Source: Hansfordia pulvinata | Taxonomy: Eukaryota > Ascomycota > Sordariomycetes > Xylariales | Assembly: GCA_006538405.1 (NCBI GenBank) | Contig: BJKQ01000013.1 | Location: 496,001-560,000, forward strand | DNA: 64,000 bases | Direction of reading: 5' to 3' | Shown: piece after piece, positions 1 to 64,000 of the stretch | Layout of the letters: every line of letters starts with the position of its first letter | How positions within the stretch are numbered: position 1 is the stretch's first letter | Made by a program: the position numbers and the translations under genes | Notes under the pieces: generated by a model | What the model was told of the DNA's origin: nothing | Databases searched by the model: none | Seen by the model: only the letters and a program-made list of their open reading frames with translations

Positions 1-773
1 GACGTGCTCCTGGGCGCGCAGGGACGCGTCGGAGAAGCCCGGGGCCAGCGCGCGGCGCAGGGCGCGGTGGTGCTCCTTGCTGGTCGTGTTCTGCACGTGC
101 GGCGGCAGGAAGGCCGGGACGCCGTACATGCCCTTCCTGTCGGGGGGGAAATGCCCTCTCGTTAGATACTCGTGATGCCTGGGGGACTGTTTGGGTGGGC
201 GGGGAGAAGAGGGAGAGCTCAGAGACGAGAGTGCAATGGAAAAAGGGGGTGCCCCCCCCCCCCCCCCCCCCGAGAAGAGAGAGGGCAAAAAAGAAAAAAG
301 AAAAAAGAAAGGGCTCACTTACCACTTGGGCATCTCGGAGCCGCCGCCGCCCATGACGTCGCGCCAGGCGCGGGGGTCGACAAAGGCGAGCTCGCCGGGG
401 GCGACGCGGACCACGGGGCCGTACGCCTCGTGCAGCGCGGGCGAGTCGAGCACCAGCCGCCCCCGGAGCATCGCCAGCGTCCAGGGCAGGCGGCTGGCGC
501 GCCACAGGAGCGGGCCCGGGTACGCGGCCAGCGGGTGGAAGAGGAGGTTGTAGACGGTGCTGTAGGCGAGGTAGGCGACGGCCTGCGGGATTGGGTCTCG
601 TTAGTAGTTACCTACTGACCCGCGATCTGGGTGGCTTTGGAGGGGAGGGGGGCGGGGGGGGCGCTGTCGCCTGGCGACCTATCGTGAGGACAAGACTCGA
701 GACTCACTGCTGCTATCAGGGTCGCTGCGAGGCCCGTGGGCCCGACGCTCTGGGCGAGGTTGGCAAGGCCCAT
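1..773 (-). CDS. Cytochrome P450, N-terminal part only (cut by window edge)
   Basis: Heme monooxygenase of the fungal microsomal type, probably ER-anchored. The exons read 773-708, 582-323 and 136-1, the last running off the left edge. Introns 707-583 (GTGAGT...CAG) and 322-137 (GTAAGT...CAG) keep the frame. Exon 1 gives a 22-residue hydrophobic start (MGLANLAQS...). Exon 2 has the membrane-proximal hinge FHPLAAYPGP, followed by a YGPVVRVAPGEL block typical of fungal CYPs. Exon 3 has the helix-C region RRALAPGFSDASLRAQEHV. The I-helix, ExxR and heme-Cys motifs should lie beyond the edge. The second intron carries a 20-base C run. The next genes to the right are a secreted esterase and an FAD oxidase, so this could belong to a metabolic cluster extending left. 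The CYP family cannot be assigned from this part. Confidence 0.85.
252..271. repeat. Poly-C run of 20 inside a P450 intron
   Basis: Uninterrupted C20 in intron 2 of the left-edge P450, followed by purine-rich sequence. Its length is likely to be unreliable in any assembly. Confidence 0.9.
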
Positions 774-2430
774 GTTGGTCTCGGTTTTGCGATTCTGTGA
801 TTCTGTGGTAATGGTAAGGATGGAAGCTGACTGCGCGCAACAGGAGGAGACTCGTGGTGTTCTACACCGTCCCTACCCGGCCGTGAGCTTACGGCAAGGT
901 CACATGCTGGCTGACTGGCGGGCTGCGCCGGGTCGATCCGCTCGCAGGGGTTCGCGTCGGCCGGTGCAGGGGTGTGAAGCGGCACCGACACGTCGGAATC
1001 AGCCCGACCCGACGGCATCTTCCGCGCGCTCTCGGAAAGCCAAGCGTGGCCAAAGCTCAGCTCGGGCGCGAAGGTGGCCGGCCAATAATCGATCGTCGAG
1101 TTCAGGGGGGAGGGGTAGGGCAGGTATCGGGGATCGAATTAAGTCTCGGGCGTCAAGTCTCTTGGAAAGGCAAGTCGGGAAACAAGGCGCCAAGAAGGCG
1201 GATGGAGGTATGGCTCTTCAGGTCAGCCAACGCAGGCCTGGAGATTCGGTTATAGATAGACTGCTCGTCCGCAGGGTTGGAGTTGATAACCAGCATCGCT
1301 ATCAACAGAGACCATGCGTTTAATGCAGTACATCCACCATGTTACGAGACGTGATTCTCCACAAAGACTTGGGTTGACCCGAGAGCCGCAGAGAGACAGC
1401 CAAGATAGGGTGGGTGTGTGGTGGCTACAATGGCTGCCTGGATCCCTTGAAAGGCGAATTGTGCGCCCTCTCTATTACTCTACGTGGCTGTCCTCTTTTG
1501 GGCAATGTAGCCAAAATCAGAATCTGTGGGACTCTCGGAGGCGATGCGCCTGGTGGTCAGACAGTTCATACCTTACTAAGGTAAGCTACCGTCCCTACAT
1601 ACCCCATTCGAGAGGTGTCCGTCATTCGCGGTGGTCATGACCTGGGAGCCGTAGGTTGTCAGGAAGCCCCGGAACATCTCCATATTGCCAAGCAATGTCT
1701 CTGGTGGCAAAGTCCCCCCTCCTAAAAGACACGCACTGCGCCGCGCACGTGGATCACAGGTGCCTTAATCATCGTAAAGACTCGTGCTGCCCCAGCCCGA
1801 CAACCAGGCCGATCGCAAGAGGGCCGCCCAGCTGCTCGACGTGTGTGTCCTGCGCTCGCTCGCCCGGTGTGCGGCCGCACGTCGAAGAACGAGTGTCATC
1901 AGTGTGACGCTACTATCTCCAAGGCTTTTTTCCTCGCCAGCAGAACGACGGCCTGACCGTCGGGGGCCCTCTCCACCTGGGCTGGGCGGCGAAGATGCGC
2001 TCAGAAAAGCAAAGTCGCCACTGGGTCGCCACGGGGGCTGGCTTGATCTCTCGTCAGGCCGGGGCGAACTGGTGAGCCGGTCAGTCGCAGAGGCACCGAG
2101 TGGCAATAATAAATGGGCTGTTCACCCTGGACTCTCGCGCGCCGTTTGTAATTGTCAGCCACGGCTTTCGCAGGGCTTGTGTCAGCTGGGGCGGTCTTTT
2201 AAAACCACAACCTCCCAGCTTCCCGCCGCCGCTGATCTGTGCACTACACAGCAGGTCATTGATTCAATTAGGCACTCGTTCTTCGAGACGCCCAGCCGCG
2301 CGGTCTGAGTAGGTCTTCAGTTTTCGGGTCTGCAGGTCATCTGTGCTGCAGCAGCAGGTCTAGGCCAGCCGATTCTCAGACTCCAGATTACAGCCGTCAC
2401 ACTCACCCGCCTCCCCCCAAGGCATCTGCG
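774..2430. other. Intergenic region, divergent promoters
   Basis: Space between the heads of the P450 (-) and the esterase (+). Several open frames cross it, but none has splice-linked continuation, domain-like sequence or coherent codon use. I see nothing else definite. Confidence 0.6.
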
Positions 2431-3375
2431 ATGCTACCGATCCTCCTGGCCCTCGCGGGCCTGGCGGCCACCGCGTGGGGCAAGCAGATGAACAAGCTGG
2501 TCATCGTGGGCGACTCGACGGCCGCAGAGTGGGCGGACAATGACAAGCCGATCCAGGGGTACGTTTCACCACTTCACTTCACCACCGCCGCGGAAGATTG
2601 CGAAGAGATGGTGGTGAGTGCTCTTACTAATCGTCTCTCTAGATGGGGCGTCTACGCGCAGCAGTACTTCAGCATAGAGGTGGTCAACAAGGCCATCCCG
2701 GGGTACTCGAGCCGGGTCTGGCTGCGCGACACGCAGCACTGGGGCGAGGTCCTGGACGCGGTGGACAAGCGGACGGTGGTCCTGATCGAGCTGGGGCACA
2801 ACGACATGTTCCCGGCCGGCGACCCGGATGACCGGAGGCACCGGGGCACGCTCCCGGGGATCGACGAGAGCGAGCACAAGGAGTTCGACGGCGAACCCGA
2901 CGCCGCGTACACGATGGGTCACTACCTCGACCGGATGGCGGGGGAGCTGCAGGCGAAGGGGGCCACCGTCGTCATCTCGGGGATGACGCCGAAGATCGAG
3001 GCGGGGAAGAACGGCGGCGAGCAGGAGAAGGAGTGGGCGTACTCCGGGTACGCGCGGGCGCTGGCAGAGCGCGAGGGGCTCGAGTTCATCGACCACACCG
3101 GGTTCGCGGCGGAGGCGCTGAGGAAGGAGGGCGGCAAGCGCGCCAAGGGCCTCATCTCGGACTACTACCAGGCCTTCTTCCCCGACACCACGCACACGAA
3201 CCCGAAGGGCGCGGAGCTGATGGCCGAGACGCTGGCCGCGGCCGTCAAATACAAGGGCGGCCGCAGGAGCGTCCTGGAGGAGTACCTGAGCAAGGCGGGC
3301 GAGGACGTCGAGTCGCCGTTCGCGCCGGAGTGGAAGTGGACGGCCGGGTTGAGGAGGAGGGCAGTGTGGTTTTGA
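2431..3375 (+). CDS. Secreted SGNH/GDSL esterase (rhamnogalacturonan acetylesterase-like)
   Basis: Predicted extracellular carbohydrate esterase that removes acetyl groups from pectic or other plant polysaccharides. Exons 2431-2558 and 2643-3375 give 286 residues. A signal peptide (MLPILLALAGLAATAWG) precedes block I with the nucleophile in GDST (Ser29). Then come the WGVYAQQYF segment, block III GHND (Asn96) and the Asp-x-x-His pair in DTTHTN (about residues 224-227). These are the four SGNH blocks, and the size fits rhamnogalacturonan acetylesterases. Intron 2559-2642 has GTACGT, a TACTAAT branch site and TAG. It is exactly 84 nt with no stop, so an unspliced 314-residue form would stay open. 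Splicing restores the family sequence IQGWGVY at the junction, so I prefer the spliced form. The gene ends tail-to-tail with the FAD oxidase. The exact substrate is inferred. Confidence 0.88.
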   Translation: MLPILLALAGLAATAWGKQMNKLVIVGDSTAAEWADNDKPIQGYVSPLHFTTAAEDCEEMVVSALTNRLSRWGVYAQQYFSIEVVNKAIPGYSSRVWLRDTQHWGEVLDAVDKRTVVLIELGHNDMFPAGDPDDRRHRGTLPGIDESEHKEFDGEPDAAYTMGHYLDRMAGELQAKGATVVISGMTPKIEAGKNGGEQEKEWAYSGYARALAEREGLEFIDHTGFAAEALRKEGGKRAKGLISDYYQAFFPDTTHTNPKGAELMAETLAAAVKYKGGRRSVLEEYLSKAGEDVESPFAPEWKWTAGLRRRAVWF

Positions 3376-3746
3376 GGGGGCAGGCACAACACAGCCGTCA
3401 TGGAAAACAGAGTAGAGTTCGTTGCCGGGGTAGTCGCGGTGATCGGACTTTGTGGAAACGCGCGCGTGTGGACGTTGGGCGCCGGGCACGCAAAGGGCTT
3501 GACACCTCTGAACGGGACACGTGACTCTTACATAAGACACCTACATAGCCTTAGGTACGGTAGGTATAGCATAGACTGGAAGGGAAAGGGGGACTGGCTC
3601 TATTCATCAGATTCGCGCATTCTCTCCCAGCCAGGTCAACCGTTTCCATCATGATAAACCGGACCCCCTACACCGACGCATCAAGGCGCTCTTTTTGCCC
3701 TATTCAGAGAACCCAAGCCCCCCCCGCGTCTTCCGTGAAACCTTCT
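3376..3746. other. Convergent intergenic spacer
   Basis: 371 bases between the stop codons of the SGNH esterase (+) and the FAD oxidase (-), expected to hold both 3' UTRs and polyadenylation sites. No gene seen. Confidence 0.6.
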
Positions 3747-6221
3747 TCACCTGCGGCACAGCCGCCCGGTCTGCCGGACGAGCCAGTCGGGCTGCCCCTC
3801 GACGAGCCAGTCCTCGCTGCCGACGGCCGTCGGGGCCCAGAAGACGCCCCAGGGGTCCACGGCGCGCTTGGCGGCGCGCAGGCGCGGGTAGTTGGCGTGG
3901 CCGAAGAAGGCCCCGGCGAAGTCGGGCTCCATGACGTCGCCCTCGTTGCCGTAGCCCCCGCCGCCGAGTACCGTCACGCGGCGCAGGCGCTCCATCCAGT
4001 CGCGGGTCAGCTGGGTGTTGGCGCGCTCGACCTCGAGGGGGGAGGCGCCCGCAGGCCAGGTGGCGCCCACGATGGCGAACATGGCGGCGTCGCGCCAGGC
4101 CGGGTTGCCGGCGTTCGGGGAGGCGGCGCCGGCGGCCGCGGAGGTTTCGGGATCGGGAGCGGGGGCGGCGGCGTTGATGTTGTACATGATCATGGCCGAG
4201 TTGGGCTCGTCGAGGATGCTCTGGAGGGCGTCGACGGTGGCGTTGAGGAGCGCCGGGTCGGCCCAGTTGCGGGCGGGGATGAGGCGGTTGGCGGTGCGCA
4301 TGGTGGCGACGCCGACGCGGGCGGCCGGGAAGCGCCGCCGCCAGGCCGCGTAGAAGTCGTCGTGCTCGAACCAGGTGATGGCCGGGCGGAAGCCCAGAGC
4401 CTCCCAGTCCGCGAGCAAGGGGGCCACGAGGCGCTTGAAGTCGGGCAGGGACAGGTGCGGCGCCATGAAGGGCAGCATGGTCCACGAGTGGCCGACGGCG
4501 GGCGCGTCCAGCTTGAAGACCTTGGAGTAGCCGTAGCTGCGGGCGGCCGAGAACTCGGGGAACCGGCGCCAGTACGCCTGGATCGCGCCCCACAGGATCG
4601 CGTCCGACATGCCCGTCTCGTTGGTCTGCGTCTTGAACGTCATGCCCGCGAAGCCGATCTTGGGCTCCACCTTGACCGTCATGGAGGTGACGACGCCAAA
4701 GGTTGCTGGTGCGGGTGGTCAGTTCTGGGCGCCGCGGGGTTGTCCGTCTGTGATGGGAGAGAGACAAGGGGTAAAGGGGGAGGGGAGGTATGAAAAAAAG
4801 AAAACAAATAAAAACTTACCGCCTCCGCCGCCACGGAGCGCCCAGAACAGCTCCTGGTTCTGGTGGTCGTCGGCGGTGATGAAGCGGCCGTCCGGGGTGA
4901 CCAGGTCGATGCTCAGGACGTGGTCGACGCCGAGCCCAGCCAGCGGGCTGATGGGCGAGTGGCCTCCGCCTGCGAGATAGCCGCCCGCCATGCCCACCGT
5001 CTGTAGCGGGGCGTCAGCGTTGTCAGTTGTCGGGAGGGAGGGAAATACACGGAGAAAAGGGGAGGGGGAAAAAAAGAACAAGGAAAATAGACTCGCTCGA
5101 CTCACCCCGCACTCGCCCCCGACAGCCGTGAACCCCTTTTCGTGGGCGGCCTCGTACAGCTCGAAGACCTGGACGCCGGCGCCGATCTTGAACGCCGGGC
5201 CGTCGTAGTGGTATTTCTCACCATTGCCAGAAGAGGACGAAGACGAAGCAGAAGAAGCAGACTCGTCATCCCCGCCCCCGCCCTCGTACCGCTCGATGAA
5301 CTCGACGCTCTTGAGGGCGTGGGTCCACAAGCCCAGCGCGCCGGCGCCCGTGTTGCGCCCCAGGAAGTCGTGGCCGGTGTTGCGGACGACGAGGCGGACG
5401 CCGGCGTTGCGCGCCAGGTTGACGGCCAGCTGGACGTGGGCGACGGTCGTCGCGTTGAGCGAGTACACAGGGAACCCGCCCAGCGTGCAGGTGGCGTTGG
5501 GGCCGCCGGCGGCGCCGTCCTGCGGCATGCACGTCGCGCCCTGGTAGATGGGCGACATGACCGACGTCGGGTCCTCGTCGCTGCAGCGTGCGTGTGCGTG
5601 CGTGGTTAGTATATATATCTTTGGCACTCTGAAGCTGGGAAAGGGAAAGGGGGGTGGTCGTCTTCTTGACATACTGCGTGTCCGAGCTGGACCAATTGGC
5701 AATCAGCTCCGCGCACCGGGCCTCGTCGTAGTGCTCGTCCGACTCGAAGCACGCGGCGCCGATGGGCACCGTCTTGATCAGCGCGCCCTCCGACAGCCGG
5801 TCCAGCGTCTCCCACACCTCCGGGCCCGGCCAGTCCGCGTCGCCCGGGAACACCTTGCAGCGGCGCGAGGGGGGAGATTCCCCGTCATCGCCAGCAGCCC
5901 CGGTTGACGCCGCGGCGAAGTCGAACAGGGAGACGTCGCCGGCGCCGGACCGGCGGAGGTCGGCCAGCACCGCATCCGTCAGCTGGTACTCGGCGGCGGG
6001 CGTCGAGGCGCCGGGGATGTGCTCCGCTGCTGCTCCCCCGGAGCTGGCGTCTCGTGCGGCTGGCGACCCGATGTCAGCAACTCGCTCGCTATGTGTGTCG
6101 CCTCAGGGTGAGCTGACTCACCAAACGTATCGCCTCCCTGCGTGGCTTGGGCAAGGCCGCCGGGGCTCAGGAGAGCCAGGCCGCCGACTGCCACAACCGC
6201 GGCCAAGTTCTTCAACGCCAT
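3747..6221 (-). CDS. Secreted FAD-linked oxidase, berberine-bridge (BBE) type
   Basis: Flavin oxidase of the FAD_binding_4/BBE family, probably secreted. The family oxidises sugars or secondary metabolites using O2. Exons are 6221-6122, 6059-5675, 5580-5106, 5000-4820 and 4705-3747, giving 699 residues. Each junction is in phase with GT...AG sites. A signal peptide ([18 protein letters not shown]) starts the protein. The FAD domain shows [16 protein letters not shown], whose His232 fits the histidyl-FAD site. [20 protein letters not shown] has Cys319, the expected second (cysteinyl) flavin link, so bicovalent attachment is likely. The BBE C-terminal signature [19 protein letters not shown] is present. 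At 699 residues it is longer than many family members; a Ser/Gly-rich insert near residue 260 adds length. Proximity to the P450 at the left edge hints at secondary metabolism, but a carbohydrate oxidase role beside the esterase is equally possible. Confidence 0.88.
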
Positions 6222-8256
6222 TGTGCTTGCTGATATCCCCTTCTATTCCCTGCTGCTGTCGAAGTGCAAAAGTCGTCCCCCGCAAACCAGAGCGCAGCAC
6301 CTCGCTGTGCTTTTTTTTTTTTTTTTTTTTTTTTCGAACGGTGGTGCCACCGCAGAATGAACCGAAGAAGTCGCCTGTCTTGATGCGCGGGTCCGCAATC
6401 TCGAGCTGGGAGAGCACAAAGTGGCTCGGTGATCCACGCGCGCGCGCCCACGCCTGGGTCGTCGGTCTTATAGATGTGGAAGGCCGGCCGGCCTGCCTGT
6501 CCCGCTCGGAGTAAAACCCGCACCTAGTCGTACGAGTACACACCCTCATAACCCACACGCCCGCATGGCACGATGTTCGGCGGGCATGGCCCGGGCGGGC
6601 CTGTGCCACGCGAATGGAGGAGAAGGGTCCATCCCGACCAGGGCGGTTCCCTGGGTCGAGAGGGGGCGCACCCAATGGCATGCCGTCGCTGTGCCAGGCC
6701 TACCGAGGAGCCCCAGTCCCGTAGCGCGACAGCCAAGCCGCCGTCTGCCATCGATGGTTTCCCCAGCATTTGTGGGCGGTCAGCGAAATGAAATCTCCGG
6801 TAGGCTGCTACCAAAAACACGATGGGGGCTCATCAGGGTAAAGCAGCTGCTTGGCCGTGCCAAGTCCAGGGTCCTGCCCCTCCCCGGGCTCCTCTGGGGT
6901 TCCCTGGCTAACGCAGAGTGCGTGGTCGGTCTCCGGCTTGGCTTCTCAGCTTGGGTTCCTGGCGGTGCTCCTCGGGCTTCGATTTACCAGTAGAGCCCGA
7001 GCCACGAATAGGCCTTGTGCGATGTGACTGCCTTATCTACCTAAATATGCCTGGGAAAATCCAAAAATCTGGGGTTCCATCATGGCCATACACGGGGTAG
7101 TTGGAGGGACTGATGAGTCCTTCCCGCAGGACTTCCCCTGCCCTGGATTCTACCAAGAGACAATTAACTAGAAGACAAGACAAAACAGGCGCTGGGAGTG
7201 TGGAGCTTCGGGGCGCTTGACGCGCTACTGCTGCAAGATACCTTCGAGATGATACCCTTGCCATGCTAAGGTAGCCCTGCTTTGCTTGCCGGGCCCACTC
7301 GACCGCGATCTGCGGAGGGAACCGCGAGATTGGGCTCCGGCATCCCCAGCCAAGCTACGAGTGAAGGCGGCCGTCGGGACGTACGCTGCCGACCTCGTGG
7401 TGGCCAGCTCCTGCTTTTTCTATGCGCGGGGGAGAGGAGCGGGGGGGGGGGACAGGTCTTACAGGTATTGGGAAAGGGTATAGAAAGCCGACCTTGCAAT
7501 AAAACATACCACCCTGCTTTGATGTGGCAGCTCGCTGGCCAACGATCGGCCATTGGCGGCGTCGGATGTGGCCGAGCGACGAGGGAGACGCCAACCTTTG
7601 ACTGACTAATTCTACCTGGGACGTAGGCCGTTGAAAATTGCCGGCATCGGTGGATGCACATGAGCCTCGGGGACTCTGCAGGCGCACTTTGCAGGGTTGC
7701 GGAGAGCAGATTCGGGCAATTAGCTACGAGTACCTGGGCCAGATCATGGGTAGCATGTCTCTGGCGGTGCGAATATCCATGGTTCTGCTCTGGACGTTCT
7801 CCCATCCCGACACGGAATGTCGGTCATTGTGGTCAATGCCACTGCCCCAGATATGAAGGTACCGGTCACCAGTCGCTCAAAGGCCTCGCTGCGGACGGTC
7901 TCCTTCACGGCCTTCGGTTGTTGTTTACCACGTTGTATCAGAACGCTCTGAGGCGTGACGGAGTAGCAAGTAGTATATATAGTCTTCCAAGTATAGAAAT
8001 AGCAACAATACAAGCAGGTATACATACACATGCGTTTCTGGCATGTAGGTAGGCACGGGCGAAGCTGCGCAATTGATAATGGGTTACTCGTATATTGGGC
8101 GAGCACTGGCGAGCGAGGGACGCTTCGCCGCCCGTCCGTGGCGAGCCTCGCCTCCCGTCACCGGAATGGCCATCGTAGAGAGAGACTTACTCCCGCCTTC
8201 CTCCTCCCCCAACTCGGCTACCCAACGTACTGCGTTGTCCGAGAGTCGGCGCCCAG
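6222..8256. other. Intergenic region with poly-T tract
   Basis: Two kilobases between the FAD oxidase start and the eight-Cys gene. It has a T run at about 6311-6334, close to the oxidase start and probably in its promoter or 5' UTR, and a TATATA stretch near 7974-7981. No coding region supported. Confidence 0.55.
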
Positions 8257-8931
8257 CTAGTTGTTGCACTTGAAGGCCGCAAACGTCTTGCCGTCGTCCG
8301 CGTTGGCGCAGACCATGGATTGCCCGTTGGCCGGGTCGGCGCCGCCCGCCACGCCGGCGTCGCTGCAGTCGCCTTGGTAGTGCATCTGGCAGTTGGGCAG
8401 GACTGGGTCGGAGGTCAGCAAAAGCCCAGAAAACCAGTCCCGGACATGGCCGGAAGGAATGGATTTTGGGGGGGGAAAAGCCAGAAATCAGCGCCTCGAT
8501 AACGTGATGTGCGCATATGACTTACAGAAAGCCGCCACCGGGCCGAGGGCCGTGTCGTCGCACCCGTCGTGGCCGCCGGCGTCGCCCCCCTGCCAGCACG
8601 TCATGGAGGCGTCCTGGGTGACGAACAGGTGGCAGTCGGCGTTGCTGCCGGGCTGCTGCAGGCTGTACTCGCGCATCAGGCCCTCCGGCGCCCACGGCTG
8701 CACCATCATGCACTGGCTCGAGTTGGTCGGGTCGTTCCACCGGTTCGTGAAGCCCGCCACCTGGAAGCCCACCGGCACCGTCGGCAACACGGAGCGCGCC
8801 GCCACCGGGGCCGCGCCCTCCGCGGTAGTGGTCGTGGGGCGTGCGGCCTGGGCGCCCGTTGCCATCATCGTCGCCATCATCATTGGCGCCAGCGCAAAGG
8901 CGACGAGCGGGTTGGCCGAGGGAGACTTCAT
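8257..8931 (-). CDS. Small secreted eight-cysteine protein, effector candidate
   Basis: Exons 8931-8526 and 8402-8257 joined over a GTAAGT...CAG intron (8525-8403) give 183 residues. The first ~29 residues (MKSPSANPLVAFALAPMMMA...) look like a signal peptide ending at an Ala-rich cleavage site. The mature part has exactly eight cysteines, in contexts SSQC, NADC, SMTC, DGC, LPNC, GDC, MVC and FKCNN, which would fit four disulfides. The protein ends with Cys-Asn-Asn. The splice is well supported because the last four cysteines all come from exon 2. I do not recognise the family. Size, secretion and even cysteine count are typical of apoplastic effectors or cell-surface proteins; that role is inference only. 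Confidence 0.75.
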
Positions 8932-10103
8932 GTTCGTTGGGGGGTTCTCGAGGCGGAGTGTGCGGTGATGAGAGCGGGCGAGTCGAGATGAATTATATGC
9001 CTAACAGGTCTGCGAACTATTTACCCGGAGTATGGGTGGCAAGGCGGTTGATGTCTCGATCGATAACTCTCCTGACGTTTCCTGGCTGTATATATATGCG
9101 CCTGAAGCCTGCCGTATAATCGAAACCCTTCACCAAATCAGCCGTAGCGGTCTCGCAAGTTCGCATGTTGATCCGATTGACTGCAAATAGCTAGTCCCTG
9201 CTGCTTAAAGCACTACCGCACAACCCAGCGGTGACTAGTCCCGGCAGGATTCATCAAGGAGACCGTTGCACGTAGAGGCAGTTGCTCGTATCGTTTCGGC
9301 GGACGGGAATACAGAGAAGAGGATCGACCTCCTGCGCCCCGGCTCGCAGACTCGTCGCTGGAGATGACATCAAGGGGGCAGGGCATCGACACGATGGTCC
9401 GACTCACGTGTGACCACGTCACCATGCTCACTGATGCTCGGAGACCTAGAGAAGAGAGGTCAATTACCTCAGCCCTGGGCATCCTCCATGAGGGAGAGCC
9501 CGCGGTCAAGAAAGGGTACAGGAGCCAGATAATGTAGCGACCTGTTCCGGTTCGAGCTACTTGTGTACTTTGCGCCGCTTAACTTCCTTTCTACTCTGCT
9601 TCTTGTTGGTCGAGCTGAGGACGCACGCCATTCACAGCTGCCTGCTGGGCGGCGTTCGTGCCGGCGAGTAGGGCGCGAACATGATCAGATGGTTGGTCGT
9701 GAGCTCGCATTAGCCGGCTGGGCTGCTTATGCAGATACTTGTACGCCCTGTTCAGCAGTCCAAGTGCAGATCTCGGAGGAGACAGAGACTCGAGTCTGAC
9801 CTATCACGGCGCCGATGTGATGAGGGGTTGAGGGTGAGTGAGGCTGATTTGGCAGGCGCAGCATATGCCAAGCAGACGAGGCTCTGGCGGAGACGGGAAA
9901 GCTGAGACGCTCGAATTCCATAGCAGTCTTCCTCCCCCTTCCACACTCTCGTCCGGTCCGTCTTTCCCCAGTCTCCTTCTGCCTCGTACCTTCCCGTCAC
10001 CAGACCTCCCACGATCGCACCTTCCCATGGGCACCCACCGCATTTCCGAGGTGCGGCATCACCCGGCGACCCTTTTCGCGTCAATTCCATCTCCAGCGCC
10101 ATC
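8932..10103. other. Intergenic region, divergent promoters
   Basis: Lies between the heads of the eight-Cys gene (-) and the NLR-like gene (+). Contains a TATATATA stretch near 9089-9097 and a CT-rich run just before the NLR start, but no gene. Confidence 0.55.
8993..8997 (-). promoter_or_regulatory. TATA-like box of the eight-Cys gene
   Basis: TATAA on the minus strand about 62 bases upstream of the start codon at 8931. This spacing fits a short 5' UTR. No transcript data support it. Confidence 0.35.
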
Positions 10104-13100
10104 ATGACGACCTCCTCACACTTCACTATCGGCTGGATTTGTGCCCTGGACACGGAACAGATCGCCGCCGAGCTCATGTTCGACGCGCCGCTCGATGACC
10201 CCGACGACATCTCATCCGGCGACTCCAACGCATACACCTTTGGCAAGATAGCCGGCCACCATGTCGTCGTCGCCTGTTTGCCTTTGTCACAGTACGGCAT
10301 TGCCAACGCCACCTCGGTCATCGCCAACATGCTCCGCACCTTTCCCATCAAGGTCGCCCTCATGGTCGGCATCGCCGGAGGCGCCCCCAACCTCGCCCGC
10401 GACCGAGACATCCGTCTCGGAGACGTCGTCGTCAGCACCCCGGCCTCCGACGGCGGCGTGCTCCCCTACGGCTACGGAAAGAAGCACCAGGACAAAGACG
10501 ACCCCTTGCGCTTCGAAATCACCGGTCATCTGAACCAGCCCCCTCTCAGTGTTCTGAACCACGTCAGCAAGCTTAAGGCTCTGCACCGGCGGAAAGGGCA
10601 TCGCATCCAGGGCACTATGGAGGACGCACTGGCCCGTGACACGAGCCTCAGGGCCAAGATGAAGCGCGAGCTGAGGCGCCCCGACATCTCGACTGATAAG
10701 CTGTTCAAGTCCGACGTCATACACCAAGAAAACCACCTCACCTGCGAAGCATGCGATCATGACCCCACAGCCTTGGTAAATCGACCGGCGCGAGACCCAG
10801 ACGACGATGACGACCCGGCCACACACTACGGACTTGTCGCTTCCGCCGACACCCTGATGAAAGACGCAGCCCAACGTGACCGTTTGTCGCAGGAGAGAGG
10901 CGTGCTTTGCTTCGAGATGGAGGCCGCTGGACTGATGAATCACGCGCCTTGCGTCGTGATACGGGGCATCTGTGACTATGCAGATTCCCACAAGAACAAG
11001 GCATGGCAGGGCTATGCGGCCATGACGGCTGCTGCGTACGCCAAGGAGCTCCTGACCGTCATGCGCGTCGAACAAGTCATGGCTGAGCCACGGCTGAGTG
11101 AGAGTTAGTGGACAACGTCGAGACCCTCAGCCTCCAAGACATGCATTTTCCGAATGCATTCAACTGACTGTAAAATAGTCGCGACACACGTGCATTCAAT
11201 TGATGTCAAGGTGACCAAAATGGAAGACAGCATTCGTCAGCATGAAATTCGCACATGGCTGTCTGCTCCCGACCCTTCGTCTAACTTCGCCAACGCCCTC
11301 GAGCAACGTCACCCCGGAAGTGGTCAGTGGCTGCTGAGCCATGACAAGTACACCAGATGGAAGTCTCAGCCTGGCACGTTGCTGTGGCTGCATGGACTGT
11401 CCGGCTGCGGCAAGACAGTTCTGGCGTCCACCATAATTGAAGATCTCGCCTCCGTCCCGGACTCCAGAATCGTCCTTTATTTCTTCTTCGACTTCAATCA
11501 TATGGACAAAAAAACACACGACAAAGCGGTCCGCTCAATGATCGCGCAGCTCTACCGGCTGGCTCCAGGATCCCGGGAAGTGCTTGATTCAATCCATGCC
11601 TCGAATGGCCACGGCGCCCCGGAGCCAAGTGACCGGCAAGTTCTTGATGTCTTCCTGCAGATGCTGGTCTCCGCTGGCGAGACTTGGTTAGTTCTCGATG
11701 CTCTCGATGAGAACGAAGAGTCATCGAAGCACAAGGAGCGTTGCATTTTCCCGTGGGTTCGAAAAATCCAAGCGAGTGCGCCGCAGTGCCATATCCTAGC
11801 CACGAGCCGCCCGGAAGCCGACATCGAGGCCGGCCTCAAACAAGTGGAGATGATAGAAAGTATACCCCTCGAGGTTGACCTGCTAAGCAACGACATACAT
11901 TCCTACATCGCCTCAACGGCTGCGGAGATATATGTTTGTGTACGGGAACCAAGCTGCAAGGCAGAGGTGGAGTCCGCGCTCATGCTCAAGGCTGATGGAA
12001 TGTATGGTCAAGCAGCTCGCAAGCACTGTGTAATCAAGTCCTTTACTAATATAAAATAGGTTTCGGTGGGTGTCGTGTCAGCTTCACGAGCTGAAGGCTT
12101 GTCAAAGCCCCCCCGATCTGAAGCGAACCCTGAAAAATCTTCCACGCGATCTCAATGAAACATACTTTCGCGTTCTACAGAGATTAAGATCGCCACATGT
12201 CGACAATACGCCTCGGCTTCTACAAATGTTGGTCTGCTCACCAAGACCTTTACGCGTCGAGGAGGCCATCGACATCATTGCCGTTGATCTGACCACACAA
12301 CCCCGATTCGAACCAAAGAACCGTGTCCTCGGGCCAGAGTCCCTGCAGAGATATGGCTCGAGCCTGATCCGGCTAGTTCAACGAAACGATGGTGAAAGCA
12401 AGACAATGGAGATCCAGCTTGCGCATCTCTCAGTGAGGGAGTTTCTCCTATCACCCGAGCGTTTCCCTGCGAATCTGTCAGGCATCGCCATTCTTCTCGA
12501 GAAGCGTACTGCTATGTCTGCTATGGCTGACATCTGTCTCTCATACTTGCTGGATGTAGATCATTCCTCCTACTCGCTTGCGCCGACTCACGCGGCAATG
12601 CTGCACCAGATCCAAACTCGTTATCCTCTCGCAAAGTTCGCTTCGCAATACTGGTGTACATTCGCCAGAAAGGTGGAGCGTATCAGCGATGACGTGCTCC
12701 CGACAGTGCGCGAATACCTGCTCTCAAAAACCCCCCAAGCACATGCTGCGCGAAAGTTGGTCTGCCTCTTGGATAGTCGGAAAACCAACCAGAATCTCTT
12801 GCAAAGTGCAGCGAGCGGGGGCCTGGTTGCCTCAGTGCGCATGCTTTTGGATCATGGGTGGGAAGTCGACGGTCAATACCACCATCAGGGAACCGCCCTG
12901 GCCGCGGCTACCAGCGAAGGGCGTACGAACGTTATTCAAGTCCTTCTCATGAGGGGTGCGCAGATGGATGTGCCGAACAGCAGTGCCATCGAGGCTGCGG
13001 TGAGCAAAGGAAACACGACAGCTCTTCGGACTTTTCTTGACCGCGGTGCCCTCATCGACAAATCCAAGGCTCTCAATACCGCACTGCGTAATAGACACAC

Positions 13101-16100
13101 AAGTATGGTCGACATGCTTCTTGCATCAGGCATGGAAACCACGGATACATCCTCCAAACTGCTTCTTCGAGTTGCGGTGGAGAGTGGTGATGAAAGCTGT
13201 CTTCGTCTCATGCTTGGTCATTGCGGCGACACTGACCGAGCCGAAGCAGTGTTGACGGCTTGCAGAAGGGGTCAAGAAGCGATGGTCCGGATGCTGCTTC
13301 ATGACAGCTTCGGAAAGCTTGGAACCAGCCCTTTCTTGCTAATTGCAGCTTCAGAAGGTGGCAATGCCCAAGTGTTACGGATGATCCTGCAACATGACAC
13401 CGACTGGAGAAAAGCTGGCGAAGCTCTCATCATTGCTGCGCAGAGGGGGCACAGCTTGCTAATACCGATATTACTTGGGAAGCACATCAGCCCGCACATT
13501 CGGGAGCCTGATTTCGAAAATGCTCTCTTCTTTGCTTCAAGTTACGGGGACGGGACCACGCTCGGAGAACTGCTGGCTCGAAAACCGAAGTCTTTCAAGC
13601 CGAGCTATGGATCGTATCTGCGTTCCGCGTTGCAGGAAGGGCATGCAGAGATCGTTAAGGTGCTTCTTGAAAACGGTGCAGCTGCAGACCTTCCAGATTT
13701 CTCATCAACTGCGCTGTGGTCTGCTACAAGCCAAGGTCACGAGAGGGTTGTTCAGGTTCTTCTTGAGCAGGGAATGGACGCTAACCAGCACGGTCCTGAT
13801 GGCAGCCCTCCTCTCTTTGTGGCGTTGGAGAACGACTACATCGGGATTCTTCGAGCCCTCGCTAAAAAGGCCGACGTGAACACCGAAGCACTGCAAACTA
13901 CTAGCATTTGCATCGCCGCCCGACAGGGACACGTTGACGCGATCCGAATTCTACTTGCAGGTGGAGCGCAGGTCAACACGATAGTCGATGGGAACACTGC
14001 CCTGTCTGTCGCTATATATCAAGGGAAGTTGGAGACTGTACGGTTGCTCCTCGAGGAAGGAGCCGATCTGAAGATTCCGAAAAGCAAGCCGCCTCTGATC
14101 GAAGCCATAAAAATGAAACACCTTCAAATCGTCGAGACACTCCTCGAGCATGGAGCAGATTTGCAAGCGGCAGGCGGTGAGGGTCTCCCGCTCCGTCTAG
14201 CCTCCAGCATTGGATCCGAAAGTATCGTCCGTCTGCTGCTCGAAAGAGGTGCCAATATCGATCAACAAGTGGCACTCAAGCCCACTGCCCTGTTCGCCGC
14301 TTGCGAAGCAGGGAAAGATCATGTAGTACGACTGCTCCTTGCCAGGGGGCCAAGGTGAATTTGCAAGATCCTGATGGATGCTCAGCTTTGCATGCCGCGT
14401 CTAAAGCAGGGCACGTTGAAGTCATCCATATCCTCCTCTCAGACAAAGCCGAGGTCAACCTACGGAACCGTTCAGGCCGAACAGCCCTTCACACTGCCTC
14501 GAAAGAGAGGCAAAAAAAGGCTGTTGCCACCCTTCTCGCTAGTCAGGCCAGCGTTGACATCCGGGACTCTCTAGGCAATACTGCGCTCCACCTTGCTTTC
14601 CAGAAGCCTCGCAAGAGAAATCGATCAGTGATTGATCTGTTGCTAAAACATGGCGCGAATGTGGATCTACAGAACGTCCAAGGTATTAGTGGTTTCCACC
14701 TGGTTTGCGAAAATCGCATGCTATCTACCGTCCAGTTCCTCATCCCTCAGAATGTCGCATTGAATCAGCGAGATAACAGCGGTGCTACTGCACTCCATCG
14801 CCTTGCGCGTGGATCCCAGCCCTTCTCGGAGGACGATATGATTCTGGCCAAAAATCTGCTTGACAATGGTGCCGCTATTCACCTCGCTGACGGTTGCGGT
14901 GCTACACCTCTTCATCTTGCTACTTCATCGGGACATAAAAGTCTTGTTGAACTGCTTTTAAGACCTGAACTCCAAGGAAATATTGATGCTCAAGACAATT
15001 CAGGAGCCACCGCGATGCACATTGCTATTGAACGCTTGAACTTTGAACTTGCAAGTTTGCTTCTTTGCAGGGGAGCCAGTGTCAACGTTCAGAACCGATC
15101 AGGCAAAACGGCTCTCCATCTAGCCGCCAAAAGACGGGCCATCGACTTCATAGTCGCAAGCGGGGCCAGCCAGTCTTTGGCACACCCACAGGACAGTTCC
15201 GGCTGCACACCGCTGATTTGGGCAGCCAAGGGGGGATCTGCTACCATTGCTCAGCTCCTGATTAAAAAAGGTGCCAGCATTGATGCTGTTGATCATATGG
15301 GCCGCACCGCCCTATCATGGTCTAGTATCAACGGACATTCCGATGTTGTCATGACCTTATTGGACAACGGAGCCCGAGTCAACATTCCGGATGTTGATGG
15401 CCAAACCCCTGTGATGTGGGCTGCAACTGCCTGGAATTTCGCCATATTCAAATCCCTGGTCGCCATGCAGGAGAAACAAGAGGTCTTGCTCACTCAGAAA
15501 TCTCAGGACACCGATTTGCCGGCGAGACTGCAACATCCTCCTCCGGAGGGGTTTCAAATATCCCCCCTTAGGCACCATGGGCTAAACAATACGTCCTACA
15601 GATGCACATTCAAATCTCACCCACTACTCTTCTGCAGGGGCCCGGGTGGAAGGACCAAAAGTTTCGTACTCAAGTATCCAGGGGCAATCACCATGACCAT
15701 TTCCAAGGTCATATATAACATGTATGACTTGGTTGAAACAAGGGGGATGAAATTCGTCTCCGACGACGAGACTGAAACTGAAATCGGAGATTGCAGCGAA
15801 CAGAGTACCGCTCATGAGTTGAAACTTGGTAAAGAACCTCCCTTCCTGAGGCCTGATCTCGTATTTGATGGCGTACTAACATAGCTATTGCCCAGATCTT
15901 TCAAAAGGTGAAGAAATCATCGGCTTCAATATGCTGGAAATAATCTCCCCCTCTACTAGCATTGAATACATCATGATCCAGACTGTCACCAACCTTGGGA
16001 TGGTGTTTCCACTTCTAGAATCCGGCCTCATTGAAAAACAGAAGTAAGTCTCTCTGGTTTTTTCAATCAATTAGGAGCTGCAGCTGATATCCACTGCCTT

Positions 16101-16249
16101 GCAGACAAATTCGGGTCCCAGAAGGTTATCGGTTGATTGGTGTCTGGGGGTCAGTCAAAGATCGTGTTATCAGGCGCTCTATTCTTCCTCGCATTGAACA
16201 ATTCTCAATAATCTGCTGTATCAATGACTTAGGTCCTTCGGCCGTGTGA
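10104..16249 (+). CDS. NLR-like protein: nucleoside phosphorylase - NACHT - ankyrin repeats (one apparent frameshift)
   Basis: Fungal STAND/NLR protein, a class linked to non-self recognition and regulated cell death. Exons: 10104-11097, 11179-12001, 12060-15828, 15896-16043, 16105-16249. Residues ~7-320 form a PNP_UDP domain: start FTIGWICALDTEQ, GIAGGAPN block and CFEMEAAGL near its end. The NACHT has Walker A GLSGCGKTVL (~404) and Walker B WLVLDALDE (~500), followed by the helical part ending in QLAHLSVREFLLS. About 28 ankyrin units start near residue 850. The reading frame breaks at 14345-14349 inside unit 17: five Gs where six would continue LLLARGAKVNLQDPDG. The same repeat resumes at once in the next frame, so one gene is preferred to two. 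After the ankyrins come ~230 residues of unrecognised C-terminal domain over three exons. Corrected length is about 1,960 residues. Confidence 0.85.
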
Positions 16250-17868
16250 TCAGCTAGATTCGACGGATTCTGAATTGGCTCAGTCATTGAGCTGGGATTG
16301 AGACCGGGATAAGCTTTTGGGCGAATGCTTAGGTTGAAAAGATCACCACAAGTTGGCAGTTGACTTTCCACGTTCTGCGGCGTTGGTAAAGTCTGGTTCA
16401 TGGCCAAAAAGGTGTTCGTGAAAGCAAGCATGGTGTAGACCAAAGGGCGACGTCAAATCTCCGTTGAGCGTGATGACTGCCTAATTGGTATCAGGCTAGA
16501 GTTTTCGATTGAACCAGCTCTTACCGTCCCTTGAGAGTGCTGCACTTACCTGGCGGAATAAACTTTCTGACTTACCTCACTTGTTAGGTGTGATGCGGAT
16601 GCATTGGTCATCTTGGCGTACCTCTTTAAGGCTTTGATACCGCCTCTTCTTGATGATTCCCCTGGCTATCCCTTAATCGTATCAAACCCGCTCGTCCTTA
16701 ATGGACTTCACATTTCCTATAAGCTCTCTGTATCGAGTATTCTTCATGCCTTTCATCGCCCAGCATTGCAGCTATCTTTTGCTTTCCTCCAGGTTACACC
16801 ACCTTTACTACCCGGGCTAGCGGCTAAAAGTCAGGGTAACTTTGTGCTTAGACTTCCATTTCCGAGCCAAGCCAATGATAAGCATAGTATTCGAAACTCA
16901 AGTTGCTACTGTGTTGACGACAATTCCCAGCAATATCTGCAGCCGGGAGAGGGAGAGATGGGAACTGCTGGCTCGCGGCCCGCGAAGAATCCGTCGGCGG
17001 TAGCTGGTGAGGTGCGGGTGGTCCAAACGGGCCATACTTCGACCATCAGTCCCACCGTCCGCGTAGAGTCCCGCCACTGTGTGGCAAAGGTGCTGGAAGG
17101 CACCCCTGGACTTGACTGAGGTTCAAGTATCTAAGATACGCAGGATTGGCATTTCAACAGATGCTCAGATCACGGAAACTCAGTCTCAGCACGCCGCAGA
17201 TCAGCTGCGGCTGTCTGTCCAAGATAATCGGGTACATACAGTCGAACAGCCCTGGACAGGGGCGCGGGAGCTCCTTCGCCGGGATGAACGGCGCATTCGG
17301 GCCGGGGGTGGCTTGACACAGCCACGACAGGGGCGTTGCAAGCAGCGTTGCGTGTTGTGTTGTGAAATGCTCGCATTACACCACCGTGTCTTCTATTGTT
17401 TTCCATGGCCTTGCCTTGTCTCTACCGTGTCGGCCGCATTGCGGACGTGAAGAGAGCCTGACTTGATGAATTTATAGGTAGCTGATCGGAAGCTCGGACT
17501 AGGCTTCATGACCGTCGGGCTTTGGCCTGAAATGGCGCGGAGGCGAAAGGCGGCCTGAGTTCGGAGTCTGGATATCCACTTGTTGGGGGCAAAGTGGTGG
17601 CGTCTTTGAGGCGATGGGTACCTGGCCCTACTTCACAGCCTCGGCTGGGGCAAAAACGCATCACTCCTGCCCGTTGAGGCTTTGATAATTTCCCTCGGGT
17701 GAAGAGCTTCGATATCTCTCCATTGATAATGGGACGTGGCGTTGACGCGGTGTACGTGCTCGATCATCGTGACTTCTGGGGAGCATGAGCATAGTGTGCA
17801 TAATCTACTGGCTCACGGCCGACGGTCTCCAGCAGCTCCTTCGGCAGTCGATAGATCCTCAGTCGCTT
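16250..17868. other. Intergenic region, convergent tails
   Basis: Between the 3' ends of the NLR-like gene and the 202-residue secreted protein gene. A 7-bp-arm inverted repeat (GCCGCAG / CTGCGGC) sits at 17193-17211. The open frame at 16604-17119 has no family features. No gene supported. Confidence 0.5.
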
Positions 17869-18771
17869 TCAAGACCACCACCCAAACTGGTTGTTCTTGA
17901 ATGGCGAGTCCTTGTTGAAATTGCGCGTCCTTGGCCGCCAGTCTGCAGGGACATCTTCCAACTTCGGCCAACATCTGATGTAGAAACCCAACCTCGATTT
18001 GACAACGTCAGACAGGGCACCTTCTGGTAGCATTATCTGCTGCACCTGCTGCGGGGAGCTGTCGATAGTGGAGACGCGAAGAGCGTATTTTCCCTGGGCG
18101 AACGGATTCTGGCCATAGCCGAACTGTGCGGCTGCGTGGTCCACGTAGTTTCTTATCGTGTCCTCTGCCTCGGCCCATAAATTGGCATGTACGGCAACCT
18201 TGGGGTAGTCCTTGATCGCCTCGGAATCAAAAAAGCCAACACATATCCTGTTGCAAGGTGAGATGTCAGTTGAGCCTCATTTCCAGGAACGTGCTGCACA
18301 ATCCACGTAGCTGTAGGGAGGAGCTTACCAAGTCGCGTCGCCTGACGCCCCTGTCCAGCCATTGATGCTGTTCGAGAAGTAGGGTCCTTGGCCGAGCTGC
18401 ATCCCCTCAACGGCTCTGTCGTCGTCCCAGTTGATGGTATTACCATTTTCGTTGATTTCTTCCGCTCTATCCTGCAAGCAAAAAGCGCCATGTCAGTGTC
18501 TGTGTTTTTGAGGGCAACTGCGGTCCAAGGGCTAAACTCTCGCAAGAGGTAGGAGGCAAGACGTTGCAAGTTCTCCAGATCCGACCATGAGGAGACCGGG
18601 ACTGGAATTCGAATAGATTACTCCGAGCATTGTCCCGCGAGTAACTTCGTCTCTAGGTAGATACGACGTGGCATCAGTGCTTACCTTTTTCTCTTTTCTC
18701 CAGACGTACGGCTGCAGACTGGCGAAGGCCGTGGTCGCCCACAGTAGACTGGTAAGGACTGATGCCTTCAT
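17869..18771 (-). CDS. Secreted protein of unknown family, ~202 residues
   Basis: Exons 18771-18685, 18471-18329 and 18247-17869 give 202 residues. A clear signal peptide (MKASVLTSLLWATTAFA) begins the protein. The mature part contains QGPYFSNSINGWTGASG and two cysteines (in WICVGFF and YIRCWP), and ends in NQFGWWS. The last two exons are secure: the GTAAGC...CAG junction rebuilds a Trp codon and keeps the frame. The first intron (18684-18472, 213 nt) is unusually long for this window. Inside it, another frame reads like protein (SWSDLENLQRLASYLLREF, about 18587-18531). A further exon is therefore possible, but it would need either a missing base near 18598-18600 or an odd donor. I do not recognise the family; an extracellular role is inferred from the signal peptide alone. 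Confidence 0.65.
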
Positions 18772-21700
18772 TATGTTGCAGGACCTCGTAGGCTCGCGCG
18801 GACAGCCCTTAAGCTTTGCCCTCTTCTTTTCTTCCCCCACGAGCCCTTGATATCGTTAAGCTGTCCAAGATTGTGGCCAAAGCATAGATACCGAGCAACC
18901 AGCACGGATTGTGTAACGATAAAAGGCGTCCGCTCTATTATCAGGAGATGACGGAAGGCAGGGGGTATGAATGACAATCGAGAGTTGTGAGATATCCAGA
19001 AGACCGGGAAAGCTAACCACAAGAAAATGTCGGTATTTATATGCCTCTCATTTCATCTTTCGACTATTGCTGCATTACTAATTATAGCAGGATATGTTAA
19101 TTTATTTCTGTACCCTCTATTAGATTCTCAGTCTTGTAAGACTGATAGCTGTATTTATTATTAGTCCTGGTCAGCCTCAGAGAACGAGTGGCGTGGACCA
19201 CGCCCTGCCTGGGGGCCTGGCTTACCCTGGCCTGTTCATAATCGGCCCGCCGCAGAGCAGATAGCCGACAGGCAAAACGCCCAGCCCGGCATGTATCACC
19301 CGTCTTTCACTATCCTGTATAATCTTTTAGGTACAAAAATGTACAGCTCCGAGTGCAGAGTAATCAAGACCATCACTGACATTTAACGCACGTGGCACCT
19401 TGTTCTTTTGCTCTTTTCTGTGGTCATTACCACATATCCTTTCGCCCATCTTGATTCTTCCGAAAGCTCGTAGAAAGCTTCGGTGCTGTTAAATTCCTCG
19501 GTGCTCCCGGAACTCGATTCCATGTCCTAAGTAACAGTCCAGCAGACCTTGGAGAGATTCTGTTTTCCAGAAGAGCGGGTAGGTTTGCCACGTAAGCCTC
19601 TAAAATCCGCCCATAGCCTGTCAGCCGCCACCCATCGGGTTCATACTTAGGTTTTCAGGCCATTGTTAGTGGACCCCGACTCCGGGCCTGCAAATGCCGG
19701 CCTCTCATTTGAAGATTTGAGGGCACATATCAAACCTTTGAAGCCCGCGCGGCAAATGAGTTCACAGGGGGTCGTAGACCGCACACTACGGTGTCTGAGC
19801 TTTAAGCCCGAGTAATGCATGAGTTAATGCTCTTAAGACCCGTTAAGTGGGCAACGGGATACAAAAAAGGAGATAGAGTGTCAGGGACGTCTCAAGAAGT
19901 ATTTCAAGGACGTCTTAATAAGAGGAAGAAGTCGTGCCAGAGAAACCCACATTGAGAAGCGCCTTTGAGAAGGATTACAGGTCTCGCAGCACCCCTGATC
20001 ACTGCGGCCACGTTACAATTTCAGGGTAGAGGGGAGAACCGCGCGGCTCTACGGGCGGCACAGCCAGCTGGGGGAGATCTAGAGATCTGGGACCCCTTCC
20101 TGCCTCCGATCTTCGTTCCCAAAACCCCCCTCCCCTCTCCCCTTGGCACCTCGTGCCGGATCGCCAGTGTCCAAAGTGCCACCCGGTGTTCTCCTCGCCA
20201 TACTTCAGCAGTCACCATTCACTCACCTTTTCATAATCTCCCCCCATTACTGATATACGGACGTGCACAGAATCCATTGAGATTATGACACCGCATCGGC
20301 TTGTTCTGGCGACTCTGAAGCCTTACCGGCGCAGCTTACAGCGGTATTCAGGGAAGCCACGAGGGGTCACCACCACTTCAGCATCACGTCATCAAATCAA
20401 GAGGTGTGTCTTTCAAGAGGTTATATACTTACAACATACCGTAATCGAGAAGCAAGCCGAGTAACTCCAACGTTAGCACCTTTTCTCCGACCCGGGACAA
20501 ATCGTCATGGTGTTCAGAAGGGGGGACGGGGGTTCGTCGGTACTTCTTATCGTATGTAGCCTTTCTTTCCTCCGTTCGAGGAGTGCTGTCACTCGTAACG
20601 TGAGCTCTTGAGGGCCTGATCGTGGGGCTGGGCTTGCTGTCATCCACGTGCATCGGCACGGTCGCAGCCGCACGGGGGTCTGCGGAGCATCGCAAGTATA
20701 TCGCAAGGCCTCGCTGCGGGGGCTCTGGGCTTTGACCGTCGACCCCGACGTGAGAACACACCCATCGCGCCTTGCCACGCCCCCTCGGGGCAGAGAGGCA
20801 CGCGCCGGCCCGGACGGCCAGGTCATCCGTCCGCTTCGCCCGCGGGGCCCGGCGCCACTTGAGCTCACTGGACGAACCCGTCCGCTCAGTGGCCGCGCTG
20901 ACCCGTCCGTCGCCGTCCGCGCCCGTACCACCGCGGAAGGTCTCCATGCACCTATCGATGCCCTGGATCGGGAGCCCGGGGGAGATCATGGCGACTCCCT
21001 AGGAGGCCCCCTTTCCCGCAACGTCGTCCCGGGCTGGTAAGCTTTAGTCTTCCTCGCCCGCCACGAGCATGCAGGGCTGCCTTCTTTAGTAGATCTGCCG
21101 CGTGGCTTCGGCGCCGCTGATTGCGACCGTGACGGCGCATACGACAGTGTGGCGAGATGGATACGGCAGCTTGCGAAGCAGCTCGACGGCGAGCTTGGGT
21201 GGACACCAAGCCTCCACTTCCATACCAAGGGCAGACGCCGAGCCGCCGTCGTGCAAGATGGCGCCGGCGGCCTTACCAATAAGCCTCCCCGCGAGTGTGC
21301 CCATAATGGTAATAAAAGGAGACGATGTGACGGGACGCATAACGCATTAAAGAGCGGGCAAGGAGGATGAGAAAAGAAAAAAGTAAGAAAAACAGTAAAA
21401 TAAAAGGCTACAACGGGATAATATAAACGTTCGCCCTTCCCTTCAGCGACGACGCGTTAATTAGAACCACCACCTCTCTTAACGGTATCACTCCGGCAGC
21501 TGGAATACCTCACCTTCGGTAAAAGATCTTTTTTTTTTAAACACCTAGAGTTTCCATATTGTATAATACTACATTTTTAGGTGTAAACAATATAAGAATA
21601 CTAAGATAGCATTACTCGTCTCTTCGTTTCAAAGACCGTAGTATTATACAGTACTACGCTTTTAGGTGTAAATAATTTAAGAATACCAGAATAGTATTCC

Positions 21701-22688
21701 TTGTCTTTTTGCTTTTAGAACCGTAGTACTGTACAGTATTAACACTTTACATACTTAACAGTAAGTAATACTAACGTAGTATTCTTATAGTATCCACGCT
21801 TTCAGGGTTAGTATTACGTGGTTCGGGCCAATAATATGAAAGGGCCGACCAGTGATAAGATATGCACGTGTTTAAAGAGGACGATAGCGATAACTAATAT
21901 CTATAAAGGATCAAGACAGCCCGCCTAAGGCAAGCTACGCCGGGGTGTCTTCAAGACGCCGGACGCCTGGCACCGCGAGCTCGACGATCGTAAGGACAAC
22001 CAGCGACGGGTGCATCACTTAAGCTTTAACCCGAGCTTTAGCAGTGTTGCATCCCCGTTAGAAATCTACAAACGGAAAGATGCTGGCTCATGGCACCGGG
22101 TGTCAAGGTACGTCCGCAGGCTGGCTCGGAGACGTGAGGGCTTATCAGGCTTAATAGCGGTACTCTCGGGTTTGATATTAAATACAAGACGTGCATTCTA
22201 ATCTGGTGACGCGCTCTTAAAGACGACAGGTACTAGTTTCCCACAATTATGGCCGAGTCGGGAATATGATTTCGAGAATAAGATATCAACTCTTTCCATG
22301 AAAGTTTTGGTCTTGCCTATAGGTTAAGGAAGAATATAACTAAACCAGACTCCAAGCAACATCGTCTTTTAGACAATCGATCGTTTCGCGATATAGCCTG
22401 CCCCCGTTTTCTGTCACTCTTTTCTCAGAAATATGCATCATCAGCAAGTTAAGCTGCTACCACGTGCAAGCTTCCGGCTACGCATCGATTCGTCTCGCGG
22501 TGGGCCAGCATTCTTCCACGACTTCATGCATTGTCGCTAACCAAGAAGAACTCTATTGTAACTTTGGTCTACTCTATCAGATAGAATATCGAGGCTCCCG
22601 TCCATCCATGTCGATGCATTCATCTTATTTCATCTTCCACTGACTGGCCCGTGTCCCATTAGGCGCCCACCCTTCCACCGAGAGCCCA
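18772..22688. other. Gene-poor stretch, partly AT-rich, probable relic repeat DNA
   Basis: Nearly 4 kb without a supported gene. Parts are AT-rich (19060-19160 and 21370-22000), unlike the surroundings, and contain degenerate tandem repeats (see 21550-21790). Near 19888-19920 a short GGACGTCT motif occurs twice. GC-rich segments (20400-21300) hold open frames without recognisable domains. I see no long terminal repeats, transposase or reverse transcriptase. The stretch resembles decayed repetitive DNA, possibly mutated by RIP, but that is inference. Confidence 0.45.
21550..21790. repeat. Degenerate ~85-bp tandem repeat, AT-rich
   Basis: TTTAGGTGTAAA recurs at 21576 and 21661, and CCGTAGTA...TACAGTA recurs at 21636 and 21721, both with an 85-bp period, giving about 2.5 diverged copies. 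Each unit contains a near-palindrome of the GTAGTA...TACTAC type that could form a hairpin. No coding capacity. Confidence 0.6.
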
Positions 22689-22973
22689 CTAGACAATCTT
22701 GAAGGTGGTGGCGGCGTGCGGCCTATCGTGGTCGCCGCTTGTGGTGATGGTGCTCCCAACCTTGCCAAAGGCGCCGTGGAACTCGAGTGACTGGCCGGCG
22801 CCGAGCTCGATCCGCAGCTTGCGGGTGTTGCTGGGCAGCGTCTCCTCGCTGCCCTTGCCGAGGTTGCCCTGCTGGACGATGCCTCCGTTCTTGTTCAGCG
22901 CGTCGTACTGGGCGCCGAGGGCGCAGGAGACGGCCGCGGCGAAGACGGCGAGCTTGGCGGTGGAGAAGTACAT
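22689..22973 (-). CDS. Small secreted cysteine-free protein, 94 residues
   Basis: Single-exon gene. MYFSTAKLAVFAAAVSCALG is a signal peptide, with likely cleavage before AQYDALNKNGG. The mature part is about 74 residues without cysteine. It is rich in Gly, Thr, Ser and charged residues, with alternating hydrophobics (LRIELGAGQSLEFHGAFGKV) that suggest beta-strands. Codon use is strongly GC-biased, as in neighbouring real genes. The adjacent 5' region has pyrimidine- and T-rich runs, and a TATATA-like box lies about 180 bases upstream of the start. I do not recognise the family. A cell-wall, spore-surface or effector role is possible but not shown. Confidence 0.6.
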   Translation of the reverse strand: MYFSTAKLAVFAAAVSCALGAQYDALNKNGGIVQQGNLGKGSEETLPSNTRKLRIELGAGQSLEFHGAFGKVGSTITTSGDHDRPHAATTFKIV

Positions 22974-25900
22974 GTTTCCTTTCTGTGTTGCTGTTGACTG
23001 TTGTTTTTTTGGAAGTGTGCTGGATCAAGGACAGGTCGTATGGCAATGAGATGTATGTTTCTTTAAGAGGAGAAGATAGTACTGGGCTTTGTGTTGATGA
23101 GTTGATGAGTTGATGCTGGCTCTGGTTCTTCTTTTCCGACGTTCCCTCGTGTCTCTATATGCACGTCGAGCAGCTGTCCGGGGCGCGTGCTCGGAGTTCT
23201 TTCACTATTTCTCAGGACCGAAGGCAATACTGGGGGCGTTGTTGTTCTCGGAATAGCACCGCGTCTCTCAGTCGCAAGTTGACACCCGCGATTCGCGCAC
23301 AGACCCCGCGAAGGTTTCCGTCAAGTCTTTGAAGACTCAGACTGGGCCGCTGGGAGGCGATGGGAACTCTGCGTCGCCGCAGGATGGGGCCCTATGCGCC
23401 GCCGAAGGGGAAGGTGTGGAGGACCTCTGGCCTCTTGCCGGCGCCGTCCGGGCCGAGGTTCCGCGGATGCTCGGATGGCTGGCTGGACAGGTTCCGCGAC
23501 CCATGCCCACTCCGGAGGCGGCGCCTGCAAAGCCCAACGTCCTCAGGTTCCAGTCGCCTCAATGGTGATGGGGATGTTACGAGAATAGTCAGAATGGAGG
23601 CTGTGTTCATTGTGTCCAGTAGCTTGCCAAGCTGTTGCGGCACGCGGATCGGATCGCCACGCTCCTTGTCATGTCCCTGTCACGGGTGTGGCCCTGGCAT
23701 TCCTGTTGATCATAAGTGCTGGTAAGATCGAGCACTAGGGAAGTGTCAATCTCGTATCTTTTGCCTGCATGGCAGAGCGGTCTAGTTGTATTTACCAGTG
23801 CATTTGCCCACATGGGCCAAAACCGTTACAGTCCCAAGACAGAACTATTATCGCCGGCTACGGCCCGTCCGCCGCCCCTTGATGGCTTACGATAGCAGCC
23901 TGGACGCCCAAGTCGGTAGGTGGAAAGGTAGATCCCGAGTTGTTCCTCGCCCCGGGAGGAGCTGCGGCTCCTCCGCCAGGCCACCGCAGCTCTATTGCTA
24001 CGCACGGCCACGGTACGCACGGCTACGGAAGCAACAAAAGCGGGCTCGGGATTAGTGATTGAATTCGTGTGGCGACGTGGGGGCATATAGATAGAAAGTT
24101 CCGAATTAGAAAGATTGGACAGGGCAGACCGCCCTCAAAAAGGCTCTCAAGTGAGCGGTGCAGCATGAAAACTTGGAAGATAGCAGCAGATGCACCCTCG
24201 CACATAGTCTGTGGCGAGCTCCGCATGGCCACGTCAGGTGCTCACACCTAACGGTAGGTAAGTTCGCGTGTCGTTCAATAGCCTGAAGAAAAGGATTCTG
24301 CGTAACTAGGAGCTTGGACCTTCTGCGGCGCTTCTTTCCTTCCCGGACTCCAGCAGGCCACATCCAGACTGGGGCGAAGTCTTCGGCCGCGGTGAGTTCC
24401 GCCAACGTTGACCCGCGTTCTCGCGAGCGTCAAGACCGGGTACGGTGAGCTCTGGCCATGACCGCCTTTGCCTCCGCTCATGAGTAACTGACACAACACG
24501 AGCCGGGCCGGCCGGAGCAGCGCTGGGATTGTGCTCTCTGCGGGCTGTGCTTCACGAACGCTGCGACCCGTTGCCACCACGGTCTGGTGTGATGTGTGGC
24601 GAGTTGATCTGCGGTTGAAACAGTCCATCTTGCCGGAGCCTCCGTCGTCCTATCCAAATACCAGCCTGTGCAAGACTGGCTCTGTTTTGTGTCCTTGGGT
24701 CCACATCCTATCTCTTTTTCACAATCCTACTTCTCTTCCGTCGCTGCGCGGCACACCATAAGCGCTTTCAGGAGTGTCAACAAGGACACAGCTAGAAAAT
24801 ATAAGGCCTCCCGGGTTGGACTTGGATGTGTGAAGGGCCGTCGCCCCGGCCGAGATGATCCCGGGGGTGTCTCACCGCTCCAGTTACTCTTCTTTCTGGA
24901 GGACTCGTTCTACGTTCGTTTCCTGTAGGACTCCGAGAAAATCCGCCCGAAGTAACGCCTCCCCTCTTCAAAGAACATCTTGAATACCCACACGCGTGAA
25001 TGGCATGCCCGATGCCCAGATCCGTGCGTGAGGCAGCAGATAGAGAAGCAGAAGAAGGAAGCCGGCCTGGTCGAGGGTGCCGCCCAGCGAAGGTCCCCCT
25101 GTCTACGCTCTACTCTCTTGCGCCTCGACCGGCACCCCCCTCGTGCGTCGTGGGCCCCCCCGACCGCGAGCTCCTGCGCTTGCGTGCTAAGACTGTGTGC
25201 CCAGCGCCTTGCCGGGCCCTCTGCAGGCGCCTTCCCCATCACCGACTCGCACTGTTGTTGCCTCGACCGGCGTTGCTGGCCGGAGTCCTCCGCGGTTGTG
25301 ATCAGGACTCGGTGTGTGGCCTGCCCGCGGTGCCTCCCTCGCGGCGGCCAAGGAGCCTCTTTTCGCTAGCGGGGGGCGTCCTCGAGGCGGAAGTCATTCG
25401 TTTGTGTGGTGTTCATTCCAGTTGTGTTCGTCTCGTCCTGCTGTAGACTGCTTCGGCCGCCGCCGCTGCCGCCCACGCGCTCGCCGTTCTTCCCTCTGGC
25501 GGCCGAGCTCGGTCTCTGGGCCGAGATGCACGCTCTGCGCGGACGCACGCGCGTGTGGAGGCTCAGGTGGGCGAGAAGAAGTAGGACGAGGGCGACGACG
25601 ACGTCGACGAGGATTTCCCCTCTGTCAAAGTCGAGGAGATGTGGCCCCAGACAAGGCAAAGTCAACGGTTGGAACCACTAGACTACTTCCCTAGACTGGA
25701 TGGGTGCCAGTGGCCAAGGCGATGAAGTGCCAGAGTTGACACATCATTCAGTGGCAACTTTACCGGCACTTATTACTATCAACATGCCACAAGGCCAGGG
25801 CTTACGGCCGGACCCTTGACACGAGGCCCACAGCTCTACACACACCACAACGTCCTCTTTCACCACGTGTCTTCAGACGTTGGCTGGGGATTTGCGCGCG

Positions 25901-26829
25901 TCGATGGCCTGCAATTGGGTTGGGTTCCTCGCAGCGCTCGACATGCAAGGTCCATCCAGTCGTTCTTCCATTTCACTTCTTTCCGAGGCGGGCGTCTCCG
26001 TTTACCCGCCCGCCATAGTCGCACCGGTCGCAGCATAGATCGGGGGACGCGACGGCGGTCTGCAGAGTCAGAGTGTCTGACGACAAGGCAAAGCAAGAGC
26101 GAATCCCCTCACTGCCCCGGCGCCCACTTTATTAGGAGCTCGCCTCCAGGCCCACGCAGGCCACGGCGGGTGCTGGGATACGATAGGAAGCTGATGACAC
26201 GGACGGGGAGGTTACTGCGTGACTTCAGCGCTCTAGTTTGCAGCTCTCGAGACCATGTGCTCGCGCCCACGCGTGGGAGCCAGCAAGTCTGCGGGCTGCG
26301 AGAGCTGTCTGTCCCCGTTTCCCGCCGGGGTAATCGTCTCCGGGAGCGATCGCGACCGGCGTGAGCGGCTGCGTCGGTTCTGTCTGACGGGGCTCTTGCG
26401 GTTGTCGCCACAGCCCGAGAATGAAAACCGTTGCCAAGCACAGGCGACAGGGCCGTGTCTAAGGCATGAATAGCTACGGTACGCGGCAGTTTACCCAAGA
26501 GATACCTTAGTCCTCGAGATGGCCGTTTCTCCGGCGGGCCCCCCCGCCACAACTCACGAAAGGAAGGCCTTGGTCCGGGTGTTCTCACAGCGTTGACCAT
26601 GACAGCGCAGACACCCGCCATGGGAAGAAGGCAGCTAGTCGCAGCACACACTTCGGGCGCTGGAGCCATGGGGCGCCCGCTGGCCTCTCGTGACAATGGG
26701 TCCACGAAAGCAGCGATCACGACAGACGATCAGGACGGGAAGAGTTAGATGGCCAGAGAAAAGACAGAGAAAAGAGAGAGAAAAGTGTAACCTAAACGGA
26801 ACTATTAAATAAGACGACAGCCGCCCCCG
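22974..26829. other. Long intergenic region
   Basis: 3.9 kb upstream of the small secreted gene and downstream of the esterase. Many open frames cross it on both strands (for example 24980-25369, 25000-25446 and 26109-26720). They have atypical composition and no splice-linked partners or domains. No RNA gene recognised. Confidence 0.5.
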
Positions 26830-28382
26830 TCAGCCGGTCGAGAGGGTCCTGCCGAGCCACTGCGTCATGCTGGCGTACTGGTCGCCGGGCGCGACGCCGA
26901 TGCCAAAGTCGGTGATGGGCTCGACGTGGAACTCGTCCTCGACCAGGCTGAGCTGCACGCTCTTGCTGCCCATGTCCCTCTGCGCGCGCGCCAGCCAGCC
27001 AGTCCGTTGTTAGCCCCAGATCTCGACGGCAAGGTAATGATGATTCGTGGCAGCTTTCTCCCAGAAGAGCCAGTGGGAGAAAGGCACTCGAGTCTCGGTG
27101 GAAACCAAAGAAAAAAGGGGGGGAAGAGGGGGTAAAACTAACCTCCATAGCCTGGTACAGCTCCAGGATGGGGTCGCGGAGGACCTCGCGCGCGCCGGCG
27201 CCGACGAAGACGCTGTCGACGGGGACCTTGGCCCACCAGCCCTCCGGGGCGGTCGCGGGCTCGCTGTAGACGTCCGTGTCCGTGTCCGTGTCCTCCTCCC
27301 CCAGGAAGTTGTCCCTCCACTTCCCCAGGGCCTGCGCCGAGACGACGTCGAACCGCGTGTTCTCCCGGTAGCTGGCGTAGTCGGTCCCGAAGCCGGACCA
27401 GGGGGAGAGGAACAGCGCGCCGGAGAAGCGGCCGCCGTGCATGTCCAGCCGGTCGACCTCCGGGTGGCCGCGGGCGAGGTGCGACAGCAGGGCCATGGCG
27501 AGGTGCGCGCCGGCCGAGTCGCCCTGAAGCACAATGTCGGCGGGGTCGAAGCGCAGGTCCTCGAGGGCGTAGCGCAGCAGGGCGGCGGCCTGGGCCAGCG
27601 GCTTGGGCCAGAGGGACTTGGGCGCCAGGTCGTACTCGAGGAAGAGCACGCCGACGTCGTCGTCGTGGCCGCCGCCGCCCCGGGACCCCGAGGCCGAGGA
27701 GGAGGAGGAGATGTCGTCCAGCTGCTTCTGCACCAGGCTGAAGTGGCCCGGCAGCGCGGGCATGCAGTACCCGCCCCCCGGGAAGTACAGGATCAGCTTC
27801 TTGGGGTCCTTGCTGTTGCCGAGCCAGAACGCCCGCGCCCCCTCGTCCAGGTCCACCACCTCGGGTTTGCGCGGCGTCTGCGCGTGCGCCGCCGTCGTCG
27901 TCGTCGCTGCCTCGCGGAGGGCTTTGACGTGGGCTTCGTAGGCCTGCTCGGCGGCCGCGGCAGGCATCAGGAGTCTTTTGTGTTTTTCAGGGGTTAGCGG
28001 GCTCAGCAAGCATAGCTCACAGTCTGTTTTGGGAGGGCGGGAGGACAAGAAGAATAGCAAAGTGGTGGTCGCAAACGCAGATCTATAAAGAGGCGAGGCA
28101 GACACCTACTGGATTTCCCTGATAGAGGCGCGCTCGAAGAAGGTCCGGGACGCGGCGGCGGCGGCTTCCCTCCGGTGGGCTTTACCCATTATGTCCCATC
28201 GCAGCAGCGCCCTGGCTGAGGCGGCGGCCACCCCGTAGACTTTTCACGAGGGCAACCGACAATGTGGTGTCAGCAGGTGCGAGAAGCGCGTGAGAGGGTT
28301 TCTGGCTGTTCGTGCGCGAGGGGCTTTACGTACAGGACCTGCTTATCGTGGGGATAAGACCCAGGGCTGTCGACGCGTCCAT
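26830..28382 (-). CDS. Alpha/beta-hydrolase fold-3 esterase (HSL-like carboxylesterase)
   Basis: Serine esterase of the hormone-sensitive-lipase/abhydrolase_3 group. Exons are 28382-28334, 28239-28110, 27974-27143 and 26979-26830, giving 386 residues. All three junctions are in phase. The start at 28382 is the first Met of the frame that splices into SFYGVAAASARALLRWD. The oxyanion-hole block is FPGGGY (Gly126-128), where many relatives have HGGG. The nucleophile elbow is GDSAG (Ser at about residue 212). The catalytic Asp fits LRDPILE, and the His is in VEDEFHVEPI near the C terminus. No signal peptide, so probably intracellular. Fungal homologues act on esters in secondary metabolism or detoxification. 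No metabolic genes flank it directly, so its substrate is unknown. Confidence 0.85.
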
Positions 28383-30228
28383 GTTTGGAGAGGTCCTATC
28401 TGACAGGCAGTCCGGAGATCTAAGTCTGGAGACCTAAAGACAGGACGGCAATGGCGGGACACTTTTCGATTGGGCAATTCAGCAGCAACAGAGATATGGT
28501 GCGAGGCTGCGCAGAGCAACACGGTGGGCCAAAGGGTCCTACTGCGGGGGGGCAGGCTGCGTGGTGAAGAGAGATGGCTGAGCTGACAGAACACGGCAGT
28601 TGGATTTTCGATCGGCAACGACCCCAGGCTGACATACTCAAGCAGCGAGGGGAGAAAAAGGGGGCGGGGGAGGGAGGGGGGGGGGGGGGGAGAGGGAAAC
28701 ACCTCGAGAAAGCGACGGTGCATATAAACAGTATGCAGGTCCGCCGCCTGCAGGCTGCATCTACCATAACTGCCTTACGTTGACCACATGGCCCGACCCC
28801 CTCCCCTTCGCGGTTGGTGGTCGAGATGTCCGGTGGCGGCCGGCGTGGGCGGGTGGCATCTACTCTGTTCCTCTTCGCCCCTGGAGATCAGCCGGCCTCT
28901 TGTTGCGGGTGGTGCGATGAAGAAGCTCGAGATGCGACGCTGTCGCGGCAATACCACTCTTCCGCGGCGATACCACGCTGCCGCGCGCGTGGTCGCCACT
29001 CCGCCGGCGGGTTCGAGGCGCGCAGAGAAGAGCGCAGCGGCAGGGCTTGCCGAGAGGCGCAAGGCGAGAGGCGAGGCGAGAGGCGAGGCGAGAGGCGAGA
29101 GAGAGAGGAGGCAGGTAGCGGCAGCGGCAGCGGCAGCGGGGATCGCCTGCCACCACATCTGCCTCTCATCCTACTCGTGCCCAAGGTACCCAGCTCAACT
29201 CGTGAGAAGGGGGGAGGGAGGGGATCCCCAAAGCCGAGACAGACACACGGCGGCGGCCCCAGCTGAGCCTGGAACGCGGCGGGTGGACGTTGTCGAGGTG
29301 GGGACGAGCCAGCACCGCGAGTGGTGTAAGTGGTGTACATGGTGGGAAGCGGAAGGTCGAGTGACACGAAGGGCAGGGGACCCTGGCGAGCAGTCCCTCA
29401 TGGGCACCGGAAGGGGAGAGGGGGGGGGAGCGAGGCTCCAGGATTCTTCTGCATCATGATGCCGGCTCCGAATGGTGACATTACTAGGCAGGGGGTTGGG
29501 TTCAAGCCCCTGGACGACTATGTCGGAGGTCTGTAGAAGGGTGCAAGGAGCCGAGTGTTGGTGTTGGTGTTGCGCCGTGCTGCTGGAGGCATTGAGCAGT
29601 TGCCGTGCCTGGTCGATGGCTGTCTTAGCCTTGCTCGTCCCTTGTCTAGTGCAATGCCTTCTTCTCCAAGTCAAAGGGAAGTTGGCCTGAAGCACTCGGC
29701 AGCTGACGATGCCAGTAGTGATTATAGGAAGTAGGTAGATACCCAAGCTAAGTACGGTAGGTATCTACACACTAATCGAACACTCGTAGTGCTGACGGCT
29801 CAGCTCAGATGGGTCGGCGTCTGTGGTGGGCGCCGATCTGCCGGCCCGTCGCTCGAGGGGGATTTGGCCCAAGGCGAAGAGCCCAGCCACCGAGCGGCGG
29901 TTTTTCTATGGCCACCACCACCACCACGACGAACAGACAGGGGTCGCTGCCGGGGCTGGCTCAGGTGGTGGTGATGGTGCTGGTGATCCCTACTTCTTTA
30001 CCCTCCCTCAGCTCAGCTCTCGCATGTAACTCAAGTGCCTAACTTAGGTAGGACACAATGGACGGGATCTACTCGTAGGTAAGTGTGTAGGTACTCCTCC
30101 CAAGGTAGGGCGGGTATGTATTGATGACGGGGGGCGCATCGTGGCAGCTGATGGAAGGAAGGAAGGAATAAAGGGCCGAGTGGACATGGGAGATCAGTGT
30201 CGAGTGTACTGCCCCCATCCCCGTCCAT

Positions 30229-30254
<26 letters not shown>
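30229..30254. repeat. (TC)n microsatellite
   Basis: Thirteen perfect TC units in intergenic DNA. Confidence 0.9.
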
Positions 30255-30260
<6 letters not shown>

Positions 30261-31475
30261 TACCGAATTAATGACATTACTCGCGTGATACGCTTGTGAG
30301 CCGTCTATCATGGCTGGAGAGTGGCGGGACGACACTCAGCAGCCGCCACTAGAAACTTGGTCCTATCCAACCGAGATACCAGGTACATGTACCTAACACA
30401 TCGACTACTTGACCTACGGTACCTTACCTATCCGTCCTGAGGTATCTAAGGTAGCTACCTACTCGTAGTAGATATCTCCGCCTTACAAGGTTTACATGCT
30501 GCGACTTGTTACGACCGTAAGGTCCACGGGCCAGCTCGAGACGATCCGATCCCATCGACGACTGGGTAATAACTTAAGGTAGGTAAGTACCTACCTTGCG
30601 AGTGTTATACATCCCTACGTCTGGCGACTATATTCCCTGTCTCCCCTCCCTCACATCACGACCGCCCCCGGCTTGGAGACACCCACTGATGGTCCATCAA
30701 CCGAATCCTGCAGATCGGCGCCTTGCTTACCGATGCGCCTGCGCTGCTCTGTTCGAGTACAGTACAGTAGTGCCAAAGACGGACGGGTTGGGGCATATAG
30801 GTGGTCGATCCATTTCTGACCCTATTACCCTTATAGGTCACTCGCACATACCTACCTACCTACTCACCTACAGTGTCGTGCCAGGTTGGTACACAACCAC
30901 ACAACGAACTCTGCCATGGAGAATAGACGTTGAACATGTCCTCTCTCCCGCAGTCCCATGCCAAGAAGAGGCGTGTACTCGTACGAGTATCCGTACATGC
31001 CTGAGGTACTACCGCAGGCACATGTAATGGATCCCTGCCCCTTGGCGCAGGCAGCCACCGTACGATGCCACCACACGCCAACGGGACCGACGACTCCCTT
31101 TGCGATACACCCCTACTAGTTCCCTGCCCTGGCTGTAGGTTAACGTAGTTTGCGCATGCGAGCAGGCCCTCGCTCAGCAGCTCGCGGCGGGCTGCTTACC
31201 TACTTGCGAAGACCGATGCAACCTCCTCAAGTCCACCCGCAACCCATCCTGAGGCATTTAGGCAGGTGTTGTCGCCAGTATGCCCCCCCGGCCCTAGGCC
31301 CTACGACTACGTTCAAGGCCCCGGCCCACGTTGGAGACGTCGACAGCGGCCGCTCTCTCTTCCTCTCTCTTTCCCTCTCTCTGTCCCTCCCCCCCCCTTG
31401 GACCCTTGAACCCCTGCTCATTCCCTCGCCGGCGGGCGTCTGGCCATGGAAAAGGACGTGAAGCCACAATGCCTG

Positions 31476-31495
31476 CCCCCCCCCCCCCCCCCCCC
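31476..31495. repeat. Poly-C run of 20
   Basis: Uninterrupted C20 in intergenic DNA. Confidence 0.9.
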
Positions 31496-31687
31496 GCAAA
31501 CCCGGCCGCCCGGCCGGCTCTGGACGCGGCGCGGCGGGCGTCACGTCCTGTCTCATCTCATCTCGCCAGCGTCGGTGCTCCAACGCTGCCGCGTCTAGAT
31601 CGACACACCACCTCCTGTTTTCGTATCTTTTCGATTTCTCTATCTGTCTGTCTCCATGTGAATGCCTGTGTAAGTGTGCGTGTGTGC

Positions 31688-31711
31688 GTGTGTGTGTGTG
31701 TGTGTGTGTGC
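31688..31711. repeat. (GT)n microsatellite
   Basis: About 12 GT units; TGTGCG-type units extend it on the left. Confidence 0.85.
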
Positions 31712-32263
31712 ATGCGGGAACCCACCCGCTGCGGAAAGAAGCCGGCTTCAACATTGTCTCTGCCGGCCGCCCCAAACCCAACCGCCCCCCCTTGTTCTCC
31801 CTCCCTGCCGCCCTCCCTCATGCGCGGGCCGTCCGCCTCGCTGATGAGTCCCGGGCCGGTCTGGTGGTGCTGAAGAAGCCATCGACAGGAGAGAGGTTGT
31901 AACCCCCAAAGTGCCGGCAGGAGACGAGACGAACGTCTCTCGCCCACGTGGACCCCCATTCCCCCCTCCCCCGTCCCGGCGCAACCTGGAAGGAGGGAGA
32001 GGGCCCTCCGCGTTCGTTGGAGTCGGCCCATCATGAACCTGCATACCTGGTCTACCTATCTACACTACCCGGCATCTGTACTCGTAGACCATCCCCTGTG
32101 CAAGGTATCACTCCACACAGACGAGACGACAAGGTTCGGTCCTTCCAGCCCGCCGGGACTCGATCCTCTGGAGGTTAGAAAGGTTATTGGTCCCACTTGG
32201 TAGACACTCAATTGCTGATACTCACTTGGACACTTACTCACTTGGACACTTGGACACACACAG

Positions 32264-32284
32264 ACACACACACACACACACACA
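32264..32284. repeat. (CA)n microsatellite
   Basis: CA run preceded by CACTTGGA repeats, upstream of the rhodopsin-like gene. Confidence 0.85.
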
Positions 32285-32794
32285 TCTCGTCTGACCTGCA
32301 TGCAAGCGCGCTCTCTGATAAAGGTCGCGCATCCCGTGGGCGCCCAGACGAGGTTGCAACGTCTACCGCGGCTTCGCCTGGCCGCTGCCACTCGCAACTG
32401 CGTCACCGTATCCTATCTTGCCTGCCTTGCCTACTTCACTTACATACCTACATTTCGATCACATTGCACCCAATTCACTTCACTTCTACTACTCTCCTCG
32501 GCCATGCGTGAGCCCACACGCCGCCTCGCCCGCTCACAACCTCTCGACAACCCTCTCCGCCCCCCTCACTCCTTCATTCCCCCGGCGCACTGTCTGGACA
32601 GTCGTCGCCTCCCCATCCAGCCAGCCAAGCCAGCCGGCCTCGCGTAAGGTGGTGAGCTCCTCATCATCAAGCCACCACGGCTATTCGCGCTCGCTCGCTC
32701 GCTCGCTCTCTTACAGGGGCCCACCCCCCTCCCTTTTTCTCTCTCTCTCTCTCCCTCCTTGCCCTACTACGCTGGCTCCCTCCGCCGTCCAACG

Positions 32795-34395
32795 ATGGCC
32801 GGCGAGGAGAACAAGGGCCCGGGCTTCACCGCCGCCTGCATCATCGTCACCGTCGCCGCCGTCATCGCCGTCGCCCTGCGCGCCTACTCCCAGCGCCTCA
32901 AGTCGCGCGCCTTCCTGCTCGACGAGGCCTTCCTCCTCGCCGCTCTCGTACGTGTAAATCCCCGAGAGGGACCGCCCGAGCCCATCCGCTCGCCAATGCG
33001 CCTTGTCTTGTCTCGGCCGTCTTGTCTGTCGGGTGACGGCTACAGATAAATATAAAGGCAGACAGCGACATTTGAAGCTAACTACTTGCCACCCCGCGCT
33101 CTTCTTCTTCTGCAGGTATTCACAATTGGTCTCTGCATAGAGACATGTCTGTGTAAGTCTATGCTTCTCGCCGCCGCCGCCGCCGCCACCGCTCGAGCCA
33201 AAGCTGACTGATCATGGGCCGTGCTTGCAGGTTTCCGATGGGGCGCCGGCCGCCATATGATGGACATTATGGCCACCGACCCTGAGCCGCTCGTGAACCA
33301 GCGCAAATACTGGATTGTACGTCGACCGCGCGCCCATCCATGTTTGCAACCTGCGAGGAAGATTAAAAAGAAAAGCGCGCGTTTCGCGCCTTCGTGTTTT
33401 CCCCGCCTCCCCATCATCCATGGCTGACCTCGAAAACCCCGCCCACAGTCCGGCTACGCCTCTGTCGTCAACTGGGCCATCTGCATGTTCCGTGAGTCCT
33501 GACTCTTGAATCGACACCGCCTTTGCCTGCCTGGATTTGCCCAGACTCGGCCGCGGCGTGTAAACGCTCGGAGAAGCTAACCTCGCCCCTCCTGCATCCC
33601 CACAGTCATCAAGTGCGCGCTGCTGGCCATGTACAAGCGCATCTTCATCCACCACTCGTCGAGCCGGCTGTACAAGTGGTCGACGTACCTGATCATCGGC
33701 TACGTGGTGGCGAGCTCCGTGTCCGTCATCTTCGCCTACATCTTCATCTGCGACCCCATCTCGCACTGGTGGGACCAGATCAACGCCCTGGGCGGCCTGC
33801 CCGTGCCCCCCGGCGACTGCCCCAACCTGATCGCCCGCGGGCTGTCGTGCGCCGTCCTCAACATCGTCAGCGACCTGGCCACGCTGTCGCTCGGCGTCAT
33901 GGGCCTGTGGAGCCTGCACATGGACCGCGCCCGCAAGTTCATGGTCGGCGGCATCCTCTCGCTGGGTTCCCTGTGCGTTCTCTCTCTCTCTCTCCGGAAA
34001 AAAAAAAACCCCATCCATCCCGAGAAAGAATAGACGTCGATCCTCGTCGTGCGTGTGTGGGGGGAAGAGGGATCCCAAAAAGAGAAAACGCGACACCGGC
34101 TAACAGCAACAGGTGCTGCATCGTCAGCATCTCCAGGATTCCGCTGCTGCTCTCGGCCACCTTTGACAACGACGCGACATGTACGTGCACAGCGAAAACA
34201 GAGTCCAGGCTTTCGTTCTGAAGCATTGCCCCCCCCCCCCCTCCATGAACAACCAACCCCGCTCCCCCCCGCTGACCGATATTCTCCAGGGTCCAACGCC
34301 AACTCGCTTCTAATCGGAGTTCTCGGTACGTCTGTCCTCTGTCCCTTTTGGGTTTCCGACCAACCTCCCACCGTCTCACTCCATCGGCAAAACCG

Positions 34396-34431
<36 letters not shown>

Positions 34432-34884
34432 GCAACACTCCCCCTAGCTGACACATCGCAAACAGAGGCCGCGATCGGGGTCATCTGCGCGTCGCTCCCG
34501 GGGCTGGCGCCGCTGGTGCGCAAGCTGCGCGGCGAGGTGACGAGCCGGATGGGCCTGAGCAAGGACAGCAGCGGCCACGGCAGCAGCAGCCACCACCACA
34601 AGGAGGGCAGCTCCCGCCTCCACCACCATCACCACTCCCCATCCGCCGCCAAGCTGTCCCCGGACGGCGGCAGCGCGGGCGTCGAGAACGACATCCACGG
34701 CCCCTACATCCCCATGGACGACTACCCCCCGGCCAGCAGGCCGCTGCCGCCGCACTCCCGCCGCCCCTTGAACCACTACCACCACCACGACAGCGGCGGC
34801 AGCGGGGGTGGCGGCGGCGGGGGTGGTGGTGGCTCTGCGGGCGCGTACCTTGCGCCGAAGCAGGTCGCGACCGAGGTTGTTTAG
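32795..34884 (+). CDS. Rhodopsin-fold integral membrane protein (PTH11/SAT4-like)
   Basis: Seven-helix plasma-membrane protein of the fungal 'rhodopsin domain' family, which includes PTH11-like receptors. Exons: 32795-32947, 33116-33152, 33231-33316, 33449-33491, 33606-33972, 34113-34180, 34290-34325 and 34466-34884, giving 402 residues with all seven introns in phase. Helices include CIIVTVAAVIAVALRAY (TM1), the VFTIGLCIETCL and WAICMF segments, LIIGYVVASSVSVIFAYIF and GLSCAVLNIVSDLATLSLG. The family features LIKCALLAMYKRIF, CDPISHWW and a conserved SDLATL stretch are present. The cytosolic tail (~130 residues) is unusual: His-rich runs (HHHK, HHHHH, YHHHD) and a Gly10 run. Intron 7 holds a 31-base A tract. 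Ligand and signalling partner are unknown. It lies just outside the terpenoid genes and there is no evidence that it belongs with them. Confidence 0.85.
34400..34430. repeat. Poly-A tract of 31 in an intron
   Basis: A31 within intron 7 of the rhodopsin-like gene, between its donor (34326) and acceptor (34465). It is intronic, so not a polyadenylation tail or retrogene mark. Confidence 0.9.
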
Positions 34885-35570
34885 GGGTTAGAAGAAAAGG
34901 AGGAGGGGGAGGCGGCAGATGAGGCCAGCCCACTGTCTATCTGTCTGTGTACCTATTCACGATTCTGTCTTTTCTTTTTCTTTTTTAACGTTGGCGGCGG
35001 AGGCTGATGAGGACAATCCGATTCCCATGCATGGTCTCTTGTATGAGCCTTTTTTTTTTTCTTTTCTTTTCTTCACCCCTGGTCACAAAAAGGGTCATCG
35101 CATTTGCATCGGTGTTCTTTTTTTTTTTTTTTTTTTCCACTCTCGTCTCGCTCTACCCGCGTCTCTGTTTGCAGCAGGGCGGGGAGGGGCGTCGCCATTT
35201 CACGTTTTTAAGGCTCTTTTTGGGGGGGTTGATCTGGGATGTAGCATTAGGTAGGTACATTGGAAGGTGGTCGTTACGAGTACGGTTACATGATGGAGGT
35301 TTGGTATTATGGTAAGGTACCTAGTCTTGGTAGGTACCTTGCCTCACCTACACCCAGGGAGGTAGGTAGGCACTTTGGGCAGTACATTGATTGATGAGCT
35401 TCAAGTTGTTACTCTCCACTTGCACTCCGTGCCGTCCACTTGTCCGATCTATCATGGATCCCTCCAATGCAATCCCGCCGCCTGCGCGTGGCTGACGAAA
35501 TCTCCGTCGAGGTACCTGGAAGGACTGGAGAATGGGAGGGCCAGATCAGACCTTCTGACGACAGCCAGCC

Positions 35571-35628
35571 GATGACAGCGAGTGGGACACCCAGCTGATG
35601 ACAGCGAGTGGGACACCCAGCTGATGAC
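35571..35628. repeat. 26-bp direct tandem repeat, 2.2 copies
   Basis: Two identical 26-bp units (35571-35596 and 35597-35622) beginning GATGACAGCG and ending CCCAGCT, plus the first six bases of a third. Confidence 0.9.
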
Positions 35629-36299
35629 TCTTGGGTGGGTACACGTACGTTAGGTATGTACGTAAGGTAGGTAGGTATAGGTACCTTGACCCCAATAGCG
35701 CTCGCTGTCAGGAACGGGAACCCGACATCCCATCGTCAGCCGCATCCACCATCACGTGTTCTGTCTTGCTAGCTAGCTACATTGAAAGATGCACTTACCG
35801 AGCGATGGAAGACGCCCGGGCCCTGCCAGGGAACAGGGACAGGCCAAGTACGAGTACCGTACAAGCGGGTGTGAGGGTCCCTCCTTCCCTCCCTCCCTCT
35901 CTCTCTCTCTCTCTATCTTTCTCCCACTGGTGAAACGCGCCAGACGGTCGGGACACGATCTGCGAGTGCCCGACGGAATTTGCCGCATGGGACGGAGCCG
36001 AGATGCTCTAGAACCAGAATCGGGTTGGGTTCATTAGTAAGTCGGTGGGCAGGCCCGCCAGACCGGGCTGCCGTGGTGCCTGGCTGCCTGCTCCGCCTCT
36101 AAGGTTCTCTTCGATAGCAGATAGACTTTAACCTCCTGCCAACTAGTGCGCGGGGGCGGGCCGATCGCAAGCGCCGGGATGGCGCTCCTGTTCTTCTGAC
36201 GGACACGGGCACAGACACAGACAGGCACACAGGCATAGGCACAGTGACTCGACTTGACTCGACTCGCTTTTCCACGGGGGGGGGGGTTGGGGCGGCGTG

Positions 36300-36324
36300 C
36301 CCCCCCCCCCCCCCCCCCCCCCCC
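36300..36324. repeat. Poly-C run of 25
   Basis: Uninterrupted C25, preceded by a G run at about 36278-36287. The two could pair as a hairpin. Confidence 0.9.
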
Positions 36325-37085
36325 AAGCGAACCGGTGTTGAGGATCACGACCAACTTGGCATATCCGAGCTCGAACTAATAAAAGCATCTATTTTGTGGA
36401 TCGAACCGGGTCCGGGGCAGAGAGGAGAGGCACACAGACAGACTCGACACAAAGCTTAGTTAGCTCCCTGCGCAGACTACCTACCTTACCTTCATGTTGA
36501 ATCTTGACTACCCACCTGGTACCCAGCAAGGCGTCGGTCGGGTCCTGGGCTGACTTGCCTGGGCCACCGACCTTCCGACCTCTAGCCCTGACTCGGTTAC
36601 AGCTCCGTGGCCTGGCATCGCAACCCCGCAGCCTCTCTTCAGGGCCATTCCCTACGACTCCACGATCCTCTCCCGGGGTCGGTCTCCATACTCGCCCGGG
36701 TAGCTCGCTCGATCAGAAGAAAAAAATCCCGAGGTCATCTTGACACTTCCGGGCCCATCGAGATGGGGTGAATCCTGCCTGACCCCGACTGACCCCGACG
36801 CGGCCCACCGACCGGATCGCGACATGGCCCCCCTCGCCCTGCGGGCCTCTTCTCGGCGGGCTGCCAAGCTCCGAGCAGATCTCTGCTGCGAGCAGGCAGG
36901 CAGCAATCCGATAAATGCGCTGGCTGGTGTCTTGCGGGGGTGGAGAGAAGACGAGGGGGCCCCCGACTAGCAACTATTGACCTAGGTAGGGGACTAGCTG
37001 GGGTTATAGCAGGCAGGCAGCCACTTGCAGGCGGCCAGGGCGGGATGAACAAGTCCCCAAGAAGAACCCCTCCCAGTCGTGCCAG

Positions 37086-37116
<31 letters not shown>

Positions 37117-37662
37117 GGGTAGGGAAGAGACAGCGACGATCAATGCCCAATGCACATGAAACGGTACGGAGAAGCCGTCGTGGGCCCCATGGACTGACTA
37201 TGCGTTAGGTACTTGGCACGCGTGGGTGGTGGGTTGTGGGGAAACAAGTGAATGAGCTATTCTGGTCATCTCGACCTCCAACGCCATGCATACATACATA
37301 CACAAACAAACAACCTGCGCGCGGAACTTTCGCCCTTGACCAGAATCATAACACTGTGATCGAACCACGCCTCCCCTGTTAGTCAGAAGACGTTCTCCCT
37401 CTCACACGAACACACACACACACTCTCTCTCTCTCTCTCTCCACAACTCTGCCCCTCTTTCGTCAGCGCGACCGGGAAGGGCCCTCTGCAGATCCACCGC
37501 GGCGGGCCGCGGTTCGTCAGCGGCGCACGGGTGAACCAGGACCTGTGACGTCGCACACTCACTCACTCACCTCCTCCCCCGATTGCAAAGGTCTCCCCTC
37601 TTTCTCGGCGGAGGCAGGATCGTGGTAAACGAACGAGAAAATCGCCGGCCCCCCTCCATCCA

Positions 37663-39121
37663 TCACTTGACCTTGTGGTACCGCGGCGTGGACTCGCTCC
37701 ACCTCTCGTTGCCGCTCATCTGGCTCTCGAGCCCGCGCACGTACACGCGCAGCACCTGCCCCCCCTGATCCCCTTCCTCCTCCTCCTCCTCGACCAGCCG
37801 CCGGAGGAGATCCCCCTCCATCCGGCGGTGCTCCGCCTCCCACTCCCGGCACAGCGCCCAGAGGACCCGCCTGGCCCCGGAGGCCGGGACGCTGGCCTCG
37901 GCCGCCAGCACGGCCACCGACGAGCACAGCGCGGCCCCTTCCTCGTGCAGCGTCTCGCTGGCCCGGACCTCCTTGCGCCAGCTGTAGATGTCGTTGACCA
38001 CCGAGATGTGGCGGGCGCAGTTGCGCTCCAGGGGCTGAGCGAGCCGGAGCTGCGCCGGGGTGAGGTGCAGGGCCATGGAGAAGCGCATCAGTGCGGAGAG
38101 GAGGCTGTTTTTATCATTATCATGATAAGATGACAAGGTTAGCTCATGGCGTGTGTTTTTTGTGTGGAATAAAAGGAGAATACGATCGGGAAACAGAAAA
38201 AAAAAAAAAAAGGGAGAGGAGAAAGAGAGAAAAGAAAGAAAAACTCACGCCTGCCCGACGTCCTTCTCGCGGTACTCAAAGTACGCGCCCAGCTCCCTCA
38301 GCGTCAGGCGCGAGCCGTCCGTCTGCGCCCGCATGAAGGTGAAGACGGGCTCCTTGATCTCGCCCGCCAGCCGCGCGTCGCACGCCCTCATGTCCTCCCA
38401 CAGCTCGCGCGTCAGCACCTCCGCGGGCTTGTCCGGCTCGGGCTCCTCGTCCCCCTTGGAGATGGAGATCAGGCGCTCGTTGTACGCCGAGCCCTCCTCC
38501 AGGCCCATCTCTTCGAGGAGGTCTGGTTTTTCGGCCACGCGGAAAAGGTTTTTTTGTCAGCTGGTGATTTCCTTTTATTTTTTATTTTTTTTTGCTTGAT
38601 TTCATAATCGACTTTCGGGGCGGGGCAAGAGGATGGAAGAAGGAGAGGCCTAGGGCTAACTTACCGTCCACGAGAAACAGCAGCGTGAGAAGGCGGCACG
38701 CGAAGCCGATGCGCTCCGCCCGCGCGTGCGGGAAGTACAGGCAGGTGACGCGGGGGAAGTCGGCGGCGCGGAAGCGGCGGCGCTCGGCCTCGCCGCGGAA
38801 GGGCCAGCGCGCCAGGAACGCCTCGGCCACCTCGCGCGACACGCGGTCCGCCGCCGGGTGGATCTCGGGCGCGAAAGCCGACGGCGAGGGGCTCGCCGTG
38901 TCCGTCGTCGCCGCCAGGCTCGGGAACCGCCGCCGGTCCCGCGCCATGTCCTCCGACTCGGAGGGGTAGGCCGGCTGGGGCTGCTGCTGGGCCTTGGGCT
39001 GCGGGGCGGCGGAAGCGGCTGTGGTGGTGATCGTGGTCGTGGTCGTGGTGCTGTCGTTGCTGCTGCTTCCCGTCAGGCCGAGGAGCTTGTGAAGCTCAAA
39101 GGAGCGGAGGGTCGACAGCAT
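37663..39121 (-). CDS. Class I terpene synthase (sesquiterpene cyclase type)
   Basis: Mg-dependent cyclase that ionises a prenyl diphosphate and cyclises it in the cytosol; core enzyme of the proposed cluster. Exons are 39121-38665, 38522-38249 and 38104-37663, giving 390 residues with in-phase junctions. Motifs: Asp-rich DDLLE (Asp152, Asp153, Glu156), preceded by LLTLLFLV; NSE triad NDIYSWRKE (Asn281, Ser285, Glu289); and the C-terminal Arg-Tyr pair (Arg385-Tyr386, STPRYHK). These three in this order define fungal and bacterial sesquiterpene synthases. The first ~80 residues are low-complexity (Thr and Gln/Pro-rich), which makes it longer than a minimal ~330-residue cyclase. An acidic EEEEEEGD loop lies near residue 350. 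The first intron falls between the two Asp codons of the DDLLE motif. Farnesyl diphosphate as substrate and the product are inferred; geranyl or geranylgeranyl diphosphate cannot be excluded. Confidence 0.9.
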
Positions 39122-40545
39122 GGTGGCGGTGATGGGATAGTAGAAAGACAAGATAGAGAGATTTGTTGGTGGATGTAAAGAGGGCAGTCGTGCCGTTGGA
39201 AGCACAGAGACAAGTCGTCTGAAGGGAACAGCAGAGCAGAGTGTGAAAGTCGTCTGACAACACTGGGATGGGAGTTTCTGCGTTCTGGACTGCAACTTGG
39301 GCTTATCAAGTCCGAATCACTCCAGGTCCTTGAAGTCCTCGAGACGCCACGCCCGCTCATATGCTGCTCGGCAGCTCGCCTGGGCCGCCCTGCTGCAAGT
39401 GGAGACGGCTCGAGTTGACTCTTCTGCCTTGCCAGATTCCGTGATGCCCCGAAACTAACCGGGGCCAGGACGGCCAGCAGCGCGATAGCATCGTAAGCGC
39501 AGATAGTCACACATGCAGTGTCACCCCGGACTCTGGGGGCGGGGTTTGAAGCCCAGACAGTACAAGGCCTACCTAAACTACATGTACATACCTATACCCA
39601 GCAGTCGAAAGGTAACCATCCTGGCTGGGCGTGTGGGATACATACTTCCCTACCCCCCGGTTCTCGATCGTCTACGGCCACGGCGCGACAACGACGACAT
39701 CACGCAACGACCTCGCTGAAAGGGGAGCGCAAGGGCGCCGAAAGCGTCTCGCTTGCAGAGGCAGCAGCAGCAGCAGCAGCACCGGGGTGGCAGCGGTGCT
39801 GCCCCTTGCCCCCCCTGGCCCGGCCGGCGCCGATAGGGGAGAGAGTCCACGACCTGCCGTTTCGACGGACTGGCTGCCTAGTAGGTCAGACAGCCTTACG
39901 CCCGTGCGGCGTGGGTGAAGCGGCGGGTCGTCACCGGCGAGGGTCTGCAGATCGAGGCTTGTCGCTCTCTCTCTCCAAAGAGACCCGGGAAGGGGGCCTC
40001 GACGATGGAGCTGCCGCCGCTCGCGATGATGTCAATCAAGAGCACGCCAGAGCCCAATGGTTTCATCAGAGGGTAGCGCCGCGGTAGGCAATGGAATCCT
40101 TCCGTGGCCTTGAACCCTGCCCTGCAGGGCGTCTATCTCCAAGTCGTCAGCTCATCCCAGGCGGCCCTGGCTGGGTCCGGCCAGGTCCCGAGTGATAGCC
40201 GAAACGTCCTTGACTCGTACATCTCGCCAGGGACCAGGGGCTCGACCGATCAGAGGGATTCCCCCCCTCCGCCCCGCCGGGATGGCATATGGAGAGGAGG
40301 AGTAGTGGGGGGGCGTGCGCGTAGACGGGGCGCCCAGCCGAAACATTGCTCGTCGGCGCTGCTCGAGTGCCGTGGCAGGGGCTTCGACTCTTTCACGAAT
40401 AGACTCTTCCGGGATAGTCTGCCTGGGCCAGCCTGTCAGATAGATACTCGTACGCGCCGCCATTGATAAGGCAGCACTGACGCAACCTCCGGGGGGGGGG
40501 GGGGGCTGCGGTTCCAGGCCGGACGCCAAGCAGCCGATATTCAGC

Positions 40546-40578
<33 letters not shown>

Positions 40579-40950
40579 GAGGAAGGCAGATGCTGGAGCA
40601 CCGGCAATAGTTTCTTCCATCCATCAGTCTGACTGGCTAACAAACTATGTGTCCCACAACGGCTACTTCAGACGGACGACTATACTGTGGAGAGAACTTG
40701 ACCGCGCTCATCCCACTCGAACTTGCAAGGACCCTTGGAGGAGGGGCCGCCCCACTCTCAGACTGGCCATCGCGGTGCTATTCCGGCGTGCCTTCGCATT
40801 GCATTGCCTGCCTGCCTGCCTGCCTGCCTGCCTGCTGGGCCAAGGGTCTCGACTCATGACAGTCTTCTGCCGTGATTGCTTGCTGCCATCACCACCGCCA
40901 CTGCCACTGGCCACTACATCCCAGTTCTACTTGAGAAACGAACCGTAAGG
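39122..40950. other. Intergenic region
   Basis: Promoter side of the terpene synthase and tail of the SDR. Contains GCAGCAGCAGCAGC near 39763-39780, a G run (40490-40505), a GA tract (40548-40580) and a TGCC repeat (40805-40834). No gene. Confidence 0.5.
40805..40834. repeat. (TGCC)n tetranucleotide repeat
   Basis: About seven TGCC units. Confidence 0.85.
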
Positions 40951-42196
40951 TCAGACCGTCGGCGCGCGGAAGTCGGTGGCCTTCTGCTGCATCCTGGTCA
41001 GGCGGGCGTTGCGAGGCCCGAACCAGGCGGGCCTGAGGTCCGCCAACCCCTGCTCCAGCTCGGTGTACTGGTCTCCCAGCGTCAGGATCGCGCGCCCGTT
41101 CCACGGCCTGCTGTCGCCCTCGTGTTCGCCCTCGCCGTCCTCGTCCTCGTCCTCGTCCAGGAGCGTATCAGCATCCTTGCCGTACAGCTCGACCTGGCGA
41201 GACTCGCGCGCCGTGGCGGCGTGGGCCACGGCCAGGCCCACAAAGGCGGCGGTGCTGGTCGGCAGGCCCAGGGCCACGATGGGGGCCGCCAGGTTCGGCG
41301 GCAGCAGGCCCGTCAGCGTCGCCGCCGGCGCCACCGTGTTGATGGCGATGTCGTCCAGCGGCAGCGAGGAGCGCAGGGCCCGCACCAGGCCGACGAGCTG
41401 CGGGGGGAGGGGAAAAGTCTTGGGGTTAGCATGAAGCGTCAATCCAAAGAGAGAAAATAGATAAGAGATTTGAGTGTGTGTGTGTGTGTGTGTATGAGAG
41501 AGACAGAGAGAGAGAGGGAGAGAGAGAGAGAGAAACATACCCCCAGCTTCACAGCGCTGTACACGGGCAGCGAGTGCTCGGGCGAGTACGCGGTGGCGCT
41601 GGACGTGATGACGACGCGGCCCGCGGTGCGGTTGCGGCGCATGACGCTCAGCCCGACCTTGAGGGTGTTGAGGGTCCCGCGCAGGTTGACGTCGATGACG
41701 CCGTACGCCGGCTCCCGGAGGCGGCCCGTCGCCGGGTCCAGCTCGTCGGCGAAGTAGTCGGCCTCCTCGGACACGCCCGCATTGGCCACCAGCACGTCCA
41801 CCGTGCCGTTCCCCCCGGGCCCGTCGTTGCCCGGTCGAAGGCGTCCAGGATCGACGGCCAGCTGGTAATGTCGCAGGCCACGTAGCGCGTGTTGGCGGGC
41901 AGCTTCACCTCCTCCTTCCCAGCTTCGCCGTCGCCGTCGCCGTCCTGCGGCTTCTTCGGCGGCGTCACGTCGAAGAGGAACACGCTGGCGCCGCGAGACG
42001 CGAAGATGCGCCCGGCCTCCCAGCCGATGCCCGAGCTTCCGCCTGGTTGCGAACCCCCAGAAAGATTAGAAGGTCCGGGTCGACAAAGGGACGGAGATAG
42101 GCAGCGATGAAGGGGGGGGCTTTACGTACCGGTGATGACGACGGTCTTGCCGGTGCAGTCCGGAATGGCGGCCTGGGACAGCCGAAGGGTAGTCAT
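40951..42196 (-). CDS. Short-chain dehydrogenase/reductase (one apparent frameshift)
   Basis: NAD(P)-dependent classical SDR, likely oxidising or reducing an alcohol/ketone of the cluster product. Exons are 42196-42130, 42042-41541 and 41397-40951. The nucleotide-binding motif TGGSSGIG spans the first junction, DVLVANAG is the NAG block, and the catalytic Ser and YSAVK (Tyr/Lys) follow in [19 protein letters not shown]. The frame breaks at 41830-41832: one more C (G on the coding strand) joins ILDAFDR to [16 protein letters not shown], and the total then divides exactly into codons across all three exons (338 residues). As given, the frame would read into [11 protein letters not shown] and lose the active site. 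The C-terminal part has an acidic [11 protein letters not shown] insert. Head-to-head with the P450 at 43487. Size and the DAFDR/NAG spacing resemble 15-hydroxyprostaglandin-dehydrogenase-like SDRs. Confidence 0.85.
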
Positions 42197-43486
42197 CTCT
42201 GCAGAGGGGGACTGTGGGCTGACTGGCTGATACGAGGAAGGGCAGACAGTGTGATAGATGGAGTGAGTTGATTCGATGGTGGTAGAATCGAGAGGCTCCG
42301 AAGAACTGCGGCGTCTCTCTCTCTATCTCTCTTTTGCTTCTTCAATGTCGAGGGCGGATGGCGACCGGAGCACGACAATCTCACGTATAAGTCCGGAGCC
42401 CTTCAAGTCTTCTGCCTCGAGGTCGGGCCTCACGTATTCGTCTCGTACGCACACAGGGACCGACCTGCGCAGATCGGTCGGCTCGGTAGGTCTCCGTACG
42501 AGTGCGGAGTATAGAGCACAGCGCGATAGCGGGAGAGGGAGAGGCTTGGCGGCGGATGCAGCTCGAACACCCCTCCTCGCATCCCACTCACTACCTCCCC
42601 CATGTCACGCAACGAACGAGTACCTAATGGTATGTAGGTACAGGTAGGGGTGTGTGGATGTATGTATGCTGGACCCCTGCCGCCGCCCGCCCGCCCAGTC
42701 TCAGCCCCGGCCCCTGTCCCGGTCTCGATCCTCGGCCAGCCGGCGCCCGCCAAGCTGGCTGACAGGGCTGCTTCCAGGGCTGCTTCCAGGGGGGTTGAGT
42801 GACGATCGGCCCGTGGACGACTGACTGGCTGACTGACTGACTGACGGGCTGACTGACTGACGGACTGGGTGAGATTTTGGCTCGGGGCTGGGCCGATGTG
42901 TGCGGCTGCCTCATTCGGCAGCGCAACGCCCCCCGTCCCTCTTTCGATAGACAGACAGACAGACAGCCGGGGGTGTTTGTCCTCCTACTCGCGCTCCGAC
43001 TGTCAGCCGGCGCCGATCTTGGCTGGGGACCTTGCATCGGGGGGGGGGGGGGGGGGGTTCGGGTCCGCGGCGATAACGGGCGACACGCACGTAAGAAGTC
43101 GGTAGTTACGTACCATGTGATCAAGTCAGATAGATGAGGTAAGGTAGGGCAGGGTAGGGTAGGGTAGGTTAGGCTGGGTTGGTGTTGGTGTTGGTGTTGG
43201 TGTGGAGGGAGGGGGGTGGAGGGGAGGACAAGACTGGCGGCTTGGAGGGGTGAATAGAGGGAGGAGAGGGGAGGGGAGTGGGGGACCTCAGCCAGAGGAT
43301 CATCGAGGTCAGACAAGACGGGTATTCATTTCGGTCGAGCATCGTGAATGACCTCCGTCGCCCGTCTTCCGTCCGCATAGCATAGAGAGAAAAAAGAGAA
43401 AAAAAAAAACACCGGACGTGAGAGAGAACGACAGCAACAAAGCATCAACAAGACACACAAAACACCACCACCAACACCCACCAACC
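42197..43486. other. Divergent promoter region between SDR and P450
   Basis: 1.3 kb that could co-regulate two cluster genes. Contains repeated GACTGACT units (about 42823-42865), a duplicated GGCTGCTTCCAG (42768-42791), a G run (43040-43057), GGGTA and GGTGTT repeats (43147-43202) and an A-rich 5' leader ending CCAACC before the P450 ATG. Confidence 0.55.
43147..43164 (+). promoter_or_regulatory. G-quadruplex-forming motif, telomere-like GGGTA repeat
   Basis: Four GGG tracts separated by two-base loops (CA, TA, TA), the classical G4 pattern, about 320 bases before the P450 start and in the shared SDR/P450 promoter. The repeat resembles the TTAGGG telomere unit but lacks one T. Function is not shown. 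Confidence 0.45.
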
Positions 43487-45882
43487 ATGGCCCTGATCAC
43501 GCTGGCGCTGCTCTGCGTGGCGGCGTGGGTGCTGCGGCGCCTCGGGCTCGCCGTCTACCGCCTCACCCTCCACCCGCTGGCCGGCTTCCAGGGGCCCCGC
43601 GCGGCGGCGCTGACCGGCGCCTACGAGTTCTACTTTGACGCCCTCCGCGGCGGCCAGTACACCTTTGAGATTGGCCGCATGCACCGCCGCTACGGCCCCG
43701 TCGTCCGCATCAGCCCCGACGAGCTGCACGTCAACGACCCGGCCTTCATCGACGAGCTGTACGCCGGGCCCGGCAAGCCCCGCGACAAGTACGCCATTGC
43801 CACCGGACAGTTTGGGTGGGTTGTTTTCCATACTATTCCCCTTCTCTCTCTCCCGTGTTGGCTGTGTTGCTGGACAAGACTCAAGAGTCAAGAGTCAACT
43901 TCAGTTCCGAACTTCAGTTCTAGTTACACAGAGCTGGCTGTGAATCGCAACTCAGAAACCATCCATCTAACTAACTGACCGTGTCTTGTCTCCAGAAACC
44001 CAGATGTGAGTAGCTGCCTTACCCCTCCCCCACTGACCGGCCGACTTGCTATAGTCGCACTCCCCTGTTTAGGTATCGCCATCTAACCTACACTCTCACG
44101 CAGAGCGTCTTCGGGGCCGTCGCGCACGACGTCCACCGCATGCGCCGGTCCGCGCTCAACCCCTTCTTCTCCAAGGCGGCCGTCGCCCGCCTCGAGCCCG
44201 CCATCCACGGCGTCGTCGCCAAGCTGTGCCGCCGCCTGGCCGACGAGGGCGCCGCCGGCCGCCCCGTCGACCTCGTCATGGCCTTCTCGTGCCTGACCAC
44301 CGACGTCGTCACCGACTTCGCCTTCTCCCGGTCCTCCAACTTCCTCGACTCGCCCACCTTCGCCCCAACTTCCACGAGGCCATCCTCGGCGGCACCCGCA
44401 TGGGCGTCTGGGCCCGCCACTACCCCGTCATCTACCCCATCCTGCGCTCCATTCCGGTGTATGTTTTTTTTTTTTTTTTTTTCCTTCTTATTCTTCTTCT
44501 TTGCTCTCCGATCCCTTTCTGCACGACTTCTTCTTTCCCAGGCTAACCGAGGACTCTTTCCACGACCACAGAGACTTTCTGTCGTGGCTGTCCCCTGAGA
44601 CCGGGGTTTTCCTCAAGTGGCAGGAGGTATGTCATTCCCGGCTGGAGCCGAGGTAAACGAAACGTTGTTTAACACAAAAGAAAAACATCACAGAGCATGA
44701 AGAAGAGAGTGTACGAGATCCACCGCGAGCAGCAAGCCGGAGCGGCCGCTGAAAAGCCGGCACAGCCCCAGGACACGGGCAGCACCATCTTCCACTCGCT
44801 CTTCGCCGCCGACATACCCGAGTCGGAGAAGCAGCCGGAGCGCATGTGGCAGGAGGGCCAGATCATCATAGGCGCGGGCACGGAGACGACCGCATTCAGT
44901 CAGTTTTTTTTTTCTTTTTTCTTTCATGTTTTTGTTTTTGTCTCTTTGATTTGCCGGGTGTGCTAACACGGGGTCTATAGGTCTCGCTGCCACCGTCTTC
45001 CACATCCTCGACAACCCGCCCATCCTGCAGAGGCTGCGCGACGAGCTCAAGGAGGCCATCCCCGGCGACGACGAGCAGCCGTCCGGGCGACTGCTGGAGG
45101 GGCTGCCGTATCTGATAAGTCCTCACCCCGCCACCCCGGCACAGTGATATCCAAAAGGCCCAGGCCGCGAAGCGAGACTCTCAGGCACCTGCACCTGCAC
45201 CTTGCTCCCTCCCAGGCACGCCCCCCCTTCCCGCCGAGAACAACAGCGCTAACATGTCCCCCCTCCCGTCCCTCTCTGCACAGCGCCGTCATCACCGAGG
45301 GCCTCCGGCTGTCCTACGGCGTGGCCACGCGGCTGCAGCGGGTCAACCCCCAGGGCACGATGGTGGTCCCCGGGGGCGGCGGCCCGGAGGCGGGGCCGCC
45401 CGTGGTGATCCCGGCCGGCACGCCCGTGGGCATGACCTCGTTCCTCGTCCACCTCAACCCGGAGCTGTTCCCGGAGCCCCTGCGGTTCCGGCCCGAGCGG
45501 TGGCTGACGGCGGACGGCAGCCGGCGCGACAGGCGGCTCGAGAGGTACCTGCTCACGTTCTCCAAGGGCAGCCGCCAGTGCATCGGCATCAAGTCAGTTC
45601 TTCGCGCCCTCCCTTTCCCCCTGACCCTTACCCATACCCCTACCCTTCGACTGCCTGAAAAGCAAAACTACACAAGAGGAGAAGCTGATTCGAAACTAAC
45701 ACTCGACCAGCCTGGCGTACTCGGAGCTCTACGCTGGGATCGGCCTCCTCATGCGCCGGCTGGGCGGCCGGCTCGAGTTGCACCAGACGGACCGGTCCGA
45801 CGTCGACATGGTCGAGGACTGCTTCGTCCCGGTCCCGAAGCGGGACTCCAAGGGCATCCGCGTCCTGTGCCGCGACCAGTGA
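43487..45882 (+). CDS. Cytochrome P450, cluster member A (one apparent frameshift)
   Basis: ER-bound heme monooxygenase, probably oxidising the terpene. Exons: 43487-43815, 43996-44005, 44104-44458, 44542-44626, 44694-44898, 44981-45107, 45284-45592 and 45711-45882. Motifs: N-terminal anchor (MALITLALLCVAAWVL), hinge LHPLAGFQGP, I-helix AGTETT, ExxR in EGLR, FRPERW, and heme-binding FSKGSRQCIG. Exon 2 is only 10 nt (Asn-Pro-Asp) but is required for frame. The frame breaks at 44363-44366: one more C would give the continuous helix NFHEAILGGTRMGVWARHY, and exon 3 then splices in phase. The donor of intron 6 is doubtful. GTATCT at 45108 is in frame but drops the usual 'YL' before AVITEGLRL, while TATCTGATAAGT just after lacks a usable GT. 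Corrected length is about 530 residues. Divergent from the SDR. Confidence 0.87.
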
Positions 45883-47143
45883 GAACGCGCAGACGCTATT
45901 GTTGGTTTCGTCGTCATCGTCCTCGTAAGCTGAGAAAGGCCGCGGTGCTTTGAAGGGCGCCATTGGTCGGCTTTCGAGACCGGGTCAACTGCACTGCGCC
46001 CGCATCTGGAGGTGGGTATAGGACTTCTGATAGTGCGACCTCTCCCGCGCAGGGGTTGCAATCTCTTCTTTCTGCTTTCGTCACACACACACACACAAGG
46101 TCGTTGCTACAGCGGCAACACTTGAATTTGTCCAATGAGCTTTGTCGAGTCTTCCTACTTCTCCTCGCGTGTAATACTACTACGTTTCCACCACCCGCAA
46201 AGCCGGCAGCTCTGCAGACCTCGAGCAGCCGACAGAGATAACGCGGAAGCAAGCTGCATATGCGTCGTGATGACCTACTTGGAGATGCCTGCCTGCCTAC
46301 CTAATACATGAAGTCCACATCAAGTCAGTAAGCAAGTCCAGGCAGGGCTCCTCGCCGGTCTCCAAATCAGACCAGGGGCTCGGCAGCGCACGTCAAGGGC
46401 CTCGGCCCCCCTCGTCTCCCTGTCTGCCGCATGCCTACCGACATCACAGACGGGTAAGTAAGGTAGGTAGATAGGCATAGGCACGGGCCCCGTCTACGCG
46501 TGCGAGCCGGTCGCTTTCAGGCACTCTTGACTACGTACCCCACGAAGGAATGCAGGCCTGTGATCGGCCCTCTTCTCCACGGCAACCCTGCATGGGCAAG
46601 CTAGAGCTGAAGGCGCCGGGTCCCGGCTAGACTATCGTGTAACCAGGCACCTACCTACCTACTCTTCTCGTACGTACGGGGTATGCCCGCGAAACGAAAC
46701 CCCCTCCAAAGAGGCTACCATCGTTCGGGAGTGGTCACGTCACGTAACGCAATGCAACAAGGGGTGCTGGCAACACACCCCTTCCCCCATCCCTCCCCAC
46801 TGAGGGCCCCTGGGACGACCCCTGGTTCGGGCAGTGGGCCCCGACGCTGGCAGCATCGAGTCCCTTGGCGAAGCGATCCGCGATGGCCCCGCGCCCTACG
46901 TCCGGCTTCTGGGTGTAAGCCGACAGCGCCTGGCGGCGTGGGGGAGTATCTCGGCACACCCGACTGGAATATATTCCCTCTCGCCGAGATTGAGGGGGGC
47001 GTCGACTCACCACCGCAACGCACAGCCTGGTTGTGAGTAGCAAGAGCAGAAGGCCGTAACATCATCATCATTATCGTCATCATCGTCAACCTACCCACTC
47101 GCAAGAGAAAATCTGAAACCCCCCCCTCTCCTTTCTGCGAGCG
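45883..47143. other. Intergenic region
   Basis: Between two co-directional P450 genes. Contains a CA run (46083-46097) and TAGGTAGGTAGA-like motifs (46455-46475), and a CATCATCATCATTATCGTCATC stretch near 47061-47088 just before the next start. No gene. Confidence 0.5.
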
Positions 47144-48568
47144 ATGGCCGGCACAATCGCGGACAGCCTTTGGGGCTTTGCCGAAGCTGCCTCCCGCTCG
47201 TTGCCAGAGGGGCGCGTCTTGCTAGCCTCTATTGGCTGCGCAGTACGGAAACCCTCCCCCCTTCCCTTGACGTCGAGGCGCTGGCTGCGTGTTTTCTGAG
47301 ATACGTGCTGACGAGATGCTGGGTGGCGCAGTTTGCCGTGTCGTGGCTCGGCCAGGTCGTCTACAACCTCTACTTCCACCCGCTGGCGTCTTTCCCCGGC
47401 CCTTTCTGGGGCAGGGCAAGCTTCGTAGGTCGAACATGGCGCTCTCCTCCCCGGGGGCATATCATATTCATATGTGCTGTAATAGAGGACTGACGGGTCG
47501 GGCAGTTCTGGAGAGCATGGCACACGTCCCGCGGCCGTTTCCACCGTTCTGTCGACGCGCAGCACAAGCGCTACGGTTGGTCGCACCTCTCCTCCCTCCC
47601 CTCTTCCTCCTCCTCCTCCTCCTCCTTCTTGCCCCCATCTCTATCATGAGACGCTCAAGCTGACTGACACTCGTCCCACCACCACCGCCGCCACGCGCAG
47701 GCGACATTGTGCGCCTCTCGCCCAACGAGCTGTCCTTCGCCTCGGCCGACTCGTGGCGGGCCATCTACAGCCCGCGGCACGGGTCGGCGCCCCTGGTCAA
47801 GAGCGAGTTCTACGAGATCTACGGGTCCGGCTTCGACTCGCTGTGCGTCGGCAGCGAGCGCGACCCCCGCGTCGCGGGCCGCATGCGCAAGTCGCTGTCC
47901 CCGGCCTTCTCGACCCGCGCGCTGCTCGAGCAGGAGGGCATCGTCGACGGCTGCGTCGACCGCTTCGTGGGCGCCCTGCGCGCCCACCCGGACGCCACCT
48001 CCGCCTCCTCGGGCAACGGGCTGAACATGACCAAGTGGTTCGAGATGCTGGCGTTCGACATCCTCGGGGAGATGGCCTTTGGCGAGTCCTTTCACTGCAT
48101 TGAGGATGGTTGGTTTTTTTTCCTTCCCTTCTTTCTTCCCTTCCTTCCTTTCGTTGACGCTCACCCCCACTCACTCGCTCTCATCCCCCTCTCCCTCTTT
48201 CCGACCCTAACAACGGCAGAAAGTATCCTCCCGACCCCCCCGCTTACGATACAACTAAAAACAGGCAAGCCCCACTTCTGGTCCGAGATGATCGAGGAGC
48301 ACCTGTACTTCATCACGGTGCTGGACACGCTGCGGCGGTACCCGCTGGTGGCGGCGGCCGGCAAGGCGCTGCTGCCGCACCTGACGGTGGGCGTGCGCAA
48401 CCGGCACACGGGCTACAGCCGGGCCAAGGTGGCGCGCCGGCTCGAGAAGGGAGACGGAGACGCGAGCAGCAGCCCGCGCGCCGACTTCATGTCGCGCCTG
48501 ATCGCCAAGGTCCGCGACGGCGAGATGAGCCTCGAGGAGCTGACGGCGCACGCCTCCACATTGGTGTA

Positions 48569-48608
<40 letters not shown>

Positions 48609-49548
48609 TTCCTGTCATTCAGCCGTAGCGAAAGATAAACACAGTTCAGTCCTCCCTCCCCCCCCCCTTTTCTATGAAACGAACAAAGAGAAAAAAGCTC
48701 ACGGAGAAAACGAACATGTAGCATCGCCGGCGGCGAGACGGTAGCCACGTTCCTGGCGGCCGTGACGTACCACCTGCTCTCGACGCCGCGGGCGTACCGC
48801 AAGCTGCGCGACGAGGTCCGCGGGCGGTACCCGGGCGGCGCGCGCGAGGTGGACGCGACCAGCGCCCAGGCGCTGCCATACCTGCAGGCCGTCATCGCCG
48901 AGGGCCTGCGCATCTACCCGCCGGGCTCGCAGGGGTTCCCGCGCAAGACGCCCGCGGGCGAGGGCATCGAGGTGGACGGGCGGTGGGTGCCTGGAGGTGT
49001 AAGTATTTCTCTTTTCTTCTTTTCTTTCTTCCTTCCGTTCTTCCTTTCATTCTCAAGGAGAGAGGATCGTGAGAGGGGGAAGAGCTGACTCGAAAACAGG
49101 TCGAGGTGTACACGTCGGCGTGGTCCGTCACGCACGACCCGCGCTACTTCCACGACCCGCACGTCTTCAAGCCGGAGCGCTGGCTGGACCCGGACTGCCA
49201 GGACCTCAAGGAGGCCAGCCAGCCCTTCTCGCTCGGACCCCGGGGTTGCATCGGGAGAAAGTAAGTCTTGGCTGTCTTCCCCTCCCCCCATTTTTTCTTT
49301 CAAACCCCAGAGCTGCAGGCTGACGAGTATCCATCTTCCCGCCGCCTACCAAAAGCTTCGCCATGGTCGAGACCTCGCTGATCCTGGCCAAGATGCACCT
49401 GGCCTTCGACGCGGAGCTGGTCAGGCCCGGCCAGGGCTGGGAGGAGGAGAGCCGGATCCACGTCATGTGGTGGAAGCCGGAGCTGGCGGTGCGGTTCCGG
49501 CCGGTGGACGGGCATGGCTCGGCCGATGGGCAGGGCGCGAAGAACTGA
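47144..49548 (+). CDS. Cytochrome P450, cluster member B
   Basis: Intact eight-exon P450 of 533 residues. Exons: 47144-47242, 47332-47424, 47506-47575, 47701-48108, 48265-48565, 48722-48998, 49100-49260 and 49356-49548, all in phase. N terminus MAGTIADSLWGFAEAASRS, then YNLYFHPLASFPGPFWGRAS, FWRAWHTSRGRFHR and GDIVRLSPNELSF, a layout typical of the isotrichodermin-15-hydroxylase-like fungal CYPs. The I-helix is IAGGETVATF (AGGET in place of AGTDT). ExxR is EGLR, then FKPERW, and the heme loop is FSLGPRGCIGR (Cys near residue 466). The start at 47144 has a purine at -3 and the first in-frame stop is spliced out, supporting exon 1. Intron 5 has a long (TC)n run (48574-48603). Together with the neighbouring P450s it would supply successive oxidations of a terpene skeleton; regiochemistry cannot be predicted. 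Confidence 0.9.
48574..48603. repeat. (TC)n tract in a P450 intron
   Basis: About 15 TC units in intron 5 of the second P450, directly after its donor. Confidence 0.85.
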
Positions 49549-50167
49549 TCTTGCATGTGGCCGAGGTAGACAGAATGTTATGCAGACGTTCACCAGACAG
49601 GTCTTGAGGTGTGAATCCAATCGTCCAATTCGTCCAATTCGTCCCGTTCCCACATGCCCGACGTGGTTTCGCCGTCCGTCGTGATTGGCCGCTGCTAAGA
49701 AACCCTGAACCCGGCGATCGACTTTGGTTGAGAGGGACGCCGGAAAAGTGGATGCTGTGCCCCGGATTCGATTGATTCCGACGCGCCCGGCTTTACGTGT
49801 AGCTTAGGTACCTGCTTCGATTGATTCAATATACCTGTGACGTATCCATGGCTTATCTACATGTACGCAATACATGTATGCAAATACGGTCCGGCAGTGC
49901 ATCCTAGGCACGTTTGGGCGAGGGCGAGGGCAAGTCGTCGACACTATCTCCATTTGTACTGCATCGCACCCATCGTCCTCCTCCAGAGCCATCACATCAC
50001 AGCCAACATAGAGAACCGTCCAACACACCGCTCAACACATGCTCCATCCCCTTGAAGTCGCGCATACGAGAGAAAGAAAGAAAAGAAGAAAAGAAGCGGA
50101 AAACCAGATGAAATAGGGAAACATTTGAAGAAGAAGAGAAAAAGAGATGAAAAGAAAAAGAACACCC
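49549..50167. other. Convergent intergenic spacer
   Basis: 620 bases between the tails of two P450 genes. Contains three tandem copies of TCCAATTCG-like sequence near 49622-49643 and an AG-rich stretch (50060-50165). No gene. Confidence 0.55.
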
Positions 50168-52137
50168 TCAACCCCGAGCCTTGAACATGACCCTCCCCTC
50201 GGGGCTGGGCAGGTGCTGCGTGTCGAACGTGACGCTGGCCGGCCTCCGACCCCCGCCCCCTCGGGGAGCCTCATCTCGTACCGCCGCGCGACCTCCCCGA
50301 TGATGCCCTTGATCTCCATCGTCGCGAAGAACCGCCCCGGGCACGCGTGCTGCCCGTACCCGAACATCATGGAGCCCGGGTGCGCCGAAGCGAACTGCGC
50401 CTGCGGGCTGACGCTCTTGCTGCTGCTACTGCTTCCTCCTCTGCCGCCGCTCTTCTTGTCATTATCGTTGACGTTGCCGTCGCCGTCGCTTTCACTTCCC
50501 GCCGCCGGCGCCACGAAGCGGAAGGCCCGGAACTCGTCCGGCTCCGGGTACAGCGCCGGGTCCATCGTGATGGCCTGCGCGGGCACGCCGACCCACGTGT
50601 TGGCCGGGATCACCACGCCGTCGTGCAGGGGGAAGTCCCGCCGCATGATCCGCTCAAAGGTGACTGTTGGTCGGAGAGAAGGGGAGGTCAGCGATGAAAA
50701 AGATTGGTCGATGATATGAGAGTGAAAGTGTGTGTGTGTGTGTGTGTGACGGAGAGAGAGAAAGAGACAGAAAGAGAGAGAGAGGCTGACTTACTCAGCA
50801 GCAGAGGGTTGAAGCGCTGGCTCTCCTTCATGATGCTGTCCATCTTGACCATCTGCGCGAACCCCTTGGTCGTCACGTTGCCGTCGGCCCCGCGCGCCGC
50901 CGCCTCGTACTCGGCGACCAGCGGGGCCGCGTGCTCCGGCGCCGCCGCCAGGTCGAACAGCAGCTGCGTCGGCGCCGCCGCGCTCGTGTGGTACGCCGCG
51001 AAGCTGACCTTGAGCACCGTGCCCGCGATGAACTCCATGTCCTTCTCCGGGCCCTTGGCCTGCGTGTACATCCACGTGAGCAGGTTGTTCGGCCGGCTCT
51101 CGGGGTCCTCCTGCGCCGCCGCCGCCTCCAGCAGCGGCACGATGGTGTCCCGGGCCACCCGGTACGACCGCCGGATGGCCCGGATCTCCGGGACCAGGTG
51201 CACGGCCAGCGGCTTGAGCGCCGCCGGCCACCGCTTGAGCTTCTGCGCCGCCGCGAACCCGTTGTGCGCGAACTCGAGCGACTTGGCGATCCACTCCCGG
51301 TTCCGGCTGAGCGCCGTGCCCCCGAACATCCGGCTCGACACCCGTGCGATGATGATGGCCATGGTCTCGGACAGGTTGATCTCGGTCCAGTCTGGGGCAA
51401 AAAAAAGTCAGCCAAGTGTCCCCCGTCATACACGCGGGGGGGCGTACCTTTGCACGGCGGGAACAGCTCATCTAGGCTTTCCCGTATCTCGGCCTGGATC
51501 TCGGGGATGACGTGAGCTGCGACAGGTACGTTAGTCAATGCGATGCGAGCCTCGGTGAACGCAGGCCTGGTCGTTTCCCTCACCCATGTGTTGGTTCAGC
51601 TGTGCCCGGACGACCTCGGGGAGCAGCCGCGAGTGCGTGCCCAGCGTGGTGTACGCGCCCTCAAACATCTATCGAGCCCCTATGTCAGCGGCTGGTGATT
51701 GGGGACGACGACTCGTCTCCCCCCCAAGGTGGTGGACCATACCTCGAGAAATGTGCCTTGGAAGTCGACAACCTTCATGTCGGCCGACTTGATCTCGTCG
51801 AGGTACTTGGAAGGCAGCATGAGACGCTCGCCGATGGGCGTGGGGACGTAGAACAGACTTCCATTGTACTGGGCCAAGGCAGTGGTCAGCATCGGGGCGG
51901 GTTTTTTGGGCGGGGCAGGGGGCTCACCTCCTCGTAGGCGTTCCTCAGGATGGACAAGCTGTCTGTGGTGAAGCGCTGGCGGTTCTGCTGGATGTTCTCC
52001 CTGCCTCCGGCGATGGGGACGTTGTCTATGTAGCGCTGCTTGGTTCGATAGTGTTGCAGCAGGCGCCATGATAGAAAGGCCAGCAGCACCGGCACGAGCT
52101 TCCAGCGCAACGCTTCGAGGTCGACAGTGAGAGACAT
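50168..52137 (-). CDS. Cytochrome P450, cluster member C (CYP68/ent-kaurene-oxidase-like; one apparent frameshift)
   Basis: ER-anchored P450 unlike the other two. Exons are 52137-51928, 51868-51743, 51668-51584, 51516-51448, 51391-50795 and 50663-50168. N-terminal anchor LVPVLLAFLSWRLL, then YNGSLFYVPTPIGERLMLP. The I-helix FAAYHTSAAAPTQ replaces the usual AGxDT, ExxR is KESQR, and the heme loop is FGYGQHACPGRFFA; this combination resembles fungal ent-kaurene-oxidase-like CYPs. The final ~30 codons are out of frame: the C5 run at 50256-50260 (or the nearby one at 50250-50254) needs one more C for the tail LPSPEGRVMFKARG and a stop at 50168. With it, all exons sum to whole codons (about 527 residues). 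As given, an unrelated tail runs on to about 50032. A Ser/Gly/Asp-rich insert lies before the heme loop. Head-to-head with the MFS transporter. Confidence 0.87.
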
Positions 52138-53976
52138 GGCGATTTGCCCAGATCAAGTGGAGTTGCTTTATCTCTTGAAGGGTTCAAGGCCACGACAGTT
52201 TCATACAGCGCAGTCTCGATAGCTCGGAGCCCGCCTTGAAAGCGGCTTGAGGCGGCCCCCATTATATGTAACGTCGATACACACTGACCAGGACCGCATG
52301 CCTAGATATCTGCCTATCTAGAGATAGTCGTTCAAGCTCAGGCCCAGTTGCGCGTTGCGGAGAGTGGACGGACAGAGCTGACCCCCCTCCCTCTTGGACC
52401 CCCCATTCTTCCCCTGTCACCCCTCATCGCCATTGGAGGCGCATCATGGCAAGTAGTGACGAGCATCGCTGCGCTACCGGGGAGATCTGTGACGAGCCCC
52501 CCAGCCGGTCAGCATCCGAGCGAGGTGCACGACAGAGGTCCCTGTCCGGCCTGCGCTTACACGTTACCAGTGCATGTAGCGACGGTCAGATATGGCCAAC
52601 GACCGGAGGGCTTGGCGGACAAGGTTACGGACAGGTGGTACCTGGAACGGATAGCCTGGTCACTCCCCCCCTTGGCGCCGTGGCGGGACTGCGAGTACTC
52701 GAGGTGGAGAGGGCCCGCCGGTTGACGATGCGAGGGCAGCTCTAGCCATCATCTGCAAAGTACGAGCACTCAGCTGCAACGTCGGTTGTTGCGGAAGGCG
52801 GCACATGCCTGTTCAGTCTGACTGCACCGTCTCATCAGGCAGAAGAGCTCCCGGGTCCCGGGGCTGCAGGGGCTGGGATCCAATAGGGGGGTTCGTATTC
52901 CTTCTTGTCATGTACCATGCTGATTTCATCTCCCTCTCAGGTGCATATGTACCGTACGGATATCTGTATACCAACTGCAGAGTGCGGATAGGAGGTACAT
53001 GTATGTATCAGCTCGACCACATGCAGACTCCAGTCGTACGACTTTGGTGCGTCAGTCGTAGTCACCTACGACTGGAGTATGCGCCGACCTTACCAAGGCA
53101 CTACGCGTACTGTACTCCGAATACATAGCAGGGAATGGGATCAGAACCTCGGCCTGTGATCTGCCAGACCCTGGATCTCTATCCGCATCACCCACACCCT
53201 CCCGTCTAACTACACCCCCTTCTCGCTCACTTGTGCTCTCCGTTATTGGCACCCCCAGCCTCAGACATCCCGGCGACGGGACGTCAGGTGCCAAGGCGCT
53301 AATCAGCACACGTTGGCTGCGTTCCCGCTTGGCAGAGACTGCCGAGACGGCAGCTTTCCATCTGCGAGGTCTCTCCGTTCTCAGACTGGCAGATGGGCGC
53401 ACAAGGTGGCATGGCCTGGTCGCGCGCAGGGGACGTGATTGGGGGCAAACGAATGAGTTCAAGATGAATCATAGTCGGGACAAGTCCGCGCCAGGGGAGC
53501 CGAAACACCAGCGAGGTACACGTCTCCTTCCGCTTAACAGTCGGCCTGAGCGTGTATTCAATCCCGAGTGCGGTACGGCTTCATCAATCGTTCCTGCCTT
53601 CCCTTCCCTACATTACCGCAGTAATTACCACCAGCCCCCATCAGCATCGGCAATCCATCGCTACCAGATTTGCGTACCTGCCCGCGCACCTCTACTTGAA
53701 TGCGGGCAGGGAAGGTACGGCGGATGGACGTGCGACCTGGCAGGCACCGTTTGTACTTGTGTTGGTGAAGCCCCCCTGCCCGGCAGGTATTCAATCTTTT
53801 TCCCGTCTCAGAAACGTGGGCGTCTTCTCCCTGTCGCCCGGGCAGCTGCTCAAAGCGACTACAAACCAACATAAAGGCCCAGCCCGGCCGTCTCTCGGAT
53901 GCTTCCCTTTGATCCTCAACACCAACCAGCACCCTCGCAGCCGGAGGACGCCCACCGACGACGCACGCCAGCCGAC
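52138..53976. other. Divergent promoter region, P450-C and MFS transporter
   Basis: 1.8 kb with no supported gene. It should carry promoters for both flanking cluster genes. The notable element is the inverted repeat at 53027-53078. Long open frames (53233-53874 and 53552-54202) lack coherent protein character. Confidence 0.55.
53027..53078. promoter_or_regulatory. Perfect 12-bp inverted repeat with internal CAGTCGTA copies
   Basis: Arms ACTCCAGTCGTA (53027-53038) and TACGACTGGAGT (53067-53078) are exact reverse complements around a 28-base centre, which itself holds GTCAGTCGTAG. The left arm overlaps the palindrome GTCGTACGAC (53033-53042). The core CAGTCGTA thus occurs three times in 52 bases. 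It may bind a dimeric regulator or form a hairpin. Function is not shown. Confidence 0.5.
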
Positions 53977-55871
53977 ATGGCCACCGAAAAGCACCCTGCC
54001 TCGCTGCCAGGCAGCCAGGACGCGCCGCCCAAGACCGAAGCGCCACCGCAGGGCGTCGAGCGCGACAGCGACGCGTATGGATCCGACGGCGAGCATGGAG
54101 GTGGCAGTTCGATCACGGAAAACACGGATGCGGATCAGAAAGGCGGCGGTCTCGTTCTCGTCATCACTGTCGCTGCCCTCGCCATGGGCATGTTTTTGGT
54201 AGGCGCTGCCGCTACGCCGTGAACACGGTCGGAGAAAGGACAGTTGGCTAACAGCGCATGACAAACTACAGGTCTCACTGGATATGGTTCGTCTCCTTCA
54301 TCTACGGGCACTTGTTCGCATGCTTCAACCGCAGCCCGAACCCGAACTAACACCCAGGTACCCAGACCATCGTGGCAACGGCCATCCCTAGAATCACCGA
54401 TGAGTTTGGCCAGATCGAGCTCGTCGGCTGGTACGGCGCCGCCTTCTTCACCACTCTGGGTGGCTTCCAGGCCGCCTGGGGCAAGGCCTACAAGTACTTC
54501 CCCCTCAAGATCACCTTCCTGCTGTCCATCTTCCTCTTCGGAGTGGGCAGCTTGATTTGCGGCGTCGCCCCGAACAGCCTCACTCTCATCGTGGGCCGCG
54601 CCATCACCGGTGTCGGCGGTGCCGGCGTCTCTTGTGGCTGCTTCACCATCATCGCCCTCTCGGCTCCGCCCAAGCAACAACCCGCCTACATCGGCATCCT
54701 AGGCGCGTCGTACGGCATCGCCGCAGCTATCGGGCCTTTACTGGGCGGCGCTTTCACGGATAAGGTGACTTGGCGATGGTGCTTCTACATCAACTTGCCC
54801 ATCGGGGCGGTCACGGTTGCCGTCATTGCCTTCTTCTACAAGCCGCCGCCTCCTCTTCCGTCCCTCAACGAGCCGTTACGCGAAAAGCTGCTGCAGCTCG
54901 ATATCCCTGGCACCTTGCTTCTCACCGCCGCCCTTGTGTGCTTCGTGCTGAGTCTTCAGTGGGCAGGCGTCTCGCGCCCGTGGTCGGACTCCACCGTCAT
55001 CGGCACCCTCGTGGGATTTGGCGTCTTGCTGATCGCCTATGCGGTCGTGCAGTGGCTTCAAGGCCCCCGCGCCGCCATGGTTGGCCACCTTCTCCAGCGG
55101 AATGTCGTCATCGCCATGGTGTACATCCACCTAATTGCCGGGTCGTTCTTCCTGCTGGTGTACTACCTGCCCATTTATTTCCAAGTCGTCAACGGGGTCT
55201 CGGCAGCTCAGAGTGGGATCCGAAATCTGCCCTTGATCTTGGGCCAGAGCGTGTTCGCCACCATCTCTGGCGTGTTGCTCAGCAAGTTTGAGCGTCCCCA
55301 GCCTTTTCTGATCGCCGGGGCGACGCTGGTGACCATCTCATCAGGCCTGCTCTACACATTGGACGTGGACACGGAGCCTGGAAAGTGGATCGGCTACCAA
55401 CTGCTGGCTGGAGTCGGCGTTGGTTGGTGCTTTCAGGTGCCCGTTGTCACGGCACAATCCACGGTCCAGCCAGAGCATGTGTCGTCTGTGACAGCCATGG
55501 TGCTCAGTAAGATTTCCGGTCCAGTCCACCTCGGTCCCGCTTTGGTCGCTAACTCGGTCGCAGCTGTGCAAACCATTGGAGGCTCGATTTTTGTCTCTGC
55601 CGGCCAGTCTGCCCTTGTCAATATCCTGTTCAAGTCACTGCCTGCCGGTTTCTCCGATTCGGATGCTGCCGCCGTGGCAAACACGGCTGGGGAAAAGCTC
55701 AGAGAAACCGTCTCGCCGGAGCACTTTCCAGCCGTCCTGCGGGCTTACATGGACGGCATCAGAGGAGCTCTCTTGATTGCCGTGGTCGCCTCCGGTCTAG
55801 CATTTGTTGCCAGCCTGCTGCTTCGCTCGACCAAACTCAGAACAGGGAACTCCGCCGCAGCTGCCGTGTAG
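53977..55871 (+). CDS. MFS multidrug/toxin-type exporter, DHA2 family (14 TM)
   Basis: Proton-driven efflux pump at the plasma membrane, the likely exporter of the cluster product. Exons are 53977-54198, 54272-54286 and 54366-55871, giving 580 residues. The second exon is only 15 nt (VSLDM). It rebuilds the conserved TM1 motif LDMTIVATAIPRITDEF across both introns, which strongly supports the model. The hydrophilic N-terminal ~60 residues are acidic and Ser-rich. Motif A-like GKAYKYFPLK follows TM2, and the antiporter motif C region reads GASYGIAAAIGPLLGGAFTD. YINLPIGAVTVAVI is typical of DHA2 members. At least 12 further hydrophobic segments run to the C terminus (FVASLLLRS). An in-frame ATG exists at 53899; 53977 is preferred because the longer leader is low in family character. 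Divergent from P450-C. Confidence 0.9.
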
Positions 55872-58800
55872 ACAGGCAAGAGGCACGGATAGATTTGCGG
55901 ATAATTAGAGGAGTTCTGGGTCAAAATGGCGTTGGTGAGAATTTGACTGGCCTGTGCACTCCGGGCCTGGTTGTGTTGATTATTTTCTCGTCTCTCTCGC
56001 GAAAAGCCATGCTGGACGGGTTCATTATTATTTTTCTTCTCTCATAGAGGATAGTTCAGTTTAATAACAATTTTCATCTTCTGAAGGGGTCTGATAGGAT
56101 GCATTTTGAAATGTCATTCACCCCTTGTCGAATGAACATTGCTCAGTGGGCTTCGCCCTCCGCTTGAACGAGACTTGAGAACAGCCATGGCCTGCCTTGT
56201 GAATGCGTCCGTCTTTCCGAACAGGGATCGCATCTTCACGTCGCAGAGCAGCTCATCTAATCTGTGCGCGCGTATCACGACAGGTGAGTTGTTTTCCCGA
56301 TCCTTTTGCTCCATATGGGTATTGCGAGCATCCAGGACGATTTGACAGTTCTCGTGTCGTGATCTACCAAGATCTGTCGCGAGTCACCTCGTCGCCTCCA
56401 TCTCGCATGCAAAGACCGAGACTCGATTGCCAAAACTCCAACAGTCATTCATATTTCGGTGCATACAATGTTCGCACGTGCACTGCTGATAGCCTGTCTA
56501 TATCTAGGTCCTCCAAGGTAATAGCCGTGTCCTCTGGTACCAGGCAATCACAACCTTTGTGCGCCTCGTCTGCCGCATGGAGATGCACATCTCTGGATTA
56601 GGGCATGCCTGGAGCCTACAGATCCGGTTCTTGACATGATGGAGCACCTCGGGCCTCGCTACTTTCCCCCGGAGCCCCCCTCCCGTACGCCAGTGCGGAG
56701 GGAATAAGCCGAGCGGTGAGGGTATGGTGGCCAGATCGTGCCGTGCCACGAGCTTGGGAGGCCAAAGAGGCGCGCGCGCGAAGTTGGCAGAGGGCGCAAG
56801 CAAAGATACTAAGAAGGCACTGTGCATGCGTCATGTTGCAGCGCAGCGCGCCCACGGGGCCTGGACGGTGGGGTTTGGTCGACGCGCTGGCACTTTCATG
56901 AGGCGCGCGCCTGCATTCCGAGCCTACTGGGTGTGTGTGCGTGTTTGTTCTTTTTCTTTCTCCCTCCCTCCCTCCACTAATGCCATCCCGCCTCCGGCTT
57001 CGCCATCGAACGGTGTGGCGCGGCGCATAGCAAAGCAAAGCCCGCGCGCGTAAAAGTCGAGTCGCACACAACCACCACCACCACCACCACACGTCGCGCA
57101 GACCCGGCGGCCACAGTCACAAAGCCGGGGCAGGGCATCTGCCTCTCTTTCCCCTCTCTCTTTGTCGCTGTTTGCAGAACCGATCTCGCGGCGCGCGGAC
57201 GACGGCAACGGCGTCATCTCGCATGCATGCATGCGCGCGTGCGTGGTCGAGTGTGTTTGTTGCAGGCCTGTAGAGGGCCGCGTGCATCTCGCGCGACACT
57301 CGGCGAAGGCCCCGTGTGTTGGTGTTTGGACGATAAGTCATGGTTTGACCCCCTTATGATATGATCCGATGGACGGGCATGGGAGGCTTCCTTGATACCT
57401 TACCCTCGCCTCGTGTGGTTTGCTTGATTTCCCTGCTCACCGCTCGGGTCGCGGCGCACGTTGAACTGTGCAGAACATCCCCTCCTTTTCCCGATGCGCG
57501 GATGCTACGGCGTTGGGGACGGCTTGATGTGCGCTGTCAGCGATGAAGTCGACCATCCGCCCGAACCAAGATGCACGTATGCAGCCGGCCACAACGCCCC
57601 TTTGTCTGTGGCCTTCAGGTCGATTCTGCTGGTCCCGGTCTCGGCCGACCCCGGACCCGACACGGCGGAGCAAGTGATCACGGTCTGGTCCTGTCCTGAC
57701 CCTCGTCTCGCGTCAGCGCCGCGAGAACATGCACATGCAAGCCGACCCGATGCAGATTGCCGACATGGTGCAGGGGGGGTTGGGGGGTTTCCATGAGATC
57801 CGTCGATCGGATGTGGGTGACGTTCTGACGTTTGCTGCAGGGTCGAGTCGCGTGGACTCGAGAAAGAAAAAAAAGAAACAAGAAGAAAAAAATAAGGGAA
57901 AGGGGGGAGAGGTCTGACGCAGGCTGCCACGCCTCTCGGCCGAGGCGCACCCGGGGCCTCTTATGACCCGGCAAGACGCTCGAGATGGGGAAATCTGTAA
58001 CGAGCGGAAGCACAAAGCGCACAACACACGCGCACGCGCACGCCCGCAGGCAGACATGCACAACTCCACACACGCAGGCTGACCAAGTCCCGCGGGCGAC
58101 CCTTGGGCCCGGGGGAGTACCACGGGCGCGGGGGGAAGCCGCATGGTGAGAGGGCGGCAGAAGGCGTCGCCGGACGCACGGTGATAAGGCATGCCGCATC
58201 TCTCTCGTCCTCGGCCCTCGCGTCTCGTAGGCGAGGACTCGCAGACGGGCCGGGGGAGCGGAGCGACGAGGACTCGGTCTCGTGTCACGCGATCTGATCT
58301 GAAACCCCTGGCAGGTTATGGTGGACATGCCATGGCGGTTGTGCTGTTGCAGGCAGGCATATCATGGTGCGCACGCGGGATGGTTGTGTAGGTCAGGTAT
58401 AGTGTTGACACCTGCCTACATATACCTAGGCGACTTACCCGACATCCCCAGCTGAACGACAGCAACCCCCCGCCGAAAATCAAAGCTCTCCTCCATCACC
58501 CCCATACCAGGACGACCAACCCCCAATAAGAGGCATATGACATTGGTCCCTGTCTTCTTTTCACTAGCTGGCCCCGAATATCTGCCGGGCGGCAGACCAA
58601 GGAAACTCTCTCCTGCCCCCTCGCCATCATCAGCTTACACGGGCACGTGCCGTACACAAGACCGTCCTTGGTGACGGCTAGGCACCAGCCGCGCCAATCG
58701 GGACGCAGCCCCCAACTCTGGACCCCCCCATACCCGAAGTTTCGGGGCCATATAACTGTTCTCGATTCGGGAGTGCGTCTCTTTGGATGGGCTTCAATCG

Positions 58801-59121
58801 GCCTTAAGAAACCGAACGTGATTCCGCCCTCCCTCTTTTTTTTTGCTTCTATAGATTCGGGCCACCTCATAGCTCTGCACGCCACCAGGCCAAAGACACG
58901 ACGCGACCCTTGAAAGTCCAAACCCATCGCACGGTCGACAGTCGGTTTCGAGAAGCGGCAGAAAAGGAGAGGCTTACAGAGACAAACAGACGGACTGACA
59001 GGCTAACGGGGAGGTTTCAGAGAAAAGGAGATTGAAAGCCGGTAAAAACCAGAGAGAAAAAAAAAGCACAGAAAAAAAAAGGGAAAAAAGAGGGGAGAAA
59101 AAAGGGGGGAAAAAAAAAGAG
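55872..59121. other. Long intergenic region
   Basis: 3.2 kb right of the transporter. AT-rich at 55980-56060 (probably its 3' end). Then GC-rich DNA with CAC repeats (57069-57090), ATGC repeats (57225-57240) and CA-type runs (58020-58060). Purine-rich AG tracts at 59050-59120 lie just before the next gene. No convincing coding sequence. Confidence 0.5.
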
Positions 59122-59610
59122 ATGTGCAACTGCGACTTCGAGATCCAGATCTGCCCGAGTGCGGCGCCAGGTACAAGCTCTACTCGAACTGGCGGGAGAT
59201 CTGCGGCGGCCCTTACGACGCGACCGTCTACTGCCCCAACCTGCCCAAGGAGCCCAACATCCACCCGTACATGGCCGTGTGCGAGCCGTGCCGGGACGCG
59301 AGGCGCGCCGAGCGCCGGGAGCGCCGGCGGCGCGAGGACGCCGAGGCGCGCCAGCGCCAGCGCGGCCGCAGGCTCGAGCCCGCGACTGCCAGCCAGGCGG
59401 AGCGGGAGCGGCAGGCGGCCGCAGAGGAGGAGGAGAAGAAGGAGGCTGAGGAGGCTGCCGCCCGGCGGGAGCAGGAGCAGCAAGGTCCGGATGGTGGTGT
59501 TGGTGGTGGTGTGGGCCAGAACATAGACGGCATCTCGTCGGTGCTGGCGGGCATCGAGGACTGGCGCAACGACGTCCGGTGGCAGTTTGAACAGCAGGAA
59601 CAGCAGCAGG

Positions 59611-59644
<34 letters not shown>

Positions 59645-60586
59645 TGACGAAGCCTCGTCGTGGGGCGACGGTACCGGCACCGGGCCCTCCGGGACCAACG
59701 TCTTCTTCGCCGAGGACGACTGGCGCGCCCGGCTGGCGCGCGACGTCGAGCGGGCCCGGCACCGCCAGCGGCTGATGGAGCAGCGGCGCGAGGCGGCCAT
59801 CCGGCTGGAGCACGCGGAGCGCGAGGCCGCCGCGCACCGCCGGCAGCTTCCCGGCCCCTTGCGCCGGGACGACCCGGCCTCGGCGTGGGAGCAAGGGCAG
59901 CAGCGGGAGCGGGACGAGCAGCAGCAGCGAAGCGTGATGAGTTCGCTCCGCCTGACCCACTACGGCGACGGCAGGCTGCCCACCCCGCCCCGGGAGGGCA
60001 CCGCCGCCGCCGCCGTGTACCGCGACGTGGTGCGGGCCGAGGCCGAGATGGAGGCCGAGCTGCTCCCGCCCGCCGAGACGGCCGACGAGCTGTGGAACCC
60101 GTACCACCGCACCGTTCCCCCGGAGCAGTACCACCATCAGGAGCAGGAGCACTACCATCAGCACCACCACCACCGACAGCTGGAGACGCTGGAGACGCTG
60201 CAGGCGTACGATCAGCAAGCGATCGATGCTGTCGCTGCCGGTGCCACTGCCGCTCCTCCTCCTCCTCCTCCCGGAAACCCCTTGTACCGCTACATGCAGG
60301 ACGAGCGCCAGCAGGAGGCGTACACGCAGCTCTACCAGCCGGAGGGGGCCGAGCTGCTCGGGGCCGGGATGCCGGAGGAAGGGGACTCAAAGGGCGCAGG
60401 AAGAGAGGGGCCGCAGGGGCGGAGAAGAAGAAGCAGAAGACGAAGGAGAAAGACAAGGCTAAGGACAAGGACAAGGACAAGGACAAGGACAAGGACAAGG
60501 ACAAGGACAAGGACAAGGACAAGGACAAGGAGAAGACCAAGGCGAAGGGGAAGGGGAAAGGCAAGGAGAAGGGCAAGAGCAAGTAG
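59122..60586 (+). CDS. Unrecognised Cys/Gln-rich protein with Lys-Asp repeat tail (two apparent frameshifts)
   Basis: The start at 59122 gives MCNCDFEIQIC. One base is then missing in the C3 run at 59154-59156; with it the frame continues as CPECGARYKLYSNWREICGG, producing clustered CxC, CPEC and later CEPC motifs that look like a zinc-binding head. A charged coiled-coil-like segment (Arg/Glu-rich) follows, then a poly-Gln run (~residues 155-173), a His-rich patch (HHHHR) and a Pro7 run. Near 60407-60419 the frame changes again in a G4 run. The corrected frame ends in alternating Lys-Asp and KGKGKEKGKSK with a stop at 60584. The uncorrected frame reads Arg-Thr repeats to 60662. I do not recognise the family. 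A nuclear or RNA-related scaffold role would fit the composition but is guesswork. Corrected length is about 488 residues. Confidence 0.6.
59591..59642 (+). repeat. Interrupted CAG repeat (poly-Gln coding)
   Basis: CAG units broken by GAA codons, then about ten uninterrupted CAGs, encoding EQQQEQ followed by a Gln run. Likely length-polymorphic. Confidence 0.85.
60461..60530 (+). repeat. (AAGGAC)n coding hexamer repeat
   Basis: About 11-12 perfect copies. Encodes Lys-Asp in the preferred frame and Arg-Thr in the uncorrected frame. Confidence 0.9.
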
Positions 60587-61061
60587 AAGCGCAGACGGGG
60601 GTTTTTACTTCGAGGATTGCCAGTCTGGGGAAACTGCAAGCACTTTGGTTCTTGGCTTGTGAGCGAGCCCCGGCGGCCGAATGTACGATTCACAAGAGAG
60701 AAGCAGGAGGTAACTGTCAAGTTGAATGCATGCAATCGCTTCACTCGGGTGCGTCAGGGCACCGGTGGCTGCCACAAGTCTCTCATCGCGTGTCTTGGAG
60801 GATTGATCGACTTTGAACGATCAAACCCCGACTGCAACTGTGCCATCGGGCGCCGCAGTCACAACTGACGCATCGGTCAAGCCTCAACGGCACAGATCCT
60901 CCATGTGTCCAGAGTATCAAGTGTTTATGGTGTTTATTGAAAAGGGTATATGACGTCTTTCTCTCTAGCGCGCAGCGCGACCAAGGTGGAGATAAGCCAA
61001 GTCTATCAGCGACACGAGCGCCGGCAACAGGCACAAGCAGGGGACAACGGAACAAAAGAGT
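60587..61061. other. Convergent intergenic spacer
   Basis: Tail-to-tail spacer between the Cys/Gln-rich gene and the small ankyrin gene. No gene seen. Confidence 0.55.
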
Positions 61062-61883
61062 CTACCGGCCCTTGGCGGCCCTCCTCGCCTCCCACGCGGC
61101 CCTCTCCTCGTCATCGCTGCCGCTGAACTCGGCGTCGTCGTCATCGTCGTCGTCGTCGTCGCCGCCACCGTCGTGGCCCGAGGCAGGCGGCGCCCCTCCG
61201 AAAGCGGCAGCTGCAGCCGCGGCGGCGGCAGCAGCGGGGTCCGAGGGAACGTCGTCTTGATCCGGAGGAGCGTCCATGGCCTCCTGGACGACGGCGCGCA
61301 GGTCGTCGTGGCCGCGGCCGACGACGTCGAGGGTCGTGACGCGGCCCTTGATCTTGATGCGGGGGTCGGAGCCCGAGTCGAGCATCTCCTTGGTCATGCC
61401 GACGCCGTCCCGGTACACCTGGCCCTGCTGCTGCTTGACCCAGAGGATGAAGGTGTGCAGCGGGGTCTCTCCCGCCCGGTTGGTGGGGTCGCATTCAAAG
61501 TCGGGCTGGTCGAGTAGCTTGTCCATGATGAGCCCTGCGTCGCGCGCGTGTCAGTCTCGGGCTTGGAAGGGGGGAGGGAGCGGGGGGCGGGTGGAACGCA
61601 CAGTTGCCATGCTTGGCGGCAATGTGGTAGAGGTGGTTGCCGGTGGCTTCGTCGCGGGTGTTGTTGAGGATGGAAGAGAGGGCGGCGTCTTCGTCTTCGG
61701 GGTTCTGCTTGCGGATCTCCTCTATGAGGTCGTCGAGCAGGTCGACATTGTTGCGCATGCAGGCGCCCTTGAGCTGCTCCTGGACATTGGCGCCCTGCGG
61801 GTGGTGACAGGCGGGTCAGACTGGCCGGGGAGAGGGAGGGGAGACGGCAGGACGGGGCTTACATCGTACTCCTCGCCGGGCAT
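61062..61883 (-). CDS. Small ankyrin-repeat protein with acidic tail (possibly YAR1-like)
   Basis: Exons 61883-61863, 61794-61602 and 61534-61062 give 228 residues with in-phase junctions. The first exon codes only seven residues (MPGEEYD). Two to three ankyrin units follow: VQEQLKGACMRNNVDLLDDL, then GNHLYHIAAKHGN, then NRAGETPLHTFILWVKQ and DSGSDPRIKIKGRVTTLDVV. The C terminus has an Ala run, an uninterrupted Asp9 stretch and a basic end (ARRAAKGR). No signal peptide or membrane segment, so cytosolic or nuclear. Size, few ankyrins and charged tail recall yeast Yar1, a chaperone of ribosomal protein uS3, but I cannot confirm orthology by eye. Head-to-head with RPC11, another gene-expression component. 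Confidence 0.8.
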
Positions 61884-63004
61884 GTTGGCGGCTTCGCTTG
61901 GTGGTGGCGCGTGAAGGGAGGCTGGAGAGGGAGGGATATGTGGTGTGTTCGCGAATGTGACGGTGGGATGGCGGGGTAGGCAGGCGGAAAGCTGAGCGGC
62001 CCAAGACGTCCGCGGGCGCCTGGCAGCAGCTTGGAGGCGGCGAGTCAATGCAAAGAGCGTAGGACTGTACTGTCGAGCCGGGAGGGAGAGTTGGTCCGTC
62101 TACCTGCAGCGTGCAATGTATGTGTTTCGAAGGATGATCCGGGGGCGGTCGGCGGGCGATGGATGGCTGACGTCGCGGGGCAGGCAGCAATTGAAGCTCA
62201 GGGGCCAGCCGCAGTGGACGACGGGGGCGACGCCAGGCGGGCAGTGTTCAAGGTTGGTGGGGTGGTCGGGGGCAGTTCAGGGTCCGCCGGCCGGGGACCT
62301 GGCGCGGGTTCCAACCGTTGCACGTTACAGCTGGACGCCGCGGGGACGCTTCCAGAGTTGGGCCCGTTCCCCGACTCGTCTCCAGACGTCCGTCCCGGGC
62401 GGCTGCCCTGTCGCAGGGGTACATCGGCTTGCCTGCGAGTGCGTGGATACGGCGGCAGCCTTGGAACGATCCGTAATTCACGGTAGATCAGCTTCTGTGG
62501 GGAGCTACGAGCGGCCTCGTGCCCCCATGTGAGTGAGCCTGACGGAAATCGAAAAGAGCGTGAATTGAAGCAAACGGTTCCCTCCCACGGATTGAATTAC
62601 GGCGTCTTCGTCTCCCCGTCCGTCCACGAGTGTCCCACCAATGCGGCGGGCGCGATTAGCTAAGCAGGCGTCCCCCACCAAAATTTCAAAGCCGCCTCGC
62701 TCCATCTAGGTTTGCTTTGCTTCGTCTGCAGCCCGCCCCAGCCCGTCGTCGCCGCATTCAAGACTCAAGCAACCGCCCCCCCAGCTCATCGTCTCTTCGC
62801 CGGACCATGCCGTAGCACCAGTGGATCGCCACACGTACCATTGCAGGGAAATTAGAGTCTGGTTTTGATAATACTAGGCGGGGAGCGGAAGCGTCAAGAA
62901 AAAAGACCAAGACAGCATCATATCTTCCAAGCGTCGTCGCCCGAGTCGGCCAAGAGGAAAAATCAAGTAGTCGGGCTTGCGAAAGCGACATCTTCACATT
63001 CACC
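61884..63004. other. Divergent promoter region
   Basis: 1.1 kb shared by the ankyrin gene (-) and RPC11 (+), compatible with bidirectional housekeeping promoters. No additional gene or clear TATA box. Confidence 0.55.
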
Positions 63005-63518
63005 ATGCTCCTCTGTAGGTTCCATTTCCAGATACCGCAAACGCGCTTCAGCGCCACAAAGCCTTTTCGTGTTTCTTACTTCCGAAATCTCAACCTGACC
63101 CCTTCCCCCCTTGCCCAGTCTGCCCGCAGTGCAGCAACATCCTGACGGTGTCGCCGTCGCCCGAGAGCGGCCGCAACCGGCTCGAGTGCCGCACGTGCCC
63201 TTACCAGTGCGCCATCGACGCGCCCCTCTACTCGCGCCGCGTCTTCCGCCGCAAGGAGCGCGAGGACGTGTTCGGCGGGCCCGGCGCCTGGGACAACGCC
63301 GACAAGACAAAGGTCCAGTGCCCCGCCACGGGCTGCAACGGCGGCGAGGCCGCCTTCTACCAGATCCAGATCCGCAGCGCCGACGAGCCCATGACCAGCT
63401 TCTTCAAGGTGGGTTTTGCTGCGGCCCCCCCCCCTGCCCCTCCGCGCTGTCTTGCGCTGCTTGCTGACGAGTGCCCACCTAGTGCATGACATGCGGCCAC
63501 CGCTGGAGGGAGAACTGA
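63005..63518 (+). CDS. RPC11: DNA-directed RNA polymerase III subunit RPC11 (TFIIS-like)
   Basis: Small Pol III subunit (C11) that stimulates transcript cleavage, termination and reinitiation in the nucleus. Exons 63005-63014, 63119-63408 and 63483-63518 give 111 residues, the expected family length. The first exon is 10 nt (MLL plus one base). The N-terminal RPB9-like zinc ribbon has CPQC and CRTC. The C-terminal TFIIS-like ribbon has CPATGC and CMTCGHRW. The catalytic acidic hairpin is intact in QIRSADEPMTSFF (Asp-Glu). The last intron (63409-63482) separates SFFK from CMTC, and the stop follows WREN. Metazoan symbol is POLR3K. This gene is a good anchor for species placement because it is single-copy and conserved. 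Confidence 0.95.
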
Positions 63519-64000
63519 TTGAGGCCGCGTACGGAGTGTGGTCGGTTATTTCCCGTATTGCTCTGCTTTCTGCTCGGCGTTTGGAGGTTGTGTCTTGTGC
63601 TTTGTACAAGAGAATCCGTCAGCAAAGAAAAGTGCACGTGCATGCAGCATGCTCGCGTGCCAAGCTAGCAGCAACAGCACGCCTTTCGCTGGCCGCTGTT
63701 CGATTCCCCCTTGCATGTCGTGTTATAGATTGCTGTTTCGTTAGGTAGCACCGAATGCCCACATCGTTGTGACGGTCGTCACCGCTTCCCCACCAAGTCG
63801 GTGTGCGGCAGTTTGCTCGTTTATTTCCGTGCCTTGCCGTCCCATGGTGTCCCTCTCATCGCCGCCGGCATGCCTGATTACGCTCTGGCCGCTCTTTTGG
63901 ACGAGATTAAGCCCTCTGGGGGGCCAGCTTCGCGCAATTCGACCTACTCTACTGTTCCGCCTTGGCACTGCCGCTGGCCCCGTTGACGCCGCGCTGCACC
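63519..64000. other. Terminal non-coding stretch
   Basis: 3' side of RPC11 to the window edge. No gene seen; a gene beginning beyond the edge cannot be excluded. Confidence 0.5.

Follow-up and report, generated by a model that had tools for sequence, protein, structure and literature searches.

A locus in Hansfordia pulvinata matching the published deoxyphomenone cluster of strain 414-3, and the relationships of its cyclase and two P450s

The segment from 37663 to 55871 of the window (64,000 nucleotides of contig BJKQ01000013.1 of Hansfordia pulvinata, the whole stretch of DNA analysed) is almost certainly the published biosynthesis cluster for deoxyphomenone (DPH, sporogen AO-1) of Hansfordia (Dicyma) pulvinata 414-3. 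Gene models and Pfam matches show six genes: a sesquiterpene cyclase of the aristolochene type, three P450s, and one gene each for an SDR and an MFS exporter. An initial annotation, made from the sequence alone, had hinted that the combination might be new; this did not hold, as the gene set, the neighbours and the host are described in the accessible part of PMC11980549 and the Aspergillus oryzae cluster was reported in 2023 (PMC10686045). The six-gene combination is already known, and the locus itself brings nothing new. Deoxyphomenone stops the germination of other fungi, and its maker is a mould that feeds on moulds; the compound is reported to be the main antifungal of a mould tried for biocontrol of tomato leaf mould, and it alters sporulation in Aspergillus.

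The cyclase, SDR, three P450 and MFS genes are found together, with lipase-type and membrane-protein genes left of the cyclase, in a locus of H. pulvinata 414-3 (Table 1). The description of the DPH cluster in this strain, dated 2025 (PMC11980549, cited throughout from its accessible part), names the cyclase HpDPH1 (DIP_001954), the SDR HpDPH2, the P450s HpDPH3-5 and the MFS protein HpDPH6; next to the cyclase stand DIP_001952, coding for a lipase/thioesterase, and DIP_001953, coding for an integral membrane protein. The alpha/beta hydrolase gene of the window fits the former and the rhodopsin-domain gene the latter; P450-A, -B and -C were paired with DPH3-5 through gene order alone. A search of the organism's own genome with the cyclase (E <= 0.001) gave five exon matches at two loci (contigs C13 and C5), in agreement with the two Ari1 homologues counted in 414-3 (PMC11980549); a 5.8S search of this genome gave 0 matches. 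The assembly to which the window belongs runs to 46,805,188 bases over 63 contigs, with 57.44% GC in 158,259 sampled bases; the published 414-3 draft genome has 46,845,581 bases in 71 scaffolds, with an N50 of 2,948,257 and 57.6% GC (PMC6715866). The gene set, both neighbours and the two Ari1 homologues are thus alike, and the assembly is almost certainly the same; no difference was found, and the frame breaks visible in the assembled DNA have no mention in the accessible part of PMC11980549.

Experimental work on strain 414-3 links the locus to its product. Deoxyphomenone was demonstrated by LC-MS/MS, and the strain makes ~80-100 µM of it; deletion of HpDPH1, the sole gene deleted, abolished it, and the culture filtrate of the mutant no longer inhibited germination of C. 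fulvum. The A. oryzae DPH1 gene partly restored the deletion mutant (PMC11980549). Loss of the product in the same strain bears out the earlier reading of the locus as a terpenoid cluster equipped with an exporter and multiple oxidases. The co-expression anticipated there stands in part: HpDPH genes are upregulated in mycoparasitism, with significance for DPH1-3 (PMC11980549).

Table 1. Gene models of the deoxyphomenone locus and its two left-hand neighbours (window coordinates)
Feature	Coordinates	Strand	Details
Alpha/beta hydrolase	26851..27973 (ends approximate)	-	Abhydrolase_3 PF07859, E 2.1e-16 for 27143-27973
Fungal rhodopsin-domain integral membrane protein	32792..34803 (ends approximate)	+	Fung_rhodopsin PF20684, E 7.1e-20 for 33605-33964
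Sesquiterpene cyclase (HpDPH1)	37663..39121	-	Exons 39121-38665, 38522-38249, 38104-37663; 390 aa, intact; PF19086
SDR (HpDPH2)	40951..42196	-	PF00106 in both pieces; frame break ~41804-41822
P450-A (HpDPH3 by position)	43487..45882	+	Three pieces; PF00067 in the two pieces scanned
P450-B (HpDPH4 by position)	47144..49548	+	8 exons, 533 aa, open frame; PF00067, E 6.6e-61
P450-C (HpDPH5 by position)	50168..52137	-	PF00067, E 2.8e-32; ent-kaurene-oxidase-like from hit names
MFS transporter (HpDPH6)	53977..55871	+	561 aa; exons 53977-54198, 54272-54286, 54366-55506, 55564-55871

The outer limits set by the initial annotation proved exact, at the stop of the cyclase (37663) and that of the MFS gene (55871), and its six gene classes stand in the order given: Pfam confirms the SDR, the three P450s and the MFS protein, and the cyclase is recognised by its motifs and PF19086. 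The two divergent pairs are likewise real, with starts 1.3 kb apart for SDR/P450-A and 1.8 kb apart for P450-C/MFS in the gene models. The modelled introns have GT..AG borders with a single exception, in P450-A, where the assembly lacks GT at the donor after 45116; this donor, the abhydrolase and fungal rhodopsin neighbours and three frame breaks had gone unmentioned. The main exon of the MFS gene matches MFS_1 (E 3.3e-43) and TRI12 (E 1.2e-14), and a 19-residue hydropathy scan of the protein, initially read as having 14 TM segments, gave 23 stretches, merged by eye to 11, some of them long enough for two. Pfam scans of 26 distinct stretches gave no transcription factor.

The cyclase can be named more precisely than before because it matches solved aristolochene synthases (E 3.8e-103 against PDB 2e4o, over residues 73-388). 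Its class I terpene synthase motifs are intact, as originally noted: the DDxxE motif DDLLE at residue 152, the NSE motif NDIYSWRKE at 281 and RY inside STPRYH at 382. The metal-binding motifs are shared with the PDB enzymes 2e4o, 4kux and 1dgp; unlike them, the 390-aa model has a long low-complexity N-terminal extension. A shorter model starting at M59 (332 aa) is also possible, and has 49.7% identity to an A. parasiticus homologue, near the 49.1% given for the A. oryzae homologue (PMC11980549); the full model has 44.4% to the A. parasiticus protein.

In the likely route, the cyclase would fold farnesyl diphosphate into aristolochene. For tailoring and export, we infer that P450-B would hydroxylate C-8, an assignment based on the relatives of this P450 in Penicillium roqueforti and across the Xylariales; the SDR would oxidise the C-8 hydroxyl to the 8-ketone, the other hydroxyl group and the epoxide would come from P450-A and P450-C, and the MFS protein would export the product. 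A P450 and an SDR are common to four aristolochene clusters and have been proposed to form the 8-ketone (PMC10686045). The 2025 description, in contrast, gives hydroxylation to HpDph2, the SDR read here as the 8-ketone oxidase (PMC11980549).

The product could in principle be another aristolochene derivative, of the PR-toxin or hypoxylan type, as P450-B has relatives in P. roqueforti (60%) and in many Xylariales, where relatives of the cyclase also occur. This is extremely improbable, given that no acetyltransferase was found in the 26 distinct Pfam-scanned stretches, that the gene set of the window equals that of DPH and that deletion of the cyclase in the same strain removes deoxyphomenone (PMC11980549). 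The prx cluster for PR-toxin in P. roqueforti, which may or may not include the P450-B relative, resembles the locus in its aristolochene synthase, SDR and P450s, but it also has an acetyltransferase, a quinone oxidase and further genes (PMC10144355, accessible part), none of them seen between 37663 and 55871. A quinone oxidase was likewise not found in the 26 Pfam-scanned stretches; a gene for an FAD/BBE oxidase lies about 31 kb from the locus, at 3.8-6.0 kb.

Frame breaks interrupt three of the six genes, in the SDR (~41804-41822), in P450-A (~44358-44367) and, near the C-terminus, in P450-C (~50239-50257), so those proteins are not readable whole from this assembly; the pieces were kept apart and the sequence was left unmended. 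With half of the cluster broken in the assembled sequence, the breaks might be genuine and the cluster decaying in the sequenced isolate, a reading we consider very unlikely. Strain 414-3 yields ~80-100 µM deoxyphomenone (PMC11980549), the breaks coincide with or adjoin short runs of G or C, and the assembly was merged from PacBio RS II and Illumina assemblies (PMC6715866). HSP70 served as a control: one family search gave 14 matches, and one gene (contig C4) shifts frame within highly conserved sequence where an intron would not fit. This is a single gene inspected in detail and gives no frequency. Assembly error is the likely cause of the breaks, given this similarly broken HSP70 gene and the production of deoxyphomenone by 414-3.

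Relatives in other fungi were sought with the cyclase, P450-B and P450-C, and the best 120 matches were kept of 223 (cyclase, E <= 0.001), 470 (P450-B, E <= 1e-80) and 139 (P450-C, E <= 1e-80). The excess of P450-B over P450-C relatives at the same threshold is in line with the published wider spread of DPH4 than of DPH5 (PMC11980549). The best match of P450-B was A. flavus AFLA_007466 (70% identity) and that of P450-C another A. flavus protein (64% identity); these two were the proteins searched of DPH2-6, for which ~70% similarity to section Flavi proteins has been given (PMC11980549). The top-scoring cyclase relative was from Penicillium daleae (64%), and no P. daleae P450 occurred among the best 120 matches of either P450 search; the accessible part of PMC11980549 states that the DPH cluster was not found in Penicillium. 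The A. oryzae cluster for sporogen AO-1 (aoTc-aoL4; PMC10686045) and the section Flavi DPH clusters (PMC11980549, accessible part) share the cyclase, SDR and P450s with the window, and differ from it in the branch on which the probable Flavi cyclase falls (see below) and, for A. oryzae, in the switched order of DPH4 and DPH5 (PMC11980549).

When hits on contigs of equal size are treated as lying on one contig, a proxy applied to the best 120 hits per search, relatives of all three genes co-occur on 13 contigs, of the cyclase and P450-B only on 16, of the cyclase and P450-C only on 14, and of both P450s only on 16. Many such contigs will carry aristolochene clusters of other kinds. The closest of the 13 belong to A. 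melleus and to Sclerophora amabilis, the latter a 37,753-base contig from a lichen metagenome with relatives of the cyclase and of both P450-B and P450-C; the record is a metagenome bin, and the DNA may be another fungus's. A. melleus, which we take to be a species of section Circumdati, has DPH1-, DPH4- and DPH5-like genes together, as judged by equal contig size, and A. steynii, presumably of the same section, has DPH1- and DPH4-like genes among the matches listed. According to the accessible part of PMC11980549, complete DPH clusters occur in section Flavi only, section Circumdati has DPH1-3, and DPH5 is restricted to section Flavi; the last of these is at odds with the close P450-C relatives in A. 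melleus. The open-access literature searched contained no paper titled on the cluster in Sclerophora or A. melleus, and the name Sclerophora amabilis did not occur in it.

Trees were built for the same three proteins with FastTree (the window protein and 120 listed hits) and IQ-TREE (27-29 hand-picked taxa), supports being read as splits. For all three genes the window protein forms a clade with Aspergillus proteins (and with P. daleae for the cyclase; UFBoot 100, FastTree 0.992-1.0). Vertical descent was modelled by forcing the window protein to group with seven Xylariales copies, and was rejected by the AU test for the cyclase (p = 0.002), P450-B (1.4e-5) and P450-C (1.2e-16); the constraint is a demanding one, as the seven copies may be of several kinds. 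Placement of P450-B with section Flavi (p = 0.31) or Circumdati (0.08), of the cyclase with Circumdati (0.48) and of P450-C with Circumdati (0.20) was not rejected, and placement of the cyclase with Flavi was (1.7e-5). A grouping of the window P450-C with only the Sclerophora protein failed the AU test (0.0009) but not the SH test (0.053). With the Xylariales placement rejected and most of the Flavi and Circumdati placements kept, transfer is supported and its direction is not; the Hansfordia proteins stand beside, not clearly inside, those of Aspergillus, so that these sequences do not decide the direction published for the transfer.

The branching order bears on the source. P450-B of Hansfordia is sister to the Aspergillus proteins (UFBoot 87, FastTree 0.816), its cyclase is weakly sister to P. 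daleae plus Circumdati (UFBoot 72, FastTree 0.103), and Sclerophora is the next branch out in all three trees, for the cyclase (UFBoot 85, FastTree 0.906), P450-B (94, 0.928) and P450-C (100, 1.0). Such an order would suit a source other than Aspergillus, either a third, unsampled lineage that gave the cluster to both or an old cluster lost in most lines. We rate this as unlikely: the best P450-C tree places Hansfordia with Flavi and A. melleus outside (UFBoot 55, FastTree 0.128, an unsupported arrangement), the AU test retains four of the five Flavi and Circumdati placements given above, the exception being the cyclase with Flavi, and the Sclerophora contig, from a metagenome bin, could be another fungus's. 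The cyclases of A. parasiticus and A. arachidicola, which are likely the Flavi ones, join those of A. campestris and A. falconensis (93), apart from the Hansfordia clade.

A rather doubtful extension of these results would give the DPH cluster a greater age and mobility than has been published, with its core present in a lichen-associated fungus outside both known groups (Sclerophora or a companion), Hansfordia beside Aspergillus instead of within it, the Flavi cyclase exchanged, and an unsampled lineage, not Aspergillus, as the donor. Three points can be tested, namely the core genes in Sclerophora, the DPH1/4/5-like genes in A. melleus, and a history of the probable Flavi cyclase unlike that of the Flavi P450s. 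As a set, they are grounds for testing again the direction claimed for the transfer.

A transposed block, which RIP or repeats might have betrayed, was also considered for the window and rejected: the TA/AT ratio was 0.51-1.03 in 4-kb steps, and direct or inverted repeats of at least 60 bases were absent from the window.

Besides HpDPH1, the cyclase of the deoxyphomenone (DPH) cluster, the H. pulvinata genome (assembly G000) encodes a second aristolochene-synthase-like protein (L031), which is 37-42% identical to HpDPH1; among the matches listed, its top-scoring relatives are cyclases of Cytospora, Decorospora, and Xylariales. A P450 match (C5:246043-247272) is located approximately 3 kb from this second gene.

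In trees, the likely section Flavi cyclase (P0021 and P0022) branches differently, relative to Hansfordia, from the section Flavi P450s (P0121 and P0241), a pattern that would be expected after a cyclase swap. From identity only, we infer that P0021 is the cyclase of the section Flavi cluster.

A frame break in a conserved HSP70 gene of the same assembly (L047; C4, near 2021730-2021751) points to errors at the level of single bases in the assembled sequence.

Features outside the DPH cluster (positions in the window unless a contig is named)
Feature	Position	Strand	Remark
P450-like N-terminal stretch	1-591	-	judged by eye
GDSL lipase	2647-3345	+	neighbour of the oxidase
FAD-binding/berberine-type oxidase	3759-6027	-	
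NLR-type gene	9924-15881	+	PNP_UDP_1 (phosphorylase), NACHT, then long ankyrin array
TFIIS-type zinc ribbon	63133-63411	+	
Second aristolochene-synthase-like gene (L031)	G000:C5:250489-251543		

The zinc-ribbon gene, presumably RNA polymerase III subunit C11-like, would be a housekeeping gene marking the right flank outside the DPH cluster. At the left edge, the oxidase, the lipase, and the P450-like stretch (a Pfam scan of 325-591 within the latter gave no match) are possibly the edge of another cluster. The NLR-type gene, with its coding sequence split across several frames, is located where GC content is lower (0.48-0.56 in 1-kb steps between 11 and 20 kb of the window).
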